A stretch of DNA of 64,000 nt from Tribonema minus (lineage: Eukaryota; Sar; Xanthophyceae; Tribonematales; Tribonemataceae). Each line of letters starts with the position of its first letter. Within the stretch, counting starts at the first letter, position 1. Positions 1 to 64,000 of the stretch are shown piece by piece. The position numbers were made by a program, and so were the translations under genes. The DNA lies in the NCBI GenBank assembly GCA_017506865.1, contig JAFCMP010000346.1, forward strand, positions 930,001 through 994,000, in the 5' to 3' direction. The notes under the pieces are model-generated. The model was not told where the DNA came from, did not search any database, and saw only the letters and a list, made by a program, of their open reading frames with translations.

Positions 1-2
1 GG

Positions 3-1718
3 GTCCACCCGAAGTGCAGGAGCGAGGGCTGCGAGAAGCGTCCGACGTTCAACGTGCCGGGTGCGGGCGCCCAGTGGTGCGCCGCCCACAAGGGCCCGGA
101 GATGATCGACTGCGTGAGCGCGAGGTGCAAGTGCGGCAGTCTAGTGCCGCGGTACGGCTTCGAGGGAGACCGGCGGCCCACCAGCTGCCTGCGCTGCAAG
201 CAGCCAGACATGGTCGACCTCACGACCAAGCGCTGCGATTGCGGCAGAGCGCTGCCGACGTTCGCCTTCGCCGGAGACCGGGCGTCGCGCTGCGCGAAGT
301 GCAGGGAGCCCGGAATGGTCGACGTCAGGAGCAAGAAGTGCAGGTGCGGCAGAGCGTGCCCGACGTTCGGACTCGAGGGCCAGCGGCCGCAGTGCTGCGC
401 GCAATGCAGAGAGCCGGGCATGGTCGACGTCAAGGGCAGGCGGTGCGCGTGCGGCAAGACGCAACCGAATTTCGGACTCCCCGGCGACGACCGCGCGTCC
501 TGCTGCGCCTCGTGCAAGAGGGACGGCATGGTAGACATCAGGAGCAGGCGCTGCGTCTGCGGCAAGTCTCAGCCGTCGTACGGCTTCGAGGGAGACCCAC
601 GCGCCACGTGCTGCGCGAAATGCAGGAAGTCCGGCATGGTCGACGTCGTCAACGAGAGGTGCCGCTGCGGCCGCGCCCGCCCCAACTTCGGGCACGAGAG
701 CGACGGCAAGGCCGTCTGCTGCGCCGCCTGCAAGGATCCCGACATGGTGAATGTGAAGAGCACGGTGTGCGAGTGCGGCGCCGCTCAGCCGGGATTCGGT
801 TTCGAGAGCGACCCGAGGCCGACGCGGTGCGTCCGATGTCAACTTCCGGGGATGCTCGACATCAGGAACAGGCGGTGCCACTGCGGCTCGGCGGTGCCGA
901 ACTTCGGCCACGACGGCGCCCCCCGCGCCACTCACTGCGCGCGATGCAAGGAGGACGGCATGATCGACGTCAACAATCGGAGGTGCGAGCACGGGGGGTT
1001 CCTGAAGAGCTGCCGCGGACCCCTGTGCGGCACCAAGCTCAACGGCCACAGCGACGTCGAGCTCGTGTGCACGGCGGCGGCGTTCCTGGTCTGGCTCGGG
1101 GAGTCCAAGGGGCCCCCTCCCGCAGACGACGACGCCCTGCTGGCGGAGTACGTCGCCGGCCTCGAGCACCGCCACAACACGGGGGGGGAGAGGGTCTGCC
1201 CCGACTTCATCTGCCGCCGCACGCGGCGCGTCGTGGAGTTTGACGGCCGGTACTTCCACGCGGACAGGCTGGAGCGGGACGCCCGCAAGACGGCGGAGCT
1301 GGCGCGCCACGGCATCGCGTCCGTGCGCATCCGCGACGGCGACCTGCCGGACGTGCCGGGCGCCGCTCTCAACGTCCGCGTGGACGCCGTGGCGCTGGGG
1401 CACGTGGGGACGGCGGAGGCGGTAGCGCAGGCGCTGGGGTGCCCCGGAGACGAGGCGGCGGCGCTGGCGCGGCGGGCGCAGGGGCTAGCGGTGCGGGCGT
1501 ACCTGGTCCTGCTCAACAGGAGGGCAAAGAAGAAGCAGACGTTCCTGACGGGTCACGGGTTCGGGAAGCGCAAGCGGGGGGACGAGGGCGAGGACGCGGC
1601 GGAGGACGGGGACGCAGGCGTCGAGGGCGTTCACGGAGGGGGCGACACGACGGAGACGGAGGCCGAGACGGAGTCAGAGGACGAGGAGGGCGCCGCGGAG
1701 GGCGCTCTCGCGATGTGA
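3..1718 (+). CDS. EsV-1-7 repeat protein with C-terminal PD-(D/E)XK-like nuclease domain (5' partial)
   Basis: The frame is open from base 3, so the start lies outside the window; 571 residues are visible. The first ~330 residues are nine tandem ~35-residue cysteine modules. The first (CRSEGC...WCAAHKGPEMID) has the classic EsV-1-7 spacing of two Cys, then C-x2-H, then a GM(V/I)D-like end. In modules 2-9 the His is replaced by Cys (for example CAKCREPGMVD), giving four-Cys, probably zinc-binding units. EsV-1-7 repeats are known from Ectocarpus virus, brown algae and other algae and giant viruses. The C-terminal part contains PDFICRRTRRVVEFDGRYFH, then a conserved Arg/His-rich helix and VRIRDGDLP, which resembles the Vsr/DUF559 endonuclease fold (D...ExD). 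The tail is Glu/Asp-rich. A site-directed DNA-binding nuclease is an inference. The family call for the repeats is firm; the nuclease call is moderate. Confidence 0.8.
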   Translation, partial: VHPKCRSEGCEKRPTFNVPGAGAQWCAAHKGPEMIDCVSARCKCGSLVPRYGFEGDRRPTSCLRCKQPDMVDLTTKRCDCGRALPTFAFAGDRASRCAKCREPGMVDVRSKKCRCGRACPTFGLEGQRPQCCAQCREPGMVDVKGRRCACGKTQPNFGLPGDDRASCCASCKRDGMVDIRSRRCVCGKSQPSYGFEGDPRATCCAKCRKSGMVDVVNERCRCGRARPNFGHESDGKAVCCAACKDPDMVNVKSTVCECGAAQPGFGFESDPRPTRCVRCQLPGMLDIRNRRCHCGSAVPNFGHDGAPRATHCARCKEDGMIDVNNRRCEHGGFLKSCRGPLCGTKLNGHSDVELVCTAAAFLVWLGESKGPPPADDDALLAEYVAGLEHRHNTGGERVCPDFICRRTRRVVEFDGRYFHADRLERDARKTAELARHGIASVRIRDGDLPDVPGAALNVRVDAVALGHVGTAEAVAQALGCPGDEAAALARRAQGLAVRAYLVLLNRRAKKKQTFLTGHGFGKRKRGDEGEDAAEDGDAGVEGVHGGGDTTETEAETESEDEEGAAEGALAM

Positions 1719-1836
1719 ATGATTACTGCGGCTCGAAGCTCATTGTATTAAGTCCACGTTCCGCCTCTTTGCCGCCTTGCTCCGCCGATTTCGCTGCCGT
1801 CCGAGCGCCTTGTGGATGCTATGGCACCGGCTGTCA

Positions 1837-2830
1837 TCATTCGGGGGAGTAGCTGGCCTTGGTGACCCAGGCGCCGGCGACGCGGACCTGGATGGCGAGG
1901 CTCGTCGCGGTCGCGCTGCCTCCGCCTCCGAAGCTGCAGACCCTCCAGCTGCCGTCCGCGTCCGCGCCCAGCTGCAGGGCCATGGCGGGCGTGTCGAGGG
2001 CCAGGGACGCGAGGTTGCGGTCGTCCAGGACGATGGCCGCGAGGGCGTCCGTCGTGACCCCCGAGTCTCCGCCCTGAAAGGTGATGGGCTCCTGGAAGGT
2101 CAGGCTCTGCGCCTCGATGGCCGCCGCGGTCTGAGATGCCGTAGCTGCTCCTTTTTGGCCCACATATCTGTTTTGGAACGAGAAGCAAACCGTTCACGGA
2201 AGGTCAGTCACGGTCGAGGCGAGTCACCCGAGTTTGACAGGCGCGGATGGACGAGCGCACGCGCACGCACCTGTAGAAGCTGATGCGGGGAGGGTGGGTG
2301 GCGTCGACGCCGGTAATATTTCCCAAGGCATAGAAGGTACAGGTCCCCGATTCGGTATCAATAACAAAGTTCCCGCCTCCGAAGGGTATGGGGGTGACGC
2401 CGTCGGACTTGTAGAGGGTGTAGAGGTAGGAGCCCGCGGGGTCGTAGCCGTAGGGGATGGCGTCCTGGAGGACGCGGCCGTAGGTGGCGACGTCGGGGGC
2501 CTCGAAGGAGGCCCCCCCGCTGCCGGCGATGGGCTCGAGCTGTACCTTCTCGTACTTGCGGACCATGGGGCTGACGGAGGAGGTCCTGCCGGCGGCGGAG
2601 CCGGCGAGGGCGGCCCCCAGGTCGTCGGTGGTGACGCTCGCGAGGTCCGCGGGGGCCACGGCCGGCACCGTCTCCGCCCAGATCTGGCTCTGCATGACCG
2701 CCGGACGCGCCGGGCGGGTGGGCTCCTGGAAGTCCTGGTTCGTCAGGGTGGTGCTGGGCTTGCCGGCGATGATCTTCTTGAAGAGCAGGCTGGCCATCTC
2801 GGCGGTGCTGAAGGTGTTTGCCTCGCTCAT
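1837..2830 (-). CDS. Giant-virus-type structural-like protein, two exons
   Basis: Exon 1 is 2830-2271, the intron 2270-2168 (GTGCGT...AACAG, 103 bp) and exon 2 2167-1837, giving 296 residues with a clean phase. Without splicing both halves end in nonsense; spliced, they join as ISFYRYVGQKG. Visible blocks are an N-terminal LLFKKIIAGKPSTTLTNQDF stretch, SQIWAETVP, TTDDLGAALAGSAAGRTSS, a GSYLYTLYK block, then PFGGGNFVIDTESGTCTFYA and PPRISFYRYVG. I recognise this order from virion-associated proteins of algal giant viruses (phycodnavirus/mimivirus relatives), from memory and not from a search. The C-terminal ~100 residues look like a compact beta-rich domain ending at a natural stop. It is convergent with the EsV-1-7 gene, 118 bp away. 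A spliceosomal intron inside such a gene suggests residence in a eukaryotic genome. Confidence 0.6.
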
Positions 2831-3229
2831 GGCAGACGGAGGGGGGGTGTGCTACTGGCGGTCTCGCAGTCGTCGTCGGCCGGCGACGCAGATATTTTCG
2901 TCGCGGGGGGGGCCGAGGGCACCCGCGCGGCGGCGGTCGGGGCGAGCCCCGCCTCGCCTCACCCTTCCGTCCGGGGGAGGAGGGAGGGGGAGAGGTAGGG
3001 GCTGTCCGGCGCGGAGTCGCTTCGCGGGCCCCTTCGCACCGGGGCGCGCCAGCCACGGCGCCCGGAGATCCCGTTTTTCCACCGCCCGAGCGCGAAGGGG
3101 GCGCTCTCCGTCGCCACGAGCTCATATCCGCTGCTCTCTGCACGTCGCGCATCCCCGCCCCCGCCTCCTCTGCCCCGTCTCCGCCGCCGCGGTTCCTCGC
3201 TCGCTCGGCCACTCTATCTCTCTCTCACC

Positions 3230-3302
<73 letters not shown>

Positions 3303-4093
3303 GCCCTCGCTCGCTCGCTCCGGCCCCCCCGGTCGCCATCGCTGACTCGCTCCCGCGCATTCTGCGCGCGCGCGGGCCGCGCGCGCACGAGCTCCGCACC
3401 GCTCCGCGACCTGACTCAGCGCTGGCTGCCGGAGATGCTCCCCTCCCGCGGTCTCCGCACAGGCATCTCAGACCCGCAGGGCGCTGGCGGTCCGGTGCGC
3501 GCGGGCTCCGCGGCGCCAGGACATGGCGGCGGCGGCGTCCTGCCTGAGCCCGCTAGGCGATGAGCCACATCAGCGCTGCGTTCCTAGTATGTCTTCCCGC
3601 CTGCCTCAGGGAGGGGTGGCATCGAATCTCAGACCGCGGCTCAACACCGCAGAAGTCTTTGAAGAAAGAAGTCGGCGGCGGCGACCGCCGCCGACCGCCG
3701 CCTGTACTCCGTGCGCACCGAATGTACCGCATCCGTACTCTCTGCGAGCCCCTCCGCGGGCCCGAGAGGGCAGTCGCAGTGCTCAGATGACCCATGCGAC
3801 CCGGGACGGAGTTTCATTCCGCGACCTGACTCGGCCCCCCCTCGGAACACACGAAGGGCAAGCCGAGTACGAGTCCTCTGGCGCGATGGCGACGCCGCAG
3901 AGGCGAGCGGGAAGGAGAGAGGGGGCGGCACGAGGCAGAGAGGCGACGTCCTCCCGGTGGCGACGCCGACGAGAGCGAGGTCGCGCGCGCGCCGGACGGT
4001 CGGCCGTCAGTTAGCATCCCGCAGCGGCACCGCCCGCCCGCATCACGGATCCGTATCCGTATCCGTACTCTTCCATCCGGTGGCGGGCGGGGC
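2831..4093. other. Intergenic region with CT microsatellite, no gene seen
   Basis: This stretch lies between divergent genes (minus-strand gene ending its 5' end at 2830, plus-strand gene starting at 4094). It holds a long (CT)n tract at about 3228-3302 and GC-rich sequence with several loose repeats of a 'gacctgactc' motif near 3408 and 3822. Open frames here are compositional. Promoters of both flanking genes should lie inside it. Confidence 0.5.
3228..3302 (+). repeat. (CT)n microsatellite
   Basis: An almost uninterrupted TC/CT dinucleotide tract with one G interruption near its 3' end. It lies in the divergent intergenic region. Confidence 0.95.
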
Positions 4094-4852
4094 ATGACCT
4101 CCGCAGCGAGGACAGGAGGGGGGAAGGGGAAGCGCCGTGCGGGGCCTGGGCCCGCGGCGGGCGAGGCGGGCGGGGGAGGCTCTGCGCCCGGCGCGGGGCC
4201 CTCCCTCTGCCCTCCGCAGCAGCAGCCCGCGCTGGGCAGCCTGGAGGACCCCGGCCGCAGCAGGAAGACCGCGGTGGTGACGGTGCCCGCGGAGCTGCTC
4301 CGGGCCCCTCCGGTGAGCGCCGCGTCCGCGCTGGCGTACCTCAAGACGAAGGACGAGGGCACGAAGGAGCGCAAGGGCCCCAACTTCGTGTCCCTGCATT
4401 ACGTCGAGAACGGGCCGCTGGTGATGCACGTCCAGATGAAGCCCGCGGTGCGATATACGGCCCTCGTGCGCATGGCGGCGCACCTCGCCGGGGTGGCCGT
4501 GCCCGAGGGCGGAGAGCCACCCGATTCCATTCTCATACGCCACTGGCAACCCGGAGAGACGGAGAGGATGGGCTCGGACAGGGCCGGAGTGCTGCGCACG
4601 ACGGGGAACAAAACCGGCACGGGGGGGCCGCCGGCGCCGCGAAGCGATGGCGACGCCGGGCCCGGAGGCTCCGGGCGGGCGCCGACCCGTTCCGATAACA
4701 GCAGCGGGAGGAGGGGGAGGGAGGGGAGGTCGGCGGCGCGGAGGGCGGCGCGCTCGCGCTCGCGCGAGCGCCGGGCACCCGATTCCGACGAAGACGATGC
4801 GGGCTCGCCGCGCTGGTCGAGCGGGTCGAGCGTGTCGGCGTGGTCGTCGTCG

Positions 4853-4909
<57 letters not shown>

Positions 4910-5893
4910 GCTGCGTCGGCCGCGCGGAGGCGCCGGCCGTCGAGGCGCCGGCCGTCGAGGCGCCGGCCGTCGAGGCGCCACGCGCCGGCTCCCGTGCTCG
5001 TCGAGAACGCCGACTCGGACGCGCGCGAGGAGGACTGCAACGCCGCCCGTGGCCTCGGCGGAGCCGTCCTCGACGAAGGCGATCACCCCGCCGACGACTG
5101 CCCTGCCGGAGGCGGCTACCCTGCGGGAGGCGGCTACCCTCCGGGGGGCTACCATGCGGGGGGCTACCCTGCCGGCGGCAGCTACCCTGCGGGGGGCTAC
5201 CATGCGGGGGGCTACCCTGCCGGCGGCGGCTACCCTGCCGGCGGCGGCTACCCTGCCTACCCTGCCTACCCTGCCGCCCGCGGCTACCCTGCCGCCCGCG
5301 GCTGCCCTGCCGCCCGCGGCTACCCTGCCTACCCTGCCTACCCTGCCGCCCGCGGCTACCCTGCCGCCGACGGCTACCCTGCCGCCGACGGCTACCCTGC
5401 CGCCGACGGCTACCCTGCCGCCGACGGCTACCGTGCGGGAGGCTACTGCTCTGGCGGTGGGTACCCTGCGGGCGCCGTCGGTCACGGCGTCGGCGGCGGG
5501 AACGGCAGCTACCCTCCCGGCGCCGGTCCCTACCTAGCCGGCAGCCGCGCTCAGGGCCCTGCCCCCTTCTTCACCGTCGGAGGTGCGTCGGACGGCGACG
5601 TCGCGCCCCTCGGCGTGCCCGCGCTCGCGCCCCTCGACGTGCCCGCGCCCGCGCCCCTCGGCGTAGCCGACGCGGACGCCGGCGGCGCGCCTCACGCGGG
5701 CGGCGGCGACGGGCTGCTCGAGGAGCTCGCCGCCCTGGACGTCGGCGCGGCCGCGCCCGTCGGCGAGCCCGCGGCCTACGGCGCGCCCACGCCCCTAGAC
5801 GGACACATCCTGGAATACTTCCACATCGACGTGGTGTCCACCCCCCGCGGAGGCGCGGGAGGGGTGCGCGATGCGTTTCCCGCGGACGCCTAG
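4094..5893 (+). CDS. Low-complexity Ser-run / Gly-Tyr-Pro-Ala repeat protein, function unknown
   Basis: This 599-residue frame has an N-terminal ~150-residue part of ordinary composition (for example PNFVSLHYVENGPLVMHVQM). An Arg/Ser/Gly-rich part follows, then a run of about 24 serines at residues ~250-273 encoded by a (TCG)n tract, and then a triplicated RRPSRR block. Residues ~339-460 are repeats built from GYPA, GGGYPA, AARGYPA and ADGYPA. The C-terminus returns to non-repetitive sequence and ends LEYFHIDVVSTPRGGAGG. Tyr/Pro/Gly repeats are found in many unrelated structural, wall or condensate-forming proteins, so this does not fix a function. No signal peptide is evident. The start is the first ATG of the frame. 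The Ser tract is a likely length-polymorphic site. Confidence 0.6.
4838..4912 (+). repeat. (TCG)n trinucleotide tract encoding polyserine
   Basis: A near-perfect TCG repeat inside the low-complexity coding region. In the other frames it reads polyvaline or polyarginine, which produces several of the spurious overlapping frames here. Confidence 0.9.
5105..5470 (+). repeat. Coding minisatellite, GGCTACCCTGC-type units
   Basis: Tandem units around the core GGCTACCCTGCC, in several length classes, encode the Gly-Tyr-Pro-Ala repeats of the overlapping gene. Unit order suggests local slippage duplications; the ADGYPA unit is repeated four times in a row. Confidence 0.85.
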
Positions 5894-6058
5894 CGAGGCC
5901 GCGGCGTCACCACGGGGGGTCGGGGGCTCGTCGGCCGCGCTCTCTTCCCGTTCCGAGGCCGCCTTCCGAGAGCGGGACGGGGGGCGGGGGGCGGGGGGCG
6001 GGGCGGGGGGCACGGGGGCGGGGGCCGCACTCGCGCCTCCGCTCTCGAGCGCGTCGAC

Positions 6059-6568
6059 ATGAGCGGAGGGAACGCGGGAGGACGGGCGCGAGCGCGCCCG
6101 CGGGCGCTCGCTAGGACGGCGCCGGCCATGGCCGTCGCGGCCGCGTGCGCCCGCGCGGCCAGGCTGGGGCGCGGCGACGTCGTCCGGAGCCTCGTGCTCG
6201 GGGGCCCGGACGACCTGGGGGAGTGCTTCGGCGAGGCGGTGTGCGCCGCCGCGGCTCGCGCCGGGGACGTCTCCCTGCTGTCGTGGCTGCGGGAGGAGGC
6301 GGGGTGGGCCGTGCCCGCGTCCGCGGCGGCCGGCGCCGCCGCGGAGGGACGGCTGGACTGCCTGGCGTGGCTGTTCGACGAGGGGGGGCTGCCCCCGGGA
6401 CGGGCGAGGTCGGACGCCATGGCGGAGGCCCTCTGGGAGGCGCTGGCGGCCGGGAGGGGGGACTGCGAGTCCTGGCTGCGGAGCCGAGGGGCGACGGACG
6501 CTCGCCTGCCGGGTTGCTGCGGCGGGCGTCGCCTCGGCGCGGAAGAGCGACGCGGGGAGGGCGCGTAG
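6059..6568 (+). CDS. Ankyrin-like repeat protein (short)
   Basis: This 169-residue frame contains at least three degenerate ankyrin-like modules, visible as AAARAGDVSLLSWLREEAGW, AAAEGRLDCLAWLFDEGG and EALAAGRGDCESWLRSRGA. The pattern A(A)x(G/A)GxxxxLxWL is the form common in ankyrin proteins of giant viruses, oomycetes and algae. Ankyrin repeats bind other proteins; no catalytic domain is present. The start at 6059 sits only 165 bp after the previous stop on the same strand; MAVAAACARAARLG at 6128 is an alternative start that trims an Arg-rich N-terminus. The family call is moderate because the modules are short and few. Confidence 0.55.
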   Translation: MSGGNAGGRARARPRALARTAPAMAVAAACARAARLGRGDVVRSLVLGGPDDLGECFGEAVCAAAARAGDVSLLSWLREEAGWAVPASAAAGAAAEGRLDCLAWLFDEGGLPPGRARSDAMAEALWEALAAGRGDCESWLRSRGATDARLPGCCGGRRLGAEERRGEGA

Positions 6569-7380
6569 GCCGTCGCCCGGCGCCCTCCGCCCCCCTTCGT
6601 CCCGCGCGCACGCGCGCGGGGACGGGGGCGGTCCGGGCGTCCGGCGGCGGCGCGGGCACTCTCTCGCAGGCACGGGCACTCTGAGAGAGCGCCCGCGGCA
6701 GGCACTCGGAGAGAGTGCCGGCTGTAGACGATAGTAGCGGTAGGCAGAGCGCGCGTGAGTTTTCCTTTCCGGTCGCGGGTATCGAGCGGACGCCGACGGG
6801 GCGCGGCGTACGCGCCGGTCCCCGTCGCGCCGTGCGCGCGATCGAAGCGAGACGAGTGTTTGCTTTCGGGCGTTTGCTTTCGAGCGTTTTGCTTTCGAGG
6901 TTGGGGTCTGCCGTAGTGGGTAAGGGCGCACGCGCCGGTTCGCGCCTGCGAGCTTTTTGTACGAGTCAGCGCCGAGTCGCGCCGCGCCGGGCTTTTTTGT
7001 ATGCGTGTCAGCACTTAAATAGAACACGGCCGTGCGTCAACAAACAAACATGAAGAGACGTGCTCTCGCGGACGCTCGCTGTCCCGCTCTCTTCCGTCCC
7101 GCGTGCACTGCCGCTGCCTGCGAATCGGCTGACCCGACTGCGTGGACTGCGACTGCCTGCGTGGGCCACCGCTGCCGCGGATGCATCGGCGCATCATGCC
7201 GTGACGAGGCCACCGCTGCCGCCGACGCGTTGACTGCTCGAGCCGTGATTGATGCATTGGCTACCCCGACTGCCCTCGACCACGACGTCTGTGCATTGGA
7301 TCACGGGGGACGCTGCTCCCGCCCTCGGTATTGCTTTCCTGCCATGCATTTCCATGTACTGCTGACTATGGCTAGTGGAG
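6569..7380. other. Intergenic, no gene seen
   Basis: GC-rich stretch between the ankyrin-like gene and the telomere-type repeats. It contains direct repeats of a 'gggcactctc' type near 6655-6715 and a 'cgtttgctttcgag' direct repeat near 6865-6897. The open frames are short and of biased composition. Confidence 0.4.
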
Positions 7381-7381
7381 G

Positions 7382-7712
7382 GCCAGGCTAGGATTAGGCT
7401 AGGGCTAGGGTTAGGCTAGGGTTAGGGTCAGGATAGGGGTTCAACATTCTTAGAAGGGCTCTGGATGCCCGTTCGAGGGGCTACTGGCCTAGGGTCAGGC
7501 CCTGAGGGTTAGGGTTAGGGGAAGGGATAGGCTCAGGCTAGGGTCTGACTAGGGTTGGAGTAGGGTTAGACTAGGGTTAGGCTAGGGTTAGGGCTAGGGT
7601 TAGGGTTTCACACCCCACAAAAGGCTCTGAATTAGGGTTAGGGAGGCTGCAGGCCTAGGGTTAGGGCCCAGGCTGGTTTGGAGGTTGGGGTTAGGGGTAG
7701 GGGTAGGTATGT
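7382..7712 (+). repeat. Degenerate telomere-type repeats, TTAGGG/CTAGGG orientation
   Basis: Many units of TTAGGG, CTAGGG and TTAGGGG are clustered on the plus strand and interrupted by unique sequence near 7440-7500 and 7605-7640. Together with the block at 7751-8085 they form a head-to-head pair. Confidence 0.85.
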
Positions 7713-7750
7713 ATCTAATCTTCCGGCATATATACGTGCATATACGAGGT

Positions 7751-8085
7751 CCTAACCCTAACCCTAACCCTAACCCTAACCTTAACCCTAATCCTAACCC
7801 TAGCCCTAGCCCTAGCCCTAGCCCTAAGCTAGCCCTAGCCCTAAGCTAGCCCTAGCCCTAGCCCTAGCCTATGCCACTGTCCAAGGCCTTAACCCTAAGC
7901 TCTATCCCTAGCCCTAGTCCTATGCCACTGCCCAAGGCCTTAACCCTAAGCCTAGCCCTATGCCACTGCCCAAGGCCTTAACCCTAAGTCCTAGCCCTAG
8001 CCCTAGCCACATGCCACTGCCCAAGGCCTTAACCCTAAGCCCTAGCCGTAGCCCTAGCCCTTCCCCTAGGCCCTGACTAGGTCCT
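7751..8085 (-). repeat. Degenerate telomere-type repeats, CCCTAA/CCCTAG orientation
   Basis: The block begins with about five perfect CCTAAC-type units at 7751-7785, then becomes CCCTAG-rich. It then alternates with a ~55-bp unit containing 'atgccactgcccaaggcctt', repeated about four times (7870-8030). Its orientation is opposite to the block at 7382-7712; the two are separated by ~40 bp of non-repeat sequence. Confidence 0.85.
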
Positions 8086-8167
8086 GGGCCCCTGAGGTTC
8101 AGAGGGTCGGATGGATGGATGGATGGATGCATAGCGGACGATCGAGAGCAGCAGCTGCAGAAGCAGA

Positions 8168-8228
<61 letters not shown>

Positions 8229-8242
8229 TGTGTGTGTGTGTA
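8168..8242 (+). repeat. (AG)n followed by (TG)n microsatellite
   Basis: About 29 AG dinucleotides followed by about 8 TG dinucleotides. It lies just downstream of the 3' end of the minus-strand zinc-ribbon-like gene. Confidence 0.95.
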
Positions 8243-8285
8243 TTCGTGTGTGCGCGTGCGCGTGGGCGCGTGGGCGAACTTCAGG

Positions 8286-10185
8286 TCACTGATCGACGCG
8301 CGGACACGACGCGCCGACGGGCGCCCGCTGGCGCCTCCGGACGCGGCGCGAGTCTCGCCCGGGGACGCCGCGGGCGCGCTTGCCCGTCGCCTCCGGAGCC
8401 GGAGCGGGAGCCGAGTCCGACGCGGACGCGGACGCCGACGCCGCGAGGGCGATCAGCGCGGTCGTCGCGTCCGCGAGCGCCGGCCTCGGGTCGGCCGCCG
8501 GCAGCCCCGGCAGCGGCGCGAGGGCGAACGCGAGGCGGTTCAGCGCCGCGGCCGCGTCGCCCCGGGGCCGCCCCGCCCCCCTCCGCAGCAGCTCGTCGAC
8601 GCACGCCCGGAGGGCCGCCGCGAGCTCCTCGCCGCCGGGGCGAGCGCGGAGGCAGGCCAGAGCGCGCAGCGCGGGCGCGTCGTCGGCGGCGTCGGCCGCC
8701 GCCCGCGCCGGGATCCGGAGGGCCTCCGCGATCGACGCCGCCGCCGTCGCGGCGGTCCCTCCGCCGTCGCGTTCGCCGTCGCGTCCGCCCTCGCGTCCGC
8801 ACTCGCGTCCGCCGTCGTCGCCGGCGCCCGCGGTCTCGGCGACCCGGGCCTCGAGGTCGGGCGCCGCCTCCGTCTCCGCCTCCGGCTCCCTCGCCCCCCG
8901 AGGCTCCGTCGCACCGCCCTCGGCGCCGGAGCCGGCCCGCGACTGCGACTGCGACGGCTCGGGCTCGGGCTCGGGCGCGGCCTCGGGCTCGGGCTCGGGC
9001 GCGGGCTCGGGCTCGGGCGCCCGCCGCCGCGACGACGTCGGTCGCCTCGCGAGTCGCCTCAGCGCGCGGGGGGACGGAGGCGGCGGCGGGGCGGGGGCGA
9101 GGCCCCGCGCCGCGTCGGCCTCCGCCCTCCGCCTCCCCCCCACGAAGCCGCAGTCGCCTCCGACGTACGCCCGCCAGGCGTCCCAGTCTTCCTCCGGAGG
9201 CTCGTCCGCGACGGAGAGGCGGGAGTAGCGCGCCAGCTTGGCGCACGGAGCGCAGCGTCCCGTCGCCGCCCTCGAGGTGACGGGCACGCCGCAGCAGGCG
9301 CAGGGCGCCGTGTTCGCCGCCCCCCTGCGCTCCGCCGCGGCCGTCGCCTCGCTCAGCCGTCCGACGAGGGAGGCGGCGCCGCCGAACACGGCCCCGCACC
9401 CCCTGCACCACCCCACGCGCCCCCCCCGCGCCAAGGCGACCAGGGACGCCTCGGGGGGCCCGAGGGCCACCCCGCCGCCGTCGTCGCCGTACGGCTCGTC
9501 GTCGGAGTCGGACTCTGACTCGTCTTCGTCGGAATCGGATTCGTCCCCGCTGACCTCGCACTCCGAATCCGCCGTCCGTCCGCCCCCCTCTCCCCCCCGT
9601 CCGCCCCCCCCGCGCGCCGCCTGATAGGCCCTGGCGACGGGAGGATGCAGCCAGGGGAGCAGCGACAGCAGGCGCTCCGCGGCGGCCGCGGCGGCGTCGG
9701 CCTCGGCCTCCTGTCGCTCGCGGGCCGACCCCGGGGGTCCCCCGCTGCGCGGGAGGGGGAGGGGGAGGGGGAGGGGGAGGGGGAGGGGGAGGGGGAGGGG
9801 GAGGGGGAGGGGGAGGGGGAGGGGGAGGGAGGGGGAGGGGGAGGGGGAGGGGGAGGGGGAGGGGGAGGGGGAGGGGGAGGGGGAGGGGGAGGGGAAGAGT
9901 CAGCGGCGGGGAGTTGGAGGGAGGCGACGCGCGCGGGGCGGGGCCCCCGGCCTCCGGAGCGCCTCACCTGCTCGGCCCGCGGAGGTGCTCCAGGCACCGC
10001 CGGGCCAGTCCGTCCTGCTCCTCGTCCGTCTCCCACTCCAGGACCCCCCCCGTCTCCGGATCCGCCTCCAAGTACCTGTTGACCAGGAGGTGCCGCTGCG
10101 CGGCCTCCCGGCAGAGGGCCTCGGCCAGGTGGAGGCGGCGGGACCTCTCCAGCTCGCTCCCGCCGACTCGCTGGAAGTCGCTCAT
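8286..10185 (-). CDS. Two-exon protein with paired CxxC zinc-ribbon-like motifs, function unknown
   Basis: Predicted exon 1 is 10185-9968 (MSDFQRVGGSELERSRRLHL...), the intron 9967-9745 (GTGAGG...CGCAG, 223 bp) and exon 2 9744-8286. The joined frame is exactly 1,677 bp, or 558 residues. Exon 2 begins with an Ala/Glu-rich helix and an acidic SDSDEDESESDSDD stretch. Next come WCRGCG, CACCG and GRCAPC, which look like a four-plus-Cys zinc-binding module. An acidic Glu-Pro/Ser-Gln low-complexity part and an Ala/Leu-rich helical C-terminus follow. No enzyme motif is visible. The intron's pyrimidine tract is a (CCCTCC)-type hexamer repeat. A GTG at 9470 would give a 394-residue protein without splicing, but the continuous frame upstream and the matching splice sites favour the two-exon model. 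Confidence 0.6.
9751..9895 (+). repeat. (GGGGGA)n hexanucleotide repeat inside an intron
   Basis: About 24 GGGGGA units with one shorter unit near 9828. On the minus (coding) strand this is a CCCTCC-type pyrimidine tract directly in front of the predicted 3' splice site at 9745. Confidence 0.95.
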
Positions 10186-10270
10186 GGCGCGGGGGAACGC
10201 TCGCTGTGATCTGATGAGGGTTAGGGTTAGGGTTGGGGTTCGTCTCCCCTCGGCCCGATAGGGGGGGACC
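10186..10270. promoter_or_regulatory. Short upstream region with TTAGGG-like triplet
   Basis: The sequence directly upstream of the zinc-ribbon-like gene contains GGGTTAGGGTTAGGGTTGGGG at about 10216-10236, a short telomere-like motif in a likely promoter. Telo-box-like motifs occur in some plant promoters; here the role is unknown. Confidence 0.3.
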
Positions 10271-10299
10271 CGAATAAATGACCCTAGCCCTTGAAGTCG

Positions 10300-10735
10300 C
10301 CTGGCGCTTCTCCCTGCCGGCGCTGCAGCTGGCTACGTTCAGCTGGCTGTATGCTGTTTGTCGGCACTGCAGCTGGCTGTACCCTGACCCCACGTGCTGC
10401 GGGCACTGCTACTGGCTATTTGCTGCTGGCACTGCAACTAGCTACGCGCAGCTGCCTGTACCCTGACCCCGCGTGCTGCGGGCACTGCATATGGCTATGT
10501 GCTGCTGGCACTGCAGATGGCTATGTGCTGCCGCCACTGCAGATGGCTATGTGCTGTTGGCACTGCAGATGGCTATGTGCTGCTGGCACTGCAGATGGCC
10601 ATGTGCTGCTGGCTATGTGCTGCTGGCACTGCAGATGGCCATGTGCTGCTGGCTATGTGCTGCTGGCACTGCAGATGCTACGTGCTGCCGGCACTGCAGC
10701 TCGGCTACGTGCAGCTGGCTGTATGCTGCTGATGC
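10300..10735 (+). repeat. Minisatellite, ctgctggcactgcagatggctatg family
   Basis: Tandem, variable-length units around TGCTGCTGGCACTGCAGATGGCTATG. It opens the 8-kb repeat region. All three plus frames are partly open and read Trp/Cys-rich or Leu/Ala-rich peptides, which is expected of a stop-poor repeat. Confidence 0.85.
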
Positions 10736-10744
10736 GATACCTGA

Positions 10745-10888
10745 GCGCCTCAGACGCGTTTCCGGGCTTACGGGGCCTGGAAAACACGGAATCGCGTCTG
10801 ACGCGCCGTAGCGTCGGAGATGCGCCTCAGACGCGTTTCCGGGCTTACAGGGCCTGGAAAACACGGAATCGCGTCTGAGGCGCGATGG
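10745..10888 (+). repeat. 77-bp hairpin repeat, cluster A (2 copies)
   Basis: Two copies of the unit bounded by GCGCCTCAGACGCG and its complement CGCGTCTGAGGCGC, with an inner TTTCCGGGC/GGCCTGGAAA stem. The same unit recurs in clusters B and C. Confidence 0.9.
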
Positions 10889-10974
10889 GGTCGGCTGAAG
10901 ATGTTGCGACTGCTGCTGCCGGTGCAATCTGCAGTCATCACTCCCTTCGGTCCTGCTGCTGCTCGATGTGCGCT

Positions 10975-12600
10975 GCATACCATGTCTCTGCTGGCTGGTA
11001 CCACTGTTATGTGATACTGCTGGTGCTGGCTGGTACCGCTGGTGCTGCTGTTACCATTGATGATGCTGATGCTGGCTGGAAGCACTGCTCTGCTGATACC
11101 ACTGGTGCTGATGGTACCACTGGTGCTGCTGATGCTGACTGGTACCACTAATGCTGCTGATGCTGACTGATACACTGGTGCTGCTGGTACCACTGGTGCT
11201 GCTGGTACCACTGGTGCCGCTGGTGCTGGCTGATACCACTGGTGCTGGCTGATACCACTGGTGCTGGCTGGTACCACTGTTCTGCTGATACCACTGGTGC
11301 TCCTGGTGCTGGCTGGTACCACTAATGCTGCTGATGCTGACTGATACACTGGTGCTGCTGGTACCACTGGTGCTGCTGGTACCACTGGTGCCGCTGGTGC
11401 TGGCTGATACCACTGGTGCTGACTGATACCACTGGTGCTGGCTGGTACCACTGGTGCTGGCTGGTACCACTGTTCTGCTGATACCACTGGTGCTCCTGGT
11501 GCTGGCTGGTACCACTGGTGCTGGCTGGTACCTCTGTTCTGCTGATACCACTGGTGCTCCTGGTGCTGGCTGGTATCACTGGTGCTGGCTGGTACCACTG
11601 TTCTGCTGATACCACTGGTGCTCCTGGTGCTGGCTTATATCACTGGTGCTGGCTGGTACCACGGTTCTGCTGGTACCACTGGTGCTCCTGGTGCTGGCTG
11701 GTATCACTGGTGCTGGCTGGTACCACTGTTCTGCTGATACCACTGGTGCTCCTGGTGCTGGCTGGTATCACTGGTGCTGGCTGGTACCACTGTTCTGCTG
11801 GTACCACTGGTGCTCCTGGTGCTGGCTGGTATCACTGGTGCTGGCTGGTACCACTGTTCTGCTGATACCACTGGTGCTGCTGGTACCACTGGTGCTGCGT
11901 GCTGCTGGTACCACTGGTGCTGACTGGTACCACTGGTGCTGCGTGCTGCTGGTACCACTGTTCTGCTTACATCACTGGTGCTGCTGGTACCACTGTTCTG
12001 CTTCCATAACTGGTGCTGCTGGTACCACTGGTGCCGGCTGCTACCAGAGTTCTGCTGATATCACTGGTGCTGGCTGGGACCACTGTTCTGATTACATCAC
12101 TGGTGCTGGCTGGTACCACTGTTCTGCTTCCATGACTGGTGCTGCTGGTACCACTGTTCTGCTTCCATAACTGGTGCTGCTGGTACCACTGGTGCTGGCT
12201 GGGACCACTGTTCTGCTTACATCACTGGTGCTGGCTGGTACCACTGTTCTGCTCACATCACTGGTGCTGCTGGCACCACTGGTGCTGGCTGCTACCACTG
12301 TTCTGCTTACATCACTGGTGCTGCTGGCACCACTGGTGCTGGCTGGTACCACTGTTCTGCTTACATCACTGGTGCTGCTGGTACCACTGGTGCTGCAGGT
12401 GCTGGCTGATACCACTCATAAGCCAATACCACTGGTGTTGTTTGTACCACTGGTGCTGCTGGTGTTGTTTGTACCACTGGTGCTGCTGGTACCACTGGTT
12501 CTGCCGGCAGGTGCTGGCTGGTACCACCGTCCTGCGTTTTCCACTGGCGTTTACTGCTCTCATTGTAGGTGCTGGTACCGCTGGCGCTGATTGTCGTAGG
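10975..12600 (+). repeat. Minisatellite, ctggtaccactggtgctg family
   Basis: Tandem arrays of CTGGTACCACTGGTGCTG and variants (tgttctgctgatacc, gctcctggtgctggctgg) form higher-order units of about 60-85 bp. In one frame the dominant units read Gly-Thr-Thr-Gly-Ala-Ala. Shifts such as GGTGCTGGCTGGTACC break the register repeatedly. Confidence 0.9.
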
Positions 12601-12616
12601 TGCCGGTACCCACTGC

Positions 12617-13233
12617 TTGAGCTGCGCCTCAAACGCGTTTCCGGGCTCGCCGGGCCTGGAAAACACGGAATCGCGTCTGAGGCGCCGTACGGTCGGATTC
12701 GCGCCTCAGACGCGTTTCCGGGCTCGCCGGGCCTGGAAAACACGGAATCGCGTCTGAGGCGCCGTACGGTCGGATTCGCGCCTCAGACGCGTTTCCGGGC
12801 TCGCCGGGCCCGTACCACACGGAATCGCGTCTGAGGCGCCGTGGGGTCGGAGTTGCGCCTCAGACGCGTTTCCGGGCTCGCCGGGCCCGTACAACACGGA
12901 ATCGCGTCTGAGGCGCCGTGGGGTCGGAGTTGCGCCTCAGACGCGTTTCCGGGCTCCCCGTACCCGTACAACACGGAATCGCGTCTGAGGCGCCGTGGGG
13001 TCGGGGAGGCGCCTCAGACGCGTTTCCGGGCTCGCCGGGCCCGGAAAACACGGAATCGCGTCTGAGGCGCCGTGGGGTCGGGGAGGCGCCTCAGACGCGT
13101 TTCCGGGCTCGCCGGGCCCGGAAAACACGGAATCGCGTCTGAAGCGCGGTGCGGTCGGGGAGGCGCCTCAGACGCGTTTCCGGGCTCACCGGGCCTGAAA
13201 AACACGGAATCGCGTCTGAGGCGCCAAGAGGTC
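12617..13233 (+). repeat. 77-bp hairpin repeat, cluster B (8 copies)
   Basis: Eight head-to-tail copies at a strict 77-bp spacing. Sequence classes change in steps along the cluster (cgtacggtcggattc, then cgtggggtcggagtt, then cgtggggtcggggag), as expected from local unequal exchange. Each copy can fold into a long imperfect hairpin. Confidence 0.92.
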
Positions 13234-13269
13234 GGCTGCAGCCGCTGGCAGCACTGGGAGGACTGATGC

Positions 13270-16100
13270 ACTGGTGCTGGTCGCGCTAGAATCCACCGGT
13301 GGTTATGGCACCGCTGGGTTTGTCGGTAGCACTGATAGCACTGCTCTCGCTGGTGTTTCTGGTACCGCTGGTGTTGCTGGCATGGTAGGTAGCACAGGTA
13401 GCAGTGGCACTACTGGTGTTTCCGGTACCGCTGGTGTTAGCACTGGTAGCAGTGGCACCACTGGTATTGCTGTGCACTGATGCTGTGCTGTGGCAGTACT
13501 GGCACCACAGGTGTTGCAGGTCACTGCACTAGCTCTGGTAGCACAGGTACCACTTGTGCTGTACTGGTGGCACTGATTCCTGTTGCGTTGCTGATAGCAC
13601 TGGTACCGCTGATTCCACTTCAAGTGCGTTGCTGATAGCACTGGTAGCACTGATTCCACTTTGTGTTGCTAGTTGGACTGGTTGCGCTGATTCCACTTGC
13701 GTTGCTGACACCACTGGTAGCACTGGTTTCACTTGCGTTGCTGACACCACTGGTAGCACTGGTTGGACCGGCAACACTGGTAACTCTTTTGTTGCTGGTA
13801 GCACTGATTCCACTTGTGTTGCTTACAGCTCCGGTAGCACTGATTCCACTGGTTGGACTGGTAACACTGGTAGCACTTGTGTTGCTGATAGCTCTGGTAG
13901 CACTGGTTGGACTGGCAACACTGGTAACACTTGTGTTGCTGGTAGCACTGATTCCACTTGTGTTGCTGATAGCTCCGGTAGCACTGATTCCACTGGTTGG
14001 ACTGGTAACACTGGTAGCACTTGTGTTGCTGATAGCTCTGGTAGCACTGGTTGGACTGGCAACACTGGTGACGCTTGTGTTGCTGGTAGCACTGATTCCA
14101 CTTGTGTTGCTGATAGCTTCGGTAGCACTGGTTGGACTGGCAATACTGGTAACACTTGTGTTGCTGGTAGCACTGATTCCACTTGTGTTGCTGATAGCTC
14201 TGGTAGTACTGATTCCACTGGTTGGACTGGTAACACTGGTAACACTTGTGTTGCTGATAGCTCTGGTAGCACTGGTTGGACTGGTAGCACTGGTTGGACT
14301 GGCAACACTGGTAACACTTGTGTTGCTGGTAGCACTGATTCCACTTGTGTTGCTGATAGCTCTGGTAGCACTGATTCCACTTGTGTTGCTGATAGCTCTG
14401 GTAGCACTGATTCCACTGGTTGGACTGGTGACACTGGCAGCACTTGTGTTGCTGATAGCTCTGGTAGCACTGGTAGCACTTGTGTTGCTGATAGCTCTGG
14501 TAGCACTGATTCAAATGGTTGGACTGGTGACACTGGTAGCACTTGTGTTGCTGATAGCTCTGGTAGCACTGATTCCACTTGTGTTGCTGATAGCTCTGGT
14601 AGCACTGATTCCACTTGTGTTGCTGATGGCTCTGGTAGCACTGATTCCACTTGCGTTGCTGATAGCCCTGGTAGCACTGATTCCACTTGCGTTGCTGATA
14701 GCCCTGGTAGCACTGATTCCATTTGAGTTGCTGATAGCCCTGGTAGCACTGATTCCACTTGTGTTGCTGATAGCCCTGGTAGCACTGATTCCACTTGTGT
14801 TGCTGATAGCCCTGGTAGCACTGATTCCACTTGTGTTGCTGATAGCGCTGGTAGCACTGATTCCACTTGTGTTGCTGATAGCCCTGGTAGCACTGATTCC
14901 ACTTGTGTTGCTGATAGCCCTGGTAGCACTGGTAGCACTTGTGTTGCTGATAGCCCTGGTAGCACTGGTAGCACTTGTGTTGCTGATAGCTCTGGTAGCA
15001 CTGGTAGCACTTGTGTTGCTGATAGCTCTGGTAGCACTGGTTCCACTGGTTAGACTGGCAACACTGGTAGCACTGATTCCACTGGTTGGACTGGTGACAC
15101 TGGTAGCACTTGTGTTGCTGATAGCTCTGGTAGCACTGATTCCACTTGTGTTGCTGATAGCTCTGGTAGCACTGATTCCACTTGTGTTGCTGATGGCTCT
15201 GGTAGCACTGATTGCACTTGAGTTGCTGATGGCTCTGGTAGCACTGATTCCACTTGCGTTGCTGATGGCCCTGGTAGCACTGATTCCACTTGCGTTGCTG
15301 ATAGCCCTGGTAGCACTGATTCCACTTGAGTTGCTGATAGCCCTGGTAGCACTGATTCCACTTGTGTTGCTGATAGCCCTGGTAGCACTGATTCCACTTG
15401 TGTTGCTGATAGCGCTGGTAGCACTGATTCCACTTGTGTTGCTGATAGCCCTGGTAGCACTGATTCCACTTGTGGTGCTGATAGCCCTGGTAGCACTGGT
15501 AGCACTTGTGTTGCTGATAGCCCTGGTAGCACTGGTAGCACTTGTGTTGCTGATAGCTCTGGTAGCACTGGTAGCACTTGTGTTGCTGATAGCTCTGGTA
15601 GCACTGATTCCACTTGTGTTGCTGATAGCTCTGGTAGCACTTATTCCACTGGTTGGACTGGTGACACTGGTAGCACTTGTGTTGCTGATAGCTCTGGTAG
15701 CACTGGTAGCACTTGTGTTGCTGATAGCTCTGGTAGCACTGATTCCACTGGTTGGACTGGCAACACTGGTAGCAGTTGTGTTGCTGATTGCTGTGGTAGC
15801 ACTGGTTGGACTGGCACCACTGTCAGTCTGGTAGCACTTGTGTCGCTGATTGCTCTGGTAGCACTGGTTGGACTGGCAACACTGGTAGCACAGATTCCAC
15901 TTGTGTTGCTGATAGCGCTGGTAGCACTGATCCCACTTGTGTTGCTGATAGCTCTGGTAGCACTGATTCCACTTGTGTTGCTGATAGAACTAGGAGCACT
16001 GGTACCACTTGCGTCGCTGGTAGGACCTCCTGGGTTGCTGATAGCACTGGTTGCACTTTGCTGATAAGACAGGTAGGACTGGCAGCACTGGTACCTCTTG
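13270..16100 (+). repeat. 36-bp minisatellite (4 x 9 bp), ctgatagctctggtagcactgattcc family
   Basis: The core unit is 36 bp (GATAGCTCTGGTAGCACTGA plus TTCCACTTGTGTTGCT) and codes a 12-residue GSTDSTCVADSS-type repeat in one frame. In a second frame it reads an extremely hydrophobic Leu/Ala/Val peptide open for 723 codons, and in the minus strand a Leu/Pro/Ser/Ala peptide. Openness in several frames at once shows that the repeat simply lacks stop triplets. Confidence 0.92.
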
Positions 16101-16104
16101 TGTT

Positions 16105-16650
16105 TCAGACGCGTTTCCGGGCTCACCGGGCCCGGAAAACACGGAATCGCGTCTGAGGCGCCGTGGAGTCGGAGTTGCGCCTCAGACGCGTTTCCGGGCT
16201 CACCGGGCCCGGAAAACACGGAATCGCGTCTGAGGCGCCGTGGAGTCGGAGTTGCGCCTCAGACGCGTTTCCGGGCTCGCCGGGCCTGGAAACACGGAAT
16301 CGCGTCTGAGGCGCCGTGGAGTCGGAGTCGCGCCTCAGACGCGTTTCCGGGCTCACCGGGCCCGGAAATCACGGAACCGCGTCTGAGGCGCCGTGGAGTC
16401 GGAGTAGCGCCTCAGACGCGTTTCCGGGCTCGCCGGGCCTGGAAAACACGGAATCGCGTCTGACGTGCCTTGGAGTCAGAGTCGCGCCTCAGACGCGTTT
16501 CCGGGCTCACCGGGCCCGGAAATCACGGAACCGCGTCTGAGGCGCCGTGGAGTCGGAGTCGTGGAGTCGGAGTTGCGCCTCAGACGCGTTTCCGGACTCA
16601 CCGGGCCCGGAAAGCACGGAATCGCGTCTGAGGCGCCGTAGGGTCGGAGT
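16105..16650 (+). repeat. 77-bp hairpin repeat, cluster C (7 copies)
   Basis: Seven copies of the same unit as clusters A and B, most with the spacer cgtggagtcggagt. One copy is altered in its second arm (near 16460) and one spacer is partly duplicated near 16550-16575. Confidence 0.9.
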
Positions 16651-18500
16651 TGATGCTGCTGGTACTGAGTGGTGCCATTGGTGCCACTGCTGCTGGGACT
16701 GGGTGGTTACATTGGTGCCCCTTATGCTGCTGGTACCGATGGTGCTGTTGATGCTACTGGTACTGGGTGGTTCCATTGGTGCCCCTGGTGGCACTGCTGA
16801 TGCTGCTGGTACTGATGGTGCTGCTGATGCTGCTGGTACTGATGGTGCTGTTGATGCTCTTGGTGCTGGGTGGTTCCATTGGTGCACCTGGTGCGCACTG
16901 CTGATGCTGCTGGTACTGATGGTGCTGCTGATGCTGCTGGTACTGCTGTTACTGCTGTTACTGCTGGTACTGCTGATGCTGCTGGTACTGCTGATGCTGC
17001 TGGTTCTGCTGTTACTGCTGGTACTGCTGTTACTGCTGGTACTGCTGTTACTGCTGGTACTGCTGTTACTGCTGGTACTGCTGTTACTGCTGGTGCTGCT
17101 GGTACTGCTGGTGCTGCTGGTACTGTTGGTACTGCTGTTATCATTGGTGCTGATGGTACTGCTGGTACTGCTGTTATCATTGGCCTGCTGCTACTACTGG
17201 TACTGCTGGTTCTGCTGTTACTACTGGTACTGCTGTTACCATTGGTGCTGCTGGTATTACTGCTGGTACTGCTGTTACCATTGGTGCTGATGGTACTGCT
17301 GTTACTGCTGGTACTGCTGTTACCATTGGTGCTGCTGGTGCTGCTGGTACTGGTGTTACCGTTGGTGCTGCTGGTACTGCTGTTACCATTGGTGCTGCTG
17401 GTACTGCTGTTACCATTGGTGCTGCTGGTGCTGCTGGTACTGCTGTTACCATTGGTGCTGCTGGTGCTGCTGGTACTGGTGTTACCATTGGTGCTGCTGG
17501 TACTGCTGTTACCATTGGTGCTGCTGGTGCTGCTGGTACTGCTGTTACCATTGGTGCTGCTGGTGCTGCTGGTACTGGTGTTACCATTGGTGCTGCTGGT
17601 ACTGCTGTTACCATTGGTGCTGCTGGTACTGCTGTTACCATTGGTGCTGCTGGTGCTGCTGGTACTGGTGTTACCATTGGTGCTGCTGGTACTGCTGTTA
17701 CCGTTGGTGCTGCTGGTGCTGCTGGTACTGCTGTTACCATTGGTGCTGCTGGTACTGCTGTTACCATTGGTGCTGCTGGTGCTGCTGGTACTGCTGTTAC
17801 CATTGGTACTGCTGGTACTGCTGTTACTGCTGGTACTGCTGTTACTGCTGGTGCTGCTGGTGCTGCTGGTACTGTTGGTACTGCTGTTATTATTGGTGCT
17901 GATGGTACTGCTGGTGCTGCTGTTATAATTGGCCCTGCTGCTACTACTGGTACTGCTGTTACTGCTGGTACTTACCATTGGTGCTGCTGGTTCTGCTTAC
18001 TACTGGTACTGCTGTTACCATTGGTGCTGCTGGTTCTGCTGTTACTGCTGGTACTGCTGTTACCATTGGTGCTGATGGTACTGCTGTTATTGCTGGTACT
18101 GCTGTTATGACTGGTACTGCTGTTATGACTGGTACTGCTGTTACCATTGGTGCTGATGGTATCGCTGTTACCATTGGTGCTGCTGTTACTGCTGGTACTG
18201 CTGTTACCATTGGTGCTGCTGTTATTATTGGTGCTGCTGATACCATTGGTGCTGCTGTTACCGTTGGTGCTGCTGTTTCCATTGGTGCTGATGGTAATGC
18301 CGTTACTGCTGGTGCTAATTGTACTGCTGGTGCTGCTGGTAATGCTATTACTGCTGATGCTGATGGTACTGCTGTTACCATTGGTGCTGCTGGTAATAAT
18401 TGGTACTGCTGTGACCATTGGTGCTGCTGGTACTACTGATACTTCTGTAAACATTGGTACTGCTTATACCATCGCCGCTACAGGTGTGTGTTGCTGCTGG
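16650..18500 (+). repeat. Minisatellite, ggtactgctgttaccattggtgctgct family
   Basis: Tandem 9-, 27- and 36-bp units of GGTACTGCTGTTACCATTGG and GGTGCTGCTGGTACTGCT. In the GGT register it reads GTAVTIGAA. All plus frames are largely open. No start context, domain or composition suggests a translated gene. Confidence 0.9.
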
Positions 18501-18660
18501 TAGTGCTGTTCATATAATCGCTGATGATATCGCCGGTCGGCACCTTCCGGTACCGCTGGTTCTGCTGTGGCGTCGACCCCGACCGTGGCTACGCCGGGGA
18601 CATCGTGAGCGGGCAGACGACGAGACACTCGGGCGCGCGAGCGACTTTGACATCTCCGTA

Positions 18661-19458
18661 CTATCGAAGGACGTGCAGCCGGGAGGTGGCGGCGCGTATC
18701 TCGTCGCGGAAGTCCCGCGGGCCCGGGGCGGCCGCTGCGGCGTCGGAGTCGACGCCGGCGTCCGGGGCGTCCGCGGGAGCGGGCCCCCCGCGCCTCCTCT
18801 CCGCCGCCAGCCTCTCCTCCAGCAGCAGCCTCTCCGTCCTGACCCGGGCCCTCTCCTCGCGGCGCCTCTCCTCGAGGGCGCTCATGTCCGCGAAATGAGC
18901 GGCCGTGGCCAGCTCCCTCAGGTGGTCCGCGAGGGAGGCCGCGGCCGCGGCGCGGACGGCCGACTCGCGGGCTCGAGCGGCCTCCGCATCGGGCCCCGCG
19001 GCGGCGACGGCGACGGCGACGGCGACGGAGGGTTCCGCATCCGCGTCCGCGCTCTCCGAGTCGGCCGCGGCCGTCGCCACCGCCGCCGCCGCCGCGGCCG
19101 CGGGCCCCGCCCTCCTGCGCTCGCGGCGCCTCCGCATCAGCTCCTCCGCCAGCCCCTCCGGGGCCCCGTAGGCGTCGCACAGGGCCCTCGCGGCCGCGTC
19201 TCTCTCCGAATCGCTCGCGCGGGGCGCCAGCAGGATCAGGTCCGCCGCCGTCGCGAGGTCGACCGCGGGGGTGACGTTGCCCCCGCCGTCGAGCCGGACG
19301 TCCGAGCACGCGGCCCCGAGCCCCGGGCACCTCAGCCTGAGGGCGTCGAGGCACTTCTTCGGGTGGCACCGCAGGCCGGGTTTGGCCAGGCGCAGCACGT
19401 CGTAGGCGCTGACGAGGCCCGTCCGCGCGTCGACGCGGGGGGGGCGGAGGGTGGTCAT
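18661..19458 (-). CDS. BRO/KilA-N-like N-terminal domain protein with Ala/Arg-rich coiled-coil tail
   Basis: Starting at the ATG at 19458 (MTTLRPPRVDARTG) the protein has 265 residues. Residues ~10-110 (TGLVSAYDVLRLAKPGL..., TPAVDLATAADLILLAP..., AARALCDAYGAPEGLAEEL) follow the layout of BRO-N/KilA-N-like domains common in large DNA viruses and in stramenopile genomes, where a 'TPVTDxxGLxEIIxLLP' block is followed by a helix ending in a YLGG-like motif. The rest is Ala-rich followed by a charged helix (ALEERRREERARVRTERLLL), probably a coiled coil. BRO-type proteins bind DNA and are often virus-derived. A longer frame reaches 19575 but its extra N-terminus is Pro/Arg-rich and probably untranslated. 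The domain call is by eye only. Confidence 0.5.
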   Translation of the reverse strand: MTTLRPPRVDARTGLVSAYDVLRLAKPGLRCHPKKCLDALRLRCPGLGAACSDVRLDGGGNVTPAVDLATAADLILLAPRASDSERDAAARALCDAYGAPEGLAEELMRRRRERRRAGPAAAAAAAVATAAADSESADADAEPSVAVAVAVAAAGPDAEAARARESAVRAAAAASLADHLRELATAAHFADMSALEERRREERARVRTERLLLEERLAAERRRGGPAPADAPDAGVDSDAAAAAPGPRDFRDEIRAATSRLHVLR

Positions 19459-19851
19459 GGGGCGCGGGAGAGGCGTTGCGTGCCCGGGGCGGCACACAAT
19501 TTGGCCCGCGACGGGCTCGCCGTCGCGCCGCCTCGGGTCCGCGGCGGGCGCGTCGGAGGGGCACAGCGGGGGCAAGGTTCCGCAATGGTTGACCTACGAC
19601 GGCGGCTATGCTGAACATGCACATACGACTCACGACATGCGTCAAAGGCGACTACGGCGTGCCAGCGCGCCCGAATGCGGCAATTCTGTGCATGCATGCA
19701 TGCATGCGCAGGCAAGCAAGTCGCAGACGCAGCTAAGCGAAAACGACCGAGCGAGCAAGCTCAGGGGCAGCAAACACAGAAGACAGTCGACGCGGACCGG
19801 ACGTCGCAAACCAAAAAGAATCTATTCAGTAGAACAGCGACGACCACGCGC
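19459..19851. other. Intergenic, no gene seen
   Basis: The sequence lies between the BRO-like gene start and the 3' end of the LRR/transmembrane gene. It has a TGCATGCATGCATGC motif near 19690-19705 and is less GC-rich than its neighbours. Confidence 0.4.
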
Positions 19852-20814
19852 TCAGTACTGGTCAGGGTAGCGGAATATGAGCCACAAGGACGCGGCCATA
19901 CCGACCGTGCACACGAAGGCCGTCGCCACAACCACCAGCAACCATGGTGATGCGGACACAGACGTCAGCCCTGAGCACAGGTACGCTACTAGGATCGCGG
20001 CTATCGCAACGCCGAGCGCCTTTATAGCCATGTCCAACATCACTCGCTTCCTGTCGCCGCCTCTCTGCAGCATTTTTCCTGCGTCCGAGCTGAAGTGTAC
20101 TGCAAGTAGACACCACACGATCGACCAGATTGAACTGTAGAACGACACCTGCGACGAGACGAAGTAGAGCGCGAGCCAGGTGACGGGCGCGTCACGGTGG
20201 TTCTGCAATGAGTCCGAGGTATCGACGGTGTCGTCCCAATCCGTGGGGTTGGCGAGCGAAGAGTACCCCAGGGTCGCGAGCAGAGCGGCGGCGACGAGTA
20301 CGGCGTTCAGCGTGCCGTCCACATTGGTCGCCAAAGCTTCAGTGATGCGGTCGCAACCGGACACCTCATAGTCGATCTTCCTCTTCGTACTCACTCGAGG
20401 CACGACAGGGAGCTTGCCACAGTCTCCGATGCGCAGTATTTGCAATGGACATTCGCGCAGGTCCGGGACGAGCTCCAGCTCCTCGCAGCCTGTCAGATTC
20501 ATGATGACTAGTTCATTGAAGCCTCTGATGCACTGCGGCAGACGAGTCAGCTTGCCGCAACCGCTGAGGTCCAGCACTGCCAGAGCGTTGCAACCCTGTA
20601 GTCGGAGCGAGGTGAGTGCCGATGGTCTCGTCGCTGGCATCGCTGCCTTGCGTTCGCCGATCTCGCCGCCGGTAGGGCACTCCTCGATGTACCGCTGAAC
20701 CAGTGTGCTCCGCCTCAACTCGGTTCCACCTGTCGAATCTCTATCATCCTCCTGATGCTCTACAAGGTCCGACTCGAGCATTGTGAGGTGTTTGAGCCTT
20801 TTGCAATCCGTCAA
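19852..20814 (-). CDS. C-terminal part of the LRR protein: last LRRs plus 4-5 transmembrane segments
   Basis: This frame continues the LRR gene in another phase. It begins in the middle of a repeat (LTDCKRLKHLTMLESDLVEH; no real ATG there), carries two or three more LRRs (ALTSLRLQGCNALAVLDLSG, LVIMNLTGCEELELVP) and a short Lys/Arg-rich linker. Four to five hydrophobic segments follow (LNAVLVAAALLATLGYSSLA; WLALYFVSSQVSFYSSIWSI; IKALGVAIAAILVAYLCSGL; WLLVVVATAFVCTVGMAASL). The arrangement resembles the PGG-type membrane domain of plant ankyrin proteins, which is an analogy and not an identification. The two frames overlap at 20744-20814. A small indel near 20810-20822 would join them as one LRR receptor-like membrane protein. 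Confidence 0.6.
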   Translation of the reverse strand: MTDCKRLKHLTMLESDLVEHQEDDRDSTGGTELRRSTLVQRYIEECPTGGEIGERKAAMPATRPSALTSLRLQGCNALAVLDLSGCGKLTRLPQCIRGFNELVIMNLTGCEELELVPDLRECPLQILRIGDCGKLPVVPRVSTKRKIDYEVSGCDRITEALATNVDGTLNAVLVAAALLATLGYSSLANPTDWDDTVDTSDSLQNHRDAPVTWLALYFVSSQVSFYSSIWSIVWCLLAVHFSSDAGKMLQRGGDRKRVMLDMAIKALGVAIAAILVAYLCSGLTSVSASPWLLVVVATAFVCTVGMAASLWLIFRYPDQY

Positions 20815-22357
20815 GTCTAGTCAGGGCCGTCAGGCCACGCAGGCTCAGGCACGTCAACGGGCAACCTTCTAGCTTGAGCCAGATTAACGCTTTAAGGGCG
20901 TTGAAGGAGCCGGGCAGGTCATCAAGGGAGCTGCAGCATGTCATGTCGAGTGAGGTCAACGCTGTCAGGTCGCCGAATGAGTTCGGCAGACGCTCGAGTG
21001 ATTCACAGAGACCCAGGTCGAGGGAAGTCAATGCTGTCAGGTGGCCGAAGGAAGACGGCAACCCGGTGATCTCTGAGCAAGAACAGAGACTGAGGGTAGT
21101 CAATGCTGTCAGGTCGCAGAATGACTCGGGAAGACTCGTGAGCGACTCGGCCTCCAGCATGTCCAGAAAGGACAACGCCGACAGGCCGCCGAATGAGCGT
21201 GGCAGCGTCCTGAGCTCTGTGCATCCACCTAGCCATAGCGTGGTCAATGAGGTCAGGTCGCCGAATGACTCTGGCAGCGTCACGAGCGACGCGCAAAAGC
21301 TCAGGTCGAGCGTGGTCAACAGCGTCAGCGAGCCAAGTGTATCTGGCAGACGTACTAGTGACTCACAGCTGTCGAGGCTCAGCGAAGTCAGAGCTGTCAG
21401 AGCATCGAATGACTCGGGCAGCCGCGTGAGTCTCCTGCAATTGTCTAGGCGGAGTGTCTTCAACGCCATCAGCTGGCCGAATGCCGTTGGCAACTCACCG
21501 AGCCCACCCGCGAGTGACCTGCACTCCCTTAGGTCGAGTTTTGTCAATGCTGCCAGGTCGCCGAAAGACGCGGGCAGGTGTTCGAGGGACTTGCACCCCC
21601 AGATGTCGATGTTGGTCAACCGTTGCAGGCCGCCGAATGACGGTGGCAGCTCGGTAAGCCTTTCGCAGCCATCGAGACCGAGTGAGGTCAAGGCTGTCAG
21701 GCTGCCGAACGAGGCCGGAAGGCGCTGCAAATGTTCACACCAGTTGAAGCTGAGTGAAGTCAAAGCCGTCAGGTTGCCGAACGAGTCCGGAAGGCTCTGC
21801 AATGACTTGCACCAGCTGAAGTCGAGTGCAGTCAGCGCTGCGAGATCGCTGAATGAATCCGGCAGACAAGTGAGTGACTTGCACCACCTTGGGGTCAGTG
21901 ACCTCACCCTTGTCAGATTGCCGAACTGGTCCGGCAGACTGGTGAGCCCCTCGCAGCCATCGAGGCTCAGCGAAGTCAAAGCAGTCAGGTTGCAGAGTGA
22001 GTCGGGCAGGCTCTCGAGTGACTTGCAGCCCCGCAAGTCGAGTGCAGTCAATGCTCTCAGGGCGTCGAAGGAGGCGGGGAGGCTGGTGAGATGCATGTGG
22101 TCACTTATGTTGAGCGAGGTCAACGAACTCAGCCTCGTGACGGCAGGTGCAAGGGACGCCCCCTCCCTCTGGTTGGCCTGGAGACGGGTCGCCACTATCC
22201 ACTGCTGTGCTGTCTTCGCAAGGCCGAAGAGCCGATTGAGGTCCCGCACATCCTCGTCTGAGAGGGCCGCCTCCGGTGCCGCCGCGGCGTCGTGCGCGCC
22301 AAGCGGCTGAGGCTGCGGTCCCTCAGAGGGAGCCACCTGCACCTCCTCTTCAATCAT
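20744..22357 (-). CDS. Leucine-rich repeat protein, main LRR domain (frame broken before its C-terminus)
   Basis: From the ATG at 22357 (MIEEEVQVAPSEG) there are 537 residues. After a short N-terminus (DLNRLFGLAKTAQQWIVATR) come about 18-20 LRRs of ~24 residues. The consensus is LxxLPxSFGxLTALTSLxLxxCxxL, the plant-resistance-like or 'Ser/Cys' LRR type also abundant in algae. No NB-ARC, TIR or kinase domain is visible. The frame ends with QKAQTPHNARVGPCRASGG, which is out of register with the LRR pattern, while the next frame resumes LRR sequence and then membrane segments. The gene is therefore probably disrupted by a few-base indel, or carries a sequence error. LRR proteins usually mediate protein recognition; the ligand is unknown. 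Confidence 0.75.
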   Translation of the reverse strand: MIEEEVQVAPSEGPQPQPLGAHDAAAAPEAALSDEDVRDLNRLFGLAKTAQQWIVATRLQANQREGASLAPAVTRLSSLTSLNISDHMHLTSLPASFDALRALTALDLRGCKSLESLPDSLCNLTALTSLSLDGCEGLTSLPDQFGNLTRVRSLTPRWCKSLTCLPDSFSDLAALTALDFSWCKSLQSLPDSFGNLTALTSLSFNWCEHLQRLPASFGSLTALTSLGLDGCERLTELPPSFGGLQRLTNIDIWGCKSLEHLPASFGDLAALTKLDLRECRSLAGGLGELPTAFGQLMALKTLRLDNCRRLTRLPESFDALTALTSLSLDSCESLVRLPDTLGSLTLLTTLDLSFCASLVTLPESFGDLTSLTTLWLGGCTELRTLPRSFGGLSALSFLDMLEAESLTSLPESFCDLTALTTLSLCSCSEITGLPSSFGHLTALTSLDLGLCESLERLPNSFGDLTALTSLDMTCCSSLDDLPGSFNALKALIWLKLEGCPLTCLSLRGLTALTRLDGLQKAQTPHNARVGPCRASGG

Positions 22358-23560
22358 CCCGCCTTGCGTGCGTGAATACCGCCTCGAGCCTGTCCTGCGG
22401 GAGCGATGAAGGAGGCGAGGCGATTTCTGACCTTGAGCGGCGAGCGATCGGAGCATCTTCGGAGACAGGGGCCCCGGGGGGGCAGCGAACGTGCAACAGT
22501 CATCGGCACGCGCGACGTCTCGCGTCCGTTTCGCGCTTGAGCAGTCACCCTGAGAGCCCCAGGCCCTGGGCACGATCGATCTCTGATGCCCCCACCCCGC
22601 ACACGGGATGCGCCCTATCTCCGATGGGCATGCTTCGAGCCTCTGGCCTAGTGCTGCAGGGCGGAATGCGATGGCGGCTCACCTTCGCGCAGTCTGCGTC
22701 GCTCCTCGGCCGCGGAGTCCGGGCTCGGATGCCTCCGCTCGCCAGCCGCGCTCTCGCCCTGCCGCCTGAAGTCCCTGCCTCTGCTCGGCAAGAGCGATTG
22801 CAGGAGGCAAGGCAAAATCGGTCGTCGAGCGGCGATGTGAGCATTGTGTACGTCACGAGCAGCACGGTCGTCGAAAGGGGCCCACGGGGCAGTAAACAAG
22901 CGACGATCACTGGGTCGAGTGACGTCTCGAGTCCGTTTCCGCGCTCGCGCAGTCTCCTTCAGCCCCTGCGCGCGTGCGCTTACGATCCATCCCCGATCGT
23001 GCAGCGCGGAGTCCCATCAACGGCGAGGCTCGCCTCTAGTAGTCCCGCCTTTCCCGCCCTTCCCTCGAGCTGCGCTGTCCCACATTCGCATTCGCATCGT
23101 TGCCGCCAGGCCCTGGGCGATCGCCTTCGTAATCCCCCAAGGGCAGACAAGCGCTAATCTCCGATGCGCATGTGGAGAGCCTCTGGCCTAATGCTGCAGT
23201 GCGGAAATGCGATGGCGGCTCACCTTTGCGATCTGATTTCGCTCCTCGGCCGCGGAGTCCGGGCTCGGTTGCCTCCGCGCGCCCGCCGCCCTCTCGCCCT
23301 GCCGCCCGAAGTCCCTGCCTCCCGGTCTCCGGGGGTCCCTCTCGCCCCGCTCGCCCTCCTCCGTTTAGTGAAAGCGCCCTATCGATCTCGCGCGCGCAGG
23401 CTCTCTCTGAACCGATGCCTCTCCGCCGCCTCCTCCCCGCACGCGCCGCTGCGCCTGAAGTGTATTATGAAAAAACATGCGCGCTTCGACAATTAAGGCT
23501 GTTGTGTCTTCTAGAACCGTTACTTAAGATTCCGCCTCAAATAACCGCGTTCTCGCTTCT
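22358..23560. repeat. Intergenic region with a diverged ~540-bp direct repeat
   Basis: A segment around 22612-22940 recurs at about 23155-23480. Shared blocks are 'gagcctctggccta(g/a)tgctgcag', 'gcgatggcggctcacctt' and 'ctcctcggccgcggagtccg', with clear divergence between copies. Frames in it are Ser/Arg/Pro-rich and not conserved between copies, so I see no gene. It lies upstream of the LRR gene. Confidence 0.6.
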
Positions 23561-23565
23561 CGAAA

Positions 23566-25025
23566 CGTAGTCGGGACATCGGGGGCTGATTCGCTGAAAT
23601 GGCGGGGACGTCTAAGACCCCCACCCGTGGGTGTGGGTCTCCCGACTTTGGCCAGACGGTCTGGGTTGGCCGGAGGTGTCCCGACTACGATCAAACCCTA
23701 GTACTTACAAACACCCCTAACCCTAGTCGGGACACCGGGGGGTGATTCCCACAGATCGAGGGGAGAGCTAAGACCCCCACCCATGGGTGGGGGTCTCCCG
23801 ACTTTGGCCAGATGGTCTGGGTTGGCCGGATGTGTCCCGACTACGATCAAGTCCTAGTCACTTACACATGCACCCAAACCCTAGTCGGGACACCGGGGGC
23901 TGATTCAGTGAAATCGAGGGGAGAGCTAAGACCCCCACCCATGGGTGGGGGTCTCCCGACTTTGGCCAGATGGTCTGGGTTGGCCGGAGGTGTCCCGACT
24001 ACGATCCATGAACCCTAGTTACTTACACACGCACCCTAACCCTAGTCGGGACATCGGGGGTGATTCCCTCAGATCGAGGGGAGAGCTAAGACCCCCACCC
24101 ATGGGTGGGGGTCTCCTGACTTTTGCCAGATGGTCTGGGTTGGCATGAGGCGTCCCGACCAGGATCAATGAAACAAACCCTAGTTACTTACACACCCCCC
24201 CAAACCTTAGTCGGGACACAGGGGGGTGATTCAGTGAAAACGAGGGGAGAGCTAAGACCCCCACCCATGGGTGGGGGTCTCCCATGGGTGGGGGTCTCCC
24301 GACTTTTGCCAGATGGTCTGGGTTGGCATGAGGTGTCCCGACTAGGATCAATGAACCAAACCCTAGTCACTTACAAACACTCCCAAACCCTAGTCGGGAC
24401 ATTGGGGGCTGATTTCCCTCAGATGGAGGGGATGTCTAAGACCCCCACCCATGGGTGGGGGTCTATGGGTGGGGGTCTCCCGACTTTGGCCAGATGGTCT
24501 GGGTTGGCTGGAGGTGTCCCGACTAGGTCTATGCACAAACCCTAGTTACTTACAAACACACCCAAACCCTAGTCGGGACACCGGGGGCTGATTCAGTGAA
24601 ATCGAGGGCATGTCTTAGACCCCCACCCATGGGTGAGGGTCTCCCGACTTTTGCCAGATGGTCTAGGTCAGCCGGAGGTGTCCCGACTAGGTCTATGCAC
24701 AAACCCTAGTTCTTACACACGCACCCAAACCCTAGTCGGGACATCGGGGGCTGATTTCCCACAGATCGAGGGGACGTCTAAGAACCCCCACCCATGGGTG
24801 TGGGTCTCCCGACTTTTGCCAGATGGTCTGGGTTGGCCGGAGGCGTCCCGACTAGGTCTACGCACAAACCCTAGTTACTCACACACGCACCCTAACCCTA
24901 GTCGGGACATCGGGGGCTGATTTCCCTCAGATGGAGGGGATGTCTAAGGCCCCCACCCATGGGTGTGGGTCTCCCGACTTTTGCCAGATGGTCTGGGTTG
25001 GCCTGAGGCGTCCCGACTAGGACCA
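23566..25025. repeat. Fold-back satellite array 1 (about 9 units, 155-180 bp spacing)
   Basis: Units start at about 23567, 23722, 23882, 24042, 24208, 24391, 24569, 24732 and 24898. Each ~140-bp unit begins CCTAGTCGGGACACC and ends with the complement GGTGTCCCGACTAGG. In its middle is the palindrome CCCCCACCCATGGGTGGGGG, perfect in several copies. Copies are joined by 15-45 bp of aaccctag/ttacttacacac-type linker. Two copies contain a local duplication of the palindrome (24277-24300 and 24448-24475). Confidence 0.9.
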
Positions 25026-25163
25026 GTGTTAATAAAGGGTTTCTCTCTTCTAGACGTGGGGGAGAGCAGAAACGGCTGCGTACATGTATGCGTGCACGTA
25101 TGCGTGCATGTGTATTAGGGAGTGCGCGCGTTCGCGCGTCCGCGCCGCGCCCTGCGTCGCGGC

Positions 25164-26354
25164 TCACGCCGCCGCGACGCACGGGGGGATGCGGGGATCG
25201 ACTCTCCAGGCCGCCACGGCGACCTTGCGCACGTTGAAGAGGAACTGGTAGACGGCGCCGAGGAACTCCTCGTCGTCGTCTTCGGCGCCGTCGCCGCCGT
25301 CGCGGCCCGTCTCGTAGTCCCTGTCGTAGTCCCCGCCGTAGTGGGCCAGCAGCTCCTCCCCCGCGGCGATCGGACGGGTGGTGATGAAGCAGCCGGCGGC
25401 CACGGGCGCGCCGCGCTCGATGGCGTCCGCGTAGACGGCCTCCGTCGCGGCGAGGTTGGCGAACAGGACGCAGTTCGGGGAGGCGCCCCGGGGGGGCTCG
25501 TTGACGCGGGAGGCGAAGGACCAGGGCTCCCCCGCGGCCGCCGCGACGAGGCCCGGGTTCCCGTCGACCTCGATGCTGACCCTGTCCGCGCCCCTGCGGA
25601 TGACGACGGGGTCCAGGTCGCCCACCTCGTTGAGGCGGACCGCGGAGAGGCCGTAGACGTGGGGCTTGGTGCCCTCGGCGCAGGGCAAGCCCACGTAGGG
25701 CACGGCCGTCAGGCGGTCGAGGGGCCTGCGCGCGAACAGCCCGACGCCGGCCCCGGGCACGGTCGAGGGGAGGACCTCGAAGTCGGCCTCCAGCCGCGCG
25801 GCGTCGGCCTCGTACTCCGCGGCGCGGATGACGGACTGGCGGGCGGAGCGCCTGCGCTCGGCCGTTGTGGGGAGGGGGGTCTCCCGGCCCGATCGACGAC
25901 GGCGCGAGCGCGCGCTCCCGTCGACGTACGCGCCGTCGCTGCCGCCGTCGCTGTCGTCCGCCGCCGCGTCCGCCACCGCGTCCCCGTCGCGGGCCGCCGC
26001 GACGGCCGCCGAGGTCCCCGTCGCGGCCCCGTCGCCGCGAGGGCGCCGCGAGGGACCCGCGGCCTCGTCCGCCGGCGACGCGACGACGGCCGCCGCGGCC
26101 GCGGTTGCGGCCGCGCGGCGACGTCGCCGGGCCTGAGCCGACGACACCGGCGTGCGGGAAGAGCGGCGGCGGAGTGAGCCCCCGCCGCCCCGCCTCGCGG
26201 GCACAGGCGCCGCCGCGCCACGAGACGAACGCGCGAGACGTGCGGCACGGGACGAGCGGACGCGACGCGATACGAGACGAGCGCACGCCGACGACGCAGG
26301 CGAGCGCGCGAGACGGAGCGACGCGCGAGACCGAGACGCAGGCGACGACGACAT
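25164..26354 (-). CDS. SET-domain protein, putative lysine methyltransferase
   Basis: The frame has 396 residues. The first ~165 are Arg/Ala/Ser-rich and low complexity, so the true start may be later. The SET core occupies residues ~180-340: STVPGAGVGLFARRPLDRLT (N-terminal G-x-G and first strand), SFASRVNEPPRGASPNCVLF (position of the RFxNHSCxPN motif, here RVNEPxxxxxPNC) and TTRPIAAGEELLAHYGGDY (GEEL..YG..Y). The canonical NHS is replaced by NEP, as in the second SET protein at 57477, so the two form a local subfamily. An acidic linker and a short C-terminal helix follow. SET proteins methylate lysines using S-adenosylmethionine; the substrate cannot be inferred. Confidence 0.75.
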   Translation of the reverse strand: MSSSPASRSRASLRLARSPASSACARLVSRRVRSSRAARLARSSRGAAAPVPARRGGGGSLRRRSSRTPVSSAQARRRRRAAATAAAAAVVASPADEAAGPSRRPRGDGAATGTSAAVAAARDGDAVADAAADDSDGGSDGAYVDGSARSRRRRSGRETPLPTTAERRRSARQSVIRAAEYEADAARLEADFEVLPSTVPGAGVGLFARRPLDRLTAVPYVGLPCAEGTKPHVYGLSAVRLNEVGDLDPVVIRRGADRVSIEVDGNPGLVAAAAGEPWSFASRVNEPPRGASPNCVLFANLAATEAVYADAIERGAPVAAGCFITTRPIAAGEELLAHYGGDYDRDYETGRDGGDGAEDDDEEFLGAVYQFLFNVRKVAVAAWRVDPRIPPCVAAA

Positions 26355-26726
26355 GCAGAGGGCACCGGGCGCGTGATATTGACGACACGACGGCGGTCGA
26401 CTCGACGACGGGAGCGCACCCCCCGCTGACCCCGCCCGTACCGAACCGACGCGAACCTAGAGAGACCCACGCGCGCGCCGCTCCCCGCGCCGCGCCATCT
26501 GCACCGCGCCGTCTGAACCGTGAAGCACGAACCGCGACCTATGAAATGCGACGCTCGCGCTGCGCCGCGTTGCGCTACGTACACTGCGCTACTGCCCGGG
26601 CGCTGCGCCGCCGCGGCCACTACACTCTCTCGATCCCTCCCCGCCTGCCCGCGTCTGTCTCTGCGCGTCCCTACTGCTGACGCTGCTGCTGCTGTCGCTG
26701 ATGCTGCTGCTGCTGCTGCGTTCGCG
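26355..26726. other. Intergenic region with CTG tract
   Basis: This interval lies between the 5' end of the SET gene and the 3' end of the tandem-exon gene. It contains a 'gacgctgctgctgctgtcgctgatgctgctgctgctgctgcg' tract at 26680-26720 just past the latter's stop codon. No gene is seen. Confidence 0.45.
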
Positions 26727-27796
26727 CTACCCCACCTTGTATCCGCCGCCGCCGCCGCCGGCCGCGCTCCTCCTGGCGCTCCTCCTGACTCCGTCGTAGG
26801 GCTGATCGCGAGTGAAGACGTACGCGTCGGGCAGGCCCGCGGGGGCCGCGTTCCCCTCGATCATGGCCAGGACGCACGCCGCCGCCCCCTCCGTCACGGC
26901 GAAGGGGGAGGCCTCCGGCCCCCGCCTGTGGGCTCCCGCCCTCCGCACCGCGCCGTCCAGCAGCAGGAACCCCCCGGGCGGCACGTCGACGCGGTAGGGG
27001 TCGTCGTCCCGGGGCTCCACGACCCACGGGTACCACCCGCTGAGCGCGACCAGCAGGCACAGGCCCGCGGTCGCCTCCCCCCCGACGAAGTCGTCGCGGT
27101 AGAAGGGCTGCGCGGTCAGCCCCTTGTCGAGCTGGGCCCTGAGCCTGAAGCCCGCGCGCCAGGTGGCCCTGACGGAGAGGGGCCCGCAGGCGGCGGCCAG
27201 GGCGGCCTTCCACGGCTCGAGGGCGCCCTCCGGGGCCGGGGCGATGTGCCTGCCGAATCGCCACGCCTCTCCCTGCTTGGGATTTCCGGAGAAGTGCATC
27301 TCCTCGCCCGCGAGGGGGCCGGAGGCCGCCGCCAGCAGGCGGGCGAAGACGTCGGGCGGCAGGGCGCCCGCGACGACGCCCGCCGAGAGCAGCTTGGCGG
27401 GGGACGACTCACGGACGACGTCGTCGAAGTCCCTGGCCCTCCTGACGGAGTTGGCGGTGAGGGACTTACCGCCCCCTCCGGCGGCGTAGCCCGGGGAGGC
27501 CGGCGCGGGGCGACCGGACGAGGACGAGGAGGGCGACGCGGCGACGCCCCCCGCGCGGCCTCCCGCGGAGGGGCGCGTCGCGGGCCCCCCCGTCTCCGGC
27601 AGCACCGCCCACGGGTGGTCGTCTCTCTTCGGGGTGTCGGCGTCGGCGGCGCCGAGGTCGAACGCCTCGGGCGGGTACAGCGCCGGCGGCGGCGGCATCG
27701 CCTCGCCACCGCTCAGCAGGGACCCGATGCGCACCGCGTCCTCCTCCAGCTCCTCCTCCTCCGACCGAGCTCGGGCCGCCGCCGGCGCTGCCGGCG

Positions 27797-27827
<31 letters not shown>

Positions 27828-29525
27828 GCCGGAGCCCTGGTCGCCCTCCGACGCCGAGAACGCCTCTCCGTCCGCGCTCTCCGTGCTCAGCGGCGGGGGG
27901 ACGCGGAGCGATCCTCCGTCGGCCGCGAGGGGGGCGAGAGGAGGGGGGACGACGGACGCCGACCGGGGCCTCGCCGCCTCGGGGGCGGCGCCGGAGGCTC
28001 GCGGGGGCGGAGGCGGCATGCCGCCTCCCCCGGAAACGGGCGCGGCGGGCTTCTGAGGGAGAGCGGCCGGTCGCTGCTGCTGCTGAGGGGGGGGCACGCC
28101 CTGCTGCTGCTGCTGCTGAGGGGGGGGCACGCCCTGCTGCTGCTGCTGCTGAGGGGGGGGCACGCCCTGCTGCTGCTGCTGCTGAGGGGGGGGCACGCCC
28201 TGCTGCTGCTGCTGCTGAGGGGGGGGCACGCACTGCTGCTGCTGCTGCTGAGGGGGGGGCACGCACTGCTGCTGCTGCTGAGGGGGGGGCACGCCCTGCT
28301 GCTGCTGCTGCTGAGGGGGGGGCACGGCCTGCTGCTGCTGCTGAGGGGGGGGCACGCCCTGCTGCTGCTGCTGCTGAGGGGGGGGCACGGCCTGCTGCTG
28401 CTGCTGAGGGAGGGGGGGCACGCCCTGCTGCTGCTGCTGATGCGGCTGCTGAGGGAGGGGGCCGACCTGCTGTCGCACGGGTACATGGGGACCCGTCGAC
28501 GCCGGCGCGGGCGTCGGCTCGGACTCCATGCGGGGCGCGGGAGGGGGCAGCGGCGTCCCGCCATCACCCGCCTTTCCCGCGGTCTGGGCTCGCAGCTCCG
28601 ACCACGGCACGCCTGGACCGGGGGAGTCCTGGACGGGGCGGGACGAGGGCGCCGGGGGAGAGGCTGCCGCCGCGGACGCCGGGGGAACGGCGGCGGCGGC
28701 GGCGGCCTCCGCGGCGTCGACCGCGGCGGGCGTGGCTCCCGGGGGAGAGGCTGCCGCCGCGGACGCCGGGGGAACCGCTGCGGCCGCGGCCGCGGACGCG
28801 GCGTCTACGTCGGCGGGAGTGGCTCCCTGTGCCGGCGTCGTCGCCTCGGAGGCCGCCGCCGCCGCCGTGCGATCGGGCGAGGAGATCGACGCGGCCGCCG
28901 TGCGATCGGGCGAGGAGATCGACGCGGCCGCCGCGGCGGCGGCAGCAGCCGCCCGCTCCTCCGCGCCGCTCTCGACGCCCCGCCCCTCCACGGCCTGTCT
29001 CTTGTCGCGATGCCGGGAGACCTCGTCCGGCACCGCCTCCGCCGCCCGCTTCAGCTCCTCAGAGAACCCCTCGTCGGCCGCGATCTCCGCCATCAGAGCC
29101 TCCTTCATCGCGGCCCTGAGGCGAGCGATCTCCGCGTCCTTGGCCAAACATTCCCTCGTCTCCTGTGCCAGGGACGCAGCGTGTAAGGACTCCGTCCTGT
29201 CCCAGGTCGCGGACGCGGTTCTGGCGGAGGCCTCCTCGGCCCGCAGCGCGGCTTCCGCGGCCCGCAGCGCGGCTTCCGCGGCGTCCCGCTCCGCCTTCAA
29301 TTTCGCCACGGCTGCGTACGCCTCGGCCATGTCGTTCTCATTCAGCTTCTTGTGTGTCGCGAGATCCGCCTGCGCCGCCTTCATCCTCTGGAAGTCGGAG
29401 TCGCGCTCCGCCCTCAGCGCGACCAACTTGCGGTGTATGTCGAGTGCGACGGGCCTGTCGGCGCCGACGTCATCGTCTCCACAGATCTCCATCTGCTGGC
29501 GATCGGTGATGTGCAGATGACGCGT

Positions 29526-29562
<37 letters not shown>

Positions 29563-29822
29563 CTGTAATCGAGTCAGGGCGACACCCACAGAGAGCGAGA
29601 GACAGATGGGATCGTGCGGATGCACGACTGAGCGGATTCCCGGTACGGCCTCGCTGGGATGCGCACGCCCCTCTCCTCCCGCCCGTTCCCCTCCTCTCCC
29701 TCCTTCCTGCAGGCGGGAGGTGCGGGACGGAGCGCTCGGATCGCCGGGCGGCGAGATGGGCAGGCGGCTCCAGGCTCTAGGGGCTCGCTCACCTCTGGCG
29801 ATTCCTTGGACTCGCTCGCCAT
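26727..29822 (-). CDS. Tandem-exon gene, copy 1: the only copy with the complete 3' end
   Basis: Exon 1-type segment 29822-29793 (MASESKESPE), intron 29792-29493 (GTGAGC...GCCAGCAG, 300 bp) and terminal exon 29492-26727 (MEICGDDDVGADRP...GGGGYKVG). Read alone it is 931 residues. Layout: an Ala/Glu/Lys/Arg coiled coil in the first ~145 exon-2 residues, an Ala-rich segment with a repeated SISSPDRTAAA, a Pro/Gln domain of VPPPQQQQQQG-type repeats, a Ser/Ala/Pro linker, and a conserved C-terminal ~230 residues. That C-terminal domain (AQPFYRDDFVGG...LLVALSGWYPW...VDVPPGGFLLLDGAVRRAGA) is shared in pattern with the paralogues at 44.6 and 47.3 kb. It loosely resembles a double-stranded beta-helix/oxygenase fold, but the usual HxD is not preserved. 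Function unknown. Confidence 0.7.
28069..28462 (-). repeat. Coding CAG/CCCCCC minisatellite (VPPPQQQQQQG repeats), in each of the six units
   Basis: Repeats of GAGGGGGGGGCACGCC plus four to six CTG triplets encode Val-Pro-Pro-Pro followed by 4-6 Gln and Gly, Ala or Cys. The same block recurs every 2,820 bp at 30889, 33709, 36529, 39349 and 42169 (start positions). Confidence 0.9.
29527..29563 (+). repeat. (TG)n microsatellite in the intron of each unit
   Basis: About 17 TG dinucleotides, lying on the minus strand as (CA)n upstream of the predicted acceptor at 29493. The tract is repeated with the same length in every unit (32347, 35167, 37987, 40807 and 43627). Confidence 0.9.
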
Positions 29823-30616
29823 CGCCCCCTCCGTGACCGCGAGCCACGGGTACCACCCGCTGAGCGCGACCAGCAGGCACAGGCCCGCGGTCGCCTCCCC
29901 CCCGACGAAGTCGTCGCGGTAGAAGGGCTGCGCGGTCAGCCCCTTGTCGAGCTGGGCCCTGAGCCTGAAGCCCGCGCGCCAGGTGGCCCTGACGGAGAGG
30001 GGCCCGCAGGCGGCGGCCAGGGCGGCCTTCCACGGCTCGAGGGCGCCCTCCGGGGCCGGGGCGATGTGCCTGCCGAATCGCCACGCCTCTCCCTGCTTAG
30101 GATTTCCGGAGAAGTGCATCTCCTCGCCCGCGAGGGGGCCGGAGGCCGCCGCCAGCAGGCGGGCGAAGACGTCGGGCGGCAGGGCGCCCGCGACGACGCC
30201 CGCCGAGAGCAGCTTGGCGGGGGACGACTCACGGACGACGTCGTCGAAGTCCCTGGCCCTCCTGACGGAGTTGGCGGTGAGGGACTTACCGCCCCCTCCG
30301 GCGGCGTAGCCCGGGGAGGCCGGCGCGGGGCGACCGGACGAGGACGAGGAGGGCGACGCGGCGACGCCCCCCGCGCGGCCTCCCGCGGAGGGGCGCGTCG
30401 CGGGCCCCCCCGTCTCCGGCAGCACCGCCCACGGGTGGTCGTCTCTCTTCGGGGTGTCGGCGTCGGCGGCGCCGAGGTCGAACGCCTCGGGCGGGTACAG
30501 CGCCGGCGGCGGCGGCATCGCCTCGCCACCGCTCAGCAGGGACCCGATGCGCACCGCGTCCTCCTCCAGCTCCTCCTCCTCCGACCGAGCTCGGGCCGCC
30601 GCCGGCGCTGCCGGCG

Positions 30617-30647
<31 letters not shown>

Positions 30648-32312
30648 GCCGGAGCCCTGGTCGCCCTCCGACGCCGAGAACGCCTCTCCGTCCGCGCTCT
30701 CCGTGCTCAGCGGCGGGGGGACGCGGAGCGATCCTCCGTCGGCCGCGAGGGGGGCGAGAGGAGGGGGGACGACGGACGCCGACCGGGGCCTCGCCGCCTC
30801 GGGGGCGGCGCCGGAGGCTCGCGGGGGCGGAGGCGGCATGCCGCCTCCCCCGGAAACGGGCGCGGCGGGCTTCTGAGGGAGAGCGGCCGGTCGCTGCTGC
30901 TGCTGAGGGGGGGGCACGCCCTGCTGCTGCTGCTGCTGAGGGGGGGGCACGCCCTGCTGCTGCTGCTGCTGAGGGGGGGGCACGCCCTGCTGCTGCTGCT
31001 GCTGAGGGGGGGGCACGCCCTGCTGCTGCTGCTGCTGAGGGGGGGGCACGCACTGCTGCTGCTGCTGCTGAGGGGGGGGCACGCACTGCTGCTGCTGCTG
31101 AGGGGGGGGCACGCCCTGCTGCTGCTGCTGCTGAGGGGGGGGCACGGCCTGCTGCTGCTGCTGAGGGGGGGGCACGCCCTGCTGCTGCTGCTGCTGAGGG
31201 GGGGGCACGGCCTGCTGCTGCTGCTGAGGGAGGGGGGGCACGCCCTGCTGCTGCTGCTGATGCGGCTGCTGAGGGAGGGGGCCGACCTGCTGTCGCACGG
31301 GTACATGGGGACCCGTCGACGCCGGCGCGGGCGTCGGCTCGGACTCCATGCGGGGCGCGGGAGGGGGCAGCGGCGTCCCGCCATCACCCGCCTTTCCCGC
31401 GGTCTGGGCTCGCAGCTCCGACCACGGCACGCCTGGACCGGGGGAGTCCTGGACGGGGCGGGACGAGGGCGCCGGGGGAGAGGCTGCCGCCGCGGACGCC
31501 GGGGGAACGGCGGCGGCGGCGGCGGCCTCCGCGGCGTCGACCGCGGCGGGCGTGGCTCCCGGGGGAGAGGCTGCCGCCGCGGACGCCGGGGGAACCGCTG
31601 CGGCCGCGGCCGCGGACGCGGCGTCTACGTCGGCGGGAGTGGCTCCCTGTGCCGGCGTCGTCGCCTCGGAGGCCGCCGCCGCCGCCGTGCGATCGGGCGA
31701 GGAGATCGACGCGGCCGCCGTGCGATCGGGCGAGGAGATCGACGCGGCCGCCGCGGCGGCGGCAGCAGCCGCCCGCTCCTCCGCGCCGCTCTCGACGCCC
31801 CGCCCCTCCACGGCCTGTCTCTTGTCGCGATGCCGGGAGACCTCGTCCGGCACCGCCTCCGCCGCCCGCTTCAGCTCCTCAGAGAACCCCTCGTCGGCCG
31901 CGATCTCCGCCATCAGAGCCTCCTTCATCGCGGCCCTGAGGCGAGCGATCTCCGCGTCCTTGGCCAAACATTCCCTCGTCTCCTGTGCCAGGGACGCAGC
32001 GTGTAAGGACTCCGTCCTGTCCCAGGTCGCGGACGCGGTTCTGGCGGAGGCCTCCTCGGCCCGCAGCGCGGCTTCCGCGGCCCGCAGCGCGGCTTCCGCG
32101 GCGTCCCGCTCCGCCTTCAATTTCGCCACGGCTGCGTACGCCTCGGCCATGTCGTTCTCATTCAGCTTCTTGTGTGTCGCGAGATCCGCCTGCGCCGCCT
32201 TCATCCTCTGGAAGTCGGAGTCGCGCTCCGCCCTCAGCGCGACCAACTTGCGGTGTATGTCGAGTGCGACGGGCCTGTCGGCGCCGACGTCATCGTCTCC
32301 ACAGATCTCCAT
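29793..32312 (-). CDS. Tandem-exon gene, copy 2 (internal 2,520-bp exon)
   Basis: This is the same exon as copy 1, but the C-terminal domain is cut after LLVALSGWYPW. The frame then reads LAVTEGA and straight into MASESKESPE, ending at a splice donor (GTGAGC at 29792). Unspliced it runs to a stop at 29574, giving 912 residues. The exon is exactly 840 codons. It carries the synonymous change at 30099 shared by copies 2-6 and lacks the copy 5/6 change. Confidence 0.65.
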
Positions 32313-32345
32313 CTGCTGGCGATCGGTGATGTGCAGATGACGCGT

Positions 32346-32382
<37 letters not shown>

Positions 32383-32612
32383 CTGTAATCGAGTCAGGGC
32401 GACACCCACAGAGAGCGAGAGACAGATGGGATCGTGCGGATGCACGACTGAGCGGATTCCCGGTACGGCCTCGCTGGGATGCGCACGCCCCTCTCCTCCC
32501 GCCCGTTCCCCTCCTCTCCCTCCTTCCTGCAGGCGGGAGGTGCGGGACGGAGCGCTCGGATCGCCGGGCGGCGAGATGGGCAGGCGGCTCCAGGCTCTAG
32601 GGGCTCGCTCAC

Positions 32613-33436
32613 CTCTGGCGATTCCTTGGACTCGCTCGCCATCGCCCCCTCCGTGACCGCGAGCCACGGGTACCACCCGCTGAGCGCGACCAGCAGGCAC
32701 AGGCCCGCGGTCGCCTCCCCCCCGACGAAGTCGTCGCGGTAGAAGGGCTGCGCGGTCAGCCCCTTGTCGAGCTGGGCCCTGAGCCTGAAGCCCGCGCGCC
32801 AGGTGGCCCTGACGGAGAGGGGCCCGCAGGCGGCGGCCAGGGCGGCCTTCCACGGCTCGAGGGCGCCCTCCGGGGCCGGGGCGATGTGCCTGCCGAATCG
32901 CCACGCCTCTCCCTGCTTAGGATTTCCGGAGAAGTGCATCTCCTCGCCCGCGAGGGGGCCGGAGGCCGCCGCCAGCAGGCGGGCGAAGACGTCGGGCGGC
33001 AGGGCGCCCGCGACGACGCCCGCCGAGAGCAGCTTGGCGGGGGACGACTCACGGACGACGTCGTCGAAGTCCCTGGCCCTCCTGACGGAGTTGGCGGTGA
33101 GGGACTTACCGCCCCCTCCGGCGGCGTAGCCCGGGGAGGCCGGCGCGGGGCGACCGGACGAGGACGAGGAGGGCGACGCGGCGACGCCCCCCGCGCGGCC
33201 TCCCGCGGAGGGGCGCGTCGCGGGCCCCCCCGTCTCCGGCAGCACCGCCCACGGGTGGTCGTCTCTCTTCGGGGTGTCGGCGTCGGCGGCGCCGAGGTCG
33301 AACGCCTCGGGCGGGTACAGCGCCGGCGGCGGCGGCATCGCCTCGCCACCGCTCAGCAGGGACCCGATGCGCACCGCGTCCTCCTCCAGCTCCTCCTCCT
33401 CCGACCGAGCTCGGGCCGCCGCCGGCGCTGCCGGCG

Positions 33437-33467
<31 letters not shown>

Positions 33468-35132
33468 GCCGGAGCCCTGGTCGCCCTCCGACGCCGAGAA
33501 CGCCTCTCCGTCCGCGCTCTCCGTGCTCAGCGGCGGGGGGACGCGGAGCGATCCTCCGTCGGCCGCGAGGGGGGCGAGAGGAGGGGGGACGACGGACGCC
33601 GACCGGGGCCTCGCCGCCTCGGGGGCGGCGCCGGAGGCTCGCGGGGGCGGAGGCGGCATGCCGCCTCCCCCGGAAACGGGCGCGGCGGGCTTCTGAGGGA
33701 GAGCGGCCGGTCGCTGCTGCTGCTGAGGGGGGGGCACGCCCTGCTGCTGCTGCTGCTGAGGGGGGGGCACGCCCTGCTGCTGCTGCTGCTGAGGGGGGGG
33801 CACGCCCTGCTGCTGCTGCTGCTGAGGGGGGGGCACGCCCTGCTGCTGCTGCTGCTGAGGGGGGGGCACGCACTGCTGCTGCTGCTGCTGAGGGGGGGGC
33901 ACGCACTGCTGCTGCTGCTGAGGGGGGGGCACGCCCTGCTGCTGCTGCTGCTGAGGGGGGGGCACGGCCTGCTGCTGCTGCTGAGGGGGGGGCACGCCCT
34001 GCTGCTGCTGCTGCTGAGGGGGGGGCACGGCCTGCTGCTGCTGCTGAGGGAGGGGGGGCACGCCCTGCTGCTGCTGCTGATGCGGCTGCTGAGGGAGGGG
34101 GCCGACCTGCTGTCGCACGGGTACATGGGGACCCGTCGACGCCGGCGCGGGCGTCGGCTCGGACTCCATGCGGGGCGCGGGAGGGGGCAGCGGCGTCCCG
34201 CCATCACCCGCCTTTCCCGCGGTCTGGGCTCGCAGCTCCGACCACGGCACGCCTGGACCGGGGGAGTCCTGGACGGGGCGGGACGAGGGCGCCGGGGGAG
34301 AGGCTGCCGCCGCGGACGCCGGGGGAACGGCGGCGGCGGCGGCGGCCTCCGCGGCGTCGACCGCGGCGGGCGTGGCTCCCGGGGGAGAGGCTGCCGCCGC
34401 GGACGCCGGGGGAACCGCTGCGGCCGCGGCCGCGGACGCGGCGTCTACGTCGGCGGGAGTGGCTCCCTGTGCCGGCGTCGTCGCCTCGGAGGCCGCCGCC
34501 GCCGCCGTGCGATCGGGCGAGGAGATCGACGCGGCCGCCGTGCGATCGGGCGAGGAGATCGACGCGGCCGCCGCGGCGGCGGCAGCAGCCGCCCGCTCCT
34601 CCGCGCCGCTCTCGACGCCCCGCCCCTCCACGGCCTGTCTCTTGTCGCGATGCCGGGAGACCTCGTCCGGCACCGCCTCCGCCGCCCGCTTCAGCTCCTC
34701 AGAGAACCCCTCGTCGGCCGCGATCTCCGCCATCAGAGCCTCCTTCATCGCGGCCCTGAGGCGAGCGATCTCCGCGTCCTTGGCCAAACATTCCCTCGTC
34801 TCCTGTGCCAGGGACGCAGCGTGTAAGGACTCCGTCCTGTCCCAGGTCGCGGACGCGGTTCTGGCGGAGGCCTCCTCGGCCCGCAGCGCGGCTTCCGCGG
34901 CCCGCAGCGCGGCTTCCGCGGCGTCCCGCTCCGCCTTCAATTTCGCCACGGCTGCGTACGCCTCGGCCATGTCGTTCTCATTCAGCTTCTTGTGTGTCGC
35001 GAGATCCGCCTGCGCCGCCTTCATCCTCTGGAAGTCGGAGTCGCGCTCCGCCCTCAGCGCGACCAACTTGCGGTGTATGTCGAGTGCGACGGGCCTGTCG
35101 GCGCCGACGTCATCGTCTCCACAGATCTCCAT
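32613..35132 (-). CDS. Tandem-exon gene, copy 3 (internal 2,520-bp exon)
   Basis: Identical to copy 2 at the two sites that vary among copies. Same in-frame junction and same donor (32612). Unspliced it would stop at 32394. Confidence 0.65.
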
Positions 35133-35165
35133 CTGCTGGCGATCGGTGATGTGCAGATGACGCGT

Positions 35166-35202
<37 letters not shown>

Positions 35203-35432
35203 CTGTAATCGAGTCAGGGCGACACCCACAGAGAGCGAGAGACAGATGGGATCGTGCGGATGCACGACTGAGCGGATTCCCGGTACGGCCTCGCTGGGAT
35301 GCGCACGCCCCTCTCCTCCCGCCCGTTCCCCTCCTCTCCCTCCTTCCTGCAGGCGGGAGGTGCGGGACGGAGCGCTCGGATCGCCGGGCGGCGAGATGGG
35401 CAGGCGGCTCCAGGCTCTAGGGGCTCGCTCAC

Positions 35433-36256
35433 CTCTGGCGATTCCTTGGACTCGCTCGCCATCGCCCCCTCCGTGACCGCGAGCCACGGGTACCACCCGC
35501 TGAGCGCGACCAGCAGGCACAGGCCCGCGGTCGCCTCCCCCCCGACGAAGTCGTCGCGGTAGAAGGGCTGCGCGGTCAGCCCCTTGTCGAGCTGGGCCCT
35601 GAGCCTGAAGCCCGCGCGCCAGGTGGCCCTGACGGAGAGGGGCCCGCAGGCGGCGGCCAGGGCGGCCTTCCACGGCTCGAGGGCGCCCTCCGGGGCCGGG
35701 GCGATGTGCCTGCCGAATCGCCACGCCTCTCCCTGCTTAGGATTTCCGGAGAAGTGCATCTCCTCGCCCGCGAGGGGGCCGGAGGCCGCCGCCAGCAGGC
35801 GGGCGAAGACGTCGGGCGGCAGGGCGCCCGCGACGACGCCCGCCGAGAGCAGCTTGGCGGGGGACGACTCACGGACGACGTCGTCGAAGTCCCTGGCCCT
35901 CCTGACGGAGTTGGCGGTGAGGGACTTACCGCCCCCTCCGGCGGCGTAGCCCGGGGAGGCCGGCGCGGGGCGACCGGACGAGGACGAGGAGGGCGACGCG
36001 GCGACGCCCCCCGCGCGGCCTCCCGCGGAGGGGCGCGTCGCGGGCCCCCCCGTCTCCGGCAGCACCGCCCACGGGTGGTCGTCTCTCTTCGGGGTGTCGG
36101 CGTCGGCGGCGCCGAGGTCGAACGCCTCGGGCGGGTACAGCGCCGGCGGCGGCGGCATCGCCTCGCCACCGCTCAGCAGGGACCCGATGCGCACCGCGTC
36201 CTCCTCCAGCTCCTCCTCCTCCGACCGAGCTCGGGCCGCCGCCGGCGCTGCCGGCG

Positions 36257-36287
<31 letters not shown>

Positions 36288-37952
36288 GCCGGAGCCCTGG
36301 TCGCCCTCCGACGCCGAGAACGCCTCTCCGTCCGCGCTCTCCGTGCTCAGCGGCGGGGGGACGCGGAGCGATCCTCCGTCGGCCGCGAGGGGGGCGAGAG
36401 GAGGGGGGACGACGGACGCCGACCGGGGCCTCGCCGCCTCGGGGGCGGCGCCGGAGGCTCGCGGGGGCGGAGGCGGCATGCCGCCTCCCCCGGAAACGGG
36501 CGCGGCGGGCTTCTGAGGGAGAGCGGCCGGTCGCTGCTGCTGCTGAGGGGGGGGCACGCCCTGCTGCTGCTGCTGCTGAGGGGGGGGCACGCCCTGCTGC
36601 TGCTGCTGCTGAGGGGGGGGCACGCCCTGCTGCTGCTGCTGCTGAGGGGGGGGCACGCCCTGCTGCTGCTGCTGCTGAGGGGGGGGCACGCACTGCTGCT
36701 GCTGCTGCTGAGGGGGGGGCACGCACTGCTGCTGCTGCTGAGGGGGGGGCACGCCCTGCTGCTGCTGCTGCTGAGGGGGGGGCACGGCCTGCTGCTGCTG
36801 CTGAGGGGGGGGCACGCCCTGCTGCTGCTGCTGCTGAGGGGGGGGCACGGCCTGCTGCTGCTGCTGAGGGAGGGGGGGCACGCCCTGCTGCTGCTGCTGA
36901 TGCGGCTGCTGAGGGAGGGGGCCGACCTGCTGTCGCACGGGTACATGGGGACCCGTCGACGCCGGCGCGGGCGTCGGCTCGGACTCCATGCGGGGCGCGG
37001 GAGGGGGCAGCGGCGTCCCGCCATCACCCGCCTTTCCCGCGGTCTGGGCTCGCAGCTCCGACCACGGCACGCCTGGACCGGGGGAGTCCTGGACGGGGCG
37101 GGACGAGGGCGCCGGGGGAGAGGCTGCCGCCGCGGACGCCGGGGGAACGGCGGCGGCGGCGGCGGCCTCCGCGGCGTCGACCGCGGCGGGCGTGGCTCCC
37201 GGGGGAGAGGCTGCCGCCGCGGACGCCGGGGGAACCGCTGCGGCCGCGGCCGCGGACGCGGCGTCTACGTCGGCGGGAGTGGCTCCCTGTGCCGGCGTCG
37301 TCGCCTCGGAGGCCGCCGCCGCCGCCGTGCGATCGGGCGAGGAGATCGACGCGGCCGCCGTGCGATCGGGCGAGGAGATCGACGCGGCCGCCGCGGCGGC
37401 GGCAGCAGCCGCCCGCTCCTCCGCGCCGCTCTCGACGCCCCGCCCCTCCACGGCCTGTCTCTTGTCGCGATGCCGGGAGACCTCGTCCGGCACCGCCTCC
37501 GCCGCCCGCTTCAGCTCCTCAGAGAACCCCTCGTCGGCCGCGATCTCCGCCATCAGAGCCTCCTTCATCGCGGCCCTGAGGCGAGCGATCTCCGCGTCCT
37601 TGGCCAAACATTCCCTCGTCTCCTGTGCCAGGGACGCAGCGTGTAAGGACTCCGTCCTGTCCCAGGTCGCGGACGCGGTTCTGGCGGAGGCCTCCTCGGC
37701 CCGCAGCGCGGCTTCCGCGGCCCGCAGCGCGGCTTCCGCGGCGTCCCGCTCCGCCTTCAATTTCGCCACGGCTGCGTACGCCTCGGCCATGTCGTTCTCA
37801 TTCAGCTTCTTGTGTGTCGCGAGATCCGCCTGCGCCGCCTTCATCCTCTGGAAGTCGGAGTCGCGCTCCGCCCTCAGCGCGACCAACTTGCGGTGTATGT
37901 CGAGTGCGACGGGCCTGTCGGCGCCGACGTCATCGTCTCCACAGATCTCCAT
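35433..37952 (-). CDS. Tandem-exon gene, copy 4 (internal 2,520-bp exon)
   Basis: Identical to copies 2 and 3 at the two sites that vary among copies. Donor at 35432; unspliced stop at 35214. Confidence 0.65.
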
Positions 37953-37985
37953 CTGCTGGCGATCGGTGATGTGCAGATGACGCGT

Positions 37986-38022
<37 letters not shown>

Positions 38023-38252
38023 CTGTAATCGAGTCAGGGCGACACCCACAGAGAGCGAGAGACAGATGGGATCGTGCGGATGCACGACTGAGCGGATTCC
38101 CGGTACGGCCTCGCTGGGATGCGCACGCCCCTCTCCTCCCGCCCGTTCCCCTCCTCTCCCTCCTTCCTGCAGGCGGGAGGTGCGGGACGGAGCGCTCGGA
38201 TCGCCGGGCGGCGAGATGGGCAGGCGGCTCCAGGCTCTAGGGGCTCGCTCAC

Positions 38253-39076
38253 CTCTGGCGATTCCTTGGACTCGCTCGCCATCGCCCCCTCCGTGACCGC
38301 GAGCCACGGGTACCACCCGCTGAGCGCGACCAGCAGGCACAGGCCCGCGGTCGCCTCCCCCCCGACGAAGTCGTCGCGGTAGAAGGGCTGCGCGGTCAGC
38401 CCCTTGTCGAGCTGGGCCCTGAGCCTGAAGCCCGCGCGCCAGGTGGCCCTGACGGAGAGGGGCCCGCAGGCGGCGGCCAGGGCGGCCTTCCACGGCTCGA
38501 GGGCGCCCTCCGGGGCCGGGGCGATGTGCCTGCCGAATCGCCACGCCTCTCCCTGCTTAGGACTTCCGGAGAAGTGCATCTCCTCGCCCGCGAGGGGGCC
38601 GGAGGCCGCCGCCAGCAGGCGGGCGAAGACGTCGGGCGGCAGGGCGCCCGCGACGACGCCCGCCGAGAGCAGCTTGGCGGGGGACGACTCACGGACGACG
38701 TCGTCGAAGTCCCTGGCCCTCCTGACGGAGTTGGCGGTGAGGGACTTACCGCCCCCTCCGGCGGCGTAGCCCGGGGAGGCCGGCGCGGGGCGACCGGACG
38801 AGGACGAGGAGGGCGACGCGGCGACGCCCCCCGCGCGGCCTCCCGCGGAGGGGCGCGTCGCGGGCCCCCCCGTCTCCGGCAGCACCGCCCACGGGTGGTC
38901 GTCTCTCTTCGGGGTGTCGGCGTCGGCGGCGCCGAGGTCGAACGCCTCGGGCGGGTACAGCGCCGGCGGCGGCGGCATCGCCTCGCCACCGCTCAGCAGG
39001 GACCCGATGCGCACCGCGTCCTCCTCCAGCTCCTCCTCCTCCGACCGAGCTCGGGCCGCCGCCGGCGCTGCCGGCG

Positions 39077-39107
<31 letters not shown>

Positions 39108-40772
39108 GCCGGAGCCCTGGTCGCCCTCCGACGCCGAGAACGCCTCTCCGTCCGCGCTCTCCGTGCTCAGCGGCGGGGGGACGCGGAGCGATCCTCCGTC
39201 GGCCGCGAGGGGGGCGAGAGGAGGGGGGACGACGGACGCCGACCGGGGCCTCGCCGCCTCGGGGGCGGCGCCGGAGGCTCGCGGGGGCGGAGGCGGCATG
39301 CCGCCTCCCCCGGAAACGGGCGCGGCGGGCTTCTGAGGGAGAGCGGCCGGTCGCTGCTGCTGCTGAGGGGGGGGCACGCCCTGCTGCTGCTGCTGCTGAG
39401 GGGGGGGCACGCCCTGCTGCTGCTGCTGCTGAGGGGGGGGCACGCCCTGCTGCTGCTGCTGCTGAGGGGGGGGCACGCCCTGCTGCTGCTGCTGCTGAGG
39501 GGGGGGCACGCACTGCTGCTGCTGCTGCTGAGGGGGGGGCACGCACTGCTGCTGCTGCTGAGGGGGGGGCACGCCCTGCTGCTGCTGCTGCTGAGGGGGG
39601 GGCACGGCCTGCTGCTGCTGCTGAGGGGGGGGCACGCCCTGCTGCTGCTGCTGCTGAGGGGGGGGCACGGCCTGCTGCTGCTGCTGAGGGAGGGGGGGCA
39701 CGCCCTGCTGCTGCTGCTGATGCGGCTGCTGAGGGAGGGGGCCGACCTGCTGTCGCACGGGTACATGGGGACCCGTCGACGCCGGCGCGGGCGTCGGCTC
39801 GGACTCCATGCGGGGCGCGGGAGGGGGCAGCGGCGTCCCGCCATCACCCGCCTTTCCCGCGGTCTGGGCTCGCAGCTCCGACCACGGCACGCCTGGACCG
39901 GGGGAGTCCTGGACGGGGCGGGACGAGGGCGCCGGGGGAGAGGCTGCCGCCGCGGACGCCGGGGGAACGGCGGCGGCGGCGGCGGCCTCCGCGGCGTCGA
40001 CCGCGGCGGGCGTGGCTCCCGGGGGAGAGGCTGCCGCCGCGGACGCCGGGGGAACCGCTGCGGCCGCGGCCGCGGACGCGGCGTCTACGTCGGCGGGAGT
40101 GGCTCCCTGTGCCGGCGTCGTCGCCTCGGAGGCCGCCGCCGCCGCCGTGCGATCGGGCGAGGAGATCGACGCGGCCGCCGTGCGATCGGGCGAGGAGATC
40201 GACGCGGCCGCCGCGGCGGCGGCAGCAGCCGCCCGCTCCTCCGCGCCGCTCTCGACGCCCCGCCCCTCCACGGCCTGTCTCTTGTCGCGATGCCGGGAGA
40301 CCTCGTCCGGCACCGCCTCCGCCGCCCGCTTCAGCTCCTCAGAGAACCCCTCGTCGGCCGCGATCTCCGCCATCAGAGCCTCCTTCATCGCGGCCCTGAG
40401 GCGAGCGATCTCCGCGTCCTTGGCCAAACATTCCCTCGTCTCCTGTGCCAGGGACGCAGCGTGTAAGGACTCCGTCCTGTCCCAGGTCGCGGACGCGGTT
40501 CTGGCGGAGGCCTCCTCGGCCCGCAGCGCGGCTTCCGCGGCCCGCAGCGCGGCTTCCGCGGCGTCCCGCTCCGCCTTCAATTTCGCCACGGCTGCGTACG
40601 CCTCGGCCATGTCGTTCTCATTCAGCTTCTTGTGTGTCGCGAGATCCGCCTGCGCCGCCTTCATCCTCTGGAAGTCGGAGTCGCGCTCCGCCCTCAGCGC
40701 GACCAACTTGCGGTGTATGTCGAGTGCGACGGGCCTGTCGGCGCCGACGTCATCGTCTCCACAGATCTCCAT
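38253..40772 (-). CDS. Tandem-exon gene, copy 5 (internal 2,520-bp exon)
   Basis: Differs from copies 1-4 at 38563, where the codon for Asn in HFSGNPKQGEA becomes Ser (HFSGSPKQGEA); the change is shared only with copy 6. Donor at 38252; unspliced stop at 38034. Confidence 0.65.
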
Positions 40773-40805
40773 CTGCTGGCGATCGGTGATGTGCAGATGA
40801 CGCGT

Positions 40806-40842
<37 letters not shown>

Positions 40843-41072
40843 CTGTAATCGAGTCAGGGCGACACCCACAGAGAGCGAGAGACAGATGGGATCGTGCGGA
40901 TGCACGACTGAGCGGATTCCCGGTACGGCCTCGCTGGGATGCGCACGCCCCTCTCCTCCCGCCCGTTCCCCTCCTCTCCCTCCTTCCTGCAGGCGGGAGG
41001 TGCGGGACGGAGCGCTCGGATCGCCGGGCGGCGAGATGGGCAGGCGGCTCCAGGCTCTAGGGGCTCGCTCAC

Positions 41073-41896
41073 CTCTGGCGATTCCTTGGACTCGCTCGCC
41101 ATCGCCCCCTCCGTGACCGCGAGCCACGGGTACCACCCGCTGAGCGCGACCAGCAGGCACAGGCCCGCGGTCGCCTCCCCCCCGACGAAGTCGTCGCGGT
41201 AGAAGGGCTGCGCGGTCAGCCCCTTGTCGAGCTGGGCCCTGAGCCTGAAGCCCGCGCGCCAGGTGGCCCTGACGGAGAGGGGCCCGCAGGCGGCGGCCAG
41301 GGCGGCCTTCCACGGCTCGAGGGCGCCCTCCGGGGCCGGGGCGATGTGCCTGCCGAATCGCCACGCCTCTCCCTGCTTAGGACTTCCGGAGAAGTGCATC
41401 TCCTCGCCCGCGAGGGGGCCGGAGGCCGCCGCCAGCAGGCGGGCGAAGACGTCGGGCGGCAGGGCGCCCGCGACGACGCCCGCCGAGAGCAGCTTGGCGG
41501 GGGACGACTCACGGACGACGTCGTCGAAGTCCCTGGCCCTCCTGACGGAGTTGGCGGTGAGGGACTTACCGCCCCCTCCGGCGGCGTAGCCCGGGGAGGC
41601 CGGCGCGGGGCGACCGGACGAGGACGAGGAGGGCGACGCGGCGACGCCCCCCGCGCGGCCTCCCGCGGAGGGGCGCGTCGCGGGCCCCCCCGTCTCCGGC
41701 AGCACCGCCCACGGGTGGTCGTCTCTCTTCGGGGTGTCGGCGTCGGCGGCGCCGAGGTCGAACGCCTCGGGCGGGTACAGCGCCGGCGGCGGCGGCATCG
41801 CCTCGCCACCGCTCAGCAGGGACCCGATGCGCACCGCGTCCTCCTCCAGCTCCTCCTCCTCCGACCGAGCTCGGGCCGCCGCCGGCGCTGCCGGCG

Positions 41897-41927
<31 letters not shown>

Positions 41928-43592
41928 GCCGGAGCCCTGGTCGCCCTCCGACGCCGAGAACGCCTCTCCGTCCGCGCTCTCCGTGCTCAGCGGCGGGGGG
42001 ACGCGGAGCGATCCTCCGTCGGCCGCGAGGGGGGCGAGAGGAGGGGGGACGACGGACGCCGACCGGGGCCTCGCCGCCTCGGGGGCGGCGCCGGAGGCTC
42101 GCGGGGGCGGAGGCGGCATGCCGCCTCCCCCGGAAACGGGCGCGGCGGGCTTCTGAGGGAGAGCGGCCGGTCGCTGCTGCTGCTGAGGGGGGGGCACGCC
42201 CTGCTGCTGCTGCTGCTGAGGGGGGGGCACGCCCTGCTGCTGCTGCTGCTGAGGGGGGGGCACGCCCTGCTGCTGCTGCTGCTGAGGGGGGGGCACGCCC
42301 TGCTGCTGCTGCTGCTGAGGGGGGGGCACGCACTGCTGCTGCTGCTGCTGAGGGGGGGGCACGCACTGCTGCTGCTGCTGAGGGGGGGGCACGCCCTGCT
42401 GCTGCTGCTGCTGAGGGGGGGGCACGGCCTGCTGCTGCTGCTGAGGGGGGGGCACGCCCTGCTGCTGCTGCTGCTGAGGGGGGGGCACGGCCTGCTGCTG
42501 CTGCTGAGGGAGGGGGGGCACGCCCTGCTGCTGCTGCTGATGCGGCTGCTGAGGGAGGGGGCCGACCTGCTGTCGCACGGGTACATGGGGACCCGTCGAC
42601 GCCGGCGCGGGCGTCGGCTCGGACTCCATGCGGGGCGCGGGAGGGGGCAGCGGCGTCCCGCCATCACCCGCCTTTCCCGCGGTCTGGGCTCGCAGCTCCG
42701 ACCACGGCACGCCTGGACCGGGGGAGTCCTGGACGGGGCGGGACGAGGGCGCCGGGGGAGAGGCTGCCGCCGCGGACGCCGGGGGAACGGCGGCGGCGGC
42801 GGCGGCCTCCGCGGCGTCGACCGCGGCGGGCGTGGCTCCCGGGGGAGAGGCTGCCGCCGCGGACGCCGGGGGAACCGCTGCGGCCGCGGCCGCGGACGCG
42901 GCGTCTACGTCGGCGGGAGTGGCTCCCTGTGCCGGCGTCGTCGCCTCGGAGGCCGCCGCCGCCGCCGTGCGATCGGGCGAGGAGATCGACGCGGCCGCCG
43001 TGCGATCGGGCGAGGAGATCGACGCGGCCGCCGCGGCGGCGGCAGCAGCCGCCCGCTCCTCCGCGCCGCTCTCGACGCCCCGCCCCTCCACGGCCTGTCT
43101 CTTGTCGCGATGCCGGGAGACCTCGTCCGGCACCGCCTCCGCCGCCCGCTTCAGCTCCTCAGAGAACCCCTCGTCGGCCGCGATCTCCGCCATCAGAGCC
43201 TCCTTCATCGCGGCCCTGAGGCGAGCGATCTCCGCGTCCTTGGCCAAACATTCCCTCGTCTCCTGTGCCAGGGACGCAGCGTGTAAGGACTCCGTCCTGT
43301 CCCAGGTCGCGGACGCGGTTCTGGCGGAGGCCTCCTCGGCCCGCAGCGCGGCTTCCGCGGCCCGCAGCGCGGCTTCCGCGGCGTCCCGCTCCGCCTTCAA
43401 TTTCGCCACGGCTGCGTACGCCTCGGCCATGTCGTTCTCATTCAGCTTCTTGTGTGTCGCGAGATCCGCCTGCGCCGCCTTCATCCTCTGGAAGTCGGAG
43501 TCGCGCTCCGCCCTCAGCGCGACCAACTTGCGGTGTATGTCGAGTGCGACGGGCCTGTCGGCGCCGACGTCATCGTCTCCACAGATCTCCAT
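41073..43592 (-). CDS. Tandem-exon gene, copy 6 (first large exon)
   Basis: This is the 5'-most large exon. Its Asn-to-Ser change at 41383 pairs it with copy 5. It is preceded by an intron (43892-43593) and by the outermost exon 1 at 43922-43893. Upstream of that exon the sequence is unique to this end of the array, so the native promoter should lie beyond 43940. Confidence 0.65.
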
Positions 43593-43625
43593 CTGCTGGC
43601 GATCGGTGATGTGCAGATGACGCGT

Positions 43626-43662
<37 letters not shown>

Positions 43663-43892
43663 CTGTAATCGAGTCAGGGCGACACCCACAGAGAGCGAGA
43701 GACAGATGGGATCGTGCGGATGCACGACTGAGCGGATTCCCGGTACGGCCTCGCTGGGATGCGCACGCCCCTCTCCTCCCGCCCGTTCCCCTCCTCTCCC
43801 TCCTTCCTGCAGGCGGGAGGTGCGGGACGGAGCGCTCGGATCGCCGGGCGGCGAGATGGGCAGGCGGCTCCAGGCTCTAGGGGCTCGCTCAC

Positions 43893-43922
43893 CTCTGGCG
43901 ATTCCTTGGACTCGCTCGCCAT
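43893..43922 (-). CDS. First exon of the tandem-exon gene (MASESKESPE)
   Basis: Ten codons from the ATG at 43922 to a donor CCAGAG/GTGAGC at 43892. This is the only exon 1 whose upstream flank is not a duplication junction. Joining it to copies 6 to 1 through six 300-bp introns gives 30 + 5 x 2,520 + 2,766 = 15,396 bp, a single 5,131-residue frame ending at 26727. Confidence 0.6.
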
Positions 43923-43940
43923 CGCCCCCTCCGTGACCGC

Positions 43941-44634
43941 TCCTCTCCTGCGAGTGGCTCCCGCTGTGCGCCGGTTCCTCCTCTTCGCACTGGAGCGAGT
44001 GATCTGGACACGGGCCCGCCGGGCCGCCCCCCGCATCCCCCGGGACTGAGGGGGAGTTCGCTTTACTGTGCGGCCCCGCCTCGGCCCCGAATCGGCCCCG
44101 ACCCCGCCCGCGGTTCCCGGAGTCAGGCCGCGCGCTCCCGCACGGCGCACCGCCGCCCCCTGCGCGTGCTGAGGTGCGCAGGCGGGGGTCGCGCGCCTCT
44201 GCGATGCCGACGCGAGGCGGAACTGATCCACGAAAAGCGAACGGTTCGGTCTAATTCGAACGTACTCGCTTCGACGCGATTTGCGACCGACCACGGGCGC
44301 TGCGCGCCCGAGTCCGGTCGAAACGACTCCTACCGGATGCGCGCGGCGAAATCCGGACATCGACGGCCGGAACGTGCGAGGCGCGGCAGAGCATGACAGG
44401 GAGCGAAGCCCGACTCGCAGGGGCGGAGGGGAGCAGACGCGAGACGGCGACGACGGAGAGGGGGGCGCGGCCGCGTGTATGTGTATTGAAATTGACGGGC
44501 GACGCGAAGGGTACGCGCGGGCGCGGTTGACGTGAATGAAGGGTACACAGGGTACACGCGGGAGGCGGGGCCGGGCGCCGTCCGCATCGCATCGCGCGGT
44601 TCGAGTGAGCGACGCGTCTCTCGGGCGTTCGCCG
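43941..44634. promoter_or_regulatory. Unique region upstream of the tandem-exon gene, presumed promoter
   Basis: These ~690 bp separate the outermost exon 1 of the array (start codon at 43922, minus strand) from the stop codon of the next minus-strand gene (44635). It is not part of the duplicated unit, so it should hold the only native promoter of the array gene as well as the 3' region of the upstream paralogue. I see no clear TATA box or other named element. Confidence 0.35.
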
Positions 44635-45585
44635 CTAAGCGCGCCTGACGACGTCGTTGTGCTTGTTGTAGGGAGGCCTGTACCAGGTGACGGGGGGGGA
44701 GGCCGGGAGGGGGCCTCCCTCGACGGCGGCGACGACGCAAATCGCCGCCGCGCCGTCCGCCTCCTCCTTGCCCGCGCCCCCCGCCAGCAGCATCCCCCCA
44801 TCGATCAGCAGGAAGTGCCCCGCCGGCACCAGCAGCTTGACCGGCGCGTCCTCGGCGCTCCTCCTGACGATCCAGCTGCACTTCTTCCGGCAGGCGACGA
44901 ACAGGGTCAGCCCCCCGGGCCCCCTGAAGTTGCGGTGGAAGGGCTGCGCCGGGCAGTCCGCGCCGGAGGGGCGCGTCGTCAGGTAGAAGCGGTCCAGCGC
45001 TCTGACCCCCGCCGCGACGCCGGCCCGGGCGCAGCACCGCTCCAGGAGGGCCCGGGAGGTGGCCCGCGAGTACTCGTCGTCGGCGATGCGGAAGATGAAG
45101 CGCCCCCCCGCCCTGCACTTGTCGCCGTTGAACAGCATGACGTCGGCGGCGACGGCCGCCGCCTTGTCGGGGGGTTCCTCGAACGACGAAGACGGCAGGG
45201 CCTCCTCCGCGGCGCTCAGCACGTCGGCGTCGACCTGCCCCACGAACGCGCCGTCGCGGGCGAGGGTCATGGCCTTCGCGACCGGGTCCTCCGGGCCCCG
45301 CGCCGTCAGCACGCCCTGCCTGTCCAGCTTCGGCGCGTCATCCTCGGGGCGGAATCTCCTCGGGGCAGGCGTCGGGGACGCGGGGGGGGGCGACGCGGCG
45401 GAGGCGGAGGCAGCCGCGGCCGCGGCGGCGGGCTCGCTCTGCCTGCGCCTCTTCTTGGGCGGGCCCTTCGATTCGGAGAGGGGGCCGGAGCCGCCCCCCC
45501 CGCCGTCGCGCGTCGCTTCTCGCCGACCGCGCACGGCCGGGGGAGGCGCGCCCGGGGCGTGGACGGCGCTCGGCGGGTCCGCAAA

Positions 45586-45617
<32 letters not shown>

Positions 45618-46711
45618 GGACTCCCACCCCTCCTCTCCCTCGTCCTCGGTCGCCTCCTCGTCCTCCATCTCGACGTTGACCCTCTTCGCCTTCTCGTCAT
45701 CATCCTCCTCCTCCCCCTCCTCCCCGTCCGGCTCGGTGTCGTCGCCGTCGCCCGCGCCGCTCGCGCCGAGGTCCTCGTCTCCGGGCATCTCGCCGGGCGG
45801 CAGGAGGCGCTGCTTCGGTGCCGTCGCCGCCGCCTCCCGCGCCTTCGCCTCTTGCGCCGCCGCATCCGCCGCAGCCGAGGCCGCCGCCTGCGCCCCGGCG
45901 TCGACGCCGGCCGCGGCCGCGTTCGCGCTCGCTTCCGATGCCGCAAGCTCGCCGGCGCGGTCCTCGAACGCGTCCTCGTACGCTCTCGCGAAGTCCTCCT
46001 CGCGCAGCGCCCGATCCTCCCGCGCCATCTCCTCTCCGAGCTCGCGCCAGGCCTGTATGTTCTGGTGCGCGGTCCGCACCGCCTTTTCCGCCCGCCGGAG
46101 TCGCTCGTCGAACGTGCGCGACAGGTCCCGCAGGGCCTTCAGGTCTCGCAGCTCCTTCTCCGCGGCTGCGAGCTGCGCCTGGCACGCGTTGACGGCGTCC
46201 TGCGCCGTCTCGACCCGAGCGTCCATGATATCGCGCGACTCCCTGATCCCGCGGAGGCCGGCGTCGAGCTGCGCCGCCTCGGCCGCCGCCACGGCCTCGT
46301 TATGCTCCTGCACGGCAGCTTTACGTTCCGCTCGGAAAGCCAGGCCGGCCTCCACCCACTTCGCGTGTCTGGCGTCGGCGAGGTCGTTCGGGTGGGGGGT
46401 GCGACCGCGCCTGGGGGCGCCGCCCCCTGACTCGTCGTCCGCATCCCGCGCCGCAGCCTTCGCCTGCGGCGGGGACGGGGTGAGTCGGCGAGTCGGGGAC
46501 GAGGTGAGACTCAGGTGCACGCGCACGCGCGCGCGCGCGCGCGCACGCGAGGGAGAGAGAGATACAGGGAGGCGGACGGAGGGATGCAGAGGCGTAATGC
46601 AGAGCGCCATCACGAATGGAATCGGGGACGCGGAGGCGGAGGGGGCTGAGGCCGGGCGGTCTCCCTTCCCTCCGTCTCCCGCCGCGCCGCTCTCACCTTG
46701 GTCCTCGCCAT
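44635..46711 (-). CDS. Coiled-coil protein with conserved C-terminal domain, paralogue 2; intron and apparent frameshift
   Basis: Predicted exon 1 is 46711-46697 (MARTK), the intron 46696-46464 (GTGAGA...CGCCGCAG, 233 bp) and the next exon starts at 46463 in frame (AKAAARDADDESGGG). A long coiled coil follows (RHAKWVEAGLAFRAERKAAV ... REEDFARAYEDAFEDRAGEL), then acidic sequence ending in a (GACGCG)n-coded DADADADAD run. From about 45540 the conserved part (RRFRPEDDAPKLDRQGVLTA, LFNGDKCRAGGRFIFRI, CPAQPFHRNFRGPGGLTLFV, VPAGHFLLIDGGMLLAGGAG) is in another frame. It runs to the stop at 44635. A frameshift or unrecognised intron must lie at about 45535-45640. The C-terminal ~250 residues are closely similar to paralogue 3 at 47282. 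Confidence 0.6.
46519..46548 (+). repeat. (CG/CA)-rich dinucleotide tract in an intron
   Basis: A gcgcacgcgcgcgcgcgcgcgc-type alternating tract inside the predicted intron of the gene starting at 46711. Alternating purine-pyrimidine sequence of this type can adopt Z-DNA. Confidence 0.75.
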
Positions 46712-47281
46712 GGGTTGCACTGGAAGGAGAGGACGGGGAGGACTGACCGGGGGCTGTCCGGCGTGCGAGGTGACTCTCATGCGCGCTCGTCGGTTGTGCG
46801 GGGGGGCGCGGCAGCACCACGGTGTGGCGGCGCCCAGGTGGCGGCTCGGGACGGACCTCTCCTTTGAATTCTGACCTTTCGCAGTCCCCCGTACCCCCCG
46901 AGCCGCCGGTGATGACGCGATGACGCGCGCCGGGCTCCTAGCGCGGACGCGCACGAGCGCGGCGCCGTTCCGACGCGGAGACGGAAGACAGTGCCTTCGC
47001 ACGCGCCGGCGATCCGGGATGCGGTGTGGCCGTGGCCGCGCGCGCGCCGCGCGCGACCACCCACACGGGGGGGAGGGGGGGGGAGGAGCCCCCGCCCCGC
47101 CCCCTGCACGCCGGCATCGAGCGCCCTGCGGCACCGCCGGAGCGAGGCCGGCAGCAGGAGCGAGTGCGGAGACGACGGAGACGACGGCGCGAGAGACGGG
47201 GACGGCGCTCTCTGCTCGCTCGCTCTGTATTGATCGTTTCGCGCGCCGGTCTCCGTCGGGCGAGACGGCGGGCGTTCGCCG
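46712..47281. other. Intergenic, presumed promoter of the 46711 gene
   Basis: GC-rich sequence between two minus-strand paralogues. Open frames are Arg/Pro/Ala compositional. The last ~40 bases before 47282 match the 3' flank of the paralogue at 44635 (cgggcgttcgccgctaagcgcgcctgacgacgtcg), so the duplication includes some 3' flank. Confidence 0.45.
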
Positions 47282-49186
47282 CTAAGCGCGCCTGACGACG
47301 TCGTTGTGCTTGTTGTAGGGAGGCCTGTACCAGGTGACGGGGGGGGAGGGGGGGAGGGGGCCTCCCTCGACGGCGGCGACGACGCAGAGCGCCTCCGCGC
47401 CGTCCGCCTCCTCCCTCCCCGCGCCCCCCGCCAGCAGCGCCCCCCCCTCGACCAGCAGGAAGTGCCCCGCCGGGATCAGCAGCTTGACGGGCGCGCTCCG
47501 GGCGCTCCTCCTGACGATCCAGCTGCACTCCTTGCGGCGGGCGACGAACAGGGTCAGCCCCTCCCCGGGCCCCCTGAAGTTGCGGTGGAAGGGCTGCGCA
47601 GGGCAGTCCGCGCCGGAGGGGCGCGTCTTCAGCAGGAAGCGGTCCAGCGCCCTGACCCCCGCCGCGACGCCCGCCCGGGCGCAGCACCACTCCAGGAGGG
47701 CCCGGGAGGCGGCCAGGGAGCGCTCGTCGTCGGTGATGCGGAAGATGAAGCGCCCCCCCGCCCTGCACTTGTCGCCGTTGAACAGCATGACGTCGGCGGC
47801 GACGGCCGTCGCCTTGTCGGGGGGTTCCTCGAACGAGGAAGACGGCAGGGGTTCCGACGCGGCCCTCAGCAGGTCGGCGTCGACCCGGCCCGCGAAAGCG
47901 CCGTCGCGGGCGAGGGTCAGGGCCGTGGCGACCGGGTCCTCAGGCCCCCGCGCCGTCAGCACGCCCTGCCTGTCCAGCTTCGGCGCGTCCTCCTCGGGGC
48001 GGAACCTCCTCGGGGGAGCCGTCGGCGGCGTCGGGGCGGCCGCCCCTATCGACGTCGGGGCGGTCACCGTCACCGTCGCCGCAGCGGTCGCGGCGGCCGT
48101 CGAGGCGATCGCCGTCGGGGCGGTCGCCGCCGCCGCGGCGGCCGCGGCGGCCGTCGAGGCGATCAGGGCGGCCATCGAGGCGGCCGCCGGGGCGGCGTCG
48201 CGCGGGTCACCCGGCGACCGCGTCGCCGGATCGGTCCTGCTCCTCTTCGTCGGCGGGCCGTCCTGGCCGTCGCCGTCGCGTTCGTCGCTCCCCCCGTCGG
48301 AGTCCGCGGACGTCTCCCGCCGCGGCGCCTTGCGCCCGTCGGCGCCTGCCGGGGCCGGAACGGTCGCGTCGCCGTCGACGCGAGGCGGGTCCGCGCGGAT
48401 CCGGGGGGGAGCCGCCGTCGCCGTCTCGCCGGATCCGACGACGCGTTCGATTCCCGGCGCGTCCTCGGGCGCGACGTGCCCCGGCTCCGCGGCCGCCCTC
48501 TCCGCCGGACGCGCGCGCAGCTCCGCCGCAGCTCCCTCGAGGCACCTCCGCGCCTCCTCGACCCGCTGGACTTCATGGCGTTCTTGCGCCGCCGCCGCGT
48601 CGCGCGCGAGCCGCGCGGCGGCCTCCGCCGCTACGACGCCCTCCTCCGACTCCCGCAGCTGAACCCTGAGCCCGTCCCTCTTCCGGATGGCGGAGGCGAC
48701 GACGCCGTCCGCGGCCCGGACCCCCGCGGCCGCGGGGTCGTCCCCCGATCTCAGCGTCGCCGCGATCTCCGCCGCCGTCTCCGCCACGGCCGTCAGAAGG
48801 CTGCACGTCACATCGGCACTCCAGCCCCCCCGGCCGGGGGGGCGCGACGGCGGCGTCCGCGTCGCCGCGGCTCCCGCCTCCCGCTCGTCCGCCGCGCGCC
48901 GATGGGCGGCGCGAGGGCTGGCGGGGGGGGACCGGCGCAGCGCCCGTGAAGCAGGGTGATCGCGGGGCGAGGGCGAGGGCGGGCGCGCGAGCTCCGGATC
49001 CCGAGGGGGGCCGGGACCGGGAGACGCGGCGGCGGCGGCGGCCTCGCTCGCATCGCCCCCTCCGGGGGCGGCGCCGCCCTCCCTCTCGTCGCCGGATTCG
49101 GCAGCCCGCTGCGAGACGGGCGACGGGGACTCCGGGATCGCCATCGCACGCGCAGTCGCTCCTGCACCCAGGAGCCACGCCCACAT
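47282..49186 (-). CDS. Coiled-coil protein with conserved C-terminal domain, paralogue 3 (intact)
   Basis: One exon. From the ATG at 49186 (MWAWLLGAGATARAMAIPES) it has 634 residues; ATG 49144 (MAIPESPSP) is an alternative, and the frame is open to 49279 inside satellite sequence. An N-terminal Pro/Arg/Ala region precedes a helical coiled-coil segment (LLTAVAETAAEIAATLRSGD ... LARDAAAAQERHEVQRVEEA). A disordered Arg/Asp/Ser part follows with PPTKRSRTD, a possible nuclear signal. The conserved C-terminal domain is RRFRPEEDAPKLDRQGVLTA, DVMLFNGDKCRAGGRFIFRI, CPAQPFHRNFRGPGEGLTLF, IPAGHFLLVEGGALLAGGAG and VTWYRPPYNKHNDVVRRA. It is very close to the 44.6-kb copy and related in pattern to the C-terminus of the tandem-exon gene. 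A metal-dependent oxygenase-like fold is possible but unproven. Confidence 0.7.
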   Translation of the reverse strand: MWAWLLGAGATARAMAIPESPSPVSQRAAESGDEREGGAAPGGGDASEAAAAAASPGPGPPRDPELARPPSPSPRDHPASRALRRSPPASPRAAHRRAADEREAGAAATRTPPSRPPGRGGWSADVTCSLLTAVAETAAEIAATLRSGDDPAAAGVRAADGVVASAIRKRDGLRVQLRESEEGVVAAEAAARLARDAAAAQERHEVQRVEEARRCLEGAAAELRARPAERAAAEPGHVAPEDAPGIERVVGSGETATAAPPRIRADPPRVDGDATVPAPAGADGRKAPRRETSADSDGGSDERDGDGQDGPPTKRSRTDPATRSPGDPRDAAPAAASMAALIASTAAAAAAAAATAPTAIASTAAATAAATVTVTAPTSIGAAAPTPPTAPPRRFRPEEDAPKLDRQGVLTARGPEDPVATALTLARDGAFAGRVDADLLRAASEPLPSSSFEEPPDKATAVAADVMLFNGDKCRAGGRFIFRITDDERSLAASRALLEWCCARAGVAAGVRALDRFLLKTRPSGADCPAQPFHRNFRGPGEGLTLFVARRKECSWIVRRSARSAPVKLLIPAGHFLLVEGGALLAGGAGREEADGAEALCVVAAVEGGPLPPSPPVTWYRPPYNKHNDVVRRA

Positions 49187-49276
49187 GGCTTGGCTTGCCT
49201 GTTTGCTACCTGTGGGTGCGGGACTGAGGCCGAGTACGCTACCCTGCTCAACCCCTAAGTTCCTGCCGCTCTCACT

Positions 49277-51265
49277 CAAACCCTAGTCGGGACACCGGGG
49301 GTGATTTCCCTCAAAGCGAGGGGATGTCTTAGGCCCCCACCCATGGGTGTGGGTCTCCCGAGTTTTGCCAGATGGTCTGGGTTGGCCTGAGGTGTCCCGA
49401 CTAGGGTTCGTATCAATTAGGGTTCGGAAAACGTCGTGTACCTACCTACCCTTTTCGAACCCTAGTAAACGCTCATGAGCACTCGAACCCTAGTCGGGAC
49501 ACCGGGGGCTGATTCACTCAAATCGAGGGGATGTCTTAGGCCCCCACCCATGGGTGTGGGTCTCCCGAGTTTTGCCAGATGGTCTGGGTTGGCCTGAGGT
49601 GTCCCGACTAGGGTTCGTATCAGTTAGGGTTCGGAAAACGTCGTATACCTACCTACCCTTTGCGAGCCCTAGTGAACGCTCATGAGCACTCGAACCCTAG
49701 TCGGGACACCGGGGGCTGGATCACTCAGATCGAGGAAATGTCTTAGGCCCCCACCCATGGGTGTGGGTCTCCCGAGTTTTGCCAGATGGTCCGGGTTGGC
49801 CGGAGGCGTCCCGACTAGGGTTCGTCATAACGAGGAATATCGAAAGGATCACATACCTACCTACCCCCCATACCCTAGATCCTTAAACTCTCCCCCAAAC
49901 CCTAGTCGGGACACCGGGGGCTGATTCACTCAAATCGCGGGGATGCCTTAGACCCCCACCCATGGGTGTGGGTCTCCCGACTTTTGCCAGATGGTCTGGG
50001 TTGGCCGGAGGCGTCCCGACTAGGGTTCGTCATAACGAGGGCTATCGAAAGGATCACATACCTACCTACCCCCCATACCCTAGATCCCTACACTCTCCAC
50101 CAAACCCTAGTCGGGACACCGGGGGCTGATTCACTCAAAATCGAGGGGATGCCTTAGACCCCCACCCATGGGTGTGGGTTTCCCGACTTTTGCCAGATGG
50201 TCTGGGTTGGCCGGAGGCGTCCCGACTAGGACTCGTCATAACGAGGGCTATCGAAAGGATCACATACCTACCTACCCCCCATACCCTAGATCCTTACACT
50301 CTCCCCCAAACCCTAGTCGGGACACCGGGGGCTGATTCACTCAAATCGAGGGGATGCCTTAGACCCCCACCCATGGGTGTGGGTCTCCCGACTTTTGCCA
50401 GATGGTCTGGGTTGGCCGGAGGCGTCCCGACTAGGGTTCGTCATAACGAGGGCTATCGAAAGGATCACACACCTACCTACCCCCCATACCCTAGATCCTT
50501 ACACTCTCCACCAAACCCTAGTCGGGACACCGGGGGCTGATTCACTCAAATCGAGGGGATGTCTTAGACCCCCACCCATGGGTGTGGGTCTCCCGACTTT
50601 TGCCAGATGGTCTGGGTTGGCCGGAGGCGTCCCGACTGGGGTTCGTCAGAACGAGGGCTATCAGCATGGATCACATACCTACCTACCCCCCATACCCTAG
50701 ATCCTTACACTCTCCACCAAACCCTAGTCCGGACACCGGGGGCTGATTCACTCAAATCGAGAGGATGTCTTAGGCCCCCACCCTTGGGTGTGGGTCTCCC
50801 GACTTTTGCCAGATGGTCTGGGTTGGCCGGAGGCGTCCCGACTAGGGCTCGTCATAACGAGGGCTATCGAAAGGATCACATACCTACCTACCCCCCATAC
50901 CCTAGATCCTTACACTCTCCACCAAACCCTAGTCGGGACACCGGGGGCTGATTCACTCAAATCGAGGGGATGTCTTAGACCCCCACCCATGGGTGTGGGT
51001 CTCCCGACTTTTGCCAGATGGTCTGGGTTGGCCGGAGGCGTCCCGACTAGGGTTCGTCATAACGAGGGCTATCGAAAGGATCACACACCTACCTACCCCC
51101 CATACCCTAGATCCTTACACTCTCCACCAAACCCTAGTCGGGACACCGGGGGCTGATTCACTCAAATCGAGGGGATGTCTTAGACCCCCACCCATGGGTG
51201 TGGGTCTCCCGACTTTTGCCAGATGGTCTGGGTTGGCCGGAGGTGTCCCGACTAGGGTTCGTGAG
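49277..51265. repeat. Fold-back satellite array 2 (about 10 units, ~205 bp spacing)
   Basis: Units start at about 49281, 49486, 49695, 49900, 50104, 50310, 50515, 50722, 50927 and 51133. The element has the same CCCTAGTCGGGACACC...GGTGTCCCGACTAGGG ends as array 1, with an imperfect palindrome (CCCCCACCCATGGGTGTGGG). It alternates with a ~55-bp linker (cgtcataacgagggctatcgaaaggatc... ccccataccctagatcc). Frames of ~60-120 codons inside it repeat every unit and are not genes. Confidence 0.92.
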
Positions 51266-51356
51266 AACGAGACCTAGTTGTCGACACTTCAGAGGAGCGT
51301 TGAGGAAGGGCGAGTACGGCATACACCCGCGGCCGCACGCAAGAGCGCGCGCACGC

Positions 51357-51374
51357 ACACACACACACACACAA
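51357..51374 (+). repeat. (CA)n tract just upstream of copy A
   Basis: A short ACACAC tract at the presumed 5' leader of the gene starting at 51391. It corresponds to a longer tract at 53521-53560 in copy B. Confidence 0.8.
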
Positions 51375-51390
51375 ACACTACGAGCTCGCC

Positions 51391-51891
51391 ATGGCCGCGG
51401 CTCGCCGGACGGGGAGCGCGCACCGCCGCAAGGGAGACTCGGGGCGGGGCGGCGGCAGCGGGTCGCTGTTCCGCCTGTCGTTCGTGATGCCGCGCGAGTG
51501 CGAGGGGGCGGCGGCGGCGCCGCACGAGGCCGGGGCGCCTTCGCCTCCCCCCGCGCTCGACGCGTCCGGGTGCCTCGAGGCGTGCGGGCTGGTGTGGGCG
51601 GTCCTGCGGTCGCGCCCCGGGGGGCGGTACTGGGCCCTCGTCCGCACGGCCGGGAAGGTCAGGGCGTCGTGGACGGCGGCCCTGGTGTCGCGCCGGCTCG
51701 GCGCGGCGGGGACCCACTGCTCTCTGCGCACCGCCAGGGAGACGGACGAGGAGCTGGCCACGTTCAGGGAGGGGGAGGGAGCGGGAGTCGCCGTGAGCGA
51801 GGCCGGCACGCGCGACGCGAGGTCCGAGAGGGGGAAGCGGCCGGCGGCGACGGAGCGACGCGGGGCGGACGCGCAGAGGACGAGGCAATGA
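51391..51891 (+). CDS. Small duplicated protein, copy A, function unknown
   Basis: 166 residues from MAAARRTGSAHRRKGDSGRG. After a basic, Gly-rich N-terminus comes SLFRLSFVMPRECEGAAAAP, a Pro/Ala linker, then a compact core CLEACGLVWAVLRSRPGGRYWALVRTAGKVRASWTAALVS followed by SLRTARETDEELATFREGEG and a charged tail. The order of a hydrophobic strand, a GGRYWALVR strand and a TARETDEELATF helix is vaguely like the small HUH Rep fold, but no HUH motif is present, so I leave it unassigned. The start codon directly follows a (CA)n tract and a fold-back satellite array. A (CT)n tract lies ~30 bp after the stop. Copy B is at 53571. Confidence 0.55.
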   Translation: MAAARRTGSAHRRKGDSGRGGGSGSLFRLSFVMPRECEGAAAAPHEAGAPSPPPALDASGCLEACGLVWAVLRSRPGGRYWALVRTAGKVRASWTAALVSRRLGAAGTHCSLRTARETDEELATFREGEGAGVAVSEAGTRDARSERGKRPAATERRGADAQRTRQ

Positions 51892-51919
51892 CACTTTCGC
51901 GGTTTCTCTGTCGTTCGTC

Positions 51920-51920
<1 letters not shown>

Positions 51921-51958
<38 letters not shown>
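51921..51958 (+). repeat. (CT)n microsatellite
   Basis: About 18 CT units just downstream of copy A. Copy B has only a short remnant at the equivalent place (54117-54138), so the length has changed since duplication. Confidence 0.9.
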
Positions 51959-51962
<4 letters not shown>

Positions 51963-52253
51963 TCTCCGCCACTCCGCAGCCCTAGGGAAGCGCCCCTCCG
52001 CCCTAGGCGAGCGGGCAGAGAGCCTGCGCGCCGTCCCCGCCCGCCCTCGGCGACCAGCGTCCCCCGACGACAGGCATCGAGTGCCCTGCGGCACCGAGAG
52101 AGCGAGCCGCAGACTCACAGACAGAACGGCGACGAGACGCGAATGAGGGACGACGCTCTCTGCTCAGTATATTCATCGTGCGCGCACGGCCGGCGAGTCG
52201 CCATCGGACGCGGACGCGGGGCGGAGGGTCGGGGCGGGAGGGCCGGGATTCAG

Positions 52254-52431
52254 ACGACGTCGCTGCGGTCGTCGTAGGGAGGCATGTACAGGGTGACGGG
52301 GGGGAGGGGGGGAGGTGGCCTCCCTCGGCGGCGGCGATGACACAGAGCGCCTCCGCGCCGCCCCCCGCCCGCGTTCCCCACCTCGACCGGCGGGGAAGAG
52401 CCCCGTCGGCGCCGGCAGCACGACGGGCGCG
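52254..52431 (-). pseudogene. Remnant of the conserved C-terminal domain (3' end of paralogue 4)
   Basis: The sequence 'gacgtcgctgcggtcgtcgtagggaggcatgta' to 'cagagcgcctccgcgccg' matches the 3' end of the paralogues at 47282 and 44635 (VVAAVEGG...TWYRPPYNKHNDVV region) with substitutions and breaks. The ~600-bp core of the domain is absent between this remnant and the open frame at 52432, so the gene has an internal deletion. Confidence 0.65.
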
Positions 52432-53028
52432 CTACGCGCGACTCTTCTTCGGCGGCGGGCCGCCTTCGTCGTCGTCGGAGGCCGCGCCAGGGGCCGGGAC
52501 CGTCGGGTCGCCGGCGGCGCGGATCGGAGGGATCCGGAGCTTACGGGGAGTCAGGGGCGTCGTCGCGAGCTGGTCCGCCTCCGGGGTATCCGCGCGCGCC
52601 TCCTCCCTGAGCGCTTCCGCGATGAACGCTCTCCTGAACAGCAGTTCGAACGCCAACGCCTCGTTCCTTCGCGACCCCAGCGCGTGTTCCGCACGCAGGG
52701 TGGCGGACCACGCCGCTACGAAGCGTTCCTCCGCCGCCAGCAGCAGCGCCCTCAGCCCGTCTATCTCCGCCCGCGCGGAGATGAAGGCTCTGCGCGCGGT
52801 CCGTACCTGCTCTCGGGCTCTGTCCACGGCCTCGAACTCCGGCGCGCGCTGTCGTGCCCCGGGCATCGCCTCCGCGCCCGCCGCAGCCGCTCCGGAATTC
52901 CGAAGACCTCCACCAGCGCCTCCCGCAGTGAACGGCGATCGGGCCCCGTGCAGTGCCTCCGCACCCGTGGCAGCCGCTGCGGAATTTCGATCTCGATCAC
53001 CTCCTGGAGCGTCTCCCATGCTGGTCAC
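52432..53028 (-). CDS. Truncated paralogue 4: coiled-coil N-terminus only
   Basis: 198 residues (MTSMGDAPGGDRDRNSAAAA). A helical coiled-coil part (FEAVDRAREQVRTARRAFIS ... LRAEHALGSRRNEALAFELL) is followed by RIPPIRAAGDPTVPAPGAAS and DDDEGGPPPKKSRA, then a stop. The last part aligns with DGDATVPAPAGADGRK...GPPTKRSRTD of paralogue 3, exactly where the latter continues into the conserved domain. The upstream flank 'gcgggactgaggccgagtacgct' is shared with paralogue 3. It is probably a decaying copy, though a short coiled-coil protein could still be made. Confidence 0.55.
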   Translation of the reverse strand: MTSMGDAPGGDRDRNSAAAATGAEALHGARSPFTAGGAGGGLRNSGAAAAGAEAMPGARQRAPEFEAVDRAREQVRTARRAFISARAEIDGLRALLLAAEERFVAAWSATLRAEHALGSRRNEALAFELLFRRAFIAEALREEARADTPEADQLATTPLTPRKLRIPPIRAAGDPTVPAPGAASDDDEGGPPPKKSRA

Positions 53029-53104
53029 TGGTGCGGGACTGAGGCCGAGTACGCTGAGTGCCGTATGCCTACCTACCCTGCTACCCTAGTTCCTTGCGCT
53101 CTCA

Positions 53105-53440
53105 CTCAAACCCTAGTCGGGACGCCGGGGGCTGATTCACTCAAATCGAGGGGATGTCTTAGGCCCCCACCCATGGGTGTGGGTCTCCCGACTTTTGCCA
53201 GATGGTCTGGGTTGGCCGGAGGTGTCCCGACTAGGGTTCGTCACAACTAGGGTTTAGTATACCTACCTACCCCCCCATACCCTAGATCCTGACACTCTCC
53301 CCAAACCCTAGTCGGGACACCGGGGGCTGATTCACTGAAATCGAGGGGATGTCTTAGGCCCCCACCCATGGGTGTGGGTCTCCCGACTTTTGCCAGATGG
53401 TCTGGGTTGACAGGAGGTGTCCCGACTAGGGTTTGTGAGA
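53105..53440. repeat. Fold-back satellite array 3 (2 units)
   Basis: Two units starting at about 53109 and 53307 with the same inverted ends and central palindrome as arrays 1 and 2. They sit between the truncated paralogue and copy B of the small gene, as array 2 sits before copy A. Confidence 0.9.
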
Positions 53441-53513
53441 CGAGACCTAGTTGTCGACTTTAGGTGCTGCGGAAGGGCGAGTACGGTAACCCGCCGCCGC
53501 ACGCCAGAGCGCG

Positions 53514-53520
<7 letters not shown>

Positions 53521-53560
<40 letters not shown>
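53521..53560 (+). repeat. (CA)n microsatellite upstream of copy B
   Basis: About 19 CA units immediately 5' of the gene at 53571, longer than the matching tract before copy A. Confidence 0.92.
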
Positions 53561-53570
53561 CGAGCTCGCC

Positions 53571-54074
53571 ATGGCCGCGGCTCGCCGGACGGGGAGCGCG
53601 CACCGCCGCAAGGGAGACTCGGGGCGGGGCGGCGGCAGCGGGTCGCTGTTCCGCCTGTCGTTCGTGATGCCGCGCGAGTGCGAGGGGGCGGCGGCGGCGC
53701 CGCACGAGGCCGGGGCGCCTTCGCCTCCCCCCCCGCTCGACGCGTTCGGGTGCCTGGAGGCGTGCGGGCTGGTGTGGGCGGTCCTGCGGGCGCGCCCCGG
53801 GGGGCGGTACTGGGCCCTCGTCCGCACGGCCGGGAATGTCAGGGCGTCGTGGACGGCGGCCCTGGTGTCGCGCCGGCTCGGCGCGGCGGGGACGTCCGCC
53901 TCTCTGCGCACCGCCAGGCAGACGGACGAGGAGCTGGCGACGTTCCGGGAGGGGGAGGGAGCGGGCGTCGCCGTGAGCGAGGCCGGCACGCGCGACGCGA
54001 GGTCGGAGCGGGGGAAGCGTCCGGCGGCGGCGACGGAGCGACGCGGGCCGGACCCGCAGGGGACGAGGCAATGA
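53571..54074 (+). CDS. Small duplicated protein, copy B, function unknown
   Basis: 167 residues, nearly identical to copy A at 51391. Differences include GNVRA for GKVRA, LDAFG for LDASG, GTSASLRTARQTDEE for GTHCSLRTARETDEE and one extra Ala near the C-terminus. The frame is kept and most of the sequence is retained, which suggests both copies are recent and possibly functional. The next gene is convergent and 74 bp away. Confidence 0.55.
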   Translation: MAAARRTGSAHRRKGDSGRGGGSGSLFRLSFVMPRECEGAAAAPHEAGAPSPPPPLDAFGCLEACGLVWAVLRARPGGRYWALVRTAGNVRASWTAALVSRRLGAAGTSASLRTARQTDEELATFREGEGAGVAVSEAGTRDARSERGKRPAAATERRGPDPQGTRQ

Positions 54075-54148
54075 CACTTTGGCGGTTTCTCTGTCGTTCG
54101 TCCGCTGGCTTTCATTCTCTCCGTCTCTGTCTCTCTGTCCATCGCGGT

Positions 54149-54874
54149 CTAGGTCGACAGGAAGGGGAACGGAGCCTGGACCTCCGGCGCGCCGCCCGGC
54201 GCCGCCTCCGCGTGACCCGGAAGGAGCGCGCCGCCGGAGGGCCCGCGGAGCGTCTCGAGGGCGAGGAACGCGTGTTCCGCGGGCTTCTCGTAATCCCGCC
54301 GCCCCTCGATGGCGCGGCAAGCAGCTCTCGCCTCTTCCGTAGCCGCCGCGACGGCCGCCGCGTTCTCTTCCGCGCTGTAGTTCTTCAGGCGGGGGAAGGA
54401 GAGATGCGCTTCCCGGACGGCGGCGCCGCGCGCCCTGCGAAAGGGGCTGCGAGAGGCGTCGAAGCCGAACTTCGGCGTGGCGGTGGAGAAGACGGCCTCC
54501 GCGGCGCAGCGCAGGAGCATCCGGATGTACCCGCCGCAGGCGTCGACCACCGGCAGGTCCCCCGGCCCGAACCAGACGATCAGGCTTAGGTTCACGGACT
54601 CGATGCGGAAGGGGTGGCCCTCGAGGCGCGCGAGCGCGGCTCGCACGGCGTCGCACGCGTCCCGGTCCCGTACCAGGTCGGTCACCAGCAGCTGAGCGTC
54701 GAAGTTCGTCTTGAGAGCCCTCAGGCGCTTGCGGCCCGCCGTCCCGCCGGCTTCGGAGAAGCGGACGAGGGACTTGGCGTCCAGGAAGTCCAGCAGCAGC
54801 GACGGCTGCGTCTCGGTCAGCAGCGCCCACGCGGCGTGCGCCGCCGGCGACGGCGGGCCGCGTCCGACCCTCAT
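54149..54874 (-). CDS. Hypothetical protein with F-box-like N-terminus
   Basis: 241 residues starting MRVGRGPPSPAAHAAWALLT. The segment LLLDFLDAKSLVRFSEAGGT has the LxxFLDxxSLxxxSxxx pattern of an F-box or related short helical hairpin. The rest (FDAQLLVTDLVRDRDACDAV; HPFRIESVNLSLIVWFGPGD; DACGGYIRMLLRCAAEAVFS) is an ordinary alpha/beta composition I do not recognise. If it is an F-box, it would link substrates to SCF ubiquitin ligase; this is a weak inference. It is on the same strand as the metacaspase gene, whose stop is 95 bp upstream of this start. Confidence 0.6.
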   Translation of the reverse strand: MRVGRGPPSPAAHAAWALLTETQPSLLLDFLDAKSLVRFSEAGGTAGRKRLRALKTNFDAQLLVTDLVRDRDACDAVRAALARLEGHPFRIESVNLSLIVWFGPGDLPVVDACGGYIRMLLRCAAEAVFSTATPKFGFDASRSPFRRARGAAVREAHLSFPRLKNYSAEENAAAVAAATEEARAACRAIEGRRDYEKPAEHAFLALETLRGPSGGALLPGHAEAAPGGAPEVQAPFPFLST

Positions 54875-54968
54875 CGCCGTGACGGCTCGCCGGCGAGCGA
54901 GGCTCCGGCGCGCGTGTGGCGCCGCGCCGCGTCCTTCGCCTCAGCCCGCCCTCGCCTTCCGGCCGAGA

Positions 54969-55736
54969 TCAGGCGGGACCGGACCGCGCCTTCAGGTCGG
55001 GCATGAAGGCGTGGCGCTTCGGGATCAGGAACGACGAGCTCAGCACGGGGACCTGGTCGAACCCGCCCTCCCCCAGCCTCTTGGAGGTCTCGTGGACGAG
55101 GCGGAAGACGTCCCCCCGCGCCTCGGGGACGTCCCTCAGCGACCTCAGCAGGCAGTCCGTGAGGGCCCCCCCGTACCGCGTGCCGCCCAGGAACGCGTCG
55201 GCGCTCGTCTGGGAGTCCCTGCAGCCGGAGATCATCAGGACGCGGCGGCCGACGTCCGACGCGGCCCCCGCGTCCGCGCACCTCCTGCCGTCGTACGAGA
55301 ACCTGAGGTCCAGCATCGAGCCGCTGTGGCAGGCGTCGCAGACGAAGACGACGGAGGTGCGGTAGTAGAAGCCCGCGAAGACGCGCCTGAGGAGGTCGTC
55401 GGACACGACGCCCGCGGTCTCGAAGTCCCCCGGGCAGATGGCCTCGTCCAGGCCGTCGGCCTCGTCCCCGTCCGCGTCGCGCACCTGGGTGCCGTGGCCG
55501 GAGTAGGCGATGAAGACGTACGCGAGCCTCTCCTCGCGGGACCGGCGTGCGAGGTCCTCGAGGGCGGCGACGGCGTCGGCGGCGGAGGCCTCGCGCAGCA
55601 CGCGGACGCGACCCTCCGGGACCGCTCCCGCCGAGACCAGCGCCGCCTTGAGCCTCTCGCCGTCGGCGAAGCAGCCGCGGAGCTCGGCATCCGTGCCGAC
55701 GTAGTTGTTGCAGAGCAGCAGGGCGCGGGACGACAT
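54969..55736 (-). CDS. Metacaspase-like cysteine protease (peptidase C14 family), no prodomain
   Basis: 255 residues, beginning directly with the p20 core (MSSRALLLCNNYVGTDAELR). The catalytic pair is visible: His81 in YVFIAYSGHGTQ and Cys136 in FVCDACHSGS. The DGDEADGLDEAICPGDF loop typical of metacaspases lies between them. The C-terminal half holds MISGCRDSQTSADAF and GGALTDCLLRSLRDVPEARG, matching the p10 part. Metacaspases cut after Arg or Lys, usually need calcium, and act in stress responses and cell death in algae and plants. The usual N-terminal zinc-finger/Pro-rich prodomain of type I is absent, as in minimal and virus-carried forms. Start context is clean: the ATG at 55736 is preceded by a short AT-richer leader. 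Confidence 0.9.
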   Translation of the reverse strand: MSSRALLLCNNYVGTDAELRGCFADGERLKAALVSAGAVPEGRVRVLREASAADAVAALEDLARRSREERLAYVFIAYSGHGTQVRDADGDEADGLDEAICPGDFETAGVVSDDLLRRVFAGFYYRTSVVFVCDACHSGSMLDLRFSYDGRRCADAGAASDVGRRVLMISGCRDSQTSADAFLGGTRYGGALTDCLLRSLRDVPEARGDVFRLVHETSKRLGEGGFDQVPVLSSSFLIPKRHAFMPDLKARSGPA

Positions 55737-55772
55737 GAGACGAGTGTTCAGGATGCGCGTTTCATTTTTTCG

Positions 55773-57446
55773 TCACGGATGCGGGCAGCGGACGGCCGGC
55801 CCCAGCGCGCTCTCGTAGTAGAGGGCGTGGCCCGGGGGGACGTCGTCGTCGTCCGCGCCGCCGCCGCCGCCGTCGCCGCCGGCTTCGGCGTCGACGTCGA
55901 TCGCCCTCCCCGACGCCGCCAGCGCCGCCAGCCTCCACCTCCGTATGCCGGGGGACCCCCTCTCCAGCCTCGCCGCGCAGGCCCCGCAGGCCTCCGCGCA
56001 GTCGATAACCTCCGTAAGCTCCGCCGTAGCCGTCCCGCGGCGCTTGCGGGTGGGCCCCAGGGCGTACCGCACGGGGGGGGACGCCAGCCAGTCCGCGGCG
56101 CGCCGCGCGAGGGAGGGGGACCGCGCGTCCGACGCCGCGACGCACGCCCCCGCCGCCCCCGCCGCCCTCAGGTACACCCCCCTCGTGACGCCCCGGGCGG
56201 CGACGGCCGCGACGGCGGCGGCGGCCTCCTCGGGGGTGGCCCCCGCGAGCTCCGCCGCCCGGGTCCCCCGCGTCCTCCACCTGCCCCCCCTGTGCGTGCA
56301 GGCGACGCGGAAGACGCGGAGGTCCAGGGTCCGGGGGGCCGCCGGGAAGTCGAAGGGGGCCAGCACCAGCCTCGTCGCCCCCGCGTGGACGGGGTAGCCG
56401 GGGTGGTCCGCGGCGACGTCGGAGAGGGGGCGCCCCGCGGCGTCGGTCAGGACGCGCCGAGGGTCGGGTCCCAGCGCCGCGAAGGAGGGGTGGCCCCGGA
56501 CCTCCCCCTCGAGGGCGAAGAACGGGCAGTGCGCGGGCAGGACGACCCTGAGGCCCACGCCCTCGCCGAGGAGGACCTCGACGACGCGGGGGGGGCGCCC
56601 CCTGCCCGCGGCCCCCGCCCCTCCTCCCCTGGGCCTGTCTCCCAGCCACACCGGCAGGCGCCGGGAGGGAGCCGCGCCGGGAGCGGGAGCGGGAGCGGCC
56701 GCGCCGGGGGCGGGAGCGGCAGCCGCGGGAGCGAGAGCAGCGGGAGCGTCCGCGAGAGCGGGAGCCGCGCCGGGAGCTGGAGCCGCGGGAGCGTCCGCCG
56801 CGGCGACGGCGGCGGCGGCCGCCGCGGGCTTCGCGCGCCGGGCGGCCGCCGCCCCCGCGCACGCTCTCGCCGCGAACGTCATCAGCGCGTCCCGCGCGGC
56901 GTTCGGGTCCGACCGGATCAGCGCCAGGACCTCGGCCTCCGCCTCCGCGTGCGTGCAGCCCCCCGCGAACCCCGTCACGCGCGCCCTCAGCTCGGGGGGG
57001 AGGAGAGGCATGCACCGCGCCGCGGCCACCCCCCTCGCGGCGTCCTCCTCGCGGCGGACGTCGCGCAGGAGCCGGTTCAGGGACGCCCCGACGCCGTGCG
57101 CCCTCAGGGCCGCCAGCCAGGGCCCCTGCGCCCCCCCCCTCCTCAGGTCCGCCGTGCCCGCGAGGCAGGAGTCCCGGTAGGCCGCGTGCAGCTCGAGGGA
57201 GGGGTACTCCCCGGGTCGGGCTGGGCGTCCCTCGCGCCGCATGGCGGCCTTGCCCTCGGGCGTGCCCGCCGCGACGACGCTCGCCGCGTCCACCGCGGCG
57301 CCCGAGCTGCGCGAGACGTCCGCGAAGAACGCGGACGTGACGGCCCTGCGGGCGGCCAGCTCCCGGCGCCGCACGGCGGACGCGCGCTCCGCCATGTCGA
57401 CGTCCGGGTCCGCGCCCGGGGCCCCGTCCGCCTTGCGCTTGCTCAT
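55773..57446 (-). CDS. Ala/Arg-rich hypothetical protein
   Basis: 557 residues from MSKRKADGAPGADPDVDMAE. The N-terminal ~200 residues are helical and charged, with a small C/H block (FAGGCTHAEAEAEVLALIRS). A Pro/Ala low-complexity linker (APAPGAAP repeats) follows. The C-terminal half begins LPVWLGDRPRGGG and contains VVEVLLGEGVGLRVVLPAHC, RTLDLRVFRVACTHRGGRWR and CAEACGACAARLERGSPGIR. That half looks like a folded domain with several Cys, but I recognise no family. The start at 57446 lies 30 bp from the stop of the SET gene on the same strand; its own stop is 36 bp from the metacaspase start. Three minus-strand genes are thus tightly spaced. Confidence 0.6.
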   Translation of the reverse strand: MSKRKADGAPGADPDVDMAERASAVRRRELAARRAVTSAFFADVSRSSGAAVDAASVVAAGTPEGKAAMRREGRPARPGEYPSLELHAAYRDSCLAGTADLRRGGAQGPWLAALRAHGVGASLNRLLRDVRREEDAARGVAAARCMPLLPPELRARVTGFAGGCTHAEAEAEVLALIRSDPNAARDALMTFAARACAGAAAARRAKPAAAAAAVAAADAPAAPAPGAAPALADAPAALAPAAAAPAPGAAAPAPAPGAAPSRRLPVWLGDRPRGGGAGAAGRGRPPRVVEVLLGEGVGLRVVLPAHCPFFALEGEVRGHPSFAALGPDPRRVLTDAAGRPLSDVAADHPGYPVHAGATRLVLAPFDFPAAPRTLDLRVFRVACTHRGGRWRTRGTRAAELAGATPEEAAAAVAAVAARGVTRGVYLRAAGAAGACVAASDARSPSLARRAADWLASPPVRYALGPTRKRRGTATAELTEVIDCAEACGACAARLERGSPGIRRWRLAALAASGRAIDVDAEAGGDGGGGGADDDDVPPGHALYYESALGPAVRCPHP

Positions 57447-57476
57447 GCGCGAGTGCCCGTGCCTTCGCGCGGAGGC

Positions 57477-58229
57477 CTAGATTTTGTGGGCGGGGGCCGA
57501 GCGGCGCCGGCCGCGGCGGGCGAGCGCGGCGCCGTCCCCCTCCAGCTCCGGCGCCGTCCGCCCCAGCCCCTCGTCGCGGCACCGCCGCCAGGCGACGTCG
57601 ATGGCGGCCCGCGCCTCCGCCGGCCTCGGGGGCGAGGGCCTGTACCCGCGCCTCTCGTAGTACTCGCCGTAGTGAGCCAGCAGCTCCTCGCCGGGTTCCA
57701 CGGGGGTCGCGACGACGACGAACGCCGCCAGGAGCGCCCTCTCCCCCCCCGACGCGAGGGCCGCGGCCAGCTCCCGCCTCGTCACCCAGGGGTTCTGCAT
57801 GAGGCAGCAGTTGGGGCGCCTGCCGGAGGAGGGCTCGTTGACGCGCGAGGCGATCGTCGCGGACCGCGGGCGGCCCTCCATCGCCCCCCCCGGGTTGGGG
57901 TCCCCGTCGACGACCGCCCCCCTCATGGTCCTGACCCACGTCCCGGGGACGGGGTCCCCCGCGTAGTCCGCTGAGACCGAGTAGAGCCCCGCCCCCGAGC
58001 CCTCGGGCCGCACGACGCCGTAGTACGGCAGGGCGAACCCCACGGGCAGCCGTCTCCGGCCCGCGAACACCGCCAGCCCTCCTCCGGGCAGGGAGGAGGG
58101 GCGGAGCTCGACGAGGGACGCGGGAGGGGGGGGGCGGAGTCTAGGGGAGGTCCGACGTCGCCCCGGGAGGGGCGCCGCGGCTCGGTCCGGCTTCGCGCGG
58201 TCGGCCCTCGTCGTCGCCTTCGCGCGCGT
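57477..58229 (-). CDS. SET-domain protein, putative methyltransferase (second copy)
   Basis: From ATG 58229 (MTRAKATTRADRAKPDRAAA) it has 250 residues; ATG 58259 is 10 codons upstream. The SET core is almost the whole protein: LPGGGLAVFAGRRRLPVGFA, TIASRVNEPSSGRRPNCCLM, ATPVEPGEELLAHYGEYYER. As in the protein at 25164, NHS is replaced by NEP while the PNC and GEELLxHYGxxY parts are kept, so these are paralogues. No post-SET Cys cluster is visible. A basic N-terminus could serve as a nuclear signal. The 5' end overlaps the 3' end of the receiver-like gene by ~90 bp in another frame. Confidence 0.75.
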   Translation of the reverse strand, partial: TRAKATTRADRAKPDRAAAPLPGRRRTSPRLRPPPPASLVELRPSSLPGGGLAVFAGRRRLPVGFALPYYGVVRPEGSGAGLYSVSADYAGDPVPGTWVRTMRGAVVDGDPNPGGAMEGRPRSATIASRVNEPSSGRRPNCCLMQNPWVTRRELAAALASGGERALLAAFVVVATPVEPGEELLAHYGEYYERRGYRPSPPRPAEARAAIDVAWRRCRDEGLGRTAPELEGDGAALARRGRRRSAPAHKI

Positions 58230-58707
58230 CATGGTCGCGTTCCGCGTGCCTCGCCACACAATTTCCGCGAGCCGCCGCCGCCGACCTCGCCGCCGCGGCG
58301 AGGACGCCCCTCAGCACCCCCCCCGCCCTCTTCCACAGGAAGACGTCCGCGCCGGCCGCCAGGGAGGGCCCCTCCAGCCCCTCGTCGAGGCTCGCGGCCA
58401 CGAGGGCCCGGGGGGGGCGACCCGCGTCCGCCTCGATCGCCCTGAGGTCGCGGAACAGGGACGTCCCGAGGGACGCCTCCGCGACGACGACGTCGAACGG
58501 CCCCGCCGTCTCCGCCAGCCGCAGCGCCTCCTCCGCGGTCCGCGCCAGCACGCTCTCCGCCCCTCCGCAGACGTACAGCGCCCTGGCGAGGGCCAAGAGG
58601 GTGGCCTCGTGATCGTCGCACACGAGGGCGGTCAGCGGCGGCGGCGTCGAGGCGCCGTACGCCGGCGGGGGGCGCAGGACGCAGCGGTCGTCGCAGGGAG
58701 CGCACAT
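58141..58707 (-). CDS. Response-regulator receiver-like protein with Glu at the phospho-acceptor position
   Basis: 188 residues from ATG 58707 (MCAPCDDRCVLRPPPAYGAS). The receiver layout is readable: hydrophobic strand plus acidic pair LTALVCDDHE (Asp31-Asp32), LARTAEEALRLAETAGPFDV, the third strand FDVVVAEASL with Glu77 where the phosphorylated Asp normally sits, RALVAAS with a Ser near the Thr/Ser site, and ADVFLWK with Lys126. No output domain is present; the C-terminus is a charged tail. With Glu77 the protein would not be phosphorylated in the usual way and could act as a constitutive mimic. Its last ~30 codons overlap the SET gene, so the exact 3' end may be altered by splicing. Confidence 0.6.
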   Translation of the reverse strand: MCAPCDDRCVLRPPPAYGASTPPPLTALVCDDHEATLLALARALYVCGGAESVLARTAEEALRLAETAGPFDVVVAEASLGTSLFRDLRAIEADAGRPPRALVAASLDEGLEGPSLAAGADVFLWKRAGGVLRGVLAAAARSAAAARGNCVARHAERDHDAREGDDEGRPREAGPSRGAPPGATSDLP

Positions 58708-59039
58708 GGCGGTCGCGTTTCCCGGGGGCCGTGATAATAGCGGCGGCCGCGGAGGGGGGGGCGGTGCGGAGAGGACGACGGCGATGACGAGAGCGGACGC
58801 GCGATCGTTCGTGTTTCCCGCGCGCGTGTCGCGCAGGATGCGCGGACGAGCGGACGCGCGCACACACTGCCGTCATGCGCTGCTACGCACGCACGTCGAG
58901 AGGCGCACGAACACACGAGCATGCACGTAGACAGGCGCGTGAGAGTGGCCGTGGCCGCGTCTAGTACATGGAGTGTCATTGAGCGGTCGGGGTGCGAATG
59001 CGGCTTCCGAACGCGCGCAGCGAAGGCCCGCGGCGGCCG
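58708..59039. other. Intergenic, no gene seen
   Basis: The upstream region of the receiver-like gene and the 3' flank of the membrane-protein gene. No TATA box or repeat stands out apart from short CA-rich sequence near 58860-58910. Confidence 0.4.
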
Positions 59040-61308
59040 CTACGAGTACAGGGCTCCTGAGGCGGTCGGATCCCAGCTCCTGCGCGCGCTCTCCAGCGGC
59101 GCCTCCAGCTCCTGCGTGCGGTGATGCGCCTTGCACGCCTGCCTGGCCATGGACGCGAGCATCGCGGCGGTGCCGGCCGCCGCCAGGACGATGTTGACCC
59201 ACAGCAGCGCGTAGGCGGCGGAGTCGTACACCGCGGCGAACCGCAGCGACACCAGGCCCACGACACGGTAGGTCCCAAACCCGCTCGCCTGGCCGCTGAC
59301 CCACGTCATCTGGCTCACGCTGCCGTCCGAGTTCCCGTTGCGCGCGGCCTGTTCCGACACGAGCACTAGTACCGGCGGGATCATGACGACACACGCGCAG
59401 ATCGACGCGGTGAGGGCGTGAGCTACCAGCCGCAGCGGGCGCTGTCCGAGGGCGGCGCGGAGCAGCACCCGGAGCAGGTCTTTCCGGCTGGCGTACGTGG
59501 CCAGAAGCGCCACTACGGTAAACACGACGTTCACCAGCGCTCCGTAAAGCGCGACGGTCGTGTCGGTGACGGCGAGCTCCGCAGAAACTCGTTCTGCCAG
59601 CAGCGTCTCCGCGATCTGCACCACCGTGTCGACGCCCGCCAGCATCGACATCCGCGTCGTCCGCTCGTAGCCCACGATGCTGACGCCTTCCTCCGAGGAG
59701 TTGGCGCCTTTGGTCATGTTGCCCCAGCTGGCCTGTGCGGACGGGGGTGGGGAGAGAGTCGTGAGCGGCATGCATGCACATGGGGAGCGAGGACGACTCG
59801 TCGAGCGGCGAGTCTCAGCGTGACCGGGCGGCTGGTCACAGACCTGCAAGAGCTCCCCGAACACTTCTTGTCCGGTCAGCGGTGTCTGGTCACCGGCCGA
59901 CGAGATGGGACCCCATCCGAACCGTTCCCACGTCGCGCAGTCGAGTGCCGGCAGAACGTCCCCGGAGCCGCCGGGGAGCCGCACGTAAGGAGTGCTCGTG
60001 GCCTGGTACGCTCTGCCGCCGCCACACCACGGGAGATCCTCCGGCAGCTTCAGTGACGCCAGCGCCACCAGCTTGAGTAGGGCTCGCAAAGCGGATTTAT
60101 TAACGCGCGAATAAGAGGTGCCGATGTTGGAGTAGTCGATAGGATTCATCGTGTAGCGGCCCGTGGTAGCAGTAGGGGCGGACAGTCGTGGTTCTGTGAT
60201 GTCGAGGACTACGATGCTGGCACTACCCAGAGTCAGCACAACGAACGTGCCGGAGTCTGCAACGGGATCAACGCCACCCTGCTTCAGATCTGCGAGACGA
60301 TCTTGCGCCTCGCTGTAGCACTCGTTCTTTCCAGCGCCCACGCTCTCATCGTTCAAGTACTGATAATCGTCACAGTGGATCGTGCGGCCGTAGCTCTGTG
60401 TCTTTGGGTAGCCGATAGGAGGGTCCACATCAGTGTACAAGTCAGGAGGAGCGACGTACTCGTTCCACTTCGACCCGTCCTGCGTCGTGGCAGCTCGTTT
60501 GAAAAATCCATTGAAAGTGAACTGGACGAAGTCGGTATCGCCGTAGACCCAAGTGTCAATATGGTTCTCGATGGTCACTTCTTCGGGAGGGAAATGCAGA
60601 TACGCCTGTACCAGGTACGAATCGAAGATGTACGTCTGCGTTGACTCGCAGTTGGTGGAGCGATCCCACCCCTGCTCGTCCATCCAAGGGTGCACGAAAC
60701 TGATGATCGTGACACAGTTGCCGTCACTGGTGATGTAGTGGCCTGCGCGCAGTCCGTTCCACGCGGTATTGATGGGCGCGGACAGTGCCCGCGCCAGCCC
60801 CCCGAGCTCCATGAGGACGGGGCTTGCGTCCACCACGGCAGCGTTGTCCGCCAGCTCCCAGGTCACCTGTCGCACGACGGAGCCCACTTCGGGAGCCAGT
60901 GTGCTGTTGCGATCTACGACGGCGCCGGCAGCGCTCGTTTCGAGGAACCCCGTCGAAACGCCTGCAGGATGGCAGATTCGGAACGGCGAGGGACGCTGGC
61001 TGTGTGACGGGTGTGGGGCACATCTGGAGCCTGTGCTGGGGTACGAGGCGCGGGTACTATTACCTGAGAGAGAGTACGGGAAGCGACTATAGCCCATCGC
61101 AAGCGTGGCATCCGCAGCTGGCGTCATCGCAGACGCGATGTACGCCAGGTCCACGACCACGGTGCAAGCCGCATCAGAGCACAGGAACAGGTCCACCTGT
61201 CGTGATGACGGGGGAGGACAATCGGTAGAGCTCGGGAGCCTTGACGGCGAGCCGGTCAGCAGTGACAACACGAGCGCGCAGAGAGAGGAACCGAGAGAGG
61301 GACAGAGA

Positions 61309-61343
<35 letters not shown>

Positions 61344-61718
61344 TCTCACCTGTCCCGTCCCCGCGATTTGCTTGCTCACGTCCGCCAGCGATGTCCCCCT
61401 CGAAATGTCGATGGTGAAGTCGGCAACGACACCCGGCACGTTGGGCTCGGTGCTATATGCCAGGTCATCGATGCGAAAGCCCCGGAAGCGCTGCGCCATC
61501 AACAGGCCCGCCGCGCTCTGCATGGGGTATCCACGCCCCACCAGGTTGCACATGTTCACGAGTTGCCCGCTGCTGATCGCATCGCCGCATACCGTCTGAT
61601 ACGAGGCGTCTCCCCAGGCTTCCTTCAGCTGAGATATCGCGATCGTGTTTGGAGGCTTCGGCGCGCCCGTCACATAGGCCCCGAGGCCGAGGACTGCCGC
61701 CACGTAGAGGCTCAGCAT
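59040..61718 (-). CDS. Four-exon secretory/membrane protein with C-terminal transmembrane segments
   Basis: Exons 61718-61350, 61196-61064, 60961-59844 and 59732-59040; introns of 153, 102 and 111 bp with GT...AG ends. The joined frame is 2,313 bp, 770 residues. All three introns are multiples of three and lack in-frame stops, so an 892-codon frame reads through them, but their Ser/Pro/Leu-rich translations and splice sites mark them as introns. The N-terminus MLSLYVAAVLGLGAYVTGA is a signal peptide. A large Cys-containing ectodomain with N-glycosylation-type sites (NST, NKS, NSS) follows. About four C-terminal hydrophobic helices come next (ALVNVVFTVVALLATYAS; LTASICACVVMIPPVLVLVS; YALLWVNIVLAAAGTAAMLA), then a cytoplasmic tail. 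No known family recognised; a surface receptor or wall-associated membrane protein is possible. Confidence 0.7.
61301..61340 (+). repeat. (GA)n microsatellite in an intron
   Basis: A GAGAGA tract lying just inside the first intron of the four-exon gene, near its 5' splice site. On the coding strand it is (CT)n. Confidence 0.9.
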
Positions 61719-62052
61719 CTCCTGCGCCCGCTCAAACCTGGCGAATCACGCCTGCCGGTGGGGAGGCCGCCGCAGTGACCCCGCACGGTCGGGTGCGGGT
61801 CCACATTTTCTGCTGACTCGCCTCCGGAGATGAACGGTTCGAAGCGGCCCGCGCCGCGCGCGCGGGTTCGCGGGACGTCGCCGGACGCGCGCGCTGCACG
61901 AGGCAGTGCGGGGGCCACGGACGGGGGAACGGTACGGAGAGGACAGCGGCGACGAGAGCGGACGCGCGGTAACGGACGTCCGTTCGTGTCTCCCGCGCGC
62001 GTCTCTCTCGATTCTCGCCGTCTCGCCGCCTCGCCGTCCCCTTCGTCTCATC
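61719..62052. other. Intergenic, presumed promoter of the four-exon gene
   Basis: Sequence between two minus-strand genes, with no further gene seen. Part of it ('ggacagcggcgacgagagcggacgcgcg' at ~61936) resembles the region upstream of the receiver-like gene ('ggacgacggcgatgacgagagcggacgcgcg' at ~58773), a possible shared upstream element. Confidence 0.4.
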
Positions 62053-63663
62053 TCATGCGAAGAACGACTGCGCGCACAGGAACGCGCTCAGGGTCTCGAT
62101 CGCCACCGACGGGGCGAAGTCGTACCAGGCGTAGCCCTCCGCGATCCGGTACGCGCACCCCGCGTACAGCGCCAGCAGCTGGGCGACCGTCGTCAGCAGC
62201 AGGAACGACATGGCGCGGCGGAACTGGGAGTCCCTCCTGCCCTGCGTCCCCGCGCCTGCGGCTCCCGTCGGCACCCACGCCGTCGCCGTGCCGAAGCAGT
62301 GGTCCCAGATCGCGAAAAGGTGGGCGCTGTACTGCAGGTAGCGGATCCTCAGGCACTCGACGCCGTAGGGGTGGCGCGCCCAGATCCGCATGATCACCCA
62401 GGGGAAGAGGACCGAGGGGACGGCCCACAAGCTGTTGTAGTAGCGCACCATGTCGGGCCTCAGGAGGACCAGGGAGATGGCGGGGGCGGCGTTGGCGACC
62501 AGCGACAGGGCGGTGCTGGCGTAGTAGCCCGCCCCGGTGAGGTAGCACATTTTTTGGGTAGCGGTGAGGGGGGAGGTCCAGAACTCCCTGGACGTCGTCA
62601 GGGCGATGCTCCCCAGGCACCACCTGTAGTTCTGCTTGAAGTACGCGCGACGGGAGTCCGGGCACAGCCCCGTCGCGAGGATCAGCGGCAGGTACCGCAC
62701 CCTCCAGCCGTCGCAGGTCGTCAGGACGCCCGTCCAGACGTCCTCGCTCGCCCCCTTCTCCGCAGTCCCTCCCATGGGGGCGAGGGCGGCGCGCCTGTAG
62801 ACGCCGCAGCTCCCCACGCAGATGGCCGCGTCGAACCTGTCGCGGTTCTGCTGCACGAGCCTGTGGAAGAGCTCCTGGACGGACCCCGCGGCCCTCTCGA
62901 CCCAGTTCATCGAGGGCGACACCCTGAACCACTGAGGGGACTGGACGATGGCGATCCCCGCGTCGTCGACCATCAGGGGGACGGTCTGCTGCAGGAAGTC
63001 GGGCCGGGGGCAGAAGTCCGCGTCGAGGATGGCGATGAACTCCCCGTGCGTCCGCGCGAACGCGGACCTCAGGTTGCCGGCCTTCTTCATGCGGCCCGGG
63101 TCGCCGCGCCTGACGTACCGGAACCCGTGGCGGCGCGCCATGGCCTCGACCGCCGCGGACGCCCGGGCGCCGTCGTCCAGCACGTGCACCGCGAGGGGCC
63201 CCCCCCACCTCAGGGCGGCGACGTGCTCGTAGGCGTTCGCCAGGACGTCCGCGGGCTCGCCGCAGCAGGGCAGGAACACGTCGACCGAGGGGGGGCCGGA
63301 GGGGGCCTCGGACGCCCGCGCGAGGGCCTCCGCGTGCGCGTGCGCGTCGAACCGCCTGCCCCAGAGCCCGACGCCGAAGTAGCTGACCAGCAGGTAGCCC
63401 GTCGTCAGCAGGGCGACGGGGGCGAACCACACCTCGACGGCCGTGTAGAGCCACAGCCCGACGGAGAGGGGGAGTACCGCGGCGACGCCCGCGGACACGA
63501 CCAGGGCCCTGCCCGCGTCGAGGTAGGACAGCATCTCCTCGTCGTCGGGGGGGACGGGCAGGACGGCCGCTCCCGGCCCCTTGGTGAGCTCGTCGGCCAG
63601 CAGGGCGAGCCCCTCCTCGGCGGTCCCGGAGGCGAGGTACAGCTGGCGGGCGAGGTCGCGCAT
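62053..63663 (-). CDS. Processive family 2 glycosyltransferase, cellulose-synthase-like
   Basis: 536 residues from ATG 63663 (MRDLARQLYLASGTAEEGLA); a longer frame reaches 63849 but the extra N-terminus is Arg/Ser-rich and probably untranslated. Two N-terminal membrane helices precede the GT2 domain. Motifs in order: SVDVFLPCCGEP (first Asp), VHVLDDG, AILDADF (DxD), GASEDVWTG (the catalytic TED-like acid pair) and QNYRWCLGS (QxxRW). Four or five C-terminal membrane helices follow (SLWAVPSVLFPWVIMRIWA; AMSFLLLTTVAQLLALYAG). This is the architecture of cellulose, chitin and hyaluronan synthases, which polymerise a sugar from a nucleotide-sugar at the membrane; the polymer cannot be told from these motifs. 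No PilZ domain. It could act in wall or surface-glycan synthesis. Confidence 0.88.
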   Translation of the reverse strand: MRDLARQLYLASGTAEEGLALLADELTKGPGAAVLPVPPDDEEMLSYLDAGRALVVSAGVAAVLPLSVGLWLYTAVEVWFAPVALLTTGYLLVSYFGVGLWGRRFDAHAHAEALARASEAPSGPPSVDVFLPCCGEPADVLANAYEHVAALRWGGPLAVHVLDDGARASAAVEAMARRHGFRYVRRGDPGRMKKAGNLRSAFARTHGEFIAILDADFCPRPDFLQQTVPLMVDDAGIAIVQSPQWFRVSPSMNWVERAAGSVQELFHRLVQQNRDRFDAAICVGSCGVYRRAALAPMGGTAEKGASEDVWTGVLTTCDGWRVRYLPLILATGLCPDSRRAYFKQNYRWCLGSIALTTSREFWTSPLTATQKMCYLTGAGYYASTALSLVANAAPAISLVLLRPDMVRYYNSLWAVPSVLFPWVIMRIWARHPYGVECLRIRYLQYSAHLFAIWDHCFGTATAWVPTGAAGAGTQGRRDSQFRRAMSFLLLTTVAQLLALYAGCAYRIAEGYAWYDFAPSVAIETLSAFLCAQSFFA

Positions 63664-63855
63664 GGCGCGGACCGGGGGGCGGGCGGGAACGGGCGACGTG
63701 CGGCGCGCGAGAGAAAATCGAGTGACGGCGCGCGCGGCATGACGCGAACGAGCGACGCGGGACGAACGAGCGAACGAGCGAACGAGCGAACGCGCCAGGG
63801 CACCGGGGAGAAGACGCATCGCGACGACCGACGGCGAGAGCGCGTTCATTCACGT

Positions 63856-64000
63856 TCACGCGCGGAATCGTATGTCCGCGGTGAAGCGGAGCGTCCCGCG
63901 CTCCGACAGCGCCCCCTCGAAGTGCTCCGGCGTCCAGTCCCGGGAGGGGACGCCCGGGGGTCTGCGCCCGCCGGCGCGGGGGCCCGCGAAGGGCTCGACG
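63856..64000 (-). CDS. 3' end of a further gene (partial)
   Basis: The minus strand enters the window in an open frame of 47 codons ending in a stop at 63856. It reads VPSRDWTPEHFEGALSERGT and LRFTADIRFRA at the end. Composition and length pattern look coding, unlike the flanking sequence. The start lies beyond the window. Family unknown. Confidence 0.5.
   Translation of the reverse strand, partial: VEPFAGPRAGGRRPPGVPSRDWTPEHFEGALSERGTLRFTADIRFRA

Follow-up and report, generated by a model that had tools for sequence, protein, structure and literature searches.

Can a gene that has been duplicated head to tail, together with its own start codon and intron, be read as a single giant gene, and if so, is there reason to think that selection has favored the product? 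A 64,000-bp stretch of the Tribonema minus genome (contig C346, positions 930001-994000; this whole stretch is called the window, and its own numbering is used below) raises this question. In the assembly, which comprises 158 Mb in 554 contigs, the minus strand of the window carries six head-to-tail units of 2,820 bp at 27024-43940, six being the assembly's copy count. Identity at a lag of 2,820 bp extends over 16,917 bp, corresponding to 6.0 units, and the array shifted by one unit matches itself at 99.986%. Chance is excluded as the source of tandem identity of this degree, and the amplified DNA pattern is real. Exon 1 (30 nt) and the beginning of exon 2 each occur six times, with a 300-bp GT...AG interval between them.

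Only two positions vary across the six units. At the position represented by 27279, the copy nearest the stop codon has G and the other five have A, while at the position represented by 27283 C is confined to the two most upstream copies and the remaining four carry T; one of these sites is silent (Pro738), and the other exchanges Asn and Ser at residue 737. Even a (GT)17 tract does not differ among the six copies, which indicates that the amplification, or its homogenization, was recent, and on this comparison of copies the array would be either very young or strongly homogenized. The same uniformity, over 16.9 kb, favors a reading in which the duplication is real but the assembler arrived at six copies where there are fewer (or more), as does a one-base difference in a G run that breaks the frame of a neighboring gene relative to contig C40, through either assembly error or decay. 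However, the two variable sites change in order along the array, defining three unit types; the sequence at the joint between units is precise and occurs in none of 13 other stretches searched, drawn from the contig end and two paralogous regions (0/13); and both paralogous loci came out of the assembly with one copy each. We regard a miscounted array as improbable.

The paralogous loci emerged when 1 kb of the unit was used to search the genome's own DNA, the best candidates being scored; among the matches listed were the six array copies and two other loci at 86%. These loci, L009 on contig C40 and L010 on contig C1, are 86-88% identical to the array gene, are paralogs rather than alleles of the array, and each hold one unit with a complete exon, of 891 and 880 codons, respectively. 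Window positions 23118-49241 (26,124 bp) correspond to C40 388516-400198 (11,683 bp), a difference of 14,441 bp, which comes close to the 14,100 bp of five units. At the C1 locus the flanks also correspond to those of the window, with extra sequence between the gene and its upstream neighbor. Aligned in this way, L009 and L010 can be taken to represent the unamplified gene. Contig C346 (998,920 bases) ends in TTAGGG repeats, and the array lies 25-42 kb from this contig-end telomere. The paralogs on C40 and C1 are near contig ends, at distances of ~32 and ~83 kb, but those ends show no telomere array (one TTAGGG and two CCCTAA in the last and first 8.5-10 kb), so that a subtelomeric position for the two is unsupported.

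A separate matter is whether the parent of the array is a coding gene at all. All indels between the window gene and L009 within the reading frame are multiples of three (17/17), a count that comes from one alignment, includes 10/17 indels of ≤15 bases, and may overstate frame conservation because some of the longer ones probably fall in repeat tracts with multiple-of-three units. Outside the coding sequence (CDS), the corresponding figure for the intron and flanks is 7/27 (intron, 1/6; 5' intergenic sequence, 4/14; 3' flank, 2/7), and between L009 and L010 the CDS indels are again multiples of three (3/3). The GC contents of the minus-strand codon positions are 0.79, 0.60, and 0.90, and GC3 > GC1 > GC2 is the usual order in GC-rich coding DNA. 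The antisense strand is open over long distances, the longest stop-free run being 819 codons in the terminal copy, 892 of 892 in L009, and 654 in L010, with no antisense stop in L009 and one each in the terminal copy and L010; openness alone is thus weak evidence of coding. The possibility that the open frame is merely an artefact of GC-rich sequence was nevertheless rejected, since the 17/17 indels and the codon-position GC support the frame on the minus strand.

The amino acid sequence, in contrast, seems to be held loosely. The dN/dS ratio of the window gene is 0.98 against L009 and 1.04 against L010, and against L009 it varies along the protein: 1.56 for residues 1 to 170, 0.51 for 170 to 520, 0.96 for 520 to 670, and 1.14 for the C-terminal domain. 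Divergence between the window and L009 is 11.0% in the CDS, 6.0% in the 3' flank, 16.7% in the 5' intergenic sequence, and 20.8% in the intron. Ratios near 1, together with a CDS more diverged than the 3' flank, imply weak amino acid constraint on the parent gene, which seems to have kept its frame while its sequence was loosely constrained.

The 300-bp interval is probably an intron. The three loci share the start codon, the GTGAG donor, and the CAGCAG acceptor, and the interval, 300 bp long in the window, measures 330 bp in both paralogs. About 44 bp that precede the acceptor in both paralogs are absent from the window, a loss that could weaken splicing. The first-copy intron (43593-43892, minus strand) contains a (CA)17 tract, and 5/6 of its indels relative to L009 are not multiples of three.

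At each joint the truncated exon runs as far as the residues WYPW and is followed by a 3-base filler, CTC, and then by the 18 bp of leader that precede the ATG. It occurs five times in the window, one example being 29823-29843 (minus strand; CTC filler plus the former 5' leader, read as LAVTEGA), which recurs at +2820, +5640, +8460, and +11280. In a simulation that broke exon 2 after base 300 and the leader at most 100 bp from the ATG, 81,461 of 246,600 joints (0.33) were open and in frame; since one third of such joints are in frame, an in-frame joint needs no selection. The break point, inspected by eye, is without a long shared block, which fits end joining, and end joining is the process by which we infer the first joint was produced. 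At 43923-43940, the 18-bp leader in the window is identical at 16/18 positions to part of the array's terminal exon and differs from the paralogs' leader at 3/18, making a past conversion of this leader possible.

If the six 300-bp introns were spliced as the DNA predicts, the exons would be 30, 5 x 2,520, and 2,766 nt long, all seven being multiples of three, so that the units share one frame after predicted splicing. Exon 1 of the most upstream copy (MASESKESPE; donor GAG|GTGAGC) lies at 43893-43922 on the minus strand, and its start codon and donor are also present in L009 and L010. The five internal exons of 2,520 nt follow on the same strand at 41073-43592, 38253-40772, 35433-37952, 32613-35132, and 29793-32312, the first of them comprising 840 codons and ending, on its 3' side, in the former leader plus the former exon 1. 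The terminal exon at 26727-29492 (minus strand; 921 codons plus stop, the matching open reading frames [ORFs] having 891 codons in L009 and 880 in L010) is the sole copy with a complete C-terminal domain and its own stop codon. The predicted spliced frame is 15,396 nt, or 5,131 codons plus stop, with 0 internal stops; the predicted product has a computed mass of 522.7 kDa and contains 21% Ala, 13% Pro, and 10% Gln.

These results bear out the observation of an earlier note on this DNA and support part of its interpretation. That note had described six 2,820-bp units, each with a 10-codon exon 1, a 300-bp interval, and most of exon 2, and this agrees with the lag identity across 27024-43940; its two-exon gene model is backed by the two single-copy paralogous loci. 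Its arithmetic for a 2,520-bp (840-codon) exonic unit joined in phase was right, the joint sequence confirms the 18 bp of leader inside the unit, and the reading through LAVTEGA into the former start codon does stay stop free until the terminal stop. The frame of ~5,131 residues that it predicted, with five 840-residue repeats and a complete terminal copy, is recovered by computation from the DNA.

Would such an array be transcribed as one unit? Each unit includes only 18 bp of leader, and the spliced frame has no stop before 26727. The array's only full promoter region would appear to be the 712-bp upstream interval between the stop codon of the neighboring gene and the first copy (43923-44634, minus strand). 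One long upstream interval and one stop in the spliced frame make a single long transcript the simplest expectation. With the joint in frame and all exons multiples of three, the array can in principle encode a single mRNA, one that lengthens with copy number. Because every exon is a multiple of three, exon skipping would keep the frame, and a ladder of products would be expected.

Alternatively, each unit might be expressed separately and unspliced, starting at MEIC and ending at SLWVSP in the next interval as a 912-codon ORF, with promoter activity residing in the 300-bp interval or the preceding exon. Five unspliced 912-amino-acid (aa) ORFs and one 921-aa ORF do exist, a frame that retains the intron does stop after SLWVSP, and of the parts measured the interval has diverged furthest (20.8%), as either an intron or a promoter could be. 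Yet the exon 1 start codon, donor, and acceptor are kept at all three loci, no unit contains any 3'-flank sequence, and the SLWVSP ends fall within an interval whose indels are mostly (5/6) not multiples of three, and separately expressed units appear to us distinctly improbable.

A further alternative is that the array is expressed as one 5,131-residue protein that has been selected as such, its coiled-coil-like, Ala-rich, and Pro/Gln-rich repeats serving a structural or adhesive role. In its favor are the single open frame with a single stop for the whole spliced array, the exon lengths, and the lack of an inactivating change in any copy. However, open frames in copies this similar say nothing about selection, and an in-frame joint had a one-in-three chance of arising. 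The idea that selection is visible inside the array was rejected, as there are two variable sites only, one silent and one Asn/Ser. The two paralogous loci, moreover, have no array. A giant 5,131-residue product is possible on these data; selection for it is unsupported, and we consider a selected giant protein unlikely.

The fate of the C-terminal domain also counts against such a protein. Internal copies end at WYPW, residue 823 of 921, and cover 149/245 domain residues, in agreement with the partial domain described in the earlier note, so that the array does not offer a complete domain per unit. The last 262 aa of the terminal copy (26730-27515, minus strand) were aligned and modeled with AlphaFold; the model is poor (mean pLDDT, 46), and of the seven strands that it shows at this low confidence, four lie past the cut and a fifth spans it, so that internal copies would lose four and have the fifth severed. 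The top Foldseek rows for this model of mean pLDDT 46 are 2OG-Fe(II) oxygenases (best E, 5e-4), with only 2/1,223 matches at E <= 0.001, TM-scores no higher than ~0.4, and rmsd mostly near 10 Å. If the fold assignment is right, there is a faint suggestion that the internal copies would be unable to form the 2OG-Fe(II) oxygenase fold.

By sequence, Pfam and the PDB lend that assignment no support. Neither the terminal copy nor the domain matched a 2OG-Fe(II) oxygenase family by Pfam profile, and no 2OG-Fe(II) oxygenase chain was found by PDB sequence search up to E 10. At the site compared for the HxD...H metal triad of these enzymes, the window domain has YRD where the neighbor has HRN; further on, the genes of the window, L009, and L010 align a His that the neighbors do not. 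Against Pfam, the terminal copy matched no family up to E 0.1, and the C-terminal domain alone gave chance-level rows only. The PDB sequence search returned two weak rows, an adenosine kinase and a histidine-tRNA ligase. When 5.8 billion proteins were searched with residues 672 to 921 and 1 to 205 of the terminal copy (the best 8,000 and 7,999 candidates, those with most shared words, being scored), only the protein itself was retrieved. Within the genome, a domain search in which the best 17 candidates were scored located 12 places: the six array copies, L009, L010, the upstream neighbor at three loci, and a weak stretch on C34.

Taken together, the evidence makes it probable that the array is a young coding copy-number repeat with no selected giant function, produced when a chance duplication was expanded by unequal exchange. 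The starting point would have been a single-copy, two-exon orphan gene close to a chromosome end. One tandem duplication, by end joining, would have fused the last exon, after WYPW, to a point 18 bp before the start codon with three filler bases, and unequal exchange or slippage would then have raised the number to six, either too recently for the dinucleotide tract to differ or with too much homogenization. Transcription presumably starts only above 43923 and ends past the sole stop codon at 26727; long transcripts would encode five 840-residue repeats and one complete copy, and exon skipping would provide shorter in-frame isoforms. Such an array is most likely young and probably polymorphic in copy number, with the ancestral function kept by the complete terminal copy.

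A bolder form of this reading is that a gene has very recently become one with a variable number of repeats, when a single duplication, in frame, took in the gene's start codon and intron. Copy number and exon skipping would now set the size of its products, a ladder of in-frame proteins reaching 5,131 residues; the gene would have been caught at its origin, with the two unamplified paralogous loci showing how it looked before. We offer this tentatively, as something that may be true and is more apt to be wrong.

Genes of this kind are known. The KIV-2 repeat of human LPA is built of 5.6-kb units, each containing two exons and an intron; it exists in 1 to >40 copies and gives >40 protein isoforms, its exons of 160 and 182 bp being those of a kringle (PMC6314250). 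The copy-number repeat is also treated in two further sources (PMC11201333 and PMC11462820). The array resembles LPA KIV-2 in kind, as a kilobase-scale tandem unit with exons and an intron in which protein length depends on repeat number (by prediction, for the array). It differs in that the KIV-2 unit has two short kringle exons, whereas the array unit comprises a start-codon exon, an intron, and most of a gene and ends inside a domain, and in that the isoforms and polymorphism of LPA are documented, whereas the array is known from the DNA of one assembly. UBC has nine head-to-tail ubiquitin units, and splicing alters the number of repeats without changing the frame, giving a ladder by reverse transcription-PCR (PMC10809524). 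Both UBC and the array repeat a coding unit, including its start Met, head to tail in one frame. In UBC each unit is an intact domain bordered by dual-specific splice sites, and deubiquitinating enzymes cut the product into monomers, whereas the array has ordinary GT...AG introns between units and suggests no cleavage. The earlier note knew of no such gene, but the kind is exemplified by LPA KIV-2 and UBC; as for the array itself, none of the entries listed by the literature searches dealt with it or with an array much like it.

By the time a large repeat protein is noticed, its origin usually lies far back. With the unamplified state at two paralogous loci, a sharp joint, and copies that have hardly diverged, the first step to a giant repeat gene becomes directly testable here. 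If the array is unexpressed, it would illustrate that duplication near chromosome ends easily makes giant open frames, which gene finders may mistake for real proteins.

Next to the array, the open frame of the upstream neighbor at 44635-45696 (minus strand) contains a distant relative of the C-terminal domain (32-33% identity). The neighbor as a whole spans 44635-46937 on the minus strand and ends in an 815-codon open frame on C40; in the window that frame is broken by the one-base G-run difference near 45.5 kb, which could be either real decay or a base-level assembly error. A second stretch at 47268-48025 resembles the upstream-neighbor region of C1 and C40, which suggests a further duplicated relative of that region. 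Tandem arrays with periods of ~165 and ~205 bp lie on both sides of the gene block, at 23568-25022 and 49269-51271, and match sequence close to the loci on C40 and C1. Farther away, the window encodes a leucine-rich-repeat protein at 20744-22573 (minus strand) and, at 54-1718 (plus strand), an ORF that matches DUF559 and has eight stretches of the EsV-1-7 cysteine-rich motif. Repeats of a 77-bp tandem family, with diverged short-unit arrays in between, occur at 10745-10894, 12624-13225, and 16105-16650.
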